Virus record (IMG/VR): IMGVR_UViG_3300017732_000010 | Coordinates: 1-49,984 of that record | DNA length: 49,984 nucleotides | Origin: a virus | Reading direction: 5' to 3' (one strand) | Shown here: positions 1-49,984 of the stretch, piece by piece | Numbering within the stretch: the stretch's first letter is position 1 | Layout: every line of letters starts with the position of its first letter | Notes under the pieces: generated by a model | The model's input: the letters and a program-made list of their open reading frames with translations, nothing else | Told to the model about the DNA's origin: nothing | Databases searched by the model: none | Position numbers and translations under genes: made by a program

Positions 1-878
1 GAACTGGATGATGACGAACTGCTGCTTGCTGTCTCTGTATTGTATGATGTAGTGCTATTACTTGTTGTACCTGTACTGCTAGTCCCAGTAGTTACTTCTG
101 TTGCTACTGCTGCTGCAACACCTGCAGTACCTGACCCACCACCAGATGCAATGAGAGCAGTAGATGATCCACCACCACGTGCAGAACCAGTTGACGCTGT
201 GCTCTGACTTGGTTTTCTATAGTTAGTAATACCAATGAACTCCTCTGCCAGTGTGGTAGGGGTTTTCTTATTGCCATCAGAATCTACTTCATCATTAGGT
301 AGATACTTGCTGAGTCTTCTGAACTCATTCACAAAGTCATCAACGTATGCACCACGTAGCAAATAGATCTGACGTTTGAATTCATTCTCTTCATCCATCG
401 TTTCATAGTTACTGACAGGTCTACGAGAATCATTCTTAGGAGTCAGGGTACCATCTGGTTTGATGTACTGAAAATTCTCATTGACTTGAAGACCTTCAGG
501 TAGAATCACTTCACCATTCTGACCTTTAACCTCTTTAGTTTCATAGTGATGTACACTATCTACAGTACCGAATCTGTCTACACATATCTTATAAAGGTCC
601 TCTCTTGTCACTGGCCATTCAGTGTTTACATTGATGATGTTGTTCACAAGTAAAACAATCCAGTCTAATCCACTATCACCATATGCATTCTTTGCAATTT
701 GATCAGGACGTTCGTTATCTTTGATAGCATACTTAGTGAACCCTAAAAGTTCTCCTTTGTATAGATCTCGGATCTTAATACGACGGAAGATATTAACAGT
801 CAGTTCATATGGATGGGTACCATTAAGGAACGTTCTGTTTCTTACATATACGTTAGGTAAATATTTAAAATATGCCAT
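1..878 (-). CDS. 53: Baseplate wedge subunit gp53, 3' end cut by window
   Basis: The reverse strand opens with ATG at 878 (MAYFKYLPNVYVRNRTFLNG) and stays open to base 1, giving at least 291 residues. T4 gp53 joins the baseplate wedge and helps wedges assemble around the hub. The N-terminal 120 residues (tyrosine-rich start, then a segment ending YGDSGLDWIVLLVNNIINV) are typical of cyanophage gp53. The visible C-terminal part is low-complexity Ser/Thr/Gly/Ala, with a poly-Ser run at the window edge; that tail lies outside the conserved core. An AGGAGG Shine-Dalgarno sits seven bases upstream, and the ATG overlaps the gp48 stop as TAATG, so the two are translationally coupled. Confidence 0.85.
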   Translation of the reverse strand, partial: MAYFKYLPNVYVRNRTFLNGTHPYELTVNIFRRIKIRDLYKGELLGFTKYAIKDNERPDQIAKNAYGDSGLDWIVLLVNNIINVNTEWPVTREDLYKICVDRFGTVDSVHHYETKEVKGQNGEVILPEGLQVNENFQYIKPDGTLTPKNDSRRPVSNYETMDEENEFKRQIYLLRGAYVDDFVNEFRRLSKYLPNDEVDSDGNKKTPTTLAEEFIGITNYRKPSQSTASTGSARGGGSSTALIASGGGSGTAGVAAAVATEVTTGTSSTGTTSNSTTSYNTETASSSSSSSS

Positions 879-1972
879 TAGGAACCTCCTCTTGCAAACA
901 TATCTGAAGTAAGGAATTGAGTTTCCTTGAAGGTGAGAGTCATTGTATATGCAACTGGACCATAGTCCCAAGTGTTATCAGTAATGTCTCTCAAAGTATT
1001 CATAAAGTTATCAGGTGATGTATTCAACTGTAGATTCTCAAGTACAACCTTGGAAGGGAATGAGTGAATACTCTTGAGCATACCACCATTGCCTGTAATC
1101 CTAAGATCATCACCACTCTCAGTCTCTTGTGCTTTGACACGAACAATACCGAGTCTGAAATAGTTTGGAATGTTTAGGAACCTAGCGTTGTTCAGAGTTC
1201 CTACATCAGTACCATTCCCTGTTGAAAGAGCATTTGTTGCTTTTTCTGCATTATCTCTAGTTTCTTGATCAGTGCTGGTGAGACCTAACTTAAACATCTT
1301 CTTGATCGCATCAGCATTACTACCAGACATCGTAGGATGCATAGCAAAACGAAGGAGTTTGAATATACCTAGTGCTTCTTGTGCTTCCTTAGCATTACGT
1401 GGTGCAATCTTAAAGTTAAATGTGTGGTTTCTATATGCCACACCTTTGAATGTAACTTCTTGGTATGGGTTGAATATTTTCTTAGTTGCAATGGCAGACA
1501 AAGCATTGCCATCAATATCTCCACCTGCACCTAGAGTAGAGTTAACTGTACCAATAGCAGATGATATTGAGTTCATTAAAAACTCTGGTTTTAAAGATCC
1601 TGCTGTTTCTTGTAGAGTATTAACAGCATTTCCTTGAGTCGGATTTGATGCTGCTTGCATAGCACCAAGACCTGCTGCACCTAAAGTGGTTTCATTATAC
1701 ATCGCTGTATAATTTTCTTGTAAACCATTAGGTAAATATAAAAATACATTACCAACTAATCCTGCATCAGATGCATTTCTAAAAGGTTCTGCTACGGGTT
1801 TACCGTTGTTACCTACATAAGTATAAGGATTACCACCCTGTTGAGGATCGTACACTTGAATTTTAAGATAATCTACGAGTTTAGTCGCAAAAGTATCTTC
1901 ACGAGAGATCTCACGTCTCGACCCGAGTATATCGGTCGGCAATGTTCTTGGGTAAACTAGTGGGGTAGTCAT
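878..1972 (-). CDS. 48: Baseplate tail-tube cap gp48
   Basis: A 364-residue protein matching the length and N-terminus (MTTPLVYPRTLP) of cyanophage gp48. In T4, gp48 binds the top of the central hub and, with gp54, forms the platform from which the tail tube polymerises. The C-terminal half (about residues 170-355) has the alternating beta-strand pattern of the tube fold, ending in YTMTLTFKETQFLTSDMF. Pairing with gp53 on the same strand supports the call. Its start codon directly abuts that of gp4 on the opposite strand. A perfect late-promoter box for this operon lies inside gp4. Confidence 0.8.
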   Translation of the reverse strand: MTTPLVYPRTLPTDILGSRREISREDTFATKLVDYLKIQVYDPQQGGNPYTYVGNNGKPVAEPFRNASDAGLVGNVFLYLPNGLQENYTAMYNETTLGAAGLGAMQAASNPTQGNAVNTLQETAGSLKPEFLMNSISSAIGTVNSTLGAGGDIDGNALSAIATKKIFNPYQEVTFKGVAYRNHTFNFKIAPRNAKEAQEALGIFKLLRFAMHPTMSGSNADAIKKMFKLGLTSTDQETRDNAEKATNALSTGNGTDVGTLNNARFLNIPNYFRLGIVRVKAQETESGDDLRITGNGGMLKSIHSFPSKVVLENLQLNTSPDNFMNTLRDITDNTWDYGPVAYTMTLTFKETQFLTSDMFARGGS

Positions 1973-2407
1973 ATGCAGCGAAGTTATTCTGGAAGGTTCA
2001 GACCTAGTTACCCAGGAAAATACAAAGGTGACCCTACGAATATTATTTATAGGAGTTTGTGGGAACGTAAATTAATGGTATGGTGCGATAAGAATGCAAA
2101 CGTAATGGAATGGGGTTCAGAGGAGATAATCATTCCATATATCTCACCTATTGACAATAGAATACACAGATATTTTCCAGACTTCTACATCAAAGGAAGA
2201 ACTTCCTCTGGTACTACTAAATATATAGTGGAGGTAAAACCCAAGGCACAAACTCTTCCACCTAAAAAAGGTAGGAAGACTAAGAGATTATTGACAGAGA
2301 TTGCCACGTACGGAGTCAATCAGGCGAAGTGGAAGGCAGCACGTGAGTATTGTGCAGATCGTAAGATGAAATTTATTATACTCACAGAAAAAGAACTCAA
2401 AGTATGA
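1973..2407 (+). CDS. 4: Head completion protein gp4
   Basis: A 144-residue protein close in length to T4 gp4 (also called gp50/65), which acts on filled heads before the neck is joined. The sequence has the pattern of this family and of TnsA-like nuclease folds: a basic N-terminus, YRSLWERKLMVWCD near residue 26, a beta-rich centre with YFPDFYI near residue 66, and an IVEVKPKAQ strand near residue 85. D-x-F and E-x-K resemble the D...ExK core of the PD-(D/E)XK fold. The ATG forms half of the palindrome CATATG shared with the divergent gp48 start. Its last bases overlap the next gene. Confidence 0.8.
   Translation: MQRSYSGRFRPSYPGKYKGDPTNIIYRSLWERKLMVWCDKNANVMEWGSEEIIIPYISPIDNRIHRYFPDFYIKGRTSSGTTKYIVEVKPKAQTLPPKKGRKTKRLLTEIATYGVNQAKWKAAREYCADRKMKFIILTEKELKV
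2044..2051 (-). promoter_or_regulatory. Late promoter box (TATAAATA) for gp48-gp53
   Basis: The reverse strand reads TATAAATA here, a perfect T4-type late promoter, 72 bases upstream of the gp48 start and inside the gp4 coding sequence. It is the only late box I found pointing leftward at this operon. Confidence 0.6.
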
Positions 2408-2859
2408 GCGTCTATCAAGATCTAAAAGATCTAGCAAACAATAGAGCACAGGCACCTTCTTGGTGGAGGAGTCAATTGTTCTTCTACCTATCAGGTCGTG
2501 GTATAGATGGTCCTGCTGTGGGAGGAGTATGTACTTTCCAGTATGCAGCAGAGTATGCAGAGAAGTATCAGTTCTGGGACAAATATCCTTTGGTGTATGT
2601 CATAGGTGAGTCAACGAACCACTTTTGGGGTGCTAATGTACACTATCTACCACCTCAAGCACGGGTCTCAGGGTTCACTCCGTCACCACCTCCTGTTACT
2701 CTGCATAAATACTTGCGAAGTAATGTTTTATCACCCTATTACAGCATTGAAAACTCTGAGTGGGCAGATATTGGTTTGATTCCCTCCGAAGAATTTGTAA
2801 CCACTGTCAACGGAAGAAACATATCCGTACCAACGTCGTTAGTATTAAAGAAACTCTGA
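2404..2859 (+). CDS. Conserved cyanophage protein in the tail-assembly module
   Basis: A 151-residue protein I recognise as a recurrent cyanophage type but cannot name. It is rich in aromatic residues and prolines, with SWWRSQLFFYL near residue 19, FWGANVHYLPP near residue 74 and a basic VPTSLVLKKL end. There is no signal peptide, membrane segment or obvious catalytic motif. It starts ATGAG inside the gp4 stop (4-base overlap) and ends as TGATG with gp54, so it is coupled between a head-completion and a tube-initiation gene. A minor virion or assembly role is inferred from position only. Confidence 0.6.
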   Translation: MSVYQDLKDLANNRAQAPSWWRSQLFFYLSGRGIDGPAVGGVCTFQYAAEYAEKYQFWDKYPLVYVIGESTNHFWGANVHYLPPQARVSGFTPSPPPVTLHKYLRSNVLSPYYSIENSEWADIGLIPSEEFVTTVNGRNISVPTSLVLKKL

Positions 2860-3584
2860 TGTCATACGCAGCACCCAATTCATTTAGATCATTCACAGAC
2901 CTCGTTTCTAAGGGAGCGTGGGAACCCTCCCGTGGTAATCTTTACTCTGTAGAGATTGGATTCCCTGGTGTCTTGGGATCTGCAGCACTTAATGGTGGTG
3001 GGACGATTGCATATGGTAGAGAATATTATGACGCTGTAAATTATTTTGCTGATCAAGTTACTATCCCTTCAAGAAACTTGACGACTGGAGACACTCAGAA
3101 CTTTGGTCTTCAAAGATCATATGTAACAGGACAGACACCTAATGAACTAGCAGTGTCATTCTTAGTGACAAAGAACCAGTGGCATAGAAATTTCTTTGAG
3201 ACTTGGATGAATTCTATTGCACCTGATGGTGAGAACAGAGTCAGTTTCTATGATGATTATATTTGTGACATTATTGTAAGGAAATGGGAGAGAGGATCTA
3301 ACTTTATCGTGCAGACCGTGAAGAAAGGACAAAAATATCAAACACGTTTGAATAAAGCAGTTGGTATATGGAGATTCAATGGAGCATATCCATTCAACCT
3401 AGGTACAATGACCTTCGGTAACAGTAATTCAGAAGTGATGAGATTAGATGTACAGTTTAAGTTTGAGCGTTATAGATTTACTACAAAACAAGAGAAGGCA
3501 GGTGGTTGGACCAACGAAAAGGTTATAAACAATATAGATAGTGTTCTCGACGATAATGATTTCAGGACCTACGTCGGGGTCTAA
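2859..3584 (+). CDS. 54: Baseplate tail-tube initiator gp54
   Basis: A 241-residue protein with the tube-like fold pattern of the gp54/gp19 group: an N-terminal YSVEIGFPG strand, DQVTIPSRNL near residue 66, LAVSFLVTKNQWHRNFFETWMN near residue 100, and a C-terminal AYPFNLGTMTFGNSNSEVMRLDVQFKFERYRF typical of tail-tube proteins. gp54 caps the hub and nucleates gp19 polymerisation. An in-frame start exists 33 codons upstream, but ATG 2859 forms a TGATG overlap with the preceding gene and begins the recognisable N-terminus, so I use it. gp19 itself is the main alternative, but the neighbours favour gp54. Confidence 0.7.
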   Translation: MSYAAPNSFRSFTDLVSKGAWEPSRGNLYSVEIGFPGVLGSAALNGGGTIAYGREYYDAVNYFADQVTIPSRNLTTGDTQNFGLQRSYVTGQTPNELAVSFLVTKNQWHRNFFETWMNSIAPDGENRVSFYDDYICDIIVRKWERGSNFIVQTVKKGQKYQTRLNKAVGIWRFNGAYPFNLGTMTFGNSNSEVMRLDVQFKFERYRFTTKQEKAGGWTNEKVINNIDSVLDDNDFRTYVGV

Positions 3585-3587
3585 ATA
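3581..3587 (+). promoter_or_regulatory. Late promoter box (CTAAATA) for gp26
   Basis: CTAAATA overlaps the gp54 stop codon and lies 27 bases before the gp26 ATG. The same motif, or TATAAATA/CATAAATA, recurs before other virion genes in this window. Confidence 0.6.
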
Positions 3588-3613
3588 GTTTTACTGAATT
3601 GTAATTTTACACG

Positions 3614-4318
3614 ATGCCTTTACCCAAACTGAGCATTCCAGATTATGAATGCGTGCTTCCTCGTGGTCAAAAGGTTACCTATAGACCATTCCTAGTGAGA
3701 GAAGAGAAACTTCTTTATCTTGCTATGGAAACACAGGATAATAAAGAGATGATCAAAGCGGTGAAAGAGATTATCAAGAATTGTACCAACCTCAAGAAAC
3801 TTGATGACCTTGCTACATTTGATATTGAATATCTCTTTCTTAGAATCCGTGGTAAATCTGTTGGTGAGGTGAGTGAATTTAAGATCACTTGCCCTGATGA
3901 TGAGAAGACTCAAGTTGATGTTGAAGTCAACCTTGATGATGTGAAGGTAATAATTCCTAAGGAACATACCACCATTCTTAAAGTCAGCGATGATGTCACT
4001 ATCACTATGCAATATCCATCCTTGGATGTGTTTGTGAAGAATAATCTCGTTGACAACCCAGGTGTAGACGATCTATTCAAACTTGCTGCTAGTTGTACTG
4101 AAAGTATTGCTGAAGGTGAGGATGTATATGAAGGAAAAGATCACACAACTAAAGAACTAGTTGAATTCTATGAAAATATGAACTCACAACAGTTCGGTTT
4201 AGTTCAGAAGTTCTTTGAAACTATGCCTAAACTCTCCCATACTATTGAGGTTTTCAATCCGAAGACTGAAGTTACATCACCAATTGTACTCGAAGGACTA
4301 GCAAGTTTTTTCGCGTAG
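3614..4318 (+). CDS. 26: Baseplate hub subunit gp26
   Basis: A 234-residue protein of the T4 gp26 family, starting MPLPKLSIPDYECVLPRG and containing VTYRPFLVREEKLLYLAMET (residues 22-41), a signature of this group. It is an acidic alpha/beta protein needed for hub assembly. Position after gp54 and before gp51 matches the T4-type cluster. The last sense codons run over a slippery T TTT TTC heptamer (4306-4312) just before the TAG stop, so a fraction of ribosomes may shift into the gp51 frame (see separate entry). A late promoter lies 27 bases upstream. Confidence 0.8.
   Translation: MPLPKLSIPDYECVLPRGQKVTYRPFLVREEKLLYLAMETQDNKEMIKAVKEIIKNCTNLKKLDDLATFDIEYLFLRIRGKSVGEVSEFKITCPDDEKTQVDVEVNLDDVKVIIPKEHTTILKVSDDVTITMQYPSLDVFVKNNLVDNPGVDDLFKLAASCTESIAEGEDVYEGKDHTTKELVEFYENMNSQQFGLVQKFFETMPKLSHTIEVFNPKTEVTSPIVLEGLASFFA
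4306..4312 (+). promoter_or_regulatory. Probable -1 ribosomal frameshift site, gp26 to gp51
   Basis: In the gp26 frame the codons read AGT TTT TTC GCG TAG. T TTT TTC is a canonical X XXY YYZ slippery heptamer. A -1 slip continues CGC GTA GCC CTA GCG CAC GAT TCG TTG into the ATG of gp51 with no stop, giving a fusion of about 299 residues (233 + 9 + 57). I see no clear stimulatory hairpin, so efficiency is unknown. Confidence 0.6.
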
Positions 4319-4338
4319 CCCTAGCGCACGATTCGTTG

Positions 4339-4512
4339 ATGAACATCTATGAGACCAACTTTGCTTTGATGCAACATCATAAGTACAGTCTCACAGAACT
4401 TGAAAATATGATGCCGTGGGAAAGGGATGTTTATGTGAACCTCTTGATGCGTTACTTACGTGAGGAAGAGGCAAGACAACGCCAACAGGCGGGACAACAC
4501 CAGTCACTTTAA
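4339..4512 (+). CDS. 51: Baseplate hub assembly protein gp51
   Basis: A 57-residue ORF starting MNIYETNFALMQHHKYS and containing LENMMPWERDVYVNLLMRYL, the pattern of gp51 and of the second half of tail-assembly chaperones. T4 gp51 is a catalyst of hub assembly and is not found in the virion. It is in the -1 frame relative to gp26, with the intervening 20 bases open in that frame, so it could be made from its own ATG or as a frameshift extension of gp26. No strong Shine-Dalgarno precedes ATG 4339, which favours at least partial frameshift expression. It ends TAATG with the next gene. Confidence 0.7.
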   Translation: MNIYETNFALMQHHKYSLTELENMMPWERDVYVNLLMRYLREEEARQRQQAGQHQSL

Positions 4513-7010
4513 TGGCAAAAGCAGCACCCAAGTTATCAATAAGAAACTTTATTCCTGTCACTACCTCTGGTATGGACAAGAAGGATCCTGCAATGTCAAT
4601 GACCCTAGCGGTCAACCGATTGGGACATACTGTCACCGATGTTGGTAAGATTCTCACAAGTGGACACCAAGCACGACTTGATGCAGCGTACGCTGTGCAA
4701 GGGAGAAGATCTCTAGCACAGGACAGGGCGAGAGAGAGTAAGATTGAGAAGAAAGCAACTGAAGAGATAGAAAGAGAGTCGAAATCAAGAGGATATTCAA
4801 AGGGTGGGAGTGGTATCTTTGGGTTCCTATCACCATTAATAGAACCACTGATTAAATTTGCGGCAACTCTTGGTACATTCTTTGCATTAGACTGGTTGTC
4901 TAAGAAGGAAAACAAAGAGTCAATTCGAACTGGGTTCGAATGGATCGGTAAGTGGTTGGGCACGGTCTGGAAGGTTGGATCGTGGGGATTCGGTATGATA
5001 TATGATGGACTGTTCGATCCAGACGGGAACGACAGTTACTTAATGAGAGCGCTGAAGGTTGTAGGGGGCATCGCCGCGCTCAAGGTAGCAAGTAGGATTT
5101 TAATGCCCTGGAAGTTGGCAGGAGATATTGGTAAACTATCAAAATTATTTAAAGTTAATCGTACCAAGGCAACAAAAAACGCAAAGAAAGTAAATCAAAA
5201 TAATTTCTTAAAGCAAAAACCAAAAAGAGTAGCAAAAGGTATCAGGTCTGGTAACGCATCAAAGGCAGCACGAAAGAGATACGCTAGAAGATTTGGTGGC
5301 AATGCATCCAAGTCAAGATTCGGTGGTCGTATTGCAGGAAGGGCAGGATTTAAAGGTATGACAGGTATGGGTCGCTTTATGCGATCTGGTGCTGGTGGAG
5401 GTATATTTGCAGGTGCACTCTCATTTGGATCCAGACTCGCTGCTGGTGACAAAATGAATGTAGCAGCAGGTGGAGGTATCGGTGCCACTATTGGTACAGT
5501 TGCGGTCACTGCACTGTTAACACCTGTCCTAGGACCATTCGCACCTATTGTGGGTGGTGTTCTAGGTGGGTTCTTTGGAGATAAGATTGGAGCGTTCCTT
5601 GGAGAGGCAATAGAACCTGTTCTGAAACCTCTTGGAGATTACTTTAAGAATATTGCTTTACCAATGTTTAATGCATTTGTAAAACCAGTTGCAACAGCAA
5701 TACAAAATTTGTTTGAACCTTTGAAGCACGTCCTTGATATGGTGCTTGAGTTTATTGCACCTATTGCAGGTGCTGCTTTCCAAGGTTTGATGGACTATGT
5801 TATTGGTCCTGCTGCTAAGGCAGCGTTAGATAGTATTGTCTGGATATTTGAGAAAGCAATATGGGCAATTAATAATGTTGGAGGATTTATTAAAGGTACA
5901 GGGAATACTTTAACCAGAGTCATTGGTAGTGATGGTCAAAAGGCAATGGCACAGGTAGAGAATGAAGACTATGATGTGAAGAGATTGAAGGCAGAACTTA
6001 AAGTAATAAGAGAAAGAATTGCAAATGGTGAAGGTGGAAGTAGATCTGCCTGGTTTGGGGTTGATGGCGTGTTCAAGACATCAAATGGTGCTCCAGGGAT
6101 GACCATTATGAATGGACACTGGAATGGTTTAGGTTCAACCAACGAAGAAAAAGCGAAGCACTGGGAGAATGTTTTAATACCGTTCGCTGAAGAAAAAGCA
6201 GCGAGTGCGAAGGCAGCATTGGCACAGTTTGAGATGGCACAACCTAAAACTTCTATGGTCGATGATCCATTTGTATCGAAGAAAGGTATCGGTACCGATG
6301 ATAGTCCTGTACCAAAAGGAGGACGTATAGATTTCCAAGGACACGGTGATGGTGCTACTGGTGTGCTACGTCTGTTTGATGGTAAGAATAGAAAGATTGG
6401 TCAGTGGGAAGCGATTAGTGGTCAATATAGTACAGCAGGCACATCACAATCACAAAGAAGAAACGTATCTGGTGCTCTTTATCCTTTACCAGATGGTAAG
6501 TATCCTCTTGTTGGATTTGCAGAACACTCAAATGTAAGTGGTATTGGAACTTGGTCTACCTTTATTAACAATATGGGTGGTGTTATTGGTAAGAGATCTG
6601 CAATTCAACTTCATAATGATATTAATGACAATGGTACTGCAGGTTGTGTTGGTGTGACTCTTGGTGGTACTGCAGGTAATAATAAAGATAAGGATTTTGT
6701 GAAAAAATATAAACAGGTGATGCCAGAAACTATAAGAGTTTCTATCGCTAAAGGTGCAAAACAGTTGAGCACTGGACCTTCACCTAGTCCTGACAATAGA
6801 GAAATCAGACCAACAGATCTAAATAGTACGAAGACTAGTGAATTAACACGGTCATCTCAACAACAAGATACCGAACTAAGTTCTGGAGATGGATCTTCAA
6901 TGGTAGTATTCCAACCAATTATTAAACCTGTTGTCTCAGAGACTGGTGTGATAGGAGTACAAACGGTCACTAAGTCTGGTGATTTCTCTCTAACAGGTTT
7001 AAATTCATAA
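4512..7010 (+). CDS. Tape-measure-like hub protein with L,D-transpeptidase-like domain
   Basis: An 832-residue structural protein between gp51 and gp27, where T4-type phages keep hub and tape-measure functions. Residues 95-200 contain LIKFAATLGTFFALDWLSKKENK and a hydrophobic segment shared in pattern with the next gene. Residues 210-290 are very basic. Residues 300-480 are glycine/alanine-rich hydrophobic helices, as in tape measures. Residues about 602-735 look different: a G-x-L-x-L-F-D-G strand, W-E-A-I-S-G, YPLPDGKYPLVG, then His701 in QLHNDIND and Cys712 in GTAGCVGV. That order (GPIPxGxY-like, H, then GC[VI]) resembles YkuD/DUF2778 (Tlde1-type) L,D-transpeptidase or carboxypeptidase domains that act on peptidoglycan. 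The enzymatic role is inferred. Confidence 0.6.
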   Translation: MAKAAPKLSIRNFIPVTTSGMDKKDPAMSMTLAVNRLGHTVTDVGKILTSGHQARLDAAYAVQGRRSLAQDRARESKIEKKATEEIERESKSRGYSKGGSGIFGFLSPLIEPLIKFAATLGTFFALDWLSKKENKESIRTGFEWIGKWLGTVWKVGSWGFGMIYDGLFDPDGNDSYLMRALKVVGGIAALKVASRILMPWKLAGDIGKLSKLFKVNRTKATKNAKKVNQNNFLKQKPKRVAKGIRSGNASKAARKRYARRFGGNASKSRFGGRIAGRAGFKGMTGMGRFMRSGAGGGIFAGALSFGSRLAAGDKMNVAAGGGIGATIGTVAVTALLTPVLGPFAPIVGGVLGGFFGDKIGAFLGEAIEPVLKPLGDYFKNIALPMFNAFVKPVATAIQNLFEPLKHVLDMVLEFIAPIAGAAFQGLMDYVIGPAAKAALDSIVWIFEKAIWAINNVGGFIKGTGNTLTRVIGSDGQKAMAQVENEDYDVKRLKAELKVIRERIANGEGGSRSAWFGVDGVFKTSNGAPGMTIMNGHWNGLGSTNEEKAKHWENVLIPFAEEKAASAKAALAQFEMAQPKTSMVDDPFVSKKGIGTDDSPVPKGGRIDFQGHGDGATGVLRLFDGKNRKIGQWEAISGQYSTAGTSQSQRRNVSGALYPLPDGKYPLVGFAEHSNVSGIGTWSTFINNMGGVIGKRSAIQLHNDINDNGTAGCVGVTLGGTAGNNKDKDFVKKYKQVMPETIRVSIAKGAKQLSTGPSPSPDNREIRPTDLNSTKTSELTRSSQQQDTELSSGDGSSMVVFQPIIKPVVSETGVIGVQTVTKSGDFSLTGLNS

Positions 7011-7013
7011 ACT

Positions 7014-9038
7014 ATGAGTAAGATAAGACTATACAAATACGTCACACCACCTAAAGAGGCAGATGGTGCACAGATGACTGTCGGTAAAAAAACATTTACC
7101 ACCACAGGTTTCGTCCCGACAGTTAAAGCAATTAATTCCCTAGGAGCGACTGTAAATAGTATTGGTCTTGCACTGAAGAAGAACCAACTAGCACAACAAA
7201 GACTTATGGATGAGCAGCGCCGCTTTGCTGCTCTTCAAGCAGATAGACAAAGAGAAGCAGCGATAGAAGCAAAAGGAGATACTGCAGATAGTGCAATCAG
7301 TGCCACAAAGGGCGCTGGTTTGGGATTTATGGAATATTTGATGAAATTCCTTAAAAACCTCTTGATATTTGGTGCACTCAATTGGTTATCTAAGAAAGAG
7401 AACCGAGAGAAGATAGTAAAAGCGTTTGAGATGGTTAGTGGGTTATTTAAGTGGATTGGGAACACGATAAATTGGTGGAAACAGAAATATGGCGAGTTAT
7501 TTGGCGAAGATAGTGATGGATGGACCAGATTCAAAGCAGCAGCAAAAATGCTTGGTGCAGGACTTGCTGTATTAGCAGGTTTATCATTCCTGAAGAATCC
7601 TATCGGAACTGTCAAAGCATTTGGTAGTATTATTGGTACTATCGGTAAAGGTATCCTGAATCTGGGTAAATTCCTTGGTGGCAACCCTCTAGGTCAGTTA
7701 GCACTAGCAGGTGCACAGGGTGCTGCAGCATATCAGGATGTATCACAGAACTATGACGGTGTTGAAGAAGACAGGATGGCAGCGGCGAGAGGTGCTGGTA
7801 TTGGTGCTGCAGGTGGCGGTATGGCACTTGGTATGATCGGCAACCAGATTGCAGGTCCTATCGGTGGTTTGATTGGTAACGCTGTTGGTGGATTACTAGG
7901 AAAAGAGGCAGGCAAGTTCCTTGGACCTATAGTTGGTAATTTCTTTAATACTATTAAGGAAGCATTTGACTTTATGATGCAGACACTTGATGAGTTCTTT
8001 AAACCTTTAAGAGAGGCAATTACAGAACTTTTCAAAGCAGTGGGTCCTCCATTGCAGATGATAGTAGATGCGATCAAACCACATCTACCTAAATTACTGT
8101 CGTTTGCCGAATTTATGGGTAAAGCGGCATTCTTCCCACTGATCAAAATGATCGAAGGGTTGACATTTTTCCTCAAGATGATTCCTGGGGTGCAAGAGAG
8201 AATGGACGCGGCAGAGAACGCAAATAACGAAGATACGCCAGAAATGTCCATAGGTGGAATCGTTCCACAGACTGCAGTTCTACCTGAGAAGTCGGATGGT
8301 GGTTGGATCTCTGGACCACAATCAGGTTACCCAGTATCACTCGATGGTGGTAAGTCCGTATCCTTTATCGGACACGGAACTGAATATGTGGCACAAAGAT
8401 CTCGTGGGGGTTTTGTTGTTCCCTTTAATACCCCCCATACTAAGAAAGACCCTGGACTTACTAGTAGAAGAATTCAACAAGCAACTTCTGCAGGATATAA
8501 AGTCCCTGGATTTTCTATGGGTGGTACAGTTCCTTTTGATTTCGGATCTAAAAAGTCAACAGCAGTTTCATCACTACCCCCATCAAACTACGGACAATAT
8601 AAAGGATATTCATTTGGTGGTATGTTGAAAGGTATAGGTTCAGCAGTGGCATCGGCAACTCTACCCCCAGGTGCACAGGCAGCAATGAACTTTATGCAAC
8701 CACATATCAATACTGCTGCACAGAATATTGGTGGTGTTGTGAATAATGTTGTTGATATTATGCCACCTGCACTTAAAGCAAGAACTGGTAATATTATTAA
8801 TAAAACAGTTGCAAATATCAAGAGTATTGCTACTAAGGTCAAGACTAGTGACCTAAATTCTAGTATAGAGACTATGGTTGCTGAAGCAATCGTACTACCT
8901 ACTGCTAAAACTAGTTCAGGTGGTGGTGGCGGTACCCCTGTTGTACAAAAAGGTAATCCCAATCCAGCGAATGACTTCTTGTCTAGCAGGTTTGGTAGAG
9001 TTGCTGAATCCGCTAGTGTATTGAGTAATCTGTTCTGA
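7014..9038 (+). CDS. Tape-measure-like tail protein, paralogue of preceding gene
   Basis: A 674-residue protein three bases downstream of the previous gene. Residues 105-190 (FLKNLLIFGALNWLSKKEN, then a hydrophobic GLAVLAGLSFL) parallel the DWLSKKEN region of the 832-residue neighbour, so the pair look like duplicated tape-measure-type proteins. Residues 205-300 are Gly/Ala-rich with repeated small-residue helices, and the region near residues 330-390 is predicted hydrophobic. The C-terminal 250 residues are Gly/Ser-rich with FSMGGTVPF and YSFGGMLKG repeats and no enzymatic motif. In T4 a single gp29 sets tail length; I cannot tell which of these does so here. It ends TGATG with gp27. Confidence 0.6.
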   Translation: MSKIRLYKYVTPPKEADGAQMTVGKKTFTTTGFVPTVKAINSLGATVNSIGLALKKNQLAQQRLMDEQRRFAALQADRQREAAIEAKGDTADSAISATKGAGLGFMEYLMKFLKNLLIFGALNWLSKKENREKIVKAFEMVSGLFKWIGNTINWWKQKYGELFGEDSDGWTRFKAAAKMLGAGLAVLAGLSFLKNPIGTVKAFGSIIGTIGKGILNLGKFLGGNPLGQLALAGAQGAAAYQDVSQNYDGVEEDRMAAARGAGIGAAGGGMALGMIGNQIAGPIGGLIGNAVGGLLGKEAGKFLGPIVGNFFNTIKEAFDFMMQTLDEFFKPLREAITELFKAVGPPLQMIVDAIKPHLPKLLSFAEFMGKAAFFPLIKMIEGLTFFLKMIPGVQERMDAAENANNEDTPEMSIGGIVPQTAVLPEKSDGGWISGPQSGYPVSLDGGKSVSFIGHGTEYVAQRSRGGFVVPFNTPHTKKDPGLTSRRIQQATSAGYKVPGFSMGGTVPFDFGSKKSTAVSSLPPSNYGQYKGYSFGGMLKGIGSAVASATLPPGAQAAMNFMQPHINTAAQNIGGVVNNVVDIMPPALKARTGNIINKTVANIKSIATKVKTSDLNSSIETMVAEAIVLPTAKTSSGGGGGTPVVQKGNPNPANDFLSSRFGRVAESASVLSNLF

Positions 9039-10405
9039 TGTCTGAATCAACGTACCAAGCAAAAGGGTATAAAATTAAACAGTTTAATCTGTATTTGGCA
9101 GATGACTATGTTCCATCAGAAAAGATTCAGGAACTGTCACCTGAAGGGGGAAAGGCAGTAGATATTAGAGGTATCTGCCCTGGATTTAATTATATTGAGT
9201 CTATCGATTCTCCTTCGGTCAGAATGGAGATTGCAGTAATGGATACTGTTGACTTGATTTCGGATCTAACTGGTAATGAATTTATTCAACTAGAAATGGA
9301 GTCAGATAGTGCTCCAGATCAACCTCTAATCGTCAGACAACGTATTTTTAAGATTGGTGCGGTAACTAAATCTGAAAGAGCACAATCATATGTGATATAT
9401 ACAGTTTCACCAGAAGCATATAACAATGAAACAAATAGAGTATTTAAAGCATTTAGATATAAGACTGGATCAAGTCACGTAAAAGAAATTGTCAACAAGT
9501 TTTTGAAGTCATCTGGACGGAAGTATTCATACGAAGGTTCTAAAGGTAACTTCAATTTTATATCTCCCTCTTGGAGACCATTTGATGTTATTGCATATAT
9601 CTCTGATAAAATTGTTTCATCTGAAAACAACAAGGCAGGATATTTGTTCTTTGAAAACAAGAATGGGTTCTATTTTAATACTATAGATACCCTTACCAAG
9701 GGAGAATTGATGAACAAGGGAAGTGTCCCGACGTTCACATATGAACAAGCAAATGTCGGCAATGCCGAGTATAATGCTTACAGTATCGAAAGTATGAATT
9801 ATCCAGATCAGGGCAACCATCTGGAAAAAATGCGAACTGGTGCATATGTAAATACCGTTATCGGTGTTAAAGCACCTGCACTCACTTCAGGTAATCTCCC
9901 TACAGCAGGGAGTGGAAAGAGTGGACCCTCTGGTTCAATCTCACCGCCAAGGACTCAATCATTAATTGAGGTATTTGGACAGGCAGAAACACTTAATGAT
10001 GCTTTTCCTTTTCCAAAGATCAAGGAAGCATACTTTGATGAGAAAAAACCTACCAGAGTTAAAATCCGTGCTCTACCTGGAATGAAGAATGCGAAAACGT
10101 CTCAAGATGGAACCGATACTGCAGGAAATATGGATAATGACACCATTGCAGCGAGTTCATACTCGTATTCTCGATGGCAGTTACTTAACTCCATAAGACT
10201 TGACATAACCATCCCAGGTAATGTATCATTGGCTGTCGGTATGGTAATTCAATGTAAAATTCCTGCATCTTCTAACGTAGAGGAAAGAACTGTATTGGAT
10301 CCTGTATATTCGGGACGTTATCTTGTCGTAGGACTAAAACACGACTATAGTCCTACTGGATTAACTACCCATTTACAACTATCTAAAGATAGTGTAACCT
10401 CATAA
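9038..10405 (+). CDS. 27: Baseplate central hub gp27
   Basis: A 455-residue protein (T4 gp27 is 391). The N-terminus contains IKQFNLYLADDYVP and ICPGFNYIESIDSPSVRMEIAVMD, the hub strand pattern, and residues 130-240 contain VKEIVNKFLKSSGRKY and ISPSWRPFDVIAYISDKI, typical of gp27/gpD-like hub domains that recognise initial DNA-translocation hubs. gp27 trimers form the torus that holds the gp5 spike. The C-terminus (LDPVYSGRYLVVGLKHDYSPTG) is the last hub barrel. It is coupled to the preceding gene by a TGATG overlap and precedes gp5, from which it is split by accessory genes. Confidence 0.8.
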   Translation: MSESTYQAKGYKIKQFNLYLADDYVPSEKIQELSPEGGKAVDIRGICPGFNYIESIDSPSVRMEIAVMDTVDLISDLTGNEFIQLEMESDSAPDQPLIVRQRIFKIGAVTKSERAQSYVIYTVSPEAYNNETNRVFKAFRYKTGSSHVKEIVNKFLKSSGRKYSYEGSKGNFNFISPSWRPFDVIAYISDKIVSSENNKAGYLFFENKNGFYFNTIDTLTKGELMNKGSVPTFTYEQANVGNAEYNAYSIESMNYPDQGNHLEKMRTGAYVNTVIGVKAPALTSGNLPTAGSGKSGPSGSISPPRTQSLIEVFGQAETLNDAFPFPKIKEAYFDEKKPTRVKIRALPGMKNAKTSQDGTDTAGNMDNDTIAASSYSYSRWQLLNSIRLDITIPGNVSLAVGMVIQCKIPASSNVEERTVLDPVYSGRYLVVGLKHDYSPTGLTTHLQLSKDSVTS

Positions 10406-10415
10406 AGGAGACCTA

Positions 10416-10643
10416 ATGAAATCACTAGAAGACCACATCCAACACGATAAAGAAATCTTGGATAATCCTACAACAAGTCCTCAGACTCGTAGGCACATCG
10501 AAGGCGAACTTCACGAGTTGGAAGATTACGTCGATCATCACAAAAAAGAAATTGAGGAAGGAGATCATCACGATCCTACTGCTCTCGAACTATATTGTGA
10601 TCAAAACCCTTCAGAACCAGAATGTCTGGTTTATGAAGACTAA
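10416..10643 (+). CDS. cp12: CP12-like Calvin-cycle regulator
   Basis: A 75-residue protein whose C-terminus (residues 59-75) reads LYCDQNPSEPECLVYED, the CP12 signature in which two cysteines (Cys61 and Cys70) eight residues apart form the redox disulphide that binds GAPDH. CP12 clamps GAPDH and PRK to shut down the Calvin cycle; phage copies are thought to redirect host carbon toward the pentose phosphate pathway and nucleotide synthesis. The N-terminal half is acidic, helical and His-rich, and lacks the second Cys pair of plant CP12. A clear AAGGAG precedes the ATG. It sits inside the baseplate operon, so it is probably expressed with late genes. Confidence 0.85.
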   Translation: MKSLEDHIQHDKEILDNPTTSPQTRRHIEGELHELEDYVDHHKKEIEEGDHHDPTALELYCDQNPSEPECLVYED

Positions 10644-10662
10644 TAACCTATCATCTATTATT

Positions 10663-11226
10663 ATGGCAGCAGTACAATCGTTTATTGCAGGTGGCAAAAT
10701 AAAAGAAGAAATCATTGACGGTGTAGTAGATTTTTACAACACCTGTGATTATCTTGCCAAAGTCCCTGGTGAATATAGTGGTGGAACTGATCCATTGATC
10801 AAGAACTCCACGGATATGTCTGTTCCATCTTGGATCAAAGATCCGAGAATTACAAATTATTTGGATGAGGTACAAGCGTGCATTCAATTGTACGTCGATC
10901 AATATCCCTGGGCAAAAATGGCGGATTTGGAGGTTATCGAACCATTCAATATCCAGAAGTATGAACCAGGGCAAGCATTCACACAACCACACTGTGAAAG
11001 AGTAGGTTCCAATAAGACCACCTCTTTCAGACATCTGGTATGGATGACATACCTAAACACCGTAGAGGAAGGCGGTGATACACAATGGGTTCATCAAGAC
11101 CTACAGATTCAACCAGAAAAGGGTTTAACCCTGCTGTGGCCTGTAGATTGGACTCATATTCATCACGGTAACCCTGCACCAAACGAAGAAAAATTAATTG
11201 TAACTGGATGGATTTCGTATGCGTAA
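10663..11226 (+). CDS. Fe(II)/2-oxoglutarate-dependent oxygenase
   Basis: A 187-residue protein starting MAAVQSFIAGGKI. A longer frame exists upstream but overlaps CP12, so I use ATG 10663. The double-stranded beta-helix pattern is visible: QPHCERV (His110, Glu112, an HxE variant of HxD), a central LVWMTYLNTVEEGGDTQW, and WTHIHHGNPAPNEEKLIVTGW, where His168 is the likely distal iron ligand and Lys177 the candidate 2-oxoglutarate contact. Family members hydroxylate prolines or other side chains; the substrate is unknown. It is one of eight such genes in this window but stands apart from the main cluster. Confidence 0.75.
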   Translation: MAAVQSFIAGGKIKEEIIDGVVDFYNTCDYLAKVPGEYSGGTDPLIKNSTDMSVPSWIKDPRITNYLDEVQACIQLYVDQYPWAKMADLEVIEPFNIQKYEPGQAFTQPHCERVGSNKTTSFRHLVWMTYLNTVEEGGDTQWVHQDLQIQPEKGLTLLWPVDWTHIHHGNPAPNEEKLIVTGWISYA

Positions 11227-11908
11227 TGTCCTATTGGCGACATTGTTGAGTTTGAGTTTACCTGTAGCAGCAAACCCTTTACCAAAACCTATTGAAGGTA
11301 AAATTACTAAAGGGTGGTTTACAAATGATGCTATGGGATGTATGCTCCTACAGGAGTGTACTGAAGATGTAAAGAGAGTCCGTAATACGGACGATGTACA
11401 AAAGATTTTTTCTAACCAAAACTTCAATACAGTTAGAGAAGAGTTTAATAGTCTATCAAGATCATTTGACAAATTAGGAATTAACGTTTATATTGCAAGT
11501 CCAAAGTATTTTCCTGTTGGACATAGAGGTGTTTACCATACTGTGAGTAATCATTTCTATCTAAATGAGGCACACGTCAGTCGTCCTAATGTGTTTATGG
11601 CAGTAGTCAGGCACGAAGGTTGGCACGCTGCTCAGGATTGTATGGCAGGTACCCTTAACAATTCATTGATCGCTATTATTCACCCAGAGGACCAAGTTCC
11701 TAAAATGTGGCAGAATATGGCAGAGAAAACGTATTTCCAACAACCCTCGGCAATCCCTTGGGAAAAGGAAGCGTTTTGGGCAGGGCACACAGAGGGTATG
11801 ACTGCACAAGCACTTAAAGTCTGTGCATCATCTACTCCTATGTGGGAACATTACTCACCCACTCCTCTCACAAGGAAGTGGTTACTCAAAAACAAATACA
11901 TTAAATGA
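11219..11908 (+). CDS. Secreted HExxH metallopeptidase-like protein
   Basis: A 229-residue protein starting inside the end of the oxygenase gene. Residues 1-18 (MRNVLLATLLSLSLPVAA) form a typical signal peptide with cleavage expected near VAA/N. Residues 132-136 are HEGWH, an HExxH zinc motif, in the context VFMAVVRHEGWHAAQDC. A glutamate-rich helix follows (EKEAFWAGHTEGMTAQAL, about residues 182-199) and could supply the third ligand. Export would target it to the host periplasm or cell surface. Its place between hub genes gp27 and gp5 suggests a role late in infection, perhaps at the envelope. Family name not recognised. Confidence 0.6.
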   Translation: MRNVLLATLLSLSLPVAANPLPKPIEGKITKGWFTNDAMGCMLLQECTEDVKRVRNTDDVQKIFSNQNFNTVREEFNSLSRSFDKLGINVYIASPKYFPVGHRGVYHTVSNHFYLNEAHVSRPNVFMAVVRHEGWHAAQDCMAGTLNNSLIAIIHPEDQVPKMWQNMAEKTYFQQPSAIPWEKEAFWAGHTEGMTAQALKVCASSTPMWEHYSPTPLTRKWLLKNKYIK

Positions 11909-12063
11909 ATTGTTGGCATTGCCAAACTGAGTTAATCTGGGGAGGTGACCATAGTCTCGATGAAGAAGACTATCCAGTCACCTCGTCGGAGTATTCTATG
12001 GTCACTAATCTGAGTTGTCCTAAGTGCAACTCATTTGTTGAAGTTTATTATCCACATCAATGA
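11905..12063 (+). CDS. Small zinc-ribbon protein
   Basis: A 52-residue ORF with two CxxC pairs: Cys3 and Cys6 (CWHC) and Cys38 and Cys41 (CPKC), separated by an acidic linker with an IWGGDHSLD stretch, as in zinc ribbons. It recurs in cyanophage genomes in my recollection. It starts ATGA over the previous stop and ends with an ATGA overlap on the next gene. Function unknown; nucleic-acid or protein binding is plausible. Confidence 0.7.
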   Translation: MNCWHCQTELIWGGDHSLDEEDYPVTSSEYSMVTNLSCPKCNSFVEVYYPHQ

Positions 12064-12218
12064 AGAAAAAGCATTTTCATCAAGTGAAAGCATCACCTTA
12101 CTACGTTTTCTGGGGTATTTGTACTGTTGCTGTTGTAGCAGGACAAATTTATATTGGCAGCGGTTATCACCGTATGTCAGAGAGTTTTAATAACTATGTT
12201 GAGTCACTTGCTAAATAA
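12060..12218 (+). CDS. Small single-pass membrane protein
   Basis: A 52-residue ORF: a basic N-terminus (MKKKHFHQVK), one hydrophobic segment at about residues 14-34 (YYVFWGICTVAVVAGQIYIGS), then a polar tail. It overlaps the previous gene by four bases. Small membrane proteins in the hub operon of cyanophages are common; a holin- or envelope-related role is only a guess. Confidence 0.6.
   Translation: MKKKHFHQVKASPYYVFWGICTVAVVAGQIYIGSGYHRMSESFNNYVESLAK
12211..12217 (+). promoter_or_regulatory. Late promoter box (CTAAATA) for gp5
   Basis: CTAAATA lies over the stop codon of the small membrane protein, 19 bases before the gp5 GTG start, in an A/T-rich stretch. Confidence 0.5.
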
Positions 12219-12236
12219 TAAAAACTATATATCGCT

Positions 12237-14693
12237 GTGAGTTTAACTGCTGCTGTCGGAAAATCTGATGTAATGGGACGCGACGGGTTCACTTGGTGGA
12301 TCGGAGAAGTCGAGTCTATTAAAGATCCTCAGATGATCGGTAGGGTCAAGGTGCGTATTGTCGGTTGGTACACTGGTGCTGGCGGTGAATCGTATCTTGA
12401 TAAAGTCCCTACTGAAGATTTACCGTGGGCAGTTGTTATGCTTCCTACAGATCAGGCAGGTATCAAGAATACTGGTACTAAGACTGAACTGCAGGTTGGT
12501 GCACAGGTTCTAGGTTTCTTTTTAGATGGTGAAGAAGCACAACTTCCTGTTGTGATGGGATCCCTCCGTGGATTCCGTGGTATGAGTAATCCTAAAAGTG
12601 GAGATACTACACCTACGTCAGATGAGAAGATCAGTGCAACTACTATTGCATCTAATGATGAGGCATTATCTGATGATGAAATGCCTCCTGCATCAAAAGA
12701 TGTAAAAGGACAAGTTGCACACCAAGGTACTTCATTTAACGTAGATCCAAGTCAACAGGTTGGTGACGAGGGTGGTGGTGAAGAAAAGTCTAGAGGATTG
12801 TTGTCAATCCTAGAGCAACAAACACCTGGAAATCCATATACAAACCCTACTAAGGTTCCAGCAGAAGCACAAGGTGTTGCTGATGGAGCGGTCGGTCCAA
12901 GTGGGGACGGTTTTGAAAAAGACCTTGAAAGAATGCTGACAGAGTTCGGCAATCTTAGCGGCACACTCGCGACTGACTTAAATGGTAATCTCACTTCATT
13001 GATTACTGGTAAGAAGGTTTTTAACGATGTGATGAATGAATCGATGGCAGGTATCAAGAACTATGTTTCTTCTGCTATGACTGGTATCCTAAGTTCCTTG
13101 AAACAGATGCTTGCAAAAGGCATCGAGGCAATTATGGATAAGATTATGTCTGCTATTAGTAATGTTGTCCCTACAGGAGTTATCTCTTCAATCCTAACAC
13201 TTGCAGACTTCATTACCAACTTGTTCTGTAACTTCGAAGCAAATTATATTATCAAAGGACTTCAGGGTGCACTTGGAGATATTAGTGGATTCGCCAGTGA
13301 TATTGCAGGTAAGGTAGTTACTAAAGTTGTCGGTGGTTTTGCTGATAAAGTTACTGATACAGTCAACGCAGTTATTGGTAAGGTTCAAGGTGCTATTGGT
13401 AAAGTTTCTGGAGTTGCTAATAAGATCACATCAGCACTTGCTATGGCAAAGAAGGCAACTGGTGTTGCTCGTAATATCAAAGATAAACTAGATACTCTTT
13501 TTGAATTTGATTTCTCTAAGTTAAACTTCCAATCACTCGTTTCAATCATTCTTGGTATCCTTGCAGCACTGTTTGGAAACAAGGATTGCGGGAGGAAGAT
13601 TAAACGACCGAAAATTAAATTCTGGATGCCCTTGTTGGGTACAACGACGTGTGCTAGTGTTCCAGACTTCTTAGAAGAAGAAGTTACTGTTTATACTGGT
13701 GGTGGAAAAAACAATAAGAAGAAGGGAAGTTACCTCAGTAATCTTTTCTCGGATATTGATGTATATGCTACACAAGCAGAATCATTCTTGAATGGTGCAA
13801 AAACTATTCAAGATAACACCCCAGGAAAAGAGAAAACTATTGTTCAGCACGCAGGTGGTCAGACTGTGATCGCCACCGTGATGGGTGACCAACATACAAA
13901 CGTCCCTGGAAATGATACAAAGATCATTGGTAGAGATGATTGCAAGACTGTCAAGAAAAATAAAACTCTGACTGTTGAGGGTGATCTTAACCTCAAAGTT
14001 ATGGGTGATTTCAACCTTGAGGTTGGTGGTGCATTCAATACTCACCTCTCACAAAATGTTGAGACAGATGAAAAGACTGGTGAACCTGCATCAGGTGCAA
14101 AGCAATCTAAAGCAGCACAAACATATTCATCAGATTATAACGTTGCTTATGAGGGTGACTATCAGATTCAAGCAGCAAATATTAAATTGAATGCTCACAG
14201 TGAGTTGAGTTTAAACGCTTCAGCAATTAATAATAAGTGTACAACATTAATGAACACTGTTTCTGGTGAGATTATCAACGAGGCAGCGTGGAAGTCTGAG
14301 TTTATCAACAATGTTATTTTCCAGAACATTGGAATGACTAATGTGATCCCTGGATTGACAGGTAGATGTACTTTGATGAAAGGTCTTGACCTTACTATCT
14401 GTGGATCAGGAGCAGGTACATCACCTCTCCCTGCTGCACACGTTCGTATTGCTGAGTGTACAGGACAACCTGGGGGTATGGTGGATCTAGTTACAGGTAC
14501 AGGTGGTGGTCACTTGACTCTGGTTAAAACACCTAAAGGTGGTATCGGAGAATTCGTTACAGGAGCAGGTGGTGCTATCCTAAACACTGTCAACAACGGT
14601 GCTATGGCATATACAGTTGGAACTGGAGTCTACACAGCAGGTTGTACAGGTGGTCTAGCACAGTTCGTTGGACTACCCATTATGCTGAATTAG
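12237..14693 (+). CDS. 5: Central spike protein gp5, no visible lysozyme domain
   Basis: An 818-residue gp5 homologue (T4: 575). The N-terminus (about residues 15-115: FTWWIGEVESIKDPQMIGRV, then GWYTG and QVLGFFLDGEEAQLPVVMGSL) is the OB-fold shared with VgrG. Residues 230-450 are hydrophobic helices unlike T4. Residues 550-640 have the repeated short strands of the gp5C needle (TVKKNKTLTVEGDLNLKVMG). I do not see the T4-lysozyme-like domain that in T4 sits between these parts. The start is GTG; an in-frame ATG is at 12273. The Gly-rich C-terminal end (IGEFVTGAGGAILNTV) is likely the needle tip. Confidence 0.8.
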   Translation: MSLTAAVGKSDVMGRDGFTWWIGEVESIKDPQMIGRVKVRIVGWYTGAGGESYLDKVPTEDLPWAVVMLPTDQAGIKNTGTKTELQVGAQVLGFFLDGEEAQLPVVMGSLRGFRGMSNPKSGDTTPTSDEKISATTIASNDEALSDDEMPPASKDVKGQVAHQGTSFNVDPSQQVGDEGGGEEKSRGLLSILEQQTPGNPYTNPTKVPAEAQGVADGAVGPSGDGFEKDLERMLTEFGNLSGTLATDLNGNLTSLITGKKVFNDVMNESMAGIKNYVSSAMTGILSSLKQMLAKGIEAIMDKIMSAISNVVPTGVISSILTLADFITNLFCNFEANYIIKGLQGALGDISGFASDIAGKVVTKVVGGFADKVTDTVNAVIGKVQGAIGKVSGVANKITSALAMAKKATGVARNIKDKLDTLFEFDFSKLNFQSLVSIILGILAALFGNKDCGRKIKRPKIKFWMPLLGTTTCASVPDFLEEEVTVYTGGGKNNKKKGSYLSNLFSDIDVYATQAESFLNGAKTIQDNTPGKEKTIVQHAGGQTVIATVMGDQHTNVPGNDTKIIGRDDCKTVKKNKTLTVEGDLNLKVMGDFNLEVGGAFNTHLSQNVETDEKTGEPASGAKQSKAAQTYSSDYNVAYEGDYQIQAANIKLNAHSELSLNASAINNKCTTLMNTVSGEIINEAAWKSEFINNVIFQNIGMTNVIPGLTGRCTLMKGLDLTICGSGAGTSPLPAAHVRIAECTGQPGGMVDLVTGTGGGHLTLVKTPKGGIGEFVTGAGGAILNTVNNGAMAYTVGTGVYTAGCTGGLAQFVGLPIMLN

Positions 14694-14723
14694 TGCTATA
14701 CTAAGGTCAGTCACAAGAATTCA

Positions 14724-14879
14724 ATGCCTGCAAGGAAGTACGAAGTTCTCCTTCGTAGACCAAACGGTCCAATCAAACGTGTTATAATTGACGAAGTGTT
14801 CTCTGCACAAGAGGCACGTCAAACCGCAGCATCTATGTATGGTCTGCAAGTTATCGATTGCTATCCTACATACAAATGA
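14724..14879 (+). CDS. Small conserved phage protein, unknown
   Basis: A 51-residue ORF (MPARKYEVLLRRPNGPIKRV...). The first half is basic beta-strand, the second a helix with AQEARQTAASMYGLQVI, giving a small alpha/beta fold of the kind seen in RNA-binding proteins. It lies 30 bases after gp5 and overlaps the next start as ATGA. Function unknown. Confidence 0.65.
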   Translation: MPARKYEVLLRRPNGPIKRVIIDEVFSAQEARQTAASMYGLQVIDCYPTYK

Positions 14880-15079
14880 CTGACGAGTACCTAGACCAAT
14901 TGTACGTTGATTATGTTTGGATCAATTTTCCGAAACGCACCCTGTCCATACAAGTTAGTGATGGAAATATTGAAAAGATTCGGTATAAGTTCACCGAAGA
15001 AGGAGCAGAAGGATTCCGAGAATCCGTAACTAATGTCCAAGGGGCAGTTGACAACGAATCTATTTGTTATTTACTATGA
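14876..15079 (+). CDS. Hypothetical protein
   Basis: A 67-residue protein using ATG 14876, which overlaps the previous stop as ATGA; a longer upstream start would overlap more. It is acidic, with an IEKIRYKFTEEGAEGFRESV stretch near its middle. No domain recognised. Confidence 0.6.
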   Translation: MTDEYLDQLYVDYVWINFPKRTLSIQVSDGNIEKIRYKFTEEGAEGFRESVTNVQGAVDNESICYLL

Positions 15080-15222
15080 TCCATCACTACAACGCTGATC
15101 CAAATATCACATTTCCGATCTCCATTATGGTTATCGTTGTGATCTTTGTTTTCTATGGCGTCTACAAAGGATTCTTTGATAACGAGGGACTTGACGATCC
15201 ATTTGATGACCACGATGATTAA
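15076..15222 (+). CDS. Small single-pass membrane protein
   Basis: A 48-residue ORF with a hydrophobic segment at about residues 13-30 (FPISIMVIVVIFVFYGVY) and an acidic C-terminus (DDPFDDHDD). It overlaps the previous gene as ATGA. Function unknown. Confidence 0.6.
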   Translation: MIHHYNADPNITFPISIMVIVVIFVFYGVYKGFFDNEGLDDPFDDHDD

Positions 15223-15227
15223 AACCT

Positions 15228-15491
15228 ATGATTAGAGTTACTATCGACGAAGCACAAGAAAATTTTGATTTCTTGTTCAAACTTGTTGAACGCGGTGAGA
15301 ATGTTCTCATCGAAGCACCTAAAGGTAATGTTGTTATGACACAAGTTGCCCCAGGGCGCACTATTGGTTCTGAAGTAGATTCACTTCTTAATGAAGAAGA
15401 ACAACTACCCAATATGGACAACTTACCTAGCGAAGGAGCACTTGGTGCACACGTTGCACAAGAGACTGCTGCCGCTCATAAGATGCTGTGA
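15228..15491 (+). CDS. Phd/YefM-like antitoxin-type protein
   Basis: An 87-residue protein whose first 40 residues (IRVTIDEAQENFDFLFKLVERGENVLIEA, then GNVVM) follow the Phd/YefM pattern of EA-x(5)-L-x(3)-V-x-x-GE followed by a basic turn and V. Antitoxins of this family bind DNA as dimers and neutralise a partner toxin. No RelE/Doc-like toxin is visible next to it. The remaining half (EEEQLPNMDNLPSEGALGAH) is not a known toxin-binding tail I can name. It overlaps the next gene by four bases, so the CpeT-like protein is the only coupled partner. Confidence 0.6.
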   Translation: MIRVTIDEAQENFDFLFKLVERGENVLIEAPKGNVVMTQVAPGRTIGSEVDSLLNEEEQLPNMDNLPSEGALGAHVAQETAAAHKML

Positions 15492-15925
15492 CCGAGATTG
15501 AAGAATTAAAGTCACTGTTGTTTCATCCTTGGGAAAACAAACAACAAGCACAGAACTCTCCATCTCATTTCTCCCACGTTCACTATCAGTTCTGGGAAGA
15601 AGATGGAGAGATTCATTCTGCTCAATGGTATGACTGGAATGGAGAAATGTACCGAGAGCGTAATCACAAACTCTTGGACAAAGGTAATCACATTGAGTTG
15701 CAAACCTTTCGCAAGGATAATACTCAAGAACCTAGTATGCTCTTCACTAAGGTAGGGAAGGGTGGTTTCTGTGGTAGAACTGAACAGGATGCTAAGAATA
15801 GCAGAGGTGAAGACGTATATTCTTACGTCACTGTGACTGCTGAAGAATTTACATCTATTGATAAAGGTACGACGTGGGGTAAAACTCCAGGACCATTCAT
15901 TTTCAAAAGAAAATATATAGATTAG
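15488..15925 (+). CDS. cpeT: CpeT-like phycobiliprotein lyase, first copy
   Basis: A 145-residue protein with the CpeT/CpcT pattern: a helical N-terminus with FHPWENKQQAQ, SPSHFSHVHYQFW, QWYDWNGEMYRERNHKLL, IELQTFRKD, and the C-terminal SIDKGTTWGKTPGPFIFKR (WGxxxGPFxFKR) typical of this family. CpeT attaches bilins to phycoerythrin, and phage copies are thought to keep host light harvesting going. The start is GTG at 15488, overlapping the Phd-like stop as GTGA. It forms a tandem pair with the next gene. Confidence 0.75.
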   Translation: MTEIEELKSLLFHPWENKQQAQNSPSHFSHVHYQFWEEDGEIHSAQWYDWNGEMYRERNHKLLDKGNHIELQTFRKDNTQEPSMLFTKVGKGGFCGRTEQDAKNSRGEDVYSYVTVTAEEFTSIDKGTTWGKTPGPFIFKRKYID

Positions 15926-15929
15926 ATCT

Positions 15930-16364
15930 ATGAAAAAGTTTCTTGATCACTTAGTCCACCACTGGCATAACATCAAGCAATGTCAACTCAACCCGACTTC
16001 ATTTGCTTATGTACATTATGAGTGGTACTACGAAGATGACGTATTGAAAACTAAACAGTGGTATGACTGGAATGGTGATGTATATCGCCAGAGAGAACAT
16101 AAAATTGTTATTGATAATGATCAACTAATCCTACAAACTTTCAAAGATGGAATCAACGTCAGTGATATGACGTTCACAGAAGTCCAAGATCGTGTTTGGG
16201 TCGGTAAATCTGAAAGGATTGACGAACAAGGTAGGAGAGTTGAAACCAAGGCAAGACTTACTAAAGACTCTTGGGAAACGTCTGACAAAGGGTGGGACAA
16301 ATCAGGAACTCTTCTATGGGGATCAGAAAAAGGACCTTTTGAGTTTGTAAAATGTACACGGTAA
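15930..16364 (+). CDS. cpeT: CpeT-like phycobiliprotein lyase, second copy
   Basis: A 144-residue paralogue of the preceding gene, with matching blocks at HHWHNIKQCQLNPTSFAYVH, KQWYDWNGDVYRQREHKI and LLWGSEKGPFEFVK. It is the closer match to classical CpeT at its C-terminal WGSEKGPFEF. Tandem copies could act on different sites or subunits of phycoerythrin, or one may have drifted; the sequence does not say. It starts four bases after the first copy. Confidence 0.75.
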   Translation: MKKFLDHLVHHWHNIKQCQLNPTSFAYVHYEWYYEDDVLKTKQWYDWNGDVYRQREHKIVIDNDQLILQTFKDGINVSDMTFTEVQDRVWVGKSERIDEQGRRVETKARLTKDSWETSDKGWDKSGTLLWGSEKGPFEFVKCTR

Positions 16365-16609
16365 ATTCAGATTTTAGACTTATTCACGGACAAGGTGTCG
16401 TCAAGATGTGGTACATCAATGGCATCCCCTTTACGTTTGATGAAGTTGATCGACCAACTCCTGAGTTAATAGATGAATGTACTGAAAAAATGTGCTATAC
16501 TATGGAGGAACTTTATAGGCACTCCCAATACCTCATTATGGAATCTTGCCACCCTATCGTCTTTGAGTTGACAGACGTGGTAAGATGTGAAGAGGAATTG
16601 CCATTTTAA
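16352..16609 (+). CDS. Hypothetical protein
   Basis: Up to 85 residues. The ATG at 16352 overlaps the CpeT stop by 13 bases; an in-frame ATG at 16406 (MWYINGIPFTFDEV) gives 67 residues and may be the true start. Acidic with scattered Cys. No family recognised. Confidence 0.5.
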   Translation: MYTVNSDFRLIHGQGVVKMWYINGIPFTFDEVDRPTPELIDECTEKMCYTMEELYRHSQYLIMESCHPIVFELTDVVRCEEELPF

Positions 16610-16611
16610 TA

Positions 16612-16812
16612 ATGCCACACTACAAACCTTATTCACCAGAATGGAACAGGAGACGCTACTTACAGGAAGCGTTAGACTCCTACATCAACGATGACGTTGA
16701 TAACGATGACATTTTGTCAGACATTCTTGGTATCCTTTCAGATCGATCAGAGTCAGCGTACGCTGAATTCCAGAAGGTTGATGCCTTGAAAGAGATACTC
16801 GGTTCTAAATAA
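16612..16812 (+). CDS. Small conserved cyanophage protein
   Basis: A 66-residue protein, MPHYKPYSPEWNRRRYLQEA, then an acidic centre (NDDVDNDDILSD) and a charged helix. I recognise the type from cyanophage genomes but know no function. It starts two bases after the previous gene. Confidence 0.6.
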   Translation: MPHYKPYSPEWNRRRYLQEALDSYINDDVDNDDILSDILGILSDRSESAYAEFQKVDALKEILGSK

Positions 16813-16830
16813 TCAAAACGCTCGTAGACA

Positions 16831-17142
16831 ATGCTCTCAACTGCTTACCGACTTCGACTCGAAGGGATCTGTAAGAAAATCTCCAAAGGAGAAGAAGTAT
16901 CAATCTCAGATATGATCTGGGCAGAGAAATTATCAAAGAGTCATACAACTGCCCGAGAGTGGATGCGTCAGGCACGACGAGCATCCAAAGGGATCGATGA
17001 AGGCAGTACCGATGATTTTCTGAATAGGATGGGGTTAGGTGAACCAGACCCATCCGATACAAGAACAGGGTTCACCGACGCTGATGACATCAATGATTGG
17101 TTTCATCACGATAAACCAGATGATTGGAGACAGAGAGATTGA
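16831..17142 (+). CDS. Conserved cyanophage protein
   Basis: A 103-residue protein with an N-terminal helical region (MLSTAYRLRLEGICKKISKG, then DMIWAEKLSKSHTTAREWM) and an acidic C-terminus rich in Asp. The pattern could be a helix-turn-helix-like fold, but there is no clear recognition helix. Recurrent in cyanophages in my memory; function unknown. Confidence 0.6.
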   Translation: MLSTAYRLRLEGICKKISKGEEVSISDMIWAEKLSKSHTTAREWMRQARRASKGIDEGSTDDFLNRMGLGEPDPSDTRTGFTDADDINDWFHHDKPDDWRQRD

Positions 17143-17150
17143 GTAGTAAG

Positions 17151-17438
17151 ATGATGTTCTTGGTTGACACTGGTGATGGTAGGTGTGTCAGTCACGATGG
17201 TTACATCCAACTCGGTAGTTTCTCTCATACTGTAGAGAAACATCTCGAACTATGTCCTGATCAAGAATGGCAAGTTACCTACTGGATGCCTGACCCGTTC
17301 TATATGAGGTATAAAAGACCAAACTATCAACATACTATGAAGGCAAACGAAGGTTCTCCTAGAACTGACAATGCTACTGATAGTAGACCAAGGGATTTCC
17401 CAGACCAAGCAACAACCAGATTAGAGAGAACATTATGA
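17151..17438 (+). CDS. Hypothetical protein
   Basis: A 95-residue protein from ATG 17151 (MMFLVDTGDGRCVSHDGYIQ). A start 27 bases upstream would run into the previous gene, so I prefer this one. The C-terminal 30 residues are polar and look disordered. It overlaps the next gene by four bases (ATGA). Confidence 0.55.
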   Translation: MMFLVDTGDGRCVSHDGYIQLGSFSHTVEKHLELCPDQEWQVTYWMPDPFYMRYKRPNYQHTMKANEGSPRTDNATDSRPRDFPDQATTRLERTL

Positions 17439-17668
17439 CAAAACCTGTTGAAAACTACGAGCAACTTATTGCTCGCTTTACTAAACGTAAAGAACAACTG
17501 TCTGCTAGACAAGATGACCTACAAGGTTGGTATGAAGAGTATATAAAGAATGAGAACGCTCTGACAAGATTGGAAGGTTCTCTACAAGCAATCGAATACG
17601 TTGCCTTTGGCAAAATGCCTGGGGACGGTAACCACGATAAATTCAAAGACCACAAACCACAGAACTAA
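17435..17668 (+). CDS. Hypothetical helical protein
   Basis: A 77-residue, charged, probably coiled-coil protein (FTKRKEQLSARQDDLQGW). It sits in a run of coupled small genes; the next start directly follows its stop. Function unknown. Confidence 0.6.
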   Translation: MTKPVENYEQLIARFTKRKEQLSARQDDLQGWYEEYIKNENALTRLEGSLQAIEYVAFGKMPGDGNHDKFKDHKPQN

Positions 17669-17956
17669 ATGCTATCACTTCTATTCACAGCAGCAGGTGT
17701 GTTGAACTTGTTCTTCTACATCTTCGCAGTTGGATTCGTAATATCACTACTGTTAGAACAGTGGTTGAAATACAGACCTTTCTCTGCTTTTAAAGAGGTA
17801 AACGAGAGGAATAATTTTATAGTCCAGACGAATAGGAAATATTGCTGGAGACAAGCGTGGGTAACCAATCTAATGTGGTTCACTTGTAATGTAGTTTTGT
17901 ATATTGTTTCAAGAAATATGCAATCACCATCAGATACATTCTGGAATGGTTTGTAA
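17669..17956 (+). CDS. Small two-pass membrane protein
   Basis: A 95-residue protein with hydrophobic segments at about residues 3-28 (LLFTAAGVLNLFFYIFAVGF) and 63-81 (AWVTNLMWFTCNVVLYIVS), and a charged linker between. Membrane location is clear; role unknown. Confidence 0.65.
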   Translation: MLSLLFTAAGVLNLFFYIFAVGFVISLLLEQWLKYRPFSAFKEVNERNNFIVQTNRKYCWRQAWVTNLMWFTCNVVLYIVSRNMQSPSDTFWNGL

Positions 17957-17958
17957 GG

Positions 17959-17965
17959 GTAAATA
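17959..17965 (+). promoter_or_regulatory. Late-type promoter box (GTAAATA)
   Basis: GTAAATA, a weaker late motif, lies 23 bases before the glutaredoxin-like start. Confidence 0.4.
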
Positions 17966-17987
17966 GTAGTATCTTAAAAGGCGACAG

Positions 17988-18227
17988 ATGAGTCATCCGA
18001 ATGCAGTTTTGTACAGCAATGGTTCACAAGAGTGTGAGAGAGCAGAACAGTTCCTTCAATCTCAAGATTTCGACTTTCAAACATATCAACTAAATCATCA
18101 CTTTACACAACGAGCATTTGAGAATGAATTTGGAGAGGGTGCATCGTACCCTCAAATTTCTATCGGATCCAAGCATATTGGTAGTCTGAAAGAGACGCTT
18201 CAAGACCTCTACCTGCAACGTGTATAA
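17988..18227 (+). CDS. Glutaredoxin-like protein lacking the first active-site Cys
   Basis: A 79-residue protein with thioredoxin-fold landmarks: strand AVLYSNGSQECERAEQFL, then a cis-proline strand SYPQISIGSKHIG, the length of a small glutaredoxin. The CxxC site is Ser13-Gln14-Glu15-Cys16, so the usual N-terminal nucleophilic cysteine is Ser and only the second cysteine remains. Redox activity may be lost or changed. It follows a late-type box and precedes a perfect late promoter. Confidence 0.6.
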   Translation: MSHPNAVLYSNGSQECERAEQFLQSQDFDFQTYQLNHHFTQRAFENEFGEGASYPQISIGSKHIGSLKETLQDLYLQRV

Positions 18228-18230
18228 ATA
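18223..18230 (+). promoter_or_regulatory. Late promoter box (TATAAATA) for the fibre operon
   Basis: Perfect TATAAATA beginning over the last codons of the glutaredoxin-like gene and 28 bases before the GTG start of the next structural gene. Confidence 0.7.
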
Positions 18231-18258
18231 AGATTGTATAAAAAAGCGCCTGAGTCAA

Positions 18259-19584
18259 GTGGGAACAAAAAGAATTTCACAATTAGAAACTCTGGCAGAT
18301 GCCGTTTTGACGGGAGAAGCGATTCTTCCCGTTGTGATTTCTGACCCGCTGATACCGAATAGAAAAGCAAAAATAAATCAACTTTTCAAAGGTGTATCCG
18401 CAGGAAGTCAGTCCCAACCTGGACTTTCGTTCGATTTGGATAGGGACACAGGACTATACCAGAATTCATATAATGAGATTGGTATTGCTTTTGGTACATC
18501 AAGTATGTACTATAGAAAGCAACCAAACGCTGACGGTTCTGCTACGATTCGAATGATCGCTGGAGATACTACATCTTCCAACGTTAATATCGATATGCGT
18601 CCACAGGGATCTGGTAGATTCCTAGTGAATGGACCTGCTGAGTTCCAAGATGTCAACCTGCTTATTGCAGATGACCAGAACCCAGACAAGAAAGCAAAAT
18701 TTGAAATCTCTGGTGTTTCAACTGGTGCAGGTATTCGTACCTTCGCACTTCCAAGCACAGGTAGTTTTACATCAACAACTCTTTTAGGTAACGATACTGC
18801 ACAGACTATCAGTAACAAGACGATCATCATCAAAGATGGCGACTTGAGAATTACTGGTTCATCTGACACTAGTAAGATTGCTCTATTTGAGTGTGACTCT
18901 TGGGAATCCCCTGGAACTCACCTCTATAGACTTCCTGATTATGGTGCAGGTGTTGCACAATCAACACTTCTTGATACTGTTACCGAACAGAATGTTAGTA
19001 ACAAAAACTTCATTAACCCCTCAATTAGTAATATTGAGTCTGGTGATGCTAATAATCCGACACCACAAGTCACATTCCAATCTGGTGATGTAACTTCTAA
19101 TCGTATTGTTACTTTCCCTGACCAGTCACTTACAGTTGCAGGTACTGAATCAACTCAGGTATTCAAAAACAAAGAATACGCTGATCCTAGATTTGCAGAC
19201 GCAACTGACGTTACCAAACGTATCCAGTTCGATCTATCTGCTATTTCTGGAACAACTCTTTTACGTTATGCGTTCCCACATAATAATCTGAATGTTCCTA
19301 TCTCATCTAATAACGTAGTTGTTACTGAGAAAGCACAACAGGTTATCGAGAACAAATCTGTGGTGGGTCTTCAACTAATCAGTGGAGACAACGATCAGAA
19401 CAAGATCAATTTTGTGCTAGATAATGTAGAAGGAACACGTTCTATCAGATTCCCGAATGCTGATGCAACGTTACTTTCAACCGAAAACGTTACGACACTT
19501 GGTGTTAGTTTCGGTGGTTCAATTTCTGCTCCTGATCTTGGTGGCAGACTAAGATTACAACAACACTTTTTCTCAGGTTTCTAA
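18259..19584 (+). CDS. Tail-associated virion structural protein
   Basis: A 441-residue protein from a GTG start (MGTKRISQLETLADAVLTGE). It has repeated cyanophage-fibre modules such as TLLGNDTAQTISNKTI and TLLDTVTEQNVSNKNF (about residues 175-255), which recur along the chain, and RDTGLYQNSYNEIGIAFG near residue 64. Beta-rich, low in Cys, no enzyme motif. It lies at the head of the fibre cluster right after a perfect late promoter. Likely a baseplate or fibre component; no T4 name can be given safely. Confidence 0.65.
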   Translation: MGTKRISQLETLADAVLTGEAILPVVISDPLIPNRKAKINQLFKGVSAGSQSQPGLSFDLDRDTGLYQNSYNEIGIAFGTSSMYYRKQPNADGSATIRMIAGDTTSSNVNIDMRPQGSGRFLVNGPAEFQDVNLLIADDQNPDKKAKFEISGVSTGAGIRTFALPSTGSFTSTTLLGNDTAQTISNKTIIIKDGDLRITGSSDTSKIALFECDSWESPGTHLYRLPDYGAGVAQSTLLDTVTEQNVSNKNFINPSISNIESGDANNPTPQVTFQSGDVTSNRIVTFPDQSLTVAGTESTQVFKNKEYADPRFADATDVTKRIQFDLSAISGTTLLRYAFPHNNLNVPISSNNVVVTEKAQQVIENKSVVGLQLISGDNDQNKINFVLDNVEGTRSIRFPNADATLLSTENVTTLGVSFGGSISAPDLGGRLRLQQHFFSGF

Positions 19585-19587
19585 AAA

Positions 19588-21501
19588 ATGAGCGCAGGTA
19601 GACTCGCTGCATCCGCCCCTGCAGCAACAACAAATACTGTGCTGTACTCGACTAGTCAGTTGAATACAGCATCCACCGTATTACTAGCATCGGAAAGAGG
19701 TGGATCCGCTGCGACTTATCGAGTTGGTCTTAAAGACTACACTCAGAAACTCACTTTAGACGCGAGTAATTACAAGTTTAATAGAGGTAACCCAGTTTCA
19801 ACATATAAACTGGAAATTGCACCTGGGATTTCAAGATCCGATGCAACCCCTGGTTTACAGATCTCTTCTTCTGACTTTGCTAAACAAGCATCAGTCTTGG
19901 ACGTGGTTGTTGATACCAGTGTTATCACGAACTATGTGAAGGTTAAGACATATACTTCTATTGGTATTGATGCAACTGGTATTTCAGGAACATTTCAGGG
20001 CGGTGAAACTGTAACTGGTGGTACTTCAGGTGTATCTGCAACATTCCGTGGTATCGGGACCACAATGAATATTGAGATTGCAGACATTGCTTCAGGTGCA
20101 ACAACACTCAAGATGAGTGATGGTACTGCATCTGCTGGTAGTTCATATTTCGTACTATCTGATGGAGTCAATGGATATACTCCTGAGGTCATCCAAGTGG
20201 GTACTCCTACCTTCTACAGTGGCACAACTGGCGGTGCTAACGCAACTGTCACACGAGCACAATTCGGTACCTCTGCTGCTGCACACCCGTCAGGACAGAT
20301 GGTTTCATTCTTCCAAGATTCAGGAACCACTACAACTATTAACGAAGGTGCACAGTTCGCTGTAGCAGACACTACGTTGACTGTTACTGATGGTACTGTA
20401 ATCGTCTCTGGTCAATACTTACGTGTTGGCAACGAGATTATGCTTTGTACTGGTGTAGTTGGTAACGATCTTTCAGTTACCAGAGGTCAGTGGGGTACTG
20501 TAGATGCTGCACACGCTGATGGTGCAACTGTCACACCTATGTCACAGGGTGCTCAGGCAATGGTCAACTGGTTTGACAGTGCTGAGACTGTTACAGGTGG
20601 TACTTCTGCTGCTACTGTTGACACTCAGTTCACTGCAACTTCAAGTGCTATCTACACAACAGGATTTGTTTGGGGTACTGTTTCAGGTCAGGAAGTTGTT
20701 CCTTCTACGTTCTCTATGGATGTGGAAAGAACATACAGATTTGATCAGTCAGACTCAACAAACGCTTCACTTCCTCTTAGATTCTCTGATACACAAGAGG
20801 GTACAGGAGCGACTCCAGTTGCAGGTACAGAATACACAACTGGTGTAACGAAATCTGGTACTGCTGGAACGGACGGGATCATTGATCTTATTCCCACATC
20901 ACAATCACCTAACCCACTGTATTACTATGCTGAGGGAACTGTTTCAACTGCAGGTACTACAGTTTATTCTGCTAGTTTAACTGTTGTACAAAACCCACAA
21001 TACACAGAGATACTTCTCTATGATGTGGATGGAACTTGGGTCACTGGTGATACATTCTTGGTTGGTACTTCAACAATTACTGTTGGTACTGTAACTGGTG
21101 GTAAGTATGGTTGGGTCACAGACTGGACTGCTCCAGTTCTTTCTGTTGCTCTTGGAGTTGGATCTGCAGCATTTGCAGGGGCAGACACATTCGTTGACAC
21201 ACCCCCTGAACAGGGTGCTGACAGAAGTACAGTCACTGCCAGTTCGGTTACTGCCCCTAGTGACCTTGCAACTGAAGATTACATTTATTATGACTATGCT
21301 ATCAGTGCTAATGGTGCTAACAAACATAGTGGAATTGTGGTAGGACCTAATTCACACATTGTGGTTTATGCATCAAGTGCAGATTTGTCATTCCAAGTGA
21401 ATGGATTCGAGAATGAGGCGAACGATTTCTTACCCGATCAGTACAACCAAGCTGCTGCAGGTGGCGGTGGTGCTGGTGGAGGCGGCGGTGCTGCTCCATA
21501 A
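19588..21501 (+). CDS. Virion structural protein with internal repeats
   Basis: A 637-residue Thr/Ser/Gly/Ala-rich protein. Similar modules occur twice: VTRAQFGTSAAAHPSG and VTRGQWGTVDAAHADG, and GGETVTGGTSG and SAETVTGGTSA, spaced roughly 80-180 residues apart. The C-terminus ends in a Gly-rich run (GGGGAGGGGGAAP). This pattern fits a fibre or decoration protein. It starts three bases after the previous gene, so both are likely translated together. Confidence 0.65.
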   Translation: MSAGRLAASAPAATTNTVLYSTSQLNTASTVLLASERGGSAATYRVGLKDYTQKLTLDASNYKFNRGNPVSTYKLEIAPGISRSDATPGLQISSSDFAKQASVLDVVVDTSVITNYVKVKTYTSIGIDATGISGTFQGGETVTGGTSGVSATFRGIGTTMNIEIADIASGATTLKMSDGTASAGSSYFVLSDGVNGYTPEVIQVGTPTFYSGTTGGANATVTRAQFGTSAAAHPSGQMVSFFQDSGTTTTINEGAQFAVADTTLTVTDGTVIVSGQYLRVGNEIMLCTGVVGNDLSVTRGQWGTVDAAHADGATVTPMSQGAQAMVNWFDSAETVTGGTSAATVDTQFTATSSAIYTTGFVWGTVSGQEVVPSTFSMDVERTYRFDQSDSTNASLPLRFSDTQEGTGATPVAGTEYTTGVTKSGTAGTDGIIDLIPTSQSPNPLYYYAEGTVSTAGTTVYSASLTVVQNPQYTEILLYDVDGTWVTGDTFLVGTSTITVGTVTGGKYGWVTDWTAPVLSVALGVGSAAFAGADTFVDTPPEQGADRSTVTASSVTAPSDLATEDYIYYDYAISANGANKHSGIVVGPNSHIVVYASSADLSFQVNGFENEANDFLPDQYNQAAAGGGGAGGGGGAAP

Positions 21502-21517
21502 CCTAATCTTGACCCTT

Positions 21518-21525
21518 CATAAATA
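21518..21525 (+). promoter_or_regulatory. Late promoter box (CATAAATA)
   Basis: CATAAATA 27 bases before the start of the 1191-residue structural gene. Confidence 0.6.
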
Positions 21526-21552
21526 ACCATATAGACAGGATTCCTATAGAAG

Positions 21553-24500
21553 ATGGCACTAACACGTCTTAAAAATATCATCACGTCGAGGACTGGTCGT
21601 ATTATATACGTCAACCCCGACGACTTCGATGCATCGGATGCTTACGACAACCGAGGTAACTCGGCACTGCGCCCGTTTAAGACGTTGCAACGTGCCTTCC
21701 TTGAGGTATCGAGATTTTCATATAGAGTTGGACTTAGTAATGACGAATTTGACGCATTCAGTATATACCTATATCCTTCAGAATACGTTCTAGATAATAG
21801 ACCAGGGACCAGTAATTTTAACGAGATTACGCCGTTTGACGAAAATACAAACTTTGATTTAACTTCTCCTAACAATATCCTATACAAATTTAACTCTGTG
21901 AACGGTGGAATCATCGTACCCAGAGGTTGTTCTGTTGTTGGATCTGACCTTAGAAGAACTAAGATCATTCCTAAGTATGTTCCATATCCTACTATTAACG
22001 CATCACTTGGTATTACAGGTGCAAACGAACCAGGGGCATCAGCAATCTTCAGATTGACTGGTGGTACTTACTTCTGGCAGATGTCCTTCTTTGACGGGGA
22101 CAATAACGGGGTATATTATAGAGGAGACGTTGCAGATACTATTGCACCTAACTTCTCACACCATAAGATTACTTGTTTTGAGTATGCTACGATCCTTGAC
22201 CTAGATCTTTACTATCAGAAGATCTCAAAGGCATACGCAACAATTCCAGATACCTCTGGAACTATCGCACAAGACCAGTTACAGGCAAGAGTCGAAGAAA
22301 ACAGGATCGTTGGTCCGATTTCAGACGAATTCCGAGTATCTCAGATTATCCGAAATGGTCAAACTGCAACTGCTTTTACGGTTGATATTCAAGATAACCC
22401 TAGTAATCACGGTTTCTCTGTGGGTGTTGCAGTTAACATCTCTGGTGTTACTGGACCGACAGAGACAGATTCTAATCTATACAACGGATCCTTCCTCGTA
22501 ACGTCAGCACAGGGTAACCAGTTTACCTACCAGATGTCAGCAGAACCGTCAGGTAACGCGATTGGTTCTAACGTACTGGTTAAAGTTGAGATTGACACGG
22601 TTGACTCAGCGTCACCATATGTGTTCAACTGCTCCCTACGTTCTGTGTGGGGTATTTGTGGTATGCACGCAGATGGTTCACTCGCCACTGGTTTCAAATC
22701 AATGGTTGTTGCTCAGTTCACTGGTATTTCACTACAGAAGGACGACAGAGCATTCGTATTATATAATCCATCAACAGGAAACTATGAAGCACAAGCAAGC
22801 GGATCTGGCGCACATATTAACGGACTATGTAAGTACAGAAAAGGATGGAGACACGTCCACATTAAAGCAAGTAATGATGCTTTCATTCAGGTCGTTTCTG
22901 TGTTCGCTGTTGGATTTGGTGATCACTTCTTCTCAGATAGTGGTGGTGACCTTTCGATTACTAACTCTAACAGTAACTTCGGTAACACGTCTCTTCGAAG
23001 TAAAGGATTTAAGTCAGCATCATTTACGAAAGATAAAGCAGGTCAAATTACACACGTAATTCCACCAAAAGATATTTCAGACGTAGCAGAGATCTCTATC
23101 AACTGGGTGACATTTGATATTAATAAGATCCGTGCTGCAGCAGACCCTACAAAATTATACCTCTACGGATATACAAACGAAACAGGTAAACCACCCTCTA
23201 AGATTCAGGGTTATACCATTGGTGCTAGAAGAGATTCACCTACACTACCTGACAAGATTAACGTTCTGTTGATTGCTTCAGGTGCAAACTCACCAACAAC
23301 ACACACAGCGAAGATTGATCCTTCAGGTGGTGATGTTACAGGTACATCCCCAGGTGATGACAACTCACCTATCAAGTGGGATGCTAACCAGTCTAACTGG
23401 TATCTACAAGTCGATTCAAACCAGAACGACATCTATACAACTCTAATTGCTAACAGTCAGTATCAAAATCTTGGATTCACACCGACATCATTCATTAGAA
23501 GAGTACCCGACGCAAGAGACCTTAAAGATAGAATCTACAGATTTAGATATGTACTGGACAAGGATGCGTTCCCGATTCCTAGACAACCCATTACTGGTTT
23601 CGTGGTACAACCTAGATCTTCAGAGACTAACTCACCTGCATATGACAAGACATACTACATCTATGAAGTAGAAGTCTATCAAGTATTTGAAAGAGGTCTC
23701 AAGGATGGTATTTACTATCTGACATTCCTGAATGCATCAGTTGCTCCATCTACATCTAACTTTGATGACTTCGCATTCTCACAGCAGACAGTTGATCTAT
23801 ACCCCGCATTTGACAGAGACAACCCAGTAGCAGACCCAGGTCCCGCTATCTCAGTTGCTGACAATGACATTCTTGGCGTTGTTACTACCACTGATGGTGC
23901 CACACCTACACCTAATGAGAACACAAAACTCTCTATCACTAAAGAGACAACACAGTTCTTCTTACTTGAACAGGAAAACAACCTAGGATATAACACAACA
24001 TCTAATACACTGAACAGTATAGTTGTTACAGGACGCCTTGGTGATGAAGAAGAGAGAAAGATCCCTCTGAAGTTGAACGCTGATAACTCAGTTGCTCCTA
24101 TTCTATGTGAACTACGAAGATACTCCATCCTTAGAGCATCTGGTCACACGTTTGAATATCTTGGATTTGGGCCAGGTAACTACTCAACTGCATTCCCATC
24201 TACACAGGTGGAAGTTCTATCACCTGCACAGGTCAGACTGTCGCAGTCATTGAAAGAAGCAGCAGGTGTTGCATACTACTCAGGTGTTAACTCTGACGGT
24301 GAACTATTCGTTGGTAACCAAGTTATCAACCCAGTTACAGGTCAGATCACTAACGAAGATATTGCACAACTTAACGTGTTGGGTGAAGAAGGTACAACTA
24401 TTGAGACGTTCTCAGAGATTGTTCTTACTGACAAACTAACTGTTATTGGTGGTGCATCTAACCAGTTAGAATCTGTATTCTCAGGTCCAGTTACATTCCA

Positions 24501-25128
24501 GAAGAGAATTACTGCTCAGGAGAATATTCAGACTCTGAAACTGACTTATAGTAACACTGATGGTACCGTACTAAAGCAGACATTCCTTGCAGAAGATGAT
24601 GGGTCAGGTCAACCAGATATTGATGCTGCATTGGCATTTAACGATGGTGATATTATCTATAATATCGACTGGCAGTCAGGTGATTCACTTGGATGGATCT
24701 ACGATTCAGGAACTTGGTACAAATTTGGTATGACAGATACTGGACCAATTACTGCACGTAGGTTCAGTGGTGTCACTAACTATGGTATTGGAATGGCACC
24801 TGATGCATCCAATAGAATGAAGATCAGTGGTAACACATTCATTTCTGGTGACTTAGATGTTACTGGTAAGTATGGTTCTGCTGATAAGTATAGACTTGCA
24901 ACAGGTCTTGCTAATGACAATAACGGGGTCACATACAATGGTAACGGGTCAACATCATCCTTTGCTATTTCCCCAGGGCATACCTCTTACTCTGTTCTTG
25001 TATTCTTGAATGGTGTCGCCCAAATCCCAGGTACTGACTATCAAGTTAGCGGCAACGCTGTTGACTTCTCAATCGGTACTCCACCCTCAACTGGTGATGT
25101 GGTCCAGATCAGGGAACTAGTCATCTAA
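21553..25128 (+). CDS. Large tail-fibre or baseplate-associated structural protein
   Basis: A 1191-residue protein starting MALTRLKNIITSRTGRIIYV. Residues 15-60 (IIYVNPDDFDASDAYDNRGN and RPFKTLQRAFLEVS) match the opening of pectate-lyase-like right-handed beta-helix proteins (YVNP...G....P..TLQ.A), a fold common in phage tail spikes. The middle is beta-helix-like; the C-terminus (SSFAISPGHTSYSVLVFLNG and QVSGNAVDFSIGTPP) resembles a fibre tip domain. Likely a long, trimeric tail component. It has its own late promoter. Confidence 0.65.
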   Translation: MALTRLKNIITSRTGRIIYVNPDDFDASDAYDNRGNSALRPFKTLQRAFLEVSRFSYRVGLSNDEFDAFSIYLYPSEYVLDNRPGTSNFNEITPFDENTNFDLTSPNNILYKFNSVNGGIIVPRGCSVVGSDLRRTKIIPKYVPYPTINASLGITGANEPGASAIFRLTGGTYFWQMSFFDGDNNGVYYRGDVADTIAPNFSHHKITCFEYATILDLDLYYQKISKAYATIPDTSGTIAQDQLQARVEENRIVGPISDEFRVSQIIRNGQTATAFTVDIQDNPSNHGFSVGVAVNISGVTGPTETDSNLYNGSFLVTSAQGNQFTYQMSAEPSGNAIGSNVLVKVEIDTVDSASPYVFNCSLRSVWGICGMHADGSLATGFKSMVVAQFTGISLQKDDRAFVLYNPSTGNYEAQASGSGAHINGLCKYRKGWRHVHIKASNDAFIQVVSVFAVGFGDHFFSDSGGDLSITNSNSNFGNTSLRSKGFKSASFTKDKAGQITHVIPPKDISDVAEISINWVTFDINKIRAAADPTKLYLYGYTNETGKPPSKIQGYTIGARRDSPTLPDKINVLLIASGANSPTTHTAKIDPSGGDVTGTSPGDDNSPIKWDANQSNWYLQVDSNQNDIYTTLIANSQYQNLGFTPTSFIRRVPDARDLKDRIYRFRYVLDKDAFPIPRQPITGFVVQPRSSETNSPAYDKTYYIYEVEVYQVFERGLKDGIYYLTFLNASVAPSTSNFDDFAFSQQTVDLYPAFDRDNPVADPGPAISVADNDILGVVTTTDGATPTPNENTKLSITKETTQFFLLEQENNLGYNTTSNTLNSIVVTGRLGDEEERKIPLKLNADNSVAPILCELRRYSILRASGHTFEYLGFGPGNYSTAFPSTQVEVLSPAQVRLSQSLKEAAGVAYYSGVNSDGELFVGNQVINPVTGQITNEDIAQLNVLGEEGTTIETFSEIVLTDKLTVIGGASNQLESVFSGPVTFQKRITAQENIQTLKLTYSNTDGTVLKQTFLAEDDGSGQPDIDAALAFNDGDIIYNIDWQSGDSLGWIYDSGTWYKFGMTDTGPITARRFSGVTNYGIGMAPDASNRMKISGNTFISGDLDVTGKYGSADKYRLATGLANDNNGVTYNGNGSTSSFAISPGHTSYSVLVFLNGVAQIPGTDYQVSGNAVDFSIGTPPSTGDVVQIRELVI

Positions 25129-25131
25129 ATA
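25124..25131 (+). promoter_or_regulatory. Late promoter box (TCTAAATA)
   Basis: TCTAAATA overlapping the stop of the previous gene and 21 bases before ATG 25153; an AGAGGAG follows. Confidence 0.6.
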
Positions 25132-25152
25132 GAAGAGGAGCAGTAGGATCCT

Positions 25153-26019
25153 ATGTCAACAAAGATTAATGGTAATCAGATACAAGCGACAACTAGAGGT
25201 CTAGTTGAAGCGTGGTCTATTTCCGAACAAATAAATTTACCGCCACTTAACCAATCACAGGTCAATGCCCTCGGCACACCTGCATTTGGTACTGTCATCT
25301 ACAATACGACAGAAGATATGGCACAGATCTACAAACAGGATGCCGCACAAGGCAACCCTGGGTGGTCTGATGTTGGTGGGGGTGGTCCTGCTATTGGTGA
25401 AGGTTCTATCATTAGAACTAACGGTACAAATATTGGAGAGAACTTAACTGTCGGTCCTACTGCAAACGGCGGTGTAGAGTTCACAAACGGATTTTCAGCA
25501 GGTCCAATTCAAATTAACTCAGGTTATACTGTTACTATTGAGAATGGTGCATCTTGGACACTACTTGGTGACGATGACCTGTCATACGCTGAATTTGTTG
25601 ATATTGAATCACAACACGCTACATTCACTGGTACACTTCATTATGGTGAAACAAAAGAGCAGGTTTACTATTACACATCAAGTGGTTCTATAACTCACGA
25701 TTATAATAATTCAAACTCAATCTGGATCAACAAAACTGGTGGTAGTAATTTCACTATCAGTTTTACTAACGTTCCTACTGATGGTGCACACGCATATGGT
25801 ATGACTGTTGCTATCAAAAACCAAGGTGGTGAGGGTATTCCCACATCAGTTAACGTTAACGGACAGTCAACAACTATATACTGGTCAGGTGGTGCTGAAC
25901 CAAGTTGGGGTGAAGATGATACTTATGTTGTTGTCTCATTTGCATTGGTCTACACACCTAACACTGCTCAGCAATCATTCACTATATTTGGTTCTTCTAC
26001 TGGATATTATCAAGCATAA
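25153..26019 (+). CDS. Tail-fibre protein
   Basis: A 288-residue protein: N-terminal MSTKINGNQIQATTRG, then NQSQVNALGTPAFGTVIYNTT, as in cyanophage fibre N-termini, and a beta-rich C-terminus with Gly and Ser. It starts the run of short fibre genes behind a late promoter. No receptor-binding domain can be named. Confidence 0.6.
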   Translation: MSTKINGNQIQATTRGLVEAWSISEQINLPPLNQSQVNALGTPAFGTVIYNTTEDMAQIYKQDAAQGNPGWSDVGGGGPAIGEGSIIRTNGTNIGENLTVGPTANGGVEFTNGFSAGPIQINSGYTVTIENGASWTLLGDDDLSYAEFVDIESQHATFTGTLHYGETKEQVYYYTSSGSITHDYNNSNSIWINKTGGSNFTISFTNVPTDGAHAYGMTVAIKNQGGEGIPTSVNVNGQSTTIYWSGGAEPSWGEDDTYVVVSFALVYTPNTAQQSFTIFGSSTGYYQA

Positions 26020-26021
26020 TT

Positions 26022-27002
26022 ATGTCTACTAACATTGGTTATTCTGGGATGTTCAGTCCCTTGTCTTCCTCTTTGGCATCACGTGGTGGAGGAGCAGGTG
26101 GCGGTAGTGCTGCTAGAATTATTGCTCAAGATAACGGAACAGTTTTTGACCAAGCATATGAAGGTCTGAACTTCAGATTCCATAGATTTACAAGTACAGG
26201 AGATAATAGTCTATACATTGATGCAGGTGCAGGTGCAACTCTATACGCTTGGTTGTGGGGTGCTGCAGGCGGTGCAGGTGGACAAGGTGGAGCAGGTGGT
26301 GGAGCAGGCGGTATGTCATATAGTGAGATTACAGTACAGGCAGATTGGATCGCTCAAGGTGGAAGAATGAGAGTTTACGTCGGCGGTGGCGGCGGCGGTG
26401 GATCAGGTTGCTACGGATGTTGGGGTGGCGGCGGTAATGGTACCAATGGATCAGGTTATGGTTCAGGCGGTCGTGGCACCAACGCATCTTGTAGTGGATG
26501 TTCAGCAGGTGGTGGTGGAGGAGGAGCAGCAACTATGCTCTTCACACCATTGGGCGTAAGTATGGATAGTACACACATTCTCGCAGTCGCAGCAGGCGGC
26601 GGTGGTGGTGGAGGTCGTGAAGGTTGCTCTGGAGCAGGTTCTGGTGGAGCAGGTGGACAAAGAGGAGCAAACGGACAGTGCGGTTCACAGGGTGGAGCAA
26701 TGGGTGGTAACGGTGATACCAACGGTGATGAGTGTGGCAGACCAGGGAACGATTCTTCTGGTGGAGGCGGCGGTGGCGGCGGTTACAACGCTGGACAGTG
26801 TGGTGGAAACCCTAGTTGTGATTGTAATGGTGCTGCTGGTGGAGGTGGAGGTGCATCTTGGATTTCTTCTCCATACCACATCGGTGGTTCCATAAGTAAT
26901 GGTGACTGGGGAACCCCAGGGGACACTTCTTCTCAATTCAGACAAGGATATGCCCAACCTAATGGTGGACAAGGTATAGGAACTCTTGGTTATTTGATCT
27001 AA
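26022..27002 (+). CDS. Glycine-rich, cysteine-containing tail adhesin
   Basis: A 326-residue protein that is strongly Gly-rich (long GGG runs from about residue 80 on), with at least ten Cys, several in pairs (GCYGC, SCSGC, SCDC). Gly-rich loops of this kind form polyglycine sandwiches in T-even and S16-type gp38 adhesins, which contact the receptor. The Cys pairs are unusual for a fibre and could form disulphides or bind metal. It sits three bases after the previous fibre gene. Confidence 0.6.
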   Translation: MSTNIGYSGMFSPLSSSLASRGGGAGGGSAARIIAQDNGTVFDQAYEGLNFRFHRFTSTGDNSLYIDAGAGATLYAWLWGAAGGAGGQGGAGGGAGGMSYSEITVQADWIAQGGRMRVYVGGGGGGGSGCYGCWGGGGNGTNGSGYGSGGRGTNASCSGCSAGGGGGGAATMLFTPLGVSMDSTHILAVAAGGGGGGGREGCSGAGSGGAGGQRGANGQCGSQGGAMGGNGDTNGDECGRPGNDSSGGGGGGGGYNAGQCGGNPSCDCNGAAGGGGGASWISSPYHIGGSISNGDWGTPGDTSSQFRQGYAQPNGGQGIGTLGYLI

Positions 27003-27004
27003 TT

Positions 27005-27538
27005 ATGGCAACAACTAACGACCCAAAGACAGTAGACGACGGTTACCAAAATTTTAACGTCGCTACAGCAGTTTTCGATATAGGCGAAAACACAACTATT
27101 GGTGGTGGATTTTCGACTCTAAAGTCAAAAGACGTAACCATTAAGATGAGTGTAAGAAAGTTTGGAGAGTACAAACTGAAATGGGATAACGGTTTAAGAA
27201 TCGGTATTTCAGTTTCAAAACCAGATGGTACACAGGTCTTCACACAACAACTTGATAACATTTTATCGAGTGACTCTAAATATCAGTTGACAGCATCATT
27301 ACCTGCTTTAACTCCTGAAGTTAAATACGCAGTTCAAATGTGGGCAGGTGATAATGAGAAATCTCTAATACATAGAGAGGATATTACGATCCCCGATTAC
27401 GAGGATCCATCCGCTCAAAGAGTCAATCCTGAAGGTACAGTTGTGTACCACGACGGATACTATCCCGATGACGCACAGTGGGCAGCAGATCAACCTTATC
27501 TGCCTGCAGGTTTCACACGCCCTGTGCCACCTACATAA
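27005..27538 (+). CDS. Hypothetical fibre-cluster structural protein
   Basis: A 177-residue protein of mostly beta character with a Tyr/Asp/Pro-rich C-terminus (DGYYPDDAQWAADQPYLPAG). The middle (YKLKWDNGLRIGISVSK) could be an immunoglobulin-like fold. Between two Gly-rich fibre genes and coupled to the first. Function unknown. Confidence 0.5.
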   Translation: MATTNDPKTVDDGYQNFNVATAVFDIGENTTIGGGFSTLKSKDVTIKMSVRKFGEYKLKWDNGLRIGISVSKPDGTQVFTQQLDNILSSDSKYQLTASLPALTPEVKYAVQMWAGDNEKSLIHREDITIPDYEDPSAQRVNPEGTVVYHDGYYPDDAQWAADQPYLPAGFTRPVPPT

Positions 27539-27540
27539 TG

Positions 27541-27548
27541 TATAAATA
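27541..27548 (+). promoter_or_regulatory. Late promoter box (TATAAATA)
   Basis: Perfect TATAAATA, 27 bases before ATG 27576. The next genes through 37223 have no other late box that I can see, so the halogenase-oxygenase block may depend on this one. Confidence 0.65.
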
Positions 27549-27575
27549 CATCAGAGGAAATTTTAACAGGAAAAA

Positions 27576-28376
27576 ATGAGCACACTCAAAGTTGCATCTA
27601 TTAGAGACCTGTCTGGCATTGGTGGTTTTACCCTCGCATCTGGTAATATTACTGCTAATGGTACGCTGACTGTTAGTAACTTGACCGTTAATGGTACGAT
27701 GTCAGGTTCATCTAGTCAGATCGTGCCTAGTGTCTCAGGTCAATCAGGTAAGTTTCTTACCACGAACGGATCGTCAATGTCTTGGACAGACGTAAGTTCA
27801 GAAAACATCAGTTCTATGCAAATCTGGACTGGTAACGGTACTTGGAATAGACCAAGTGGCGTAAAATATATTCACGTTCGCTGTCAAGGTGGCGGTGGTG
27901 GAGGTGCTGGTCACGGTGAATCAGGCGGTGCAGGAGGTTACTCCGAACGTGTGATGTCAGTTGCCAACATTTCATCAGTCGGTATTACGATTGGTGGTGG
28001 CGGTGGAGGTACTTGGTATTTCAACCGTGGTGGTGATGGAGGATCATCTTCATTCGGTCCTTATATGTCAGCAGGTGGTGGACACGGTGCTGCACGTAAT
28101 AACTCACACTCAGGTGGACTAGGACGAGAAGGTTCTGGTGGAGACCTGAATATCTGGGGTGGTGGTGGACAGTCCCACGCTGCTCACGGTGGTGGAACTG
28201 GTGGACCTTCTCACTTCGGTGGATCGGTTGCTGCTGGTTGGCCAAATGGTGGAAACTTCAGTCATAACCACCAAGATCACTCAGCATATGGTTCAGGTGG
28301 TTCAGGTGGTCACTTCCACTCTTTCCGTGGTTCAAACGGTAAGTATGGTGTTGTTACTGTTATCAACTACAAGTAA
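27576..28376 (+). CDS. Tail-fibre protein with Gly- and His-rich tip
   Basis: A 266-residue protein. N-terminus MSTLKVASIRDLSGIGGFTL and GKFLTTNGSSMSW are cyanophage fibre signatures. The C-terminal 160 residues are Gly-rich with many His (SHAAHGGGTGGPSHFGG, SHNHQDH), which suggests a metal-binding or receptor-contacting tip. It is the last fibre gene before the modifying-enzyme block. Confidence 0.65.
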   Translation: MSTLKVASIRDLSGIGGFTLASGNITANGTLTVSNLTVNGTMSGSSSQIVPSVSGQSGKFLTTNGSSMSWTDVSSENISSMQIWTGNGTWNRPSGVKYIHVRCQGGGGGGAGHGESGGAGGYSERVMSVANISSVGITIGGGGGGTWYFNRGGDGGSSSFGPYMSAGGGHGAARNNSHSGGLGREGSGGDLNIWGGGGQSHAAHGGGTGGPSHFGGSVAAGWPNGGNFSHNHQDHSAYGSGGSGGHFHSFRGSNGKYGVVTVINYK

Positions 28377-28385
28377 GGGGTCACT

Positions 28386-28904
28386 ATGAAAAAAGCATTA
28401 ATGGATTTTACAGGTTACGTTGCTGACGTAGTAGAACCTGGGGAAGAATATGCATTATTCTTAGGTCGTGGTTGCTCACAGATGTGGGTAAATGCACCTG
28501 ATGATATTACAAATGTGTGGACTCTTGAATGGTCACCTTCGGCAGAAGATATGACTTGGGTTAAGAGAACTGAAACATATGCAGACCCTGCAACAACTCG
28601 CAGAGTGGCATATGGTGAGGTAGGGGCACAATTAGATATGCTCTACAAAGACCTTGCAGCAGGCAGAGCATTGACAGCAGAGGATGCTCTTTGGTATAAT
28701 CACGTGAAGACAGTTAAAGACAATACGACACAACCTTCATCAGTTGAGGAACCAATGGATCCTACAATGACTGAGGAAGAGATCGCTGAGTTTATGTCTG
28801 ACGCTGTAGAGCCTGGAGTCGGAAGACCCTGTAAACTATCATCGAAAGAACAACCTTGTTGGGAGAGATATTCTAACTGGGGAAGAACCTACGAAGAACT
28901 TTAA
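28386..28904 (+). CDS. Fibre-cluster protein, possible fibre assembly factor
   Basis: A 172-residue acidic protein. Residues 74-95 (RVAYGEVGAQLDMLYKDLAA) follow the YxxxGxQLDxLxxD pattern seen in small proteins encoded after phage fibres. The C-terminus contains GVGRPCKLSSKEQPCWERYS with two Cys. It may help fold or attach fibres, but this is inference from pattern and position. An AAGGGG Shine-Dalgarno precedes it. Confidence 0.5.
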   Translation: MKKALMDFTGYVADVVEPGEEYALFLGRGCSQMWVNAPDDITNVWTLEWSPSAEDMTWVKRTETYADPATTRRVAYGEVGAQLDMLYKDLAAGRALTAEDALWYNHVKTVKDNTTQPSSVEEPMDPTMTEEEIAEFMSDAVEPGVGRPCKLSSKEQPCWERYSNWGRTYEEL

Positions 28905-28913
28905 CTTTTTGGT

Positions 28914-30404
28914 ATGCAACTACATAAAATCTGTATTGTCGGTGGCGGCAGTGCAGGGTGGATGACTGCTAGTGTACTAGCGAAACATTTTGGTAATACA
29001 AAAGAGATTGTGTTGATCGAATCTCCTACAAAACCTAGAATTGGTGTAGGGGAAGCGACAACGCAATTTTTTAATACTTTTATTAGGTATCTGGGATTGG
29101 AAGATTCCGACTGGATGCCTAAATGTGATGCCACATACAAACATAGCGTACGGTTTGAGAACTTTAATCCAAAAGGTCCATTCCATTATCCATTTGGGAA
29201 GACAGAGGGACCTGCATCGGTTGCTGACTACTACACTTGGAGAAAGATCGGAAAAGTTGACAGTATGACTTGGGGTCTGATATATTCAGATACAGTCCGT
29301 AGTTCAGAAAATGGGAAACTCATTCCTGATCTCACTCACTTCAATGTCGGTTACCATTTCGACGCTATTTCCTTTGCAGAATATCTAAAACACAACTATG
29401 CAATTCCTAAAGGTATTAGACTCATTGAAGATACAGTCGTCTCGATTGAATCCAGCGTGGACGGGATTAGCGGAGTTTGCCTTTCTGGTGGCGATCGGTA
29501 CGATGCAGACCTTTTTATAGACTGTACAGGATTTGATGCAATTCTCAGCAATGAGGTAGGAAGTACGTGGGAAGCGTGGAATTCAGATATTAATGGTACA
29601 GATGAGTTGATGTGTGACTCAGCGTGGACAACGAGAATACCATATAAAGACAAAGCAAAAGAGTTAGTTGCATACACAAACTGCACAGGAATGAGCAGTG
29701 GATGGGTATGGAGAGCACCCACGTGGTCACGAATTGGCACGGGTTATGTATTCTCATCCCGTCATCAATCGAAAGAGGATGCATTAACAGAATTCAAACA
29801 GCATTTAGGTGTAGGTGATGATCAAGAGTTTAGATTCCTTAAGTTCCCTACAGGTGTAAGAAAGGAGATATGGAAAAAGAATGTGGTATCTATTGGATTG
29901 GCAGGTGGTTTCATTGAACCACTAGAATCAGGTGGATTATATTCAGTTCACGAGTTCTTATTTAATCTGATACAGGTTCTTCCTAGAGAGATTGACTATT
30001 ACAATGGTTTCATAAGAGAACAGTTCAACTGGGGATCGAAGAGGAGACTACAGTCATTCAAGGATTTTGTACTAGCACATTACTGTTTGAGTCCTAGGAG
30101 TGACACACCATTCTGGAAACATTATAATCAGATGAACTTCCAATCGGAGTTCCCTGATGTATTGACACAAAGATTTGAACAGATCGGAAACCTCAATTAT
30201 CTATCCGAGGGTGCTCTCTACTTGCTAGGTGGGTACGAATATGATATAATTCCTGATAGGTTCGATGTTATTGCCAGACACGATGGTTACGAATCACCCG
30301 ACTTTGATGATATGTTTATGGATCATTTAACCAAGCAAGATCCAGACTATCCAACCCCTTTGGAGTATTATCAATCTACCCTATATAAGAAAGAAGAATC
30401 TTAA
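28914..30404 (+). CDS. Flavin-dependent halogenase homologue, first copy
   Basis: A 496-residue protein of the tryptophan-halogenase family. Visible: FAD site GGGSAGWMTA (residues 10-19), GVGEAT (44-49), Lys76 in ATYKHSVRF corresponding to the catalytic lysine of PrnA, WVWRAP (264-269) in place of the usual WxWxIP, and EPLES with Glu338-Ser339, matching the active-site Glu. The I-to-A change in WxWxIP, and Gly in place of Thr after LES, make activity uncertain. FADH2 must be supplied by a reductase not seen here. It directly follows the fibre genes and is paired with a second copy. Confidence 0.8.
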   Translation: MQLHKICIVGGGSAGWMTASVLAKHFGNTKEIVLIESPTKPRIGVGEATTQFFNTFIRYLGLEDSDWMPKCDATYKHSVRFENFNPKGPFHYPFGKTEGPASVADYYTWRKIGKVDSMTWGLIYSDTVRSSENGKLIPDLTHFNVGYHFDAISFAEYLKHNYAIPKGIRLIEDTVVSIESSVDGISGVCLSGGDRYDADLFIDCTGFDAILSNEVGSTWEAWNSDINGTDELMCDSAWTTRIPYKDKAKELVAYTNCTGMSSGWVWRAPTWSRIGTGYVFSSRHQSKEDALTEFKQHLGVGDDQEFRFLKFPTGVRKEIWKKNVVSIGLAGGFIEPLESGGLYSVHEFLFNLIQVLPREIDYYNGFIREQFNWGSKRRLQSFKDFVLAHYCLSPRSDTPFWKHYNQMNFQSEFPDVLTQRFEQIGNLNYLSEGALYLLGGYEYDIIPDRFDVIARHDGYESPDFDDMFMDHLTKQDPDYPTPLEYYQSTLYKKEES

Positions 30405-30406
30405 TT

Positions 30407-32059
30407 ATGCAAGTTAACAATGTTGTGATTGTTGGTGGTGGATCATCTGGATGGATGACTGCAGCAGCACTCTTGAAACTGTGCCCTTGGATCAGCGTTG
30501 TACTGGTCGAATCTAAGAAGTATAAACCAGTCGGAGTTGGTGAATCAACTATTGGACAGTTTAATAAGTATTTGCGAGCACTCGGTCTTAAAGATGTAGA
30601 TTGGATGCCTAAGGTAGGAGCAACATATAAGAACAGTATTCAATTTACAGACTTTCGTGAAGTAGGATCTACATTTCAGTATCCATTTGGACCTGCAGAT
30701 CTATATAATTGTAAGAACGATATTCAAGATTTCTTTGATCTTCAAAGACTATATCCTGATGAGTTCCCGCCAGAGTTATTTGCTAAGTATTACTTGGCAG
30801 GCAATACCTGTATGGCAGAACATAACAAAGAATACGATAACAAAGATGGGAGAATTAGGGATTTTGATTTTGCTAGTGATACTGCCTACCATATTGATGC
30901 TGACAGATTCGGCGAATACTTAAAGACTGATGTATGTTATCCGTTCGCTGAACAGGATAGATTCACACACATCACAGGTGATGTACGAGGAATGGTCAAA
31001 GATGTTACTGCAGGTGGATCACCATCTCAAAGTAACAGAGTCATCAAACAACTAGCAGTAAAACTAGACGCAGATAAGAAAACTATCGGAGTACAGGGAG
31101 ATCTGTTCATTGATTGCACAGGATTTAAGGGTGCACTCATTGAGGATATGATGTCTGTACGTCATATTAGTTTCGAGAAGTATCTACCAAACGACAAAGC
31201 ATTCTTCGCTCGTATTCCTTACCAGAATCAGAAACAACGTGAGGAAAAGATGCACAACGTGACAGACTGTCGCGGTGCAAATACTGGTTGGATGTGGACT
31301 ATTCCATTGTGGGATAGAATCGGAGTTGGATACTGTTGGTCATCACGTTTTGCTATGGAAACAGAAGCAAGACAGGAATTCGAAATTTGGATTGAACAAG
31401 AGTTTGATCTGGAACCAGAAGAATATGAAATCCAACTAATTGATATTAAGCACGGATATAGAGAGAAAGCGTGGGAGTTGAATTGTGTAGCAATCGGGAT
31501 GTCATATGGTTTCATCGAACCATTAGAATCCACTGGTCTGTTGACAACTCACGAGAATATCCTTAGACTGGTTGATGTTCTCAATCGTCGTCAGGGTTAT
31601 GTGTCAGGTATTGAGCGTCAATGGTTCAATTATGCTGCACAACGTGAGGTCATTGGATTCAGTCATTTCGTAGCAATGCACTATGCATTAAGCAAACGAA
31701 CTGATAATCCATACTGGAGACACGCATCACAAAGATGTGAGTATATGCTCGAACAGTTTGATGGTAACATCAAGGTGAACGATGAGTATGAGAGGATGGG
31801 AGATATTCTAGATCTTGGTAGACCACTCAGAGCAAACGTTGCAGGTATGAATTTCATCGCTGCAGGTATGGGACTGAGATTGGGAACTAGGTTCAATGGA
31901 TATGGAAACGTTGAAGAACTCACTCACGTTGGAAATGAGCGTCTAGATTACATTAAAGAGGTTGAGGAATTCGTCAAGTCAGATGAAGTTCCAACACATT
32001 ATGAATTCTTACTTGAAAACATTTATGGTGAAGACAATGTTCAACTTCCTGAGGAATAA
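30407..32059 (+). CDS. Flavin-dependent halogenase homologue, second copy
   Basis: A 550-residue protein, three bases after the first halogenase. Motifs are more complete: GGGSSGWMTA (10-19), GVGEST (43-48), Lys75 in ATYKNSIQF, WMWTIP (295-300, full WxWxIP), and Glu374-Ser375 in EPLEST. About 54 residues longer than the first copy, with an extra stretch near residues 95-150. Family members chlorinate or brominate Trp or peptide-bound substrates; the substrate here is unknown. The 3' end overlaps the next gene. Confidence 0.85.
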   Translation: MQVNNVVIVGGGSSGWMTAAALLKLCPWISVVLVESKKYKPVGVGESTIGQFNKYLRALGLKDVDWMPKVGATYKNSIQFTDFREVGSTFQYPFGPADLYNCKNDIQDFFDLQRLYPDEFPPELFAKYYLAGNTCMAEHNKEYDNKDGRIRDFDFASDTAYHIDADRFGEYLKTDVCYPFAEQDRFTHITGDVRGMVKDVTAGGSPSQSNRVIKQLAVKLDADKKTIGVQGDLFIDCTGFKGALIEDMMSVRHISFEKYLPNDKAFFARIPYQNQKQREEKMHNVTDCRGANTGWMWTIPLWDRIGVGYCWSSRFAMETEARQEFEIWIEQEFDLEPEEYEIQLIDIKHGYREKAWELNCVAIGMSYGFIEPLESTGLLTTHENILRLVDVLNRRQGYVSGIERQWFNYAAQREVIGFSHFVAMHYALSKRTDNPYWRHASQRCEYMLEQFDGNIKVNDEYERMGDILDLGRPLRANVAGMNFIAAGMGLRLGTRFNGYGNVEELTHVGNERLDYIKEVEEFVKSDEVPTHYEFLLENIYGEDNVQLPEE

Positions 32060-32822
32060 GAAAAAGAAACCTTGGTTGCGATTCTTCTCTCTAGAACCAG
32101 GGTTAGTCGAGAATTATCCTTTGATACCAACGAGTTCCGTGAGAAGACGTTGGCAATCTAAGGAAGAGCGAAATAAGAAATGCCCCTTTCGGGGTAATAT
32201 GAATGTGGCAAATTGCCCAGGTCTGAAACAGATCACTCGTATGGGTTATGTTGTAGTAGCACCAATGGATTTCATCATTCGTACAAACGGTGATGGAGTT
32301 GGTTATGAGTATGAGATTCCTACAATGTTCACGAGACACGCGAATTTTGTTGGTGATCATCCACCAGACCAAACTGTACCCTTGGTAGACAGTCCACGTG
32401 AATCACTTGCACACATTATCAAACTTGAAACACCGTGGAGAGTGAGAGCAAGTGATGATATTATTTTTCTGCAGACACCCGTTTACTGGAACAATGAGTC
32501 CCGTTTCGAAGCAACTGCAGGGATCTATGATCCAAGATTTGCTATGCAAGTTAACGTGCAACTTATCTGGCACGTTCTAGATGGTGAAACTCTAGTTAAG
32601 GCAGGGACACCACTAGCACAATTCATACCAATGCCAAGAGAAACACTTGACAAGAGTTGGTATGATATTCGTATAGATAATGCAACGACTGAAGATTGGG
32701 ATCTAGAAAATGCTTTCAATTACTCATTGAAGGCAGAGTATCCTAACGATGACGATGTATCGCACAAAGTCGCTCGTGCTATGAGAGCGATCAAACACCA
32801 CAGCAACGGAATTGACCGATGA
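32037..32822 (+). CDS. Unnamed-family protein, first of two paralogues
   Basis: A 261-residue protein from ATG 32037 (MFNFLRNKKKKPWLRFF), which overlaps the halogenase end by 23 bases; a longer ATG frame exists upstream but lies deeper inside the halogenase. It has CPG near residue 58, PMDFIIRTNGDG, TPWRVRASDDIIFLQTPVYW, and GTPLAQFIPMPRE near residue 205. The second copy (33844) has matching blocks. I think this may be the family called DUF6065, from memory and unchecked. Pairing with halogenases suggests a linked role. Confidence 0.55.
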   Translation: MFNFLRNKKKKPWLRFFSLEPGLVENYPLIPTSSVRRRWQSKEERNKKCPFRGNMNVANCPGLKQITRMGYVVVAPMDFIIRTNGDGVGYEYEIPTMFTRHANFVGDHPPDQTVPLVDSPRESLAHIIKLETPWRVRASDDIIFLQTPVYWNNESRFEATAGIYDPRFAMQVNVQLIWHVLDGETLVKAGTPLAQFIPMPRETLDKSWYDIRIDNATTEDWDLENAFNYSLKAEYPNDDDVSHKVARAMRAIKHHSNGIDR

Positions 32823-33142
32823 GTCTTACACTTGATGAATTGATCCAAAACTTCCATCTTCAAAAGGGGGAAGTTGATAAAATTATTGACAACTACGATA
32901 CAGAGTTCTCTAACAAGAAACTGAATCCATACGGTGTCACCACAGTTGAGTTTCAAAAGAGATCTGATGCATATGCTCAGAGATCTAGATTGGAGGGTGC
33001 TATCGATGCACTCTTTATTGTGAAACGTGATATAATGGGTGATGAAACAGATGTCAATATGCCTATGGCAGAAATTGATGCTGCAGATCCAGAAATGGAA
33101 ATTATTGGTAATGTATCAGAGGAAAATGAAACGGAGGAGTAA
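32819..33142 (+). CDS. Hypothetical protein
   Basis: A 107-residue acidic protein (MSLTLDELIQNFHLQKGEVD), with a coiled-coil-like N-terminal half and a Met/Asp/Glu-rich end. It overlaps the previous stop (ATGAG). Function unknown. Confidence 0.55.
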   Translation: MSLTLDELIQNFHLQKGEVDKIIDNYDTEFSNKKLNPYGVTTVEFQKRSDAYAQRSRLEGAIDALFIVKRDIMGDETDVNMPMAEIDAADPEMEIIGNVSEENETEE

Positions 33143-33144
33143 CA

Positions 33145-33312
33145 ATGTCTAAATCGTACCACGTCTATTACAATGGTAAAGTTTTATTCAAAGACTTGAA
33201 CCAAGAAGAATTCGATGTAGTATGGGGAAGAATTTACCATTCGTATCATACAGATAGCATTTCGATGGAATGCCTTTCAGAAAACTTAGAGGAGTGTGAA
33301 CAGAGTTACTAA
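33145..33312 (+). CDS. Small hypothetical protein
   Basis: A 55-residue ORF, MSKSYHVYYNGKVLFKDLNQ, then two Cys near the C-terminus. GGAGGAG lies just upstream, and its TAA overlaps the next ATG as TAATG, coupling it to an oxygenase. It was too short to be obvious; the RBS and coupling support it. Confidence 0.6.
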   Translation: MSKSYHVYYNGKVLFKDLNQEEFDVVWGRIYHSYHTDSISMECLSENLEECEQSY

Positions 33313-33854
33313 TGCGAGTTATTCGTAATGTGATCCCTGCTGTATATCAGAAGAGGATCAAACAAATGATGTTAGATGTTGGATTTCCTTGGGGTTACCT
33401 TGAGGATGTCACATACAGAGATACTGATGAAGTGCGAAACCGATTTCCAAATGCAAATGGAACTCAGGGGTTCGCACATTTGTTTTTCGATGCAGAAACA
33501 AATACTCACTCAGAGTTTTGTAACATCATAATGCCACTACTGTTTTCATTCGTAGAGACACACGAGTACAATCTGTTTAGGATCAAGGGTGGACTATTGT
33601 TACCACAAGGTGAACTAAAGTCACCACATAATATGCCACACGTGGATATGAACAGACCACACACTACTGCACTATATTATGTGAACTCAGCAGACGGTGA
33701 AACTGTATTTTTCGATGAAGAAGACAATGAAATAAGGAGAGAGAAACCAGAGGCAGGTAAAGTCATTATTTTTGATGGTTCTATTTACCACGCATCGCAG
33801 AATCCCACACAGTCTACAAACAGAATTACACTAAATTTTAATTATGAGCATTGA
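33312..33854 (+). CDS. Fe(II)/2-oxoglutarate oxygenase A
   Basis: A 180-residue oxygenase. Iron ligands visible: His110 and Asp112 (PHVDM) and His160 (SIYHAS); Arg171 (NRITLNF) is the 2-oxoglutarate contact. The strand ALYYVNSADGETVFF and turn PEAGKVIIFDG are classic. It may hydroxylate a proline or other side chain of a protein or small molecule; the substrate is unknown. First of five consecutive oxygenase genes (one interrupted by the paralogue at 33844). Confidence 0.85.
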   Translation: MRVIRNVIPAVYQKRIKQMMLDVGFPWGYLEDVTYRDTDEVRNRFPNANGTQGFAHLFFDAETNTHSEFCNIIMPLLFSFVETHEYNLFRIKGGLLLPQGELKSPHNMPHVDMNRPHTTALYYVNSADGETVFFDEEDNEIRREKPEAGKVIIFDGSIYHASQNPTQSTNRITLNFNYEH

Positions 33855-34560
33855 GATCTTTTACTACCAGTATGACGGTGGTCAAGACATTCTAAACTGT
33901 TGGGATTCACCTCTAAGTTTGGATGGTATTGGTATTGAACCCAAGAAAGTTATTGATGAGTACGAAGGAAACAAATTCGTACCATATATGCAATGTCCTG
34001 CTTGGACACATAAGAACTCACGTGAGTTTATTATGTACAATCCGAAGGACTTGACAATCGTAATCAACAAGGAAGGATATATTACAGTAAAAGAATTGAA
34101 TGATCAGCAGATTCAGAAATATTTGAAGGTAGAAGATTTAGAACCACCTATCAAGACTCTACAGATTTCAGTACCACAATTATTGTTGTGGACAAAATCG
34201 AAAGGTGTATGGGTAGAAGCAAGAGATTATCCCTTGACAAGTAGAAACAATAACTTTACAATAGTAAACGGTTGGTTCAATCTATCTGATTGGTGCCGAC
34301 CTATATCTTTCGGTATCAATGTATGTGATTCTGAACAGGATGTAAAGATTAAACGCGGTGACCCAATTTATAAATTCGCTTTCTATAAAGAAGGAGATCT
34401 ACGAGAGTCATTCAAGTTAACCAAATCAGTACCACCACAGGAAATGTTACTGCAGATGCATAAACGTCTGGCAGTAAAACAATTCACACCGTTCCTTGCT
34501 AAAGATATTATCTTTGGTGAGAAAGAAAAGAAATGCCCTTTCCCTTGGTTTAGAAAATGA
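33844..34560 (+). CDS. Unnamed-family protein, second of two paralogues
   Basis: A 238-residue protein overlapping oxygenase A by 11 bases. Blocks shared with the protein at 32037: a CPA motif, NPKDLTIVINKEGY, GVWVEARDYP, and GDPIYKFAFYKEG. The conserved C-terminus ends KEKKCPFPWFRK. The interleaving of this family with halogenases and oxygenases argues for joint function; the biochemical role is unknown. Confidence 0.55.
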   Translation: MSIEIFYYQYDGGQDILNCWDSPLSLDGIGIEPKKVIDEYEGNKFVPYMQCPAWTHKNSREFIMYNPKDLTIVINKEGYITVKELNDQQIQKYLKVEDLEPPIKTLQISVPQLLLWTKSKGVWVEARDYPLTSRNNNFTIVNGWFNLSDWCRPISFGINVCDSEQDVKIKRGDPIYKFAFYKEGDLRESFKLTKSVPPQEMLLQMHKRLAVKQFTPFLAKDIIFGEKEKKCPFPWFRK

Positions 34561-35222
34561 AGTTTGTAGAAGAGTATTGCCCAACCATAGTAATCGATAA
34601 TTTTTTCGAGACACCATCGTTGGTCGTTAACTTAGCGAAACAGCAACAGTATTTTCGGTGCTATGATCACCCCAACAAGGGCAATTGGCCTGGGATGAGG
34701 TCGAATCTTCTTGACGGAGTTGATCCTATCCTACACGAAATCATATGCAGAAAGGTTATAGCATATCTACCGTCTTTCGTCGCATTTGATATTGCTGATG
34801 TTGCATTTCACGTGTGTGATGGTAACAACAAACGTGGATGGATTCATTCAGACCCACCACACTTAGGTGTCGGTATGGTTATCTATTTGAATGATGGAGT
34901 TGTACCTGATCGTGGTACAACCATCTACGATGTGCCACCACATTTTAAGGGACAAGGTTTCGAAGATGAATTCAAGAAACAATTACTTGCTCAGGATGAT
35001 ACTGAATCGGCAGCAGCATATGATACCTATAGAGAAGAATGTAATGCGATGTATCAAACATCAATTAGTGTTGAAAGTCGATACAATCGTTGCTTACTAT
35101 TTGATGGTAGAAAGTTTCACGGTGGTATGGATTTCTTCGGAAAAGATGTACACGATTCTCGCCTAACTATAGTAGGTTTCTTCCACGGAATCGCTGATGA
35201 TCTTATAAACAACAAACATTAA
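34557..35222 (+). CDS. Fe(II)/2-oxoglutarate oxygenase B
   Basis: A 221-residue oxygenase: His97 and Asp99 (WIHSDPPH), His188 (RKFHGG), Arg202 (DSRLTIVGFF), and the strand VGMVIYLND before GTTIYD. It overlaps the previous gene as ATGA. It carries a longer insertion (about residues 125-165) than oxygenase A, so it likely acts on a different substrate or position. Confidence 0.8.
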   Translation: MKFVEEYCPTIVIDNFFETPSLVVNLAKQQQYFRCYDHPNKGNWPGMRSNLLDGVDPILHEIICRKVIAYLPSFVAFDIADVAFHVCDGNNKRGWIHSDPPHLGVGMVIYLNDGVVPDRGTTIYDVPPHFKGQGFEDEFKKQLLAQDDTESAAAYDTYREECNAMYQTSISVESRYNRCLLFDGRKFHGGMDFFGKDVHDSRLTIVGFFHGIADDLINNKH

Positions 35223-35876
35223 ATGGAAGTGATTATTGACGAGAAAATCGAAGAATTTGCCAACGGTAAACTTTGGCGAATTCGTAATGCATTATCACAG
35301 GAAACTTGTGAACATTTGAAGCACGAATTCATTATGATTAAAAACATAATTGAAGCGACAACTTCAGGTCCCACAAGCGATCCCATAATGCCAGGTGCCT
35401 TTGCAATGTACTCACCAGTATGTTTTGAAGCAATGGGACAGGTAATTAAGAAACAGATTGAGGACGTGGTTAGATGTAAATTATGGCAGACATTTAGTTA
35501 CGCTAGAGTATATACTAAAGGCACGAATCTGGTACGACATAGAGACAGAACGAGTGGTGAATGGGTAGGAAATATATGTGTAACAAGAGACGAAACTAAT
35601 TGGCCCTTTTACATCGAAATTGATGGTAAATCGTATGACCTACTGATGAATCAAGGTGATATGATTGTATTCAGAGGACATAAAGATTTTCATTGGAGAC
35701 CAAAATATCAGGGAGATCTACAGATACAGGCATTTGTATCTTATGTGGATCAAGATGGTAGATACTCTGACAATAAATGGGACGGTCGTCCGATGTTGGC
35801 AGCACCTTGGGAAACAGCAAGTGAGAAAATCCAGAATGAACAATCAATGATCAACACATCACCCTATTACACATAA
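35223..35876 (+). CDS. Fe(II)/2-oxoglutarate oxygenase C
   Basis: A 217-residue oxygenase: His106-Arg-Asp108 (VRHRDR), His157 (FHWRPK), and a C-terminal strand LQIQAFVSYVD. The Arg/Lys expected on the last strand to hold 2-oxoglutarate is not obvious, as in other members of this subfamily with HWRxP and a QxFxxYV strand. It starts right after oxygenase B and ends TAATG with oxygenase D. Confidence 0.75.
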   Translation: MEVIIDEKIEEFANGKLWRIRNALSQETCEHLKHEFIMIKNIIEATTSGPTSDPIMPGAFAMYSPVCFEAMGQVIKKQIEDVVRCKLWQTFSYARVYTKGTNLVRHRDRTSGEWVGNICVTRDETNWPFYIEIDGKSYDLLMNQGDMIVFRGHKDFHWRPKYQGDLQIQAFVSYVDQDGRYSDNKWDGRPMLAAPWETASEKIQNEQSMINTSPYYT

Positions 35877-36565
35877 TGAAACTGACAGTCAGCAATCCAT
35901 TTGACACAGCATATAAGAAACTAGATGATGTAATCGTCTTTGAGGATATAATCCCACCAGTATATCAAGACTGGTTACTCTTATGTGCAAACAATCCAGA
36001 TCTTGCTTGGTATCGTAAGGACAATGCAATCACGGACATCCCCGAGTTTATTGGTGACCCTCGCAATGGGTTCGCTAACTTACATTATTTGTATGAAATT
36101 GAGTACGGTGACAAATCACATTGCTCAACACTTACAAATGGGTTTATGCCGCTCGCTCTTCAGTTCCGTGAAGCATTGAGTGCTGAATGTTTGCTACGGA
36201 TGAGAATCAATGCAGTTCCTGCAATGGGATGCAATCAAGTTCAAATGCCACACATTGATAGTTACGTTCCTAACTCTTGGAATGTAATCTACTATCTAAA
36301 TGATACTGACGGTGATACAATCATCTACAATGAGAGGACTCAGGATGCCTTTGAATACCCTGCAATGGTTGACAAGGACGCTTGGACTGAAAAGCAGCGA
36401 ATCACCCCTAAGAAGGGCAGAGCGGTTGCTTTCAAGGGTGATCTATTTCACAGTTCATCCTACTCAACACTCAATCCACGTTTAGTGGTAAATATAAATG
36501 TGAGTGAGAAAACACCCACAGACATTCGTTCCTCATACAATCCTAATTATGGCAACCTTACTTGA
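35876..36565 (+). CDS. Fe(II)/2-oxoglutarate oxygenase D
   Basis: A 229-residue oxygenase: His126 and Asp128 (PHIDSY), His192 (LFHSSS), Arg202 (NPRLVVNINV), with NVIYYLNDTDGDTIIY between. It overlaps both neighbours (TAATG upstream, 17 bases downstream). Complete catalytic set. Confidence 0.85.
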   Translation: MKLTVSNPFDTAYKKLDDVIVFEDIIPPVYQDWLLLCANNPDLAWYRKDNAITDIPEFIGDPRNGFANLHYLYEIEYGDKSHCSTLTNGFMPLALQFREALSAECLLRMRINAVPAMGCNQVQMPHIDSYVPNSWNVIYYLNDTDGDTIIYNERTQDAFEYPAMVDKDAWTEKQRITPKKGRAVAFKGDLFHSSSYSTLNPRLVVNINVSEKTPTDIRSSYNPNYGNLT

Positions 36566-37223
36566 AACTGGAGAGGATTGGACTCTCTGGAGATCACCCT
36601 GTATCGTCCACGAACAGGATGAAATGATCACACAATTGGGAAGAGCATATCGTCTCTTCAAAAATACTTTTACAGGATTCGATTCATCGCTGACTGATAA
36701 AGGATTGACAATCGGAAATCTTCCTACTCTATTCGATTATGATGAAAAACGCAAGGAAGATGAGGATTTTATCAAGAATTGGGGCAAAAACCAGCATTCT
36801 GGGTATCGGTTCTATAACATATTCGCACTTACGTCCCCGAGTCCGCTATTCTGGTTATTGAACAGAGATCTTCAAACTATTGTGCGAAGCACTCTTGAAA
36901 CTGATGAACCATTATGGTTTCAATGTTGGATGAACTACCACACACCCGATCAGGTGTTAAAGTGGCACGATCACAAATTTGATTACCACGGTTATATTAG
37001 TATCGAACCACACAACACTACAACCGAGTTCAGACAAGACGGTAAACCACTCTACAATATAAAGAATGAAGTGGGCAATGTGTACTTTGGGCCTGGGTGG
37101 GACAGGCAACACAGAGTTGTAGTTCACGAGGAATTTAACACACCTCGTATTACTTTAGGGTTCGATATTCATACTCAGTCAGATTTACCTGACGATCAGT
37201 TCTCACTTATTCCACTATTGTAA
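36549..37223 (+). CDS. Fe(II)/2-oxoglutarate oxygenase E, HxH variant
   Basis: A 224-residue protein from ATG 36549 (MATLLETGEDWTLWRS); the upstream in-frame ATG overlaps oxygenase D more deeply. The first metal motif is WHDHKFDYHGY (His140, Asp141, His142), HxH rather than HxD. His188-Arg189 (RQHRVVVH) and PRITLGFDI follow. I treat it as a divergent oxygenase; whether the metal site is complete is uncertain. Confidence 0.6.
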   Translation: MATLLETGEDWTLWRSPCIVHEQDEMITQLGRAYRLFKNTFTGFDSSLTDKGLTIGNLPTLFDYDEKRKEDEDFIKNWGKNQHSGYRFYNIFALTSPSPLFWLLNRDLQTIVRSTLETDEPLWFQCWMNYHTPDQVLKWHDHKFDYHGYISIEPHNTTTEFRQDGKPLYNIKNEVGNVYFGPGWDRQHRVVVHEEFNTPRITLGFDIHTQSDLPDDQFSLIPLL

Positions 37224-37227
37224 ATAG
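37221..37227 (+). promoter_or_regulatory. Late-type promoter box (GTAAATA)
   Basis: GTAAATA overlaps the stop of oxygenase E, 24 bases before ATG 37252. Confidence 0.45.
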
Positions 37228-37251
37228 TATATACGTTCGCTTGGGGGAGCG

Positions 37252-37434
37252 ATGTTCTTAAAAACCAGAATGCTTAACAACACACAGCAGTCAGTTTTAC
37301 GCAAAGCGATACTGTTGTACATTTCGTCTCTACATAAGAGACATCACAATGGACAAATCAATGACATCACATTAAGCGAAACACTTAATGAGGTGAATTT
37401 GATTACTGATTTATTACATTTGAAACAGGATTAA
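37252..37434 (+). CDS. Small hypothetical protein
   Basis: A 60-residue basic helical protein (MFLKTRMLNNTQQSVLRKAI). It ends TAATG with the next gene. No function known. Confidence 0.55.
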   Translation: MFLKTRMLNNTQQSVLRKAILLYISSLHKRHHNGQINDITLSETLNEVNLITDLLHLKQD

Positions 37435-37763
37435 TGTCAACACCTTTATTCATTTCGGAGTCTATCCCATTGGAAATTAGAAACGTACTCAAATCTCTTG
37501 AAATTGGTATGCCTGCACGGTATAAGGATTTCACAGGTACAATCGAATTTGTATCAGAAGAGTATATTACTCTCTGTATTTCAGAGAAACCCAATCCAGA
37601 AGGATCAAGACATCCTATGAATAAATGTTGTTTACTGGTGTATTCACGTGATTGGGATGATCTAGAAATAGATGATTCTCCCTTTAAAAATGTAAAGAAT
37701 TACAAGGGAAAAACCAATGACCACCCAGGAAATGAGATGTTACCACCGATCGAAGACCGATGA
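37434..37763 (+). CDS. Conserved cyanophage protein
   Basis: A 109-residue protein with an SH3-like beta pattern (MPARYKDFTGTIEFVSEEYITLCI) and CCLLVYSRDWDDL. Recurrent in cyanophages in my recollection. It is coupled to both neighbours. Function unknown. Confidence 0.6.
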   Translation: MSTPLFISESIPLEIRNVLKSLEIGMPARYKDFTGTIEFVSEEYITLCISEKPNPEGSRHPMNKCCLLVYSRDWDDLEIDDSPFKNVKNYKGKTNDHPGNEMLPPIEDR

Positions 37764-37903
37764 AACACAGTAATTACGATGAAAATATGTATGAGGAGAT
37801 TTTAATTTATTACGCACACGACAAACCAAAATCTGCTACAATACAGGAACACACCGATCAATGCCAGAAATTCACAAATGAACAGTCTCGCACTCTCACC
37901 TAA
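37760..37903 (+). CDS. Small hypothetical protein
   Basis: A 47-residue ORF starting ATGA over the previous stop: MKHSNYDENMYEEILIYYAH. Acidic and Tyr-rich at the N-terminus. It overlaps the next gene by 26 bases. Unrecognised. Confidence 0.5.
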   Translation: MKHSNYDENMYEEILIYYAHDKPKSATIQEHTDQCQKFTNEQSRTLT

Positions 37904-38054
37904 AGAACTGCTAGGATGTATGTCAGCAATGCAAATGCTTGATGACAAGTCACAACAGAACTGGGAATCACTTCTCGGTATCAAATATAATGATCTCTAT
38001 CAAAAATTAGAAAATGCCCTTGAGGAAATTGGTGAAGGTCACACCGAAATCTGA
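37878..38054 (+). CDS. Small helical protein
   Basis: A 58-residue ORF: MNSLALSPKELLGCMSAMQM, then a helix ending ENALEEIGEGHTEI. Overlaps both neighbours. Unrecognised. Confidence 0.55.
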   Translation: MNSLALSPKELLGCMSAMQMLDDKSQQNWESLLGIKYNDLYQKLENALEEIGEGHTEI

Positions 38055-38223
38055 CCGAACAAAGCAACAGTTCGTCAATCTGATGAACAACAATCCAATC
38101 TGCGAAATTCAAGAACGTAGAAAGGATGGACGTTTGTTTATGTCATCTAAACATAATCCAGAAGTCTGGATATGGTCTGACGGTGACGATGATCCCCATT
38201 GGTCTTATGAGCGCATTGCCTGA
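38032..38223 (+). CDS. Small hypothetical protein, GTG start
   Basis: About 63 residues from GTG 38032, preceded by GAGGA five bases upstream; an ATG at 38014 is in frame but has no RBS. It reads KVTPKSDRTKQQFVNLM, then an ERRKDGRLFM strand and a Trp-rich EVWIWSDGDDDPHWSYERI end. Overlaps the previous gene by 23 bases and the next by 17. Function unknown. Confidence 0.55.
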   Translation: MKVTPKSDRTKQQFVNLMNNNPICEIQERRKDGRLFMSSKHNPEVWIWSDGDDDPHWSYERIA

Positions 38224-38419
38224 GTTTTTCAAATCCACGTCTGACTTGCCATATGACCGTCATTGGTATAAAATATGGTGCAAGGACAACTCAGTTAAAA
38301 TCGTGGAGTCTTACGAGGAAGTCCAAACCGCTTGGTGGAACTTCCATTTTCACATTTCACATATCGAGGTTATTGATGCCAAACGAACAAAAGGAGGGAA
38401 AAGCAGGGGATTCGCTTAA
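38207..38419 (+). CDS. Conserved cyanophage protein
   Basis: A 70-residue protein from ATG 38207: MSALPEFFKSTSDLPYDRHW, then YKIWCKDNSVKIVESYEEVQ, and a basic end. I recall the pattern from other cyanophages. A longer frame upstream would overlap the previous gene fully. Function unknown. Confidence 0.6.
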   Translation: MSALPEFFKSTSDLPYDRHWYKIWCKDNSVKIVESYEEVQTAWWNFHFHISHIEVIDAKRTKGGKSRGFA

Positions 38420-38600
38420 GATACAAGTTGAAGACGGTCAGGTTACTCTTGACTGGGACAGAAATGACCCTATGTGGAACTTTCTAAACAATCTAACACA
38501 GGAACAACTACAGGAATTTGTTAATGAATCAATCGAACACGGACTATCAACTACTGATCTCTCTGGCGAAACTGATGCACGAGAAGGTGACGGAGTGTGA
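38376..38600 (+). CDS. Small hypothetical protein
   Basis: A 74-residue acidic protein from ATG 38376 (MPNEQKEGKAGDSLKIQVED), overlapping the previous gene by 44 bases. WDRNDPMWNFLNNLTQEQLQ is a recognisable helix. Function unknown. Confidence 0.55.
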   Translation: MPNEQKEGKAGDSLKIQVEDGQVTLDWDRNDPMWNFLNNLTQEQLQEFVNESIEHGLSTTDLSGETDAREGDGV

Positions 38601-38832
38601 CTTCACAAAGTATCTACAGTCAAATTTGAATACTGTAATCTATGAACTCGAAAGGCAACACACCTTGCAACAATCCTCTGAATTGCAATTCATTCAAAAA
38701 AACAATGGTGGACATATTAGGAAGGATCTCGATTCCATCGGAGACGGTCTTATCTCATTCACAGATACAGGCATCCGTCAAGACAGTTACGAGCACTCAC
38801 CATACTACTGGGAGACAGATCGAAACAGGTAA
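38575..38832 (+). CDS. Hypothetical protein
   Basis: An 85-residue protein from ATG 38575 (MHEKVTECDFTKYLQSNLNT), helical, then GHIRKDLDSIGDGLISF and an end with SPYYW. A second frame is open in the same stretch from 38642, but this one fits the run of overlapping genes better. Function unknown. Confidence 0.5.
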   Translation: MHEKVTECDFTKYLQSNLNTVIYELERQHTLQQSSELQFIQKNNGGHIRKDLDSIGDGLISFTDTGIRQDSYEHSPYYWETDRNR

Positions 38833-38889
38833 AGATAAGTAACAAAATGTATTCATCGTTACATTATTATGTTATGATTCCAGAACAAT

Positions 38890-38896
38890 CTAAATA
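38890..38896 (+). promoter_or_regulatory. Late-type promoter box (CTAAATA)
   Basis: CTAAATA in the gap between 38832 and the small gene at 38969. Confidence 0.4.
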
Positions 38897-38968
38897 CTAG
38901 TAGAATTAACGAGGACACAATGCATCCAGTATGTTCTACATTATGGTATAAAATTTGGAGTAACAACT

Positions 38969-39124
38969 ATGCACAACTTAATGGCGAAGGAGCAACTCGT
39001 TGAATGGACTAATCAGTCTCTAAACGACGAAGAACTAATGGACGATTATTTCAATTGCTTAATCGAATGCTCGATTGAACCACACTCAGGAGAATGCAAA
39101 CGAATTTGCAGAGATATGTTCTGA
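38969..39124 (+). CDS. Small conserved cyanophage protein
   Basis: A 51-residue ORF: MHNLMAKEQLVEWTNQSLND, then EELMDDYFNCLIEC and a CKRICRDMF end with several Cys. This pattern recurs in cyanophages as I remember them. It is followed by an intrinsic terminator. Confidence 0.65.
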   Translation: MHNLMAKEQLVEWTNQSLNDEELMDDYFNCLIECSIEPHSGECKRICRDMF

Positions 39125-39147
39125 CCGTGTGACAATCCAACAACTGA

Positions 39148-39176
39148 CCCATCGATCCCCCATCGGTGGGTTTTTT
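39148..39176 (+). terminator. Intrinsic terminator before the helicase gene
   Basis: CCCATCG (39148-39154) and CGGTGGG (39164-39170) form a 7-bp stem with one G-T pair around a 9-base loop, followed by six T. It lies before the helicase start I prefer (39213) and within the frame that the upstream ATG would use. Confidence 0.7.
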
Positions 39177-39181
39177 GGTGT

Positions 39182-39187
39182 TATACT
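39182..39187 (+). promoter_or_regulatory. Possible early -10 box (TATACT) for the helicase
   Basis: TATACT sits between the terminator and the helicase start, about 25 bases upstream of TTG 39213. No convincing -35 is seen. Confidence 0.4.
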
Positions 39188-39212
39188 ATGTGTAACAGAT
39201 CAGGAGAGACAT

Positions 39213-40466
39213 TTGAGCGTTAATCTTCGCAAGCACCAACAGAGAGCAGTAGACGCTATGAAGCGTGAGACTAAAGGTCAGGTCATCATCCCTACAGGTG
39301 GCGGCAAGACAATGTGTATGATCTATGATGCTTTAAGGACGCTCAACACTAACAGCAACAGCACCATTGTAGTTGTTGCACCTCGTATCCTACTCGCTAA
39401 TCAGTTGAGTGAGGAGTTTATGCAGTTCCTTAAGGCAGATTGGGTTCACGTCTATCACGTCCACTCTGGAGAGACTCATCACGAGTCAGGCACAAAACCT
39501 GAGAAACTTGCAAAATTCATTGAAAAGAACAAAGAGAATAATGCAGTTGCAACTCACGTTATCTTCACAACATACCACTCATTGAGAAGGGTTGTTGAGT
39601 CTGGCATTGAGATCGATACAGCATATTTTGATGAAGCACATAACAGCGTAGCACGTAATTTCTTTGAATCAACTGAAGAGATCAGCGAAACAGCAAAACG
39701 TTGCTACTTCTTTACAGCAACACCTCGCATCGCACGTAGACACAACCGTGGTATGAATAACCAACTTGTTTATGGTCAGATCATTGAACAAGTACCTGCA
39801 CCCGAGTTGATCGAGAGCGGTTCAATCATCCCACCAACTATTGTGCCATTCGAGCAAGATATTGATCGAGTTAAGAAAATGAGTTGGGATACTGATGCAC
39901 AAACAGTTCTCGATGTACTGGAGAATCTTGACGATAAGAACGCACAGAAAGTTTTATGTGCAGTTCCTAGTTCTAAGATCTTAGGTAATATGCTAGGTCA
40001 AACCAACTTGTTATCAGAGTTGAAGAAACGCGGTTACGATGTCCTACACGTGACTAGCAAGTTCGGTGCCTATGTCAATAACAAGAAGGTAAACCGTGAG
40101 AAGTTCTTCAATACTATGGATGAGTTCGGACGTGATGATGATCGTAAGTTTATCATCTTCCATTACTCTATCCTATCTGAAGGTATCAATGTTCACGGTC
40201 TAACCCATACTATTCTCTTGAGACAGTTGGCAACCGTCGAAATGGCACAAACCATCGGACGTGTTATCAGACTACATAAAGAGGACTCTAAGCGTATTCG
40301 CTCAGGTGAACTGACAGCGGGTAACCTTAAGATGTATCGCAAACCAACTGGTTACGTGACAGTCCCGACCTACACGAACTATGGTAAGCACATCGCAAAG
40401 CGTCTTCAGAGGGTTGTAGATGCGATTTTCGTCCACGGTATCCACCCCGAGTCGCTAGTTGCATAA
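39213..40466 (+). CDS. DEAH-box superfamily 2 helicase, TTG start
   Basis: A 417-residue helicase of the UvsW/type III restriction type. Motifs: Walker A PTGGGKT (about residue 28 from the chosen start), DEAH in FDEAHN, FTATP (motif III-like), and QTIGRVIRLH (motif VI). Such proteins unwind branched DNA in T4-like replication and recombination. The frame is open from ATG 39075, but an intrinsic terminator and a promoter-like box lie inside that extension, and AGGAG lies seven bases before TTG 39213, so I start there (SVNLRKHQQRAVDAM). Similar to, but shorter than, T4 UvsW. Confidence 0.8.
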   Translation: MSVNLRKHQQRAVDAMKRETKGQVIIPTGGGKTMCMIYDALRTLNTNSNSTIVVVAPRILLANQLSEEFMQFLKADWVHVYHVHSGETHHESGTKPEKLAKFIEKNKENNAVATHVIFTTYHSLRRVVESGIEIDTAYFDEAHNSVARNFFESTEEISETAKRCYFFTATPRIARRHNRGMNNQLVYGQIIEQVPAPELIESGSIIPPTIVPFEQDIDRVKKMSWDTDAQTVLDVLENLDDKNAQKVLCAVPSSKILGNMLGQTNLLSELKKRGYDVLHVTSKFGAYVNNKKVNREKFFNTMDEFGRDDDRKFIIFHYSILSEGINVHGLTHTILLRQLATVEMAQTIGRVIRLHKEDSKRIRSGELTAGNLKMYRKPTGYVTVPTYTNYGKHIAKRLQRVVDAIFVHGIHPESLVA

Positions 40467-40469
40467 ATA
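40462..40469 (+). promoter_or_regulatory. Late promoter box (CATAAATA)
   Basis: CATAAATA overlapping the helicase stop, 31 bases before ATG 40501. Confidence 0.55.
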
Positions 40470-40500
40470 ACTCTATCAAGTACAGTTACAGAGATTAACA

Positions 40501-40929
40501 ATGGCAACGACAGCAGTTAATGGGTATGCAGATTTGCTACTCACTAAATTGTCAGAGAAGGCGAAGGCATATAGACTCGCCAATATTGACAAGAGAATCG
40601 CAGAATCTGTTGGCACAACTACAGAAATTGCAAGATCAATTCACACTCACGTGAACGTTATCCTCAACAAAAGAGAAAAAGTTGTAGCGGACGATGCTTC
40701 CGTCACGTGGACATTCGCTAAGGTAGATGATGGCGATGACATCAAAATTACAGCGACAGCACCTGCAGATAGAGGTGGACACACAAAAGAATTAATGTGG
40801 ATCGAGGGTTCTACTGGTAAATGCAAGAAACTCAAAGGGGATCTTTATACTGTAGATGCCAACAGCATTGATGACACATACAGGGAAGCATTCTTCGATA
40901 AGGTATCACATTTGGGGACATTCTGGTAA
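40501..40929 (+). CDS. Hypothetical protein
   Basis: A 142-residue protein starting MATTAVNGYADLLLTKLSEK, helical at first and beta-rich later (WTFAKVDDGDDIKITATAP). No family recognised. It has its own late box and is followed by a strong terminator. Confidence 0.6.
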   Translation: MATTAVNGYADLLLTKLSEKAKAYRLANIDKRIAESVGTTTEIARSIHTHVNVILNKREKVVADDASVTWTFAKVDDGDDIKITATAPADRGGHTKELMWIEGSTGKCKKLKGDLYTVDANSIDDTYREAFFDKVSHLGTFW

Positions 40930-40959
40930 ACTATGTGACACTTAAATAACTGTACTACT

Positions 40960-40982
40960 AAGACCCCACAGGGGTCTTTTTT
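40960..40982 (+). terminator. Strong intrinsic terminator
   Basis: AAGACCCC and GGGGTCTT form a perfect 8-bp stem around ACA, continued by a T run. It closes the helicase-side operon; the early-region genes begin after it. Confidence 0.85.
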
Positions 40983-40997
40983 ATTGGTATATTATAA

Positions 40998-41147
40998 ATG
41001 TGGAAGGCAAGGGTAGCATTCACTAATTGCTTTCAATTCGAACCTCTTCCACACCTCACACAACCGTCAGAGCGTTGCTCACATTACAAATCGCTGAGGG
41101 ATACCCTCGCTCTGATGGTCACAATATTACACAACCTAATACGATGA
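40998..41147 (+). CDS. Small hypothetical protein
   Basis: A 49-residue ORF, MWKARVAFTNCFQFEPLPHL, overlapping the next ATG at 41144 as ATGA, which supports it. TATAAATG just upstream resembles a late or -10 box. Two inverted repeats (41000/41052 and 41068/41114) fall inside it, so an RNA structure role cannot be excluded. Confidence 0.5.
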   Translation: MWKARVAFTNCFQFEPLPHLTQPSERCSHYKSLRDTLALMVTILHNLIR

Positions 41148-41302
41148 CAAGAGTACAAATCACATTACTAGTTGAAGTTGATACAGAAGACGAAATCAAT
41201 TGCCCTGACGGTGATGCTATCAACCAAAACGTAGTAGTCAATACAATCGATAACGGTTTCTTTATCGACCCTGTAACAGTATTAGACGCGAGGATAGTAT
41301 AA
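41144..41302 (+). CDS. Small hypothetical protein
   Basis: A 52-residue beta-rich protein from ATG 41144 (MTRVQITLLVEVDTEDEINC), ending TAATG with the next gene. The longer frame upstream overlaps the previous ORF. Function unknown. Confidence 0.6.
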   Translation: MTRVQITLLVEVDTEDEINCPDGDAINQNVVVNTIDNGFFIDPVTVLDARIV

Positions 41303-41625
41303 TGAATCAAACTAACAATAAAAAAGAATTTACAATCAAATTGTCCAGAAGAGAACTAGGTATGCTTCACTATTATGCACGCGGTTTAGTTGCAAGAATT
41401 GACAGCGATGTAACAGAGTGGGGATCAAGTTGTACTGGTCACGATGTTATCGAACACGATTATTATGGTAAAGACGCAATAGTAGGATTGATGCAAGAGA
41501 TCAAACCACTAGTGGAATCTAACTATGGAACAGAGTGGGATGACTGGCAGCAGATGACACTTCGTGCCAAACCACAAACTGTCACACCCGAACCACTAGA
41601 CCTTGATCCATCCTCTATAATATAG
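41302..41625 (+). CDS. Hypothetical protein
   Basis: A 107-residue protein (MNQTNNKKEFTIKLSRRELG), a basic N-terminal helix and acidic C-terminus. The -10 box and the palindrome for the next gene lie over its last codons. Unrecognised. Confidence 0.55.
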   Translation: MNQTNNKKEFTIKLSRRELGMLHYYARGLVARIDSDVTEWGSSCTGHDVIEHDYYGKDAIVGLMQEIKPLVESNYGTEWDDWQQMTLRAKPQTVTPEPLDLDPSSII

Positions 41626-41628
41626 AGG
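41612..41628 (+). promoter_or_regulatory. Early promoter inside a perfect palindrome
   Basis: CCTCTATA-A-TATAGAGG is an exact inverted repeat; the TATAAT -10 box (41616-41621) is inside it. It precedes ATG 41647 by about 20 bases with CAGGAG between. Confidence 0.6.
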
Positions 41629-41646
41629 TAAAGCACAGGAGACCAA

Positions 41647-41880
41647 ATGCAACTCACAGCAGGATCGATGACAGTTGAGTTCCGTCCCCATAGCATTTTG
41701 AGTGACAAATTCGTTTATACTCTCAGTTTGAAAAACAAGTGGGGCGAGGTTAATGCTATGTCAATGCGTTTGATGAACAAACGAGAAATGACTGAGACAA
41801 TCAACGCACGTCTCGATATTGGTTATCAGGTGACCGACTTCTTAACTGAACCACAAAACTACTTACCTGCATCCTGCTAG
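41647..41880 (+). CDS. Hypothetical early protein
   Basis: A 77-residue protein (MQLTAGSMTVEFRPHSILSD), mixed alpha/beta, behind a palindromic -10 box. Unrecognised. Confidence 0.55.
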   Translation: MQLTAGSMTVEFRPHSILSDKFVYTLSLKNKWGEVNAMSMRLMNKREMTETINARLDIGYQVTDFLTEPQNYLPASC

Positions 41881-41883
41881 TGT

Positions 41884-41939
41884 GACAGTTTGACTAGTGT
41901 CCCACCCATCCACACACAGGATGGGTTTCCCCTTATAAT
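41884..41939 (+). promoter_or_regulatory. Early-promoter module with hairpin and -10
   Basis: GACAGTTTGACTAGTGTC (41884-41901, GACA/TGTC ends), then a perfect 7-bp hairpin CCCATCC/GGATGGG (41905-41925) with TTT, then TATAAT (41934-41939). This is one of the repeated modules preceding early genes. The hairpin may end upstream transcripts. Confidence 0.6.
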
Positions 41940-41961
41940 AGAGGTATCGAACAAAAGAACT

Positions 41962-42468
41962 ATGCAAGTGACATCAACACCCGAACAACAATATCAGCAA
42001 CTCTTTGAGCAGATGTATGCTCTTTGCGACCAACACGGATGGGGAGACCCATTCAGTTATGCACGCTCACGTGAGATTCACTTGGCAGGCATCCTAGGGC
42101 ACAACGTTGCTGATGATTACTCAGGTGCTGATGCATTTGATCAGGATGGGAATCCTGTTGAATATAAATCTACTATAGGTAAGAAACTAACTGCTACCTA
42201 CAACGGTATTTCAGTTCAAGATACTTGGGAAGATCAACTCAAGTATCTCAAAGAAGAGAAAATTGGCAAGTACAAAGATCACTTCTTTGCAAGATACCAA
42301 AATGGTCAAGTTGTCGAAGTCTGGCAAATGTCAGGTGACGATGTACTGAACTTGCTACTACCTAGTCTTAAAAAGCAATTTCATTCTGATAAGATCAGAA
42401 AAGACCCACGACTAGGTTACACTATCCCCAACAAAGCGATTCAAACCTATGGAACACGAATTAAATAA
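41962..42468 (+). CDS. PD-(D/E)XK-like nuclease
   Basis: A 168-residue protein. The -10 box is at 41934-41939, so the usable ATG is 41962 (MQVTSTPEQQYQQ). Its centre has Glu near residue 37 (REIHLAGILGHN), Asp57 in SGADAF and Glu67-Tyr-Lys69 in VEYKS, the D...ExK pattern of the PD-(D/E)XK fold used by restriction and repair nucleases. The rest (KYKDHFFARYQNGQVVEVW, MSGDDVLNLLLPSL) matches a cyanophage group I recall. It could act on host DNA or on phage processing. It is probably expressed early. Confidence 0.6.
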   Translation: MQVTSTPEQQYQQLFEQMYALCDQHGWGDPFSYARSREIHLAGILGHNVADDYSGADAFDQDGNPVEYKSTIGKKLTATYNGISVQDTWEDQLKYLKEEKIGKYKDHFFARYQNGQVVEVWQMSGDDVLNLLLPSLKKQFHSDKIRKDPRLGYTIPNKAIQTYGTRIK

Positions 42469-42682
42469 CGAAATCCACGAATACGACCAAAATCAGGAAT
42501 TTAACGAACTAATGCAAACTTCAATCGATCTTCTCGGCGAGCACTATATGAATCAGGTCACGAGACATATTGAAGCAAATCGTTTTGACGATGCTGATGC
42601 GATCTATGAAGAGTTCGTTGTTGATGGACGTGACCCTGAAGATGGTACATATGAATGGATCTTTATGGATCGTATTGTGTGA
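42449..42682 (+). CDS. Hypothetical acidic protein
   Basis: A 77-residue protein overlapping the nuclease end by 20 bases (MEHELNNEIHEYDQNQEF). Acidic, helical. Unrecognised. Confidence 0.55.
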   Translation: MEHELNNEIHEYDQNQEFNELMQTSIDLLGEHYMNQVTRHIEANRFDDADAIYEEFVVDGRDPEDGTYEWIFMDRIV

Positions 42683-42736
42683 CAGTTCAACTAGTGGCAC
42701 ATAATGTTACCATATGCACCACACATTTACTATAAT
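42681..42736 (+). promoter_or_regulatory. Early-promoter module
   Basis: GACAGTTCAACTAGTGGCAC (42681-42700) directly after the stop of the previous gene, then TATAAT (42731-42736) and the ATAAACAAACA leader before ATG 42760. Confidence 0.6.
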
Positions 42737-42759
42737 AATAGTATAAACAAACAAACATT

Positions 42760-42924
42760 ATGTGCAGAACAAACAGAAGTTATGAGTCATTCCTAAGATG
42801 GGAAGCAATGATAGCAAGACAAGTTGCAAGACGTAAGGGTTGCTCAGTCGAAGACTTATATAAAAAGCAACACCCACAGAAGGAAACTTCTGACTGGTTC
42901 GACAATCTAGCGGAGGTGGTTTAA
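42760..42924 (+). CDS. Small hypothetical protein
   Basis: A 54-residue basic protein (MCRTNRSYESFLRWEAMIAR), then an acidic end. Follows an early promoter. Unrecognised. Confidence 0.55.
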   Translation: MCRTNRSYESFLRWEAMIARQVARRKGCSVEDLYKKQHPQKETSDWFDNLAEVV

Positions 42925-43083
42925 ATGTCAGTTTCACATCACGAAGATATGCTCATCGAATTCTACGAAGATGAGTTAGAACTAATGAAATCCACAGGTC
43001 TCGACAAAATGATGAGCGAGGAAGCACTTGTTGAGCATTGCGAGTATATCGCACGCGAGCGTTTTGAGGATGAGTGCCAATAA
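42925..43083 (+). CDS. Small acidic protein
   Basis: A 52-residue Glu-rich helical protein (MSVSHHEDMLIEFYEDELEL). It starts directly after the preceding stop (TAA ATG). Unrecognised. Confidence 0.55.
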   Translation: MSVSHHEDMLIEFYEDELELMKSTGLDKMMSEEALVEHCEYIARERFEDECQ

Positions 43084-43087
43084 TATA

Positions 43088-43131
43088 ACTGGCACATCAT
43101 TACATTATATGCACCATATAATGACTATAAT
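43088..43131 (+). promoter_or_regulatory. Early-promoter module with palindrome
   Basis: ACTGGCAC (43088-43095), a perfect 7-bp inverted repeat ATTATAT/ATATAAT (43104-43122), and a TATAAT -10 (43126-43131), then ATAAGCAACA before ATG 43157. Confidence 0.6.
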
Positions 43132-43156
43132 ATAAACATAAGCAACACAGAAACAA

Positions 43157-43381
43157 ATGACTGAAAACAACACATTCCCAGATCGCTCAGAAGTTGAAGC
43201 AGAGACTGGATTTAGTTTTGAAGCGTTAGAGCAATTTGAGACCATTATGAGGTTTCTAAGTGAGGAAGCAGGTTATATGCTCTTGAATAAGATAAAGGTA
43301 AATGAAGAGGGATTTGATCAACTAGTTAACTATGCAACTGAATTAAGAGTATTCTCAGGAGTTAATAACCCAGATGCTTAA
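43157..43381 (+). CDS. Hypothetical early protein
   Basis: A 74-residue acidic protein (MTENNTFPDRSEVEAETGFS). Its stop overlaps the next ATG. Unrecognised. Confidence 0.55.
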   Translation: MTENNTFPDRSEVEAETGFSFEALEQFETIMRFLSEEAGYMLLNKIKVNEEGFDQLVNYATELRVFSGVNNPDA

Positions 43382-43568
43382 TATACCTATGTCATTCGAC
43401 GAGTCATATCAAATGACGAAACTTTGGGATACTCTCAGAGATATGGATTTTGATCTAACTGATGATCAGACCGCAGTATTTGAAAGAATAATGACAGGCG
43501 AGTATCTTGTCAAGGAGCATTGTGACAGTTCACAAAGTGACTACAAAAGCATCCCAGATCGCTACTAA
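43374..43568 (+). CDS. Small hypothetical protein
   Basis: A 64-residue protein. An alternative ATG at 43389 (MSFDESYQ) is in frame. The end of the frame lies over the palindromic module of the next promoter, so the C-terminus is doubtful. Unrecognised. Confidence 0.45.
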   Translation: MLNIPMSFDESYQMTKLWDTLRDMDFDLTDDQTAVFERIMTGEYLVKEHCDSSQSDYKSIPDRY

Positions 43569-43579
43569 CCCTCTATAAT
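43520..43579 (+). promoter_or_regulatory. Early-promoter module
   Basis: TTGTGA/TCACAA (43520-43535) is a perfect 6-bp inverted repeat within GTGACAGTTCACAAAGTGAC, then TATAAT (43574-43579) and an ATAAGCAACAAAGGA leader. Confidence 0.6.
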
Positions 43580-43607
43580 AAGGACATAAGCAACAAAGGA
43601 AACTAAA

Positions 43608-43802
43608 ATGAAATCAATCAAAGGAATGAATATCGAAGTCTCAAACGGTCAATACGAGTTACTCTATGATCTTGTAATGACAGCATACGAGTTAGACATT
43701 GCAGAGCAAAAAGGTTGGGATGCTCAAACATTTGATAACCTAGTTGACAATGTATGTCAAGCACAATCTACCTACCTACAAAAAAGAGTTAAAGGAGTTT
43801 AA
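43608..43802 (+). CDS. Hypothetical early protein
   Basis: A 64-residue protein (MKSIKGMNIEVSNGQYELLY), helical, mixed charge. Coupled by proximity to the next gene. Unrecognised. Confidence 0.55.
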   Translation: MKSIKGMNIEVSNGQYELLYDLVMTAYELDIAEQKGWDAQTFDNLVDNVCQAQSTYLQKRVKGV

Positions 43803-43805
43803 TCA

Positions 43806-44036
43806 ATGCACAACTTTCAAGAATTTCTAGATTACATCGAATCATTTTATGCACCATATCATCCCGATGTATTATATCCTATAGATGGATTAACAACTGG
43901 AGAGATCGCAATCGCGATACTCAGATACCTCGATTTATGTGCATCAAACACTAATATTGAGTTCGGTGATGGTGACTCACTCGATCGCGAGAGAGTAAGA
44001 GACATAATCACAGAGACAAGAGCGGTTGCACAATGA
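43806..44036 (+). CDS. Hypothetical early protein
   Basis: A 76-residue protein (MHNFQEFLDYIESFYAPYHP) with an acidic C-terminus. Overlaps the next gene by four bases (ATGA). Unrecognised. Confidence 0.55.
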   Translation: MHNFQEFLDYIESFYAPYHPDVLYPIDGLTTGEIAIAILRYLDLCASNTNIEFGDGDSLDRERVRDIITETRAVAQ

Positions 44037-44245
44037 TCAAAGATTACAACACTTATGACACATTCACAGAGATAAGTATCGGTGACATTGTTGCATATAC
44101 TGACCCAATAGGTCAGCGAATTATTGGGACAGTTATTCGAAGATGGGGACGCTATTGTAGACCACAGTTCGAAATCTGTAACGATGAAACATTATTTCAC
44201 CCTGTATATGATTACACAAAATGCAAAGTTTTAGAAAGATTCTAG
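44033..44245 (+). CDS. Hypothetical early protein
   Basis: A 70-residue protein with a beta-barrel-like core (IGDIVAYTDPIGQRIIGTVI) and two Cys near the end. Unrecognised. Confidence 0.55.
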   Translation: MIKDYNTYDTFTEISIGDIVAYTDPIGQRIIGTVIRRWGRYCRPQFEICNDETLFHPVYDYTKCKVLERF

Positions 44246-44303
44246 TGCCAGTTGTATTAGTGGCACACACGTTGTTTATTATTGGATATACATCCTCTAT
44301 AAT
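44245..44303 (+). promoter_or_regulatory. Early-promoter module with palindrome
   Basis: GTGCCA and TGGCAC (44245-44266) form an exact inverted repeat with a 10-base spacer, overlapping the preceding stop, then TATAAT (44298-44303) and an ATAAGCAACA leader. Confidence 0.65.
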
Positions 44304-44326
44304 ATTAGTATAAGCAACAAACAACT

Positions 44327-44752
44327 ATGACACCTACAGAATACAAAGAACTCATCAAAAAAGACACACTTAGAATAGGTCTAGACCCAGAGGTCAAACT
44401 AGATGTATATCAGTCACTAGTTTTAAATGCTATCAACACTTATGGATCTGGAGACTGGAAAAATGGTGTTTCAGTTCACCATAAGCACGAGAGTTCACAA
44501 TTTTCAAATCTAATCATCGGCGGCGAAGTAGTTGCTAAGATCGTTTACGATGTTGCCCACGATGACATTAGTCAAGATGATTACAGAGCGATACACATTG
44601 ATAAGACCAAAACAGCAAAAGTTTCTTATATCGCATTTGGTAATGATCTTTGGGAATATCGCAAGAATACTCAAATTGCAAGATATAAGAATATCTTGAA
44701 CAAACTAGGATTTATAATCCTAATCATTGACAATAGTCAGATCGTTTACTAA
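44327..44752 (+). CDS. Hypothetical early protein
   Basis: A 141-residue protein (MTPTEYKELIKKDTLRIGLD), alpha/beta with VAKIVYDVAHDDISQDDYRA and a hydrophobic C-terminal LNKLGFIILIIDN. No motif recognised. Confidence 0.55.
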   Translation: MTPTEYKELIKKDTLRIGLDPEVKLDVYQSLVLNAINTYGSGDWKNGVSVHHKHESSQFSNLIIGGEVVAKIVYDVAHDDISQDDYRAIHIDKTKTAKVSYIAFGNDLWEYRKNTQIARYKNILNKLGFIILIIDNSQIVY

Positions 44753-44765
44753 ATGTCAACCTATG

Positions 44766-44826
44766 TTGTGCCACTTCCACTACTGGCACAACACCTCACA
44801 CAAAACTCAAATCCATCCCTTATAAT
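44766..44826 (+). promoter_or_regulatory. Early-promoter module, best palindrome
   Basis: TTGTGCCA and TGGCACAA (44766-44791) are an exact 8-bp inverted repeat with a 10-base spacer, then TATAAT (44821-44826). The strongest copy of the repeated element. Confidence 0.7.
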
Positions 44827-44850
44827 AACTACATACACACAGAGGAAAAG

Positions 44851-45048
44851 ATGACACAATACGATGAAATTCTCAAATGCTACGAGGGAGTGACTGAAGA
44901 GCACGCGGGCACGAGTTTTGAATTTGGTCTTATGAATGATCTATATTATCAACTCTTCTCAGATACATCATATGAAACTTATGTGATGGAATCTCAAGAA
45001 TCTGCAAATACTGAACTTGCTTCAGTTTCAATATATGAATCTGAATGA
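44851..45048 (+). CDS. Hypothetical early protein
   Basis: A 65-residue acidic protein (MTQYDEILKCYEGVTEEHAG), GAGGAAAAG upstream. Overlaps the next start as ATGA. Unrecognised. Confidence 0.55.
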   Translation: MTQYDEILKCYEGVTEEHAGTSFEFGLMNDLYYQLFSDTSYETYVMESQESANTELASVSIYESE

Positions 45049-45122
45049 TAACAGCAATTTCAATTTTACTCATCGCACTTATATTAGTGCTATTTCTCAA
45101 CTATTACAATCCTAATTACTAA
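45045..45122 (+). CDS. 25-residue membrane mini-protein
   Basis: MITAISILLIALILVLFLNY and a short tail: essentially one membrane helix. It overlaps the previous stop as ATGA. Very small, so support is modest; coupling and hydrophobicity favour it. Confidence 0.45.
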   Translation: MITAISILLIALILVLFLNYYNPNY

Positions 45123-45123
45123 G

Positions 45124-45276
45124 ATGCTATTTTCAACAGTTCTCGACAAAACAGTTCCATTTTACGATTTCCCCCATTCCCCAATTCTTTGGTTAGGGTT
45201 CTTTGGTATCATCGTCGCGATTTTCACGGTTTACACAGTTAATAAAGCATATTTCAATAGTCCCCTTAATAAATGA
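45124..45276 (+). CDS. Small single-pass membrane protein
   Basis: A 50-residue ORF with a hydrophobic segment at about residues 21-38 (ILWLGFFGIIVAIFTVYT). It follows the mini-protein by one base. Function unknown. Confidence 0.55.
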   Translation: MLFSTVLDKTVPFYDFPHSPILWLGFFGIIVAIFTVYTVNKAYFNSPLNK

Positions 45277-45311
45277 TAGATGAGACAGTTAAGACTGACC
45301 ACTTTCTAGGA

Positions 45312-45365
45312 CAGTTCACGAACTGGCACACCCACCCTACACAGGCGGTTCTCATCCGTTATAAT
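45312..45365 (+). promoter_or_regulatory. Early-promoter module
   Basis: CAGTTC-AC-GAACTG (45312-45325) inverted repeat joined to GGCAC, then TATAAT (45360-45365) and an ATAAGCAACAAAGGAG leader. Confidence 0.6.
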
Positions 45366-45397
45366 AAGTACATAAGCAACAAAGGAGAAAAACTCAA

Positions 45398-45592
45398 ATG
45401 ACTTGGAGAGCAACTAAAGCACAGGTTCTAGATCAATTTCGTTACAACTGGAAAGTCGCCGTTGCTCAGGATAGATCTCTCAGAGGTGACACCATAGCGA
45501 AGCGTGAGAGTTGGAACAATTTTGTTGACTGCCTCAATCAGGATGGTATGGTTACCGACTGGCAAGCATACAACTGGACAAATCCATTCTAA
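45398..45592 (+). CDS. Hypothetical early protein
   Basis: A 64-residue Trp-rich protein (MTWRATKAQVLDQFRYNWKV). Strong AAAGGAG upstream. Seen in cyanophages as I recall; unknown function. Confidence 0.6.
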   Translation: MTWRATKAQVLDQFRYNWKVAVAQDRSLRGDTIAKRESWNNFVDCLNQDGMVTDWQAYNWTNPF

Positions 45593-45597
45593 GCACT

Positions 45598-45921
45598 ATG
45601 CACGACATTTTCACCGATCTTAATCTTACATTGAACAATCTTACTATACAAAAGCAAATGACAAAAAACGAATTTATTGAAGAGGTTTATGAGTTAGCAT
45701 TTGGAGAGAATGCTATCAACCGCCAGTTTTCATATGATGAGGTTCTTGACGAGTTGAGAAAGTTTTCAGATAATGCACTTATTTTCGAAGAGAGCGGTCT
45801 ATCAGAAGATGACTTTGAAGCGATCGATGAAAAGATCGAATCATCATATAAGGATGGATACAGAGCGGGAAGTTTATTCCAACTTGAGCAAGCGGCAGCA
45901 GACTATGGAGTAGGCAAGTAA
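45598..45921 (+). CDS. Hypothetical early protein
   Basis: A 107-residue protein; an in-frame ATG at 45658 (MTKNEFIEEVYELAF) is an alternative. Acidic and helical, with FQLEQAAADYGVGK at the end. It ends TAATG with the next gene. Confidence 0.5.
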   Translation: MHDIFTDLNLTLNNLTIQKQMTKNEFIEEVYELAFGENAINRQFSYDEVLDELRKFSDNALIFEESGLSEDDFEAIDEKIESSYKDGYRAGSLFQLEQAAADYGVGK

Positions 45922-46043
45922 TGACATATCAAGAAATTAAAGCACTAAGTTCAAAAAATCTCAGAGGATTACTTAAAGAAGATCTTGACGTAGATCTGAT
46001 TGATATGATAACATATGAACTCTTTGAAGTAAGGGAGGAGTAG
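45921..46043 (+). CDS. Small hypothetical protein
   Basis: A 40-residue ORF (MTYQEIKALSSKNLRGLLKE) coupled as TAATG, acidic C-terminus. Its stop abuts the palindromic module. Confidence 0.5.
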   Translation: MTYQEIKALSSKNLRGLLKEDLDVDLIDMITYELFEVREE

Positions 46044-46098
46044 ACAGTTTGACTAGTGGCACAACACCCCTAGCAATCGCGTCTCAATCCTCTATAAT
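46043..46098 (+). promoter_or_regulatory. Early-promoter module
   Basis: GACAGTTTGACTAGTGGCAC (46043-46062), then TATAAT (46093-46098) and an ATAAGCAACACAGGAG leader before ATG 46131. Confidence 0.65.
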
Positions 46099-46130
46099 AT
46101 TAGTATAAGCAACACAGGAGCACCACTCAA

Positions 46131-46445
46131 ATGCGTAAGATCGAAACTCAAATGAACTCAGCAATCAGAAGCGGAAGCAACTTCAGTTCAGCAAATACTA
46201 CTGTTTCACACGCTAACGGCGAAGCAAACGTTTATCTTCACGGCAATCACATCGCGACAGTTACAAATAATTCTGTTTTATTGTTCGATGGCGGTTGGCA
46301 GTCAAATACAACTAAATCACGTCTAAACGCTATTCTTGATGAATTCTCTTATGGCACTAGAGTTTTTCAAAAGCAATTTGAGTGGTTCGTAGGTTATAAG
46401 AACTTGACTGAAGATTTCGCTAACGGTATGGAGTTAGCGTTCTAA
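46131..46445 (+). CDS. Conserved phage protein (DUF8033-like, from memory)
   Basis: A 104-residue protein (MRKIETQMNSAIRSGSNFSS). Blocks NVYLHGNHIATVTNN, GGWQSNTTKSRLNAILDEF and VFQKQFEWFVG follow a widespread phage pattern I recall but have not checked. Expressed from an early module; role unknown. Confidence 0.6.
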   Translation: MRKIETQMNSAIRSGSNFSSANTTVSHANGEANVYLHGNHIATVTNNSVLLFDGGWQSNTTKSRLNAILDEFSYGTRVFQKQFEWFVGYKNLTEDFANGMELAF

Positions 46446-46449
46446 GGAG

Positions 46450-46478
46450 TTGACTTAATTCACTATATACACTATAAT
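46450..46478 (+). promoter_or_regulatory. Perfect sigma70 promoter
   Basis: TTGACT (46450-46455) and TATAAT (46473-46478) are 17 bases apart, the best -35/-10 pair in the window. The usual palindromic module is missing here. A terminator-like hairpin begins three bases after the -10. Confidence 0.7.
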
Positions 46479-46480
46479 AA

Positions 46481-46507
46481 GGGGACTAAATCAAGTCCTC
46501 TTTTTTT
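46481..46507 (+). terminator. Hairpin and T-run over the transcription start
   Basis: GGGGACT and AGTCCTC form a 7-bp stem (one G-T) around a 6-base loop, then seven T up to the ATG at 46508. RNA read through from the upstream gene could form it; RNA starting near 46485 would lack part of the 5' arm. Confidence 0.6.
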
Positions 46508-47152
46508 ATGCATAATCCTAAAGAACTATCGGACGATTTCGAATCCATCGCACAGACTAACGTCTATGGGTTGTTTATGTCCCCTGTAGGTAATTATACC
46601 AATAAAAACCACGAAAGGGATAAACTTGCAATTACGAGTTATATTAATAGTTGCACAAATGATGACTTATTTCAATCCCCTAATAGCGATATATGCCACG
46701 GTGTGACGCAAATCGGGAAAAATAACATCCTAGACCATCCAACACTTAAGGACGTAAGAGAGACCATTTTAGATGCAGTTAAGCAGGTTAATGAACAATC
46801 TCTTAATTATGACTTATCAAGTATGGAATTAATCGATTCACATATTGAAGTCGCATCACAAAACGCCCTATACGCACCTCACGAGTTTTCTAATTGTTTA
46901 TACTCAGGATGCTATTTCATTAACTATGACCCACAAAAGCATTCGCCTCTTAAGTTTAAACGTATTACACAGTCATCCTATTATCCAATTATGCAATGTA
47001 AGCAAAATGGTCTAACCGCGTTTAATCTATTAGATGCAAACGTACCCACTACTGAAGGAGATATTATCATTTTCCCCAGTAACCTAACTCACGGATATGA
47101 AATCAATGGAGAACATAACCGTATTACTCTATCCTTTAATGTAGCACCTTAA
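46508..47152 (+). CDS. 2-oxoglutarate oxygenase-like protein, one iron ligand missing
   Basis: A 214-residue protein. The C-terminal half follows the PF13759/TIGR02466 pattern: His125 in APHEFSNCLYSGCYFINYD, then TEGDIIIFPSNLTHGYEING with His195, and NRITLSFNV with Arg205. Where HxH is expected, residue 127 is Phe, so one of three iron ligands is missing and the protein may be inactive or use another residue. It has its own strong promoter and is followed by an HNH gene, and may have come in as a unit. Confidence 0.6.
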   Translation: MHNPKELSDDFESIAQTNVYGLFMSPVGNYTNKNHERDKLAITSYINSCTNDDLFQSPNSDICHGVTQIGKNNILDHPTLKDVRETILDAVKQVNEQSLNYDLSSMELIDSHIEVASQNALYAPHEFSNCLYSGCYFINYDPQKHSPLKFKRITQSSYYPIMQCKQNGLTAFNLLDANVPTTEGDIIIFPSNLTHGYEINGEHNRITLSFNVAP

Positions 47153-47497
47153 ATGAATCCCTTTACAAAAATTGATGACAACACTTATAGAGATAGCGAG
47201 GGAACACTATATAAACCCATCCCTAACTATGAAGACTATTATGTTAGTAACCTCGGATCCATTTATTCTACTAAGTGGGGAAAGTGGAAGAAATTGAAAA
47301 TTCACCTTAACGAAAATGGTTATAGAAGAGTAACACTAAGACAAGATGGTAAGACAGTAGTAAGGAGAGTTGCTAAACTTACCGCACTTGCTTTTATATC
47401 CCTACACTCAAGTGTTACCAATGTGTTACACATAGATGGGAACAAATTAAATGATCACGTCTCTAACCTTAGACTAGATAAACAACCTATTTCATAA
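47153..47497 (+). CDS. NUMOD4/HNH-type homing endonuclease-like protein
   Basis: A 114-residue protein: NUMOD4-like KPIPNYEDYYVSNLGSIYS (about residues 21-40), then ALAFISL and the HNH segment HIDGNKLNDHVSNLRL (near 93-108). The lone endonuclease starts right after the oxygenase stop. Freestanding HNH enzymes often spread into nearby gaps. The first His of HNH is not obvious. Confidence 0.65.
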   Translation: MNPFTKIDDNTYRDSEGTLYKPIPNYEDYYVSNLGSIYSTKWGKWKKLKIHLNENGYRRVTLRQDGKTVVRRVAKLTALAFISLHSSVTNVLHIDGNKLNDHVSNLRLDKQPIS

Positions 47498-47676
47498 ATG
47501 TACAAATAAACATACTTAGAAACTTTATACATTGAGGAAACTAGCGGAGGAATAGCGACCTAAGACCCTAACATATCGACATCAATCTGTCAACCTTTAT
47601 GGGAAAATTGAAATAATTGCCCTATAGAGAAAATTGGTATATAATGCAGGTGTTCAGAAATTTCCCCTACTATTCA
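47498..47676 (+). other. Gap without a gene
   Basis: About 180 bases after the HNH gene: no ORF with support and no clear intron core, though an intron remnant cannot be excluded next to an HNH gene. TTGCCC (47617-47622) and TATAAT (47640-47645), 17 bases apart, form a promoter for the next gene. Confidence 0.5.
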
Positions 47677-47841
47677 ATGGGACGCACATACAAACGTAAT
47701 GACACATACAAGAGTAATAGAGCGAAGTCATTACGAGAAAAGAGAAACAAACCGAATGAGGTACTAACTAACAAGAATTACCAACGGAGAACAAAGAAAC
47801 AAAACCGCTTTAATTCATCGGAGGATTATGGAAATGAATGA
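47677..47841 (+). CDS. Small basic protein
   Basis: A 54-residue Arg/Lys-rich protein (MGRTYKRNDTYKSNRAKSLR). Earlier in-frame ATGs overlap the -10 box at 47640-47645, so ATG 47677 is used. I recall this N-terminus from cyanophages. The high positive charge suggests nucleic-acid binding. Its end overlaps the next, acidic, gene by eight bases. Confidence 0.6.
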   Translation: MGRTYKRNDTYKSNRAKSLREKRNKPNEVLTNKNYQRRTKKQNRFNSSEDYGNE

Positions 47842-47968
47842 CCCTAGGAAACTAGACTGGATCGATGTGCTACTTGACGAAACCGATGAGGATATGGTAG
47901 AATATGACTATGAAACCTATGATGATGAATCGAATGACTTAGATCTTGATTACACTACTCAATCGTGA
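47834..47968 (+). CDS. Small acidic protein
   Basis: A 44-residue Asp/Glu-rich protein (MNDPRKLDWIDVLLDETDED). GGAGG lies nine bases upstream; ATG 47828 is a less well spaced alternative. The acidic partner follows a basic one, so charge pairing is possible but unproven. Confidence 0.55.
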   Translation: MNDPRKLDWIDVLLDETDEDMVEYDYETYDDESNDLDLDYTTQS

Positions 47969-48141
47969 ACAGATTTCAATTTCTATGTGAACTGTATGAA
48001 ACCGAATCAATCCCCCCATTAGAGTTAGTGGAGTGGGGTCAATTCATACTAGACACAGAGATACAACCGCACTTCACTAAGTATCAGAAACAATTGCAGT
48101 ATCTGGTCAGCGAAGGGTTATGTTATCACGTGCCAATCTAA
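47965..48141 (+). CDS. Small hypothetical protein, GTG start
   Basis: A 58-residue protein (MNRFQFLCELYETESIPPLE) starting GTGA over the previous stop. Unrecognised. Confidence 0.5.
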   Translation: MNRFQFLCELYETESIPPLELVEWGQFILDTEIQPHFTKYQKQLQYLVSEGLCYHVPI

Positions 48142-48193
48142 ACGGGGAGCGACATATAAAACGGGTCCCCTACAGCAACCTACAACAGTATAG

Positions 48194-48223
48194 GGACGAG
48201 TATATTATCGAAATCGTCCTTTT
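48194..48223 (+). terminator. Possible intrinsic terminator
   Basis: GGACGA (48194-48199) and TCGTCC (48214-48219) form a 6-bp stem with TTTT after. GGGTCCCC occurs at 48163 and again at 48224. The gap 48142-48261 holds no other feature I can support. Confidence 0.5.
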
Positions 48224-48261
48224 GGGTCCCCCATATATCAAAAAATTTCTCAGGTAAAAAA

Positions 48262-48681
48262 ATGACTAAAAAGGTTGAGCAGTACAAGGAGATGTATTCA
48301 TCATTCATCGGAAGGGAATGGGGAGGACAGAAAGGGGGTGGATGTTTCAAGTTACTGTTTGATTTCGGTATTGAGACAGGTTATCACGAGTGTAAGGAAG
48401 ACTATAGTTTTAACAATCGAAGTTTCTTGAAGAGTATCTGGGAAGATGAGGGATGGACCTCGACGAAGGTCTCTGAGATGGGCGAAGAGTTTAGTGTCGA
48501 TGATTTAGAGCAATTCGATCTACTGTTGATGAATTTAGATAGTAATCGATTGAATCACGGTGCTGTATATCTGGGAGATGGGTATATCCTTCACCATAAG
48601 GCATTTGATGTAAGTAGGATAGAAAAGGTAAAACCCTACATAGGACAGACACTATATGTGATACGAAAGAATGTCTCATAG
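48262..48681 (+). CDS. NlpC/P60-like cysteine peptidase
   Basis: A 139-residue protein with an NlpC/P60 pattern: Cys28 in GGGCFKLLFDFG, His99 in RLNHGAVYLGDGYILHH, with LHH as the following strand. NlpC/P60 enzymes cut peptidoglycan cross-bridges. It has no signal peptide. In phages such domains occur in tail proteins or endolysins; here it is a separate gene in the early region. Sure of the fold pattern, not of the target. Confidence 0.6.
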   Translation: MTKKVEQYKEMYSSFIGREWGGQKGGGCFKLLFDFGIETGYHECKEDYSFNNRSFLKSIWEDEGWTSTKVSEMGEEFSVDDLEQFDLLLMNLDSNRLNHGAVYLGDGYILHHKAFDVSRIEKVKPYIGQTLYVIRKNVS

Positions 48682-48838
48682 ATATATCCTTACAATAGAT
48701 GAGGACGACGATACAGGCGAACTATATGTTACTTTACCTGACACTTTACTAGAGGAAGCAGGTTGGTACTATGGTGATGAACTAGAATATGAAATGGAGG
48801 ATGATAAGATCATCTTAAAAAAATTTACTGAACCGTGA
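48671..48838 (+). CDS. AbrB/MazE-like small protein
   Basis: A 55-residue protein, YILTIDEDDDTGELYVTLPD, then LLEEAGWYYGDELEYEME and IILKKF: the swapped-hairpin pattern of SpoVT-AbrB/MazE domains (LPxxLLxxxGWxxGDxxxxxxxxxxIxLxK). Such proteins bind DNA as dimers. No partner toxin is recognised. Overlaps the preceding gene by 11 bases and the next by one. Confidence 0.6.
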   Translation: MSHRYILTIDEDDDTGELYVTLPDTLLEEAGWYYGDELEYEMEDDKIILKKFTEP

Positions 48839-49032
48839 TGAACAAACCAGACTGGACAAAGTTAAGTATCGAACACAAACGTGTTATTTACGATGCAGTA
48901 CGGTATTATCAAGACAGTAGACTCACATCACACCAAGGCGAATGCTATAATAAGTGTGATGAAATTTTATCATCCCTATGTGGAACACTGAAACGTTATG
49001 AAGTTGCGACCAACACAGACTGCGACATCTGA
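48838..49032 (+). CDS. Hypothetical protein
   Basis: A 64-residue protein from ATG 48838 (TGATG with the previous gene): MNKPDWTKLSIEHKRVIYDA, then an alpha-helical Cys-containing end. Unrecognised. Confidence 0.55.
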   Translation: MNKPDWTKLSIEHKRVIYDAVRYYQDSRLTSHQGECYNKCDEILSSLCGTLKRYEVATNTDCDI

Positions 49033-49201
49033 TGAATGGACTATTACTTTGACGAAAGAAGAGCGTCAACTCATTGTGAATAGTGGTGCGTGGGCACTGA
49101 TGTACAAACCAGAAGTGTGTGGTGGCAAGGAACTTGCAAAAGTTCAAGCGATTCATAGATCTCTTAGGGAGAAGTTAGGAGTAACTGAGGGATTTGTATG
49201 A
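48998..49201 (+). CDS. Hypothetical protein
   Basis: A 67-residue protein overlapping the previous gene by 35 bases (MKLRPTQTATSDEWTITLTK). Ends ATGA with the oxygenase gene. Unrecognised. Confidence 0.5.
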   Translation: MKLRPTQTATSDEWTITLTKEERQLIVNSGAWALMYKPEVCGGKELAKVQAIHRSLREKLGVTEGFV

Positions 49202-49767
49202 CACAGCATAAGATGCAACATCAAAGGGTAGTGGATAATTTCCTACCAGAGGAAGAATTCGAGCGTATGCAGGAACAAATTTGTGGTGATCAGTGTTTCC
49301 CTTGGTATCTGAATCACGCAAAGGTAATGCACGTTGCACGAATGATAGACCCAGAATTACAGAAGAAAGAGATATATAATTGGCAGATGGTACATAAGTT
49401 CTATGAGGGCGGCAGACCTCAGTCTCAGCAATGGGATATGATTTTACCTTTAATCAATAGAATCCAACCGAGAGCGTTAATTCGTATCAAGGGGAATTTG
49501 AATCATCATACAGACAACTTAATCGAATACGATTTTCATACAGACTGTGGAGAGTATTCTGAATTTGGACAAGATAACGTCTTTGCAGGCGCTACAACCG
49601 CTGTGTTCTACTTAAATGATAACGATGGTTATACGTTCTTCAAGGACGGGACCAGAGTCCAATCTAAGGCGAATAGGATTGTTTTCTTTCCAGTGAATAC
49701 TCCACACGCAGGAACATCAACGACTGACACTAAATTTCGATTTGTGTTAAACTTAAATTACTTCTAA
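49198..49767 (+). CDS. Fe(II)/2-oxoglutarate oxygenase, isolated copy
   Basis: A 189-residue oxygenase with a full set: His114-Thr-Asp116 (YDFHTDCGEY), His170 (NTPHAGTS), Arg181 (KFRFVLNLNYF), and GATTAVFYLNDNDGYTFFKDG between. It matches the cluster type at 33312, showing recent spread or duplication. Coupled to the preceding gene by ATGA. Confidence 0.8.
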   Translation: MTQHKMQHQRVVDNFLPEEEFERMQEQICGDQCFPWYLNHAKVMHVARMIDPELQKKEIYNWQMVHKFYEGGRPQSQQWDMILPLINRIQPRALIRIKGNLNHHTDNLIEYDFHTDCGEYSEFGQDNVFAGATTAVFYLNDNDGYTFFKDGTRVQSKANRIVFFPVNTPHAGTSTTDTKFRFVLNLNYF

Positions 49768-49826
49768 AGGCATTAAACATACTAAGACGTTACCCCGCGA
49801 GCGTCGTAACTATTCTAATAACTATT

Positions 49827-49984
49827 ATGAAATACGAACTTCATACGTGGAAATATGATAAGGACTGGGATCAGAACTGGTTACCTAACTTTATCCAACC
49901 ATTAAATACGAAGAACAACGGAAACGATGTGCAAGCACCACGTCGGCAGCAATTAATGGAGGAACTGGAAACAAAGGGAGATAA
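49827..49984 (+). CDS. Partial gene at the right edge
   Basis: ATG 49827 opens a frame (MKYELHTWKYDKDWDQNWLP) that is still open at the window end; at least 52 residues. Acidic and Trp-rich at first. The 59-base gap before it holds no other feature. Confidence 0.5.
   Translation, partial: MKYELHTWKYDKDWDQNWLPNFIQPLNTKNNGNDVQAPRRQQLMEELETKGD

Follow-up and report, generated by a model that had tools for sequence, protein, structure and literature searches.

Halogenases and 2-oxoglutarate oxygenases behind glycine-rich fibre tips in cyanophages: a possible tip-modifying module

Halogenases and 2-oxoglutarate (2OG) oxygenases of cyanophages have so far been catalogued as auxiliary metabolic genes, and the guesses at their roles include antibiotic protection (PMC2984593) and 2-oxoglutarate signalling (PMC3037559). 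In a T4-like cyanophage stretch of 49,984 nucleotides (IMG/VR record IMGVR_UViG_3300017732_000010, hereafter the window), glycine-rich fibre-tip genes are followed by two flavin-dependent halogenases and five 2OG/Fe(II)-type oxygenases (Table 1). What do these enzymes act on? The original prediction was that they could modify the adhesin tips after translation, or could make a small compound.

Table 1. Features of the fibre-tip and enzyme region of the window
Feature	Position	Strand	Remarks
Long tail fibre protein	21553..25128	+	phrog_529; late-promoter motif ATAAATA at 21519
Fibre-connector protein	25153..26019	+	anchor gene; relatives in 278 named phage records
GLY1, Gly/Cys-rich tip-like protein	26022..27002	+	
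177-aa protein, between GLY1 and GLY2	27005..27538	+	weak HpiC1-like match, under cut-off
Late-promoter-like motif ATAAATA	27542..27548	+	5' of the His-rich tip gene
GLY2, Gly/His-rich tip protein	27576..28376	+	PF21722, phrog_863; predicted fold similar to cyanophage Pam3 fibre
172-aa gene	28386..28904	+	phrog_1787; between Gly/His-rich tip gene and halogenase 1
Sigma-70-like promoter TTGACA-18-TATAAT (12/12)	28671..28700	+	within the 172-aa gene; 243 b 5' of halogenase 1
Flavin-dependent halogenase 1	28914..30404	+	GGGSAG, ATYK, WVWRAP and EPLES all there
Flavin-dependent halogenase 2	30407..32059	+	VirX1 orthologue, by sequence
First unnamed protein, phrog_7084	32037..32822	+	predicted dUTPase-like fold; start codon inferred
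107-aa cassette gene	32819..33142	+	
2OG/Fe(II) oxygenase	33312..33854	+	2OG-FeII_Oxy_3; phrog_274
Second unnamed protein	33844..34560	+	phrog_17480; probably distantly related to the first unnamed protein
2OG/Fe(II) oxygenase-like	34557..35222	+	DUF6445; phrog_1644
2OG/Fe(II) oxygenase-like	35223..35876	+	phrog_2954 (named ferrochelatase there)
2OG/Fe(II) oxygenase	35876..36565	+	2OG-FeII_Oxy_3
2OG-oxygenase relative	about 36549..37223	+	phrog_2696; HxH...H replaces HxD...H
Weak terminator-like hairpin	37237..37252	+	just 3' of the cassette

Tips and enzymes of the window

The open reading frames of the cassette were as originally described, and a megablast search of named phages with window positions 28000-38000 gave no match. 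The cassette had been placed right behind the Gly-rich fibre genes; tips and enzymes do form an adjoining block, but the 172-aa gene intervenes and the 177-aa gene splits the Gly-rich pair. No terminator had been seen between the fibre genes and the cassette, and no plus-strand terminator-like site is listed from 26061 to 29344; terminator-like sites in the region number 15 against 9.7 by chance (sd 3.4), which is not clearly above.

GLY2 matched PF21722 at 28.4 bits (cut-off 24.3), while searching the PDB sequences with the profile of the tip found nothing at E<=0.1. The predicted model of GLY2 shares its fold with the Pam3 fibre gp24 (PDB 7YPX; E 2.3e-8, TM 0.53/0.56), of which the Gly-rich part recognises the host (PMC9608196). 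The glycine-rich tips probably contact the host cell. In Pam3, gp24 and gp25 are a fibre-chaperone pair, and the available part of that paper mentions no modifying enzymes (PMC9608196). A small gene follows the tip in both phages, and the 172-aa gene lies directly 5' of the first halogenase in 63 of the 65 fibre-anchored loci showing it. Because of this position only, the 172-aa gene is a possible tip chaperone. Unlike gp25, it has no chaperone in the PDB matching its profile, which found one unrelated PDB chain only, and sequence homology to gp25 was dropped. The small gene after the tip in S-SM1 (15-20% identity) was not accepted as homologous to the 172-aa gene.

Both predicted halogenases matched PF04820, halogenase 1 with an E-value of 1.7e-100 and halogenase 2 with 3.3e-85 (337.5 and 287.1 bits; cut-off 21). 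Of the halogenase motifs, taken in part from a review (PMC8407142), GxGxxG, WxWxxP, the catalytic Lys and the catalytic Glu are present in both proteins. The Lys and Glu columns are invariant across 19 homologues, and among 104 halogenase representatives of at least 430 aa the Lys motif occurs in 84, EPLE in 100 and WxWxxP in 95. As judged from these motifs, the catalytic residues are retained in both window halogenases. Halogenase 2 aligned with VirX1, the flavin-dependent halogenase of cyanophage Syn10 (PDB 6QGM), at 493 bits over 541 residues and is by sequence its orthologue; the syn9 version of the cassette has, as its second halogenase gene, one that encodes VirX1 save for the first residue. 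Unlike the window protein, VirX1 has been characterised in vitro, where it halogenates many small aromatics, and it has a large, open active site (PMC8407142). The halogenases reviewed there use mostly small or carrier-bound substrates, and the available text mentions neither a Gly-rich tip neighbourhood nor a protein substrate for VirX1 (PMC8407142).

Halogenase 1 also gave weak NCBIfam matches to LodB (7.3e-5) and QhpG (1.9e-4), far under their cut-offs, which probably reflect a common flavin fold. LodB, GoxB and QhpG are protein cofactor maturases, peptidyl flavin enzymes that act on side chains of partner proteins; protein substrates are therefore possible in the flavin superfamily. To our knowledge, VirX1 is the only one of these phage halogenases with a known activity.

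The five predicted 2OG-type enzymes were all recovered by Pfam or PHROG. Pfam profiles exceeded their cut-offs for the proteins at 33312, 35876 and 34557 (DUF6445); those at 35223 and 36549 had no Pfam profile above cut-off and are assigned via PHROG links only. The iron triad HxD...H is present in four of the five, and the 36549 protein has HxH...H. In the family of the 35223 protein (140 members) HxD...H is kept at a level of at least 99%, and the Asp column of the broad families of the 33312 and 35876 proteins is below 85%.

The two unnamed proteins had been taken for copies of one family. They fall into different PHROGs, and it appears that they are probably distant relatives at best. An iterated profile linked them at 5.5e-21, possibly because sequences of the second family had entered it. 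When each family was given its own profile, the two window proteins had no mutual match (E>1), which weakened the idea of plain copies. Distant kinship is suggested by these separate profiles, where a clean profile of the first protein matched 16 of 56 second-family members, the best at 6.5e-5, and by a profile-profile comparison (P 0.00086 over 35 columns). The model of the first unnamed protein (pLDDT 92) gave eight Foldseek hits at E<=1e-3, all to dUTPases (TMt 0.59-0.69). We predict a dUTPase-superfamily fold for this protein and claim no dUTPase activity.

Association of the enzymes with glycine-rich tips

The order of fibre, Gly-rich tips, 172-aa gene, halogenase(s), unnamed family and 2OG set was found in syn9, S-RIM44, P-TIM40, Sf-FR1, S-CREM1 and Sf-FP1. 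A similar order was found in S-WAM1, S-SZBM1 and P-RSM6, where the unnamed family had no tblastn match. Proteomics of S-CREM1, as far as the report is available, found 14 virion proteins. While the fibre connector occurs in 278 named records, the His-rich tip occurs in 19 (duplicates counted), and all 19 carry a VirX1-type halogenase of at least 274 bits, a cut chosen after the list was seen. The next four records, at 270 bits, are the S-B64 and S-H35 halogenases, each in duplicate, and the S-B64 halogenase does not adjoin a tip.

In IMG/VR, loci were collected from the best 80 relatives per scan (of 206, at least 597, 255, at least 593, 131, at least 596 and at least 599), and loci below 8 kb were dropped (7/80 fibre, 24/80 halogenase and 38/80 gp44 control loci). 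A halogenase was present in 60 of 73 fibre-anchored loci, and in the other 13 the contig ends at most 2.1 kb from the connector gene. A Gly-rich ORF was present in 42/56 halogenase-anchored loci as compared with 0/42 gp44 control loci, the controls all being closely related to a single gp44 (80-94% identity) and the fibre, halogenase and control sets all being without dereplication. Among dereplicated halogenases of a tree that excluded 16 of 107 representatives for short flanks, 75/91 have a Gly-rich gene no more than 8 kb away, which in 13 cases lies on the opposite strand; the 16 that have none nearby include freshwater loci with three halogenases. The expected co-occurrence of the enzyme set with Gly-rich fibres was thus strongly positive, and the cassette was not found equally often away from fibre genes. 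Taken together, the tip-enzyme association is not confined to the window locus, and the arrangement exceeds chance. No connection of halogenases with phage fibres turned up in the papers searched.

The halogenase is optional in this arrangement: some Gly-rich tips are followed by a 2OG battery without a halogenase, and the batteries behind tips have up to a dozen genes.

Regulation and tip composition

The late-promoter motif is often found on fibre, connector, His-rich-tip and chaperone-like genes and almost never on enzyme genes, while the enzyme set in the window's lineage often starts with a sigma-70-like, early-type promoter. The regulatory boundary falls between tips and enzymes, and from these motifs the two halves look separately regulated. 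Given the full 12/12 match of the promoter in the 172-aa gene, contiguous genes need not form one transcription unit, and a simple operon was dropped in view of the fibre-side late motifs and the early-type promoter at the enzymes. Such a promoter would equally suit action on the host, which speaks against tip modification.

Tip composition was compared in loci L096-L175 and L414-L569. The halogenatable residues His, Trp and Tyr were higher in tips beside halogenases, and Phe was not. After subtraction of the locus background, His remained different (p 4e-5), and Trp (p 0.089) and Tyr (p 0.11) were not significant. The signal was absent in loci of 28-34% GC (20 vs 6 loci). A first test, in which the halogenase-negative tips had been drawn with a Trp-poor bait, was replaced by one with 2OG-anchored tips; in that set, from which 42 tips of undefined halogenase status were excluded, the six halogenase-positive tips had no Trp excess. 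In the window's own clade, loss of halogenase 1 went without loss of tip aromatics or His, so that a residue-by-residue link was negative for these residues; the best column was Cys103 (uncorrected p 0.0016).

Possible targets of the enzymes

We propose a mobile module by which the phage supplies its receptor-binding tip together with a possible chaperone for it and the enzymes for its chemical finishing, a reading that we consider moderately probable. The enzymes would be produced first and the tips late. During late translation of the tips, the 2OG enzymes would hydroxylate exposed tip residues, and VirX1-type halogenases, where present, would halogenate Trp, His or Tyr in the polyglycine loops. 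The outcome may be altered host binding, stability or escape. Of the original idea, the co-occurrence and the lean of the tips to halogenatable residues stood; the early-type promoter of the enzymes, the halogenase-free 2OG batteries and the halogenases without Gly-rich neighbours do not fit it well.

It is unlikely, though worth weighing, that the enzymes instead make a small halogenated or hydroxylated molecule (an antibiotic, a signal or a sugar decoration) in the course of infection, and that a shared hot spot lies after the fibre genes. Such a product was predicted in 2021 for a related cluster in the jumbo cyanophage S-SSM6a, which likewise combines a cyanophage halogenase with 2OG enzymes but differs by its carbamoyl transferases, sugar genes and methylase; it was read as metabolite or capsule decoration, and the available text draws no link to fibre tips (PMC7824862). 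The in vitro range of VirX1 (PMC8407142), the older proposal of antibiotic protection by prnA (PMC2984593) and the early-type promoter would also fit. However, the families hit by the window cassette include no scaffold-making or loading gene (NRPS, PKS or ligase); the S-SSM7 region differs from the window cassette in this respect. In S-SSM7, in which the halogenase hit is almost that of S-SSM6a, three Gly-rich domains also lie 7-9 kb ahead of the halogenase. A hot spot also leaves unexplained both the residue bias of the tips and why enzymes trail tips at different genomic places and in opposite orientation.

Rather improbable is an early action of the enzymes on the surface of the host or on its receptor, be it protein or glycan, for instance to block superinfection by phages that share this receptor, by which they would co-vary with the tip. 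The link to a receptor-binding tip and the sigma-70-like promoter before the enzyme set, where the late motif is nearly absent, are what such an action would lead one to expect. Cytoplasmic flavin and 2OG enzymes, however, would need to reach their target before it is exported, up to a dozen 2OG genes seem too many for one receptor, and the His, Trp and Tyr bias of the tips would be unexplained.

In the window the tip-enzyme block comes downstream of the hub-lysozyme gene, in S-RIM44 before gp13. At this site Syn1 lacks such a cassette: its flanks are about 96% identical to those of S-RIM44, but the tips, the chaperone-like gene and the enzymes differ as a unit between the two phages. This would follow from linkage alone, if a fibre-swapping recombination module drags neighbour genes without any functional tie, and 2OG genes are indeed frequent elsewhere (31/42 gp44 control loci). 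We nevertheless regard passive linkage as very unlikely, as Gly-rich proteins of several kinds and halogenases of distinct clades show the association, in both orientations, a regulatory boundary separates tips from enzymes, and the catalytic residues are retained. Tuning of host 2-oxoglutarate and nitrogen signalling by the 2OG enzymes, put forward for cyanophages (PMC3037559), is scarcely credible here, being silent on the halogenases and the tip linkage and at odds with batteries behind tips that hold oxygenases from several distinct families.

If tip modification is right, a large group of puzzling genes of marine viruses gets one role, VirX1 acquires a native substrate, a virion protein is halogenated, and host recognition has a chemical layer that is invisible to sequence-based host prediction. 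Glycosylation of virion proteins by phage-encoded enzymes and diversification of fibre tips by DGRs are known routes by which phages alter virion or adhesin proteins, with different chemistry, and we know of no halogenase or 2OG battery in those systems. There is, in our judgement, an even chance that the tip-enzyme loci represent a widespread viral post-translational module, in which hydroxylase batteries and optional halogenases yield hydroxylated and halogenated tips, the native substrate of VirX1 is the neighbouring fibre tip, and chemistry offers an alternative to diversification of the adhesin sequence. The dUTPase-fold protein may, speculatively, be a trimeric scaffold or a recognition part. 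By eye, its GIxDP and AGTPLxQ segments resemble two of the five dUTPase catalytic motifs.

Linkage of the enzyme cassette to glycine-rich tips

The window is a virus record of 49,984 bases. Because phage families of hub-lysozyme and fibre proteins are recognised among its tail genes, its fibre cluster is syntenic with that of the T4-like cyanophage syn9, and a 181,945-base contig with an identical fibre-connector protein also encodes a photosynthetic reaction-centre gene (PF00124), we assign it to a T4-like cyanophage. Beyond the cassette of halogenase and 2-oxoglutarate (2OG) oxygenase genes, two more 2OG-oxygenase homologues lie at 46508-47152 and 49198-49767.

Genes and promoter-like motifs around the fibre cluster and cassette of the window
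Feature	Position	Strand
Long fibre	21553	+
Fibre connector	25153	+
Gly/Cys-rich protein	26022	+
177-aa protein	27005	+
Late motif ATAAATA	27542	
Gly/His-rich protein (tip)	27576	+
172-aa protein	28386	+
Sigma-70-like promoter (12/12)	28671-28700	
Halogenase 1	28914	+
Halogenase 2	30407	+
First unnamed protein	start about 32037	+
107-aa protein	32819	+
2OG enzyme	33312	+
Second unnamed protein	33844	+
Three further 2OG-type enzymes and a fourth with altered metal motif	after 33844, up to 37223	+

The original prediction had proposed checking whether the enzyme set co-occurs with Gly-rich fibres, and it largely does. The cassette stands behind fibres in nine named phages (syn9, S-RIM44, P-TIM40, Sf-FR1, S-CREM1, Sf-FP1, S-WAM1, S-SZBM1 and P-RSM6). 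Of 50,697 records, 19 have the Gly/His-rich (His-rich) tip (about ten phage kinds, duplicates and sister isolates counted), and every one of these also has a halogenase of the VirX1 type (at least 274 bits). Such a halogenase occurs in 20 records; the one without this tip, Sf-FR1, has three PF21722 domains immediately before its halogenase. The fibre connector by itself occurs in 278 records, and S-SM1 and ACG-2014d have the connector with no annotated halogenase in the 24 kb examined. Two exceptions are S-B64, with the halogenase at 62 kb and the Gly-rich gene at 149 kb of a 152-kb genome, and S-MbCM6, with a halogenase near psbA and without a Gly-rich domain. The place of the fibre cluster is not fixed, because it lies downstream of the hub-lysozyme gene in the window and S-SM1 but before gp13 in S-RIM44.

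Comparison of S-RIM44 with Syn1 shows about 96% identity on both flanks: on one side up to a point just within the large structural gene preceding the fibre, on the other from the small gene preceding gp13 onwards. Between these flanks identity in the fibre genes falls to 65-70%, and blastn finds nothing in Syn1 that corresponds to the S-RIM44 tips, small gene, halogenases or oxygenases; Syn1 carries other genes and one single 2OG gene at the same place. The alignment suggests a natural exchange of this block.

Among uncultured viruses, loci were fetched with the connector as anchor, without regard to enzymes. From the best 80 relatives, 73 loci reached 8 kb or more; a halogenase was present in 60 of them, and in the remaining 13 the DNA stops no more than 2.1 kb from the connector gene. 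The cassette had been described as starting right after the fibre genes; it is near the tips, but the 172-aa gene intervenes in the window and directly precedes the first halogenase in 63 of the 65 loci where that halogenase is seen with its upstream gene. With the halogenase as anchor, a Gly-rich ORF (35% Gly over 60 residues) was found in 42 of 56 loci from the best 80 relatives (38 at a 40% cut-off, 27 at 45%), compared with none of 42 control loci (879 ORFs, best 80 relatives) anchored on the gp44 clamp loader. Since 31 of these 42 control loci have 2OG genes, 2OG genes alone are not specific. A dereplicated set combined the 80 halogenase-anchored loci with 13 named ones and 15 more, part of which had been picked via fibre genes. 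In it a Gly-rich gene lies within 8 kb of 75 of 91 halogenases, 62 on the same strand and 13 on the opposite one, an arrangement for which well-supported branches force at least six changes. Four loci (L239, L242, L245 and L228), of freshwater origin at a guess from the contig set, combine three halogenases with the first unnamed family and several 2OG genes, spread over both strands, and no Gly-rich ORF is present in the locus DNA.

Among the best 80 relatives of the S-SM1 tip, a halogenase was found in none of the 43 close loci and in 5 of the 36 more distant ones. The 35 close loci of at least 7 kb have 0 to 12 2OG-type genes each, with five or more in 30. As halogenases are rare and 2OG genes many beside such tips, a Gly-rich tip with an oxygenase battery is the wider pattern; the halogenases are optional and, like the dUTPase-fold protein, added in some lineages.

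Cassette enzymes and unnamed proteins

Both halogenases and the oxygenases look functional from their motifs. As predicted, there are two halogenase homologues: each retains WxWxxP, the flavin motif and both catalytic residues, Lys and Glu, and has VirX1 as nearest solved structure (halogenase 2: 493 bits over 541 residues). VirX1, a flavin-dependent halogenase, is reported from cyanophage Syn10 (PMC8407142). Because the second halogenase of syn9 matches VirX1 over 530 residues with the first residue as the sole difference, VirX1 belongs to this cassette. Five Fe(II)/2OG oxygenases had been counted; four carry HxD...H, but the fifth (36549-37223, phrog_2696 family) has HxH...H, with all three His conserved in 100% of 92 relatives, possibly indicating a different metal chemistry. 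The PHROG names 'DNA endonuclease V', 'ferrochelatase' and 'minor coat protein' are misleadingly attached to 2OG-oxygenase-like proteins in the window (33312-36565) and named phages.

For the first unnamed protein, structure prediction gives a dUTPase-like fold with high confidence (pLDDT 92.1, Foldseek), and sequence hints of this likeness are weak. The second had been taken as another copy of the same family. The two are probably related, though distantly (P 0.00086 over 35 columns in a profile-profile comparison), but separate profiles join the two families via intermediates only (16 of 56 members matched, best 6.5e-5).

Promoter motifs of tip and enzyme genes

Where the first halogenase follows the 172-aa gene (40 dereplicated junctions), sigma-70-like promoters (at least 11/12 in the last 150 bases) were found at 15, and 13 of these lie 49-61 bases ahead. 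Such promoters precede none of the 201 genes for fibre, connector, tips and the 177-aa and 172-aa proteins, and 17 of the 792 other plus-strand genes. The window's own promoter falls outside this test because it is 243 bases ahead of halogenase 1. The cyanophage late motif is NATAAATA (PMC2984593); scored as ATAAATA within 60 bases, it stands ahead of 93 of the 179 genes for the long fibre, connector, His-rich tip and 172-aa protein, and of none of the 22 for the Gly/Cys tip and 177-aa protein. Among the cassette genes it precedes none of the 40 first halogenases, 4 of the 38 107-aa genes and a single one of the 216 genes for other halogenases, the first unnamed family and 2OG enzymes.

Early cyanophage genes are thought to use sigma-70-like promoters (PMC2984593). 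With such promoters often ahead of the enzyme set and the late motif often ahead of the His-rich tip, the enzymes are therefore probably made before the tips. This order suits a catalyst awaiting its substrate, but it would also suit an early action of the enzymes on the host.

Tip composition and proposed modification

The Gly/His-rich protein is, by predicted fold, a receptor-binding tip: its model (pLDDT 85.3) resembles the fibre of cyanophage Pam3 (E 2.3e-8) and the tail tip of Bxb1, and shows a weak match to the glycine-rich region of ALK/LTK; BFVD adds many Gly-rich phage proteins as further matches. We compared 83 tips from halogenase-anchored loci with 46 from 2OG-anchored loci without a halogenase in the locus DNA (best 80 relatives per scan), using one value per 45% cluster (27 vs 19 clusters, 2 mixed). 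With p values uncorrected for 20 residues, the halogenase-anchored tips had more His (1.81% vs 0.47%, p 4e-5), Trp (1.06 vs 0.24, p 3e-4) and Tyr (3.13 vs 2.23, p 0.02), whereas Phe was not raised (2.19 vs 2.53, p 0.5); Glu and Arg likewise differ (p 1e-3 and 5e-3). The raised residues have electron-rich rings that could be open to attack by such halogenases. The picture was unchanged when the window's two tip families were omitted. The background of these loci, taken from their non-tip ORFs, also shows small His and Tyr differences, and after its subtraction the His difference persists (p 4e-5) but those of Trp (0.089) and Tyr (0.11) do not. The tip difference is absent at 28-34% GC (20 vs 6 loci) and strong at 34-40% GC (27 vs 24). 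The six halogenase-positive tips of the 2OG-anchored set, taken alone, have no Trp excess, and in the window's clade loss of halogenase 1 is not reflected in tip aromatics.

Taken together, the linkage across gene orders and orientations, the block difference, the kept active sites and the tip composition favour a tip that is finished post-translationally. The analysis shows the identity of the genes, their linkage, the block difference, a regulatory split at motif level and the predicted tip fold; on the reading built on these, the enzymes would be expressed early, the tip would be their substrate, certain kinds of tip residue would be changed, and the modification may affect binding. dUTPases form trimers. 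VirX1 (PMC8407142) and the Pam3 fibre (PMC9608196) are described as trimers too, and we speculate that the enzymes might dock onto the tips with three-fold symmetry.

The accessible parts of the literature on cyanophage halogenases, phage 2OG/dioxygenase enzymes, collagen-like tails, prolyl hydroxylase and tail-fibre modification nowhere state a link between such enzymes and the tip. The roles suggested there are protection against antibiotics (PMC2984593, PMC9964418), 2-oxoglutarate signalling (PMC3037559), metabolite synthesis or capsule decoration (PMC7824862) and changed host metabolites (PMC10452541).

Several tip genes have further features. Near the end of the His-rich tip (27576-28376, near SHNHQDH), and in many relatives, there is an HxH-type motif that could bind metal; in the T4 gp37 tip, HxH motifs coordinate iron. 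In syn9, gp39 (L003:11185-12363, the fetched syn9 locus) resembles a tandem duplication with frame-shifted stretches and looks like a second tip copy that is decaying or recombining. The S-CREM1 record has, at 54758-55282, a Gly-rich tip frame with five internal TAA stops beside an intact copy. The Gly-rich tip of P-TIM40 (L005:10150-11739 in its fetched locus) is extended at its C-terminus by about 260 residues, which its neighbours lack and which look fibrinogen-like by eye.
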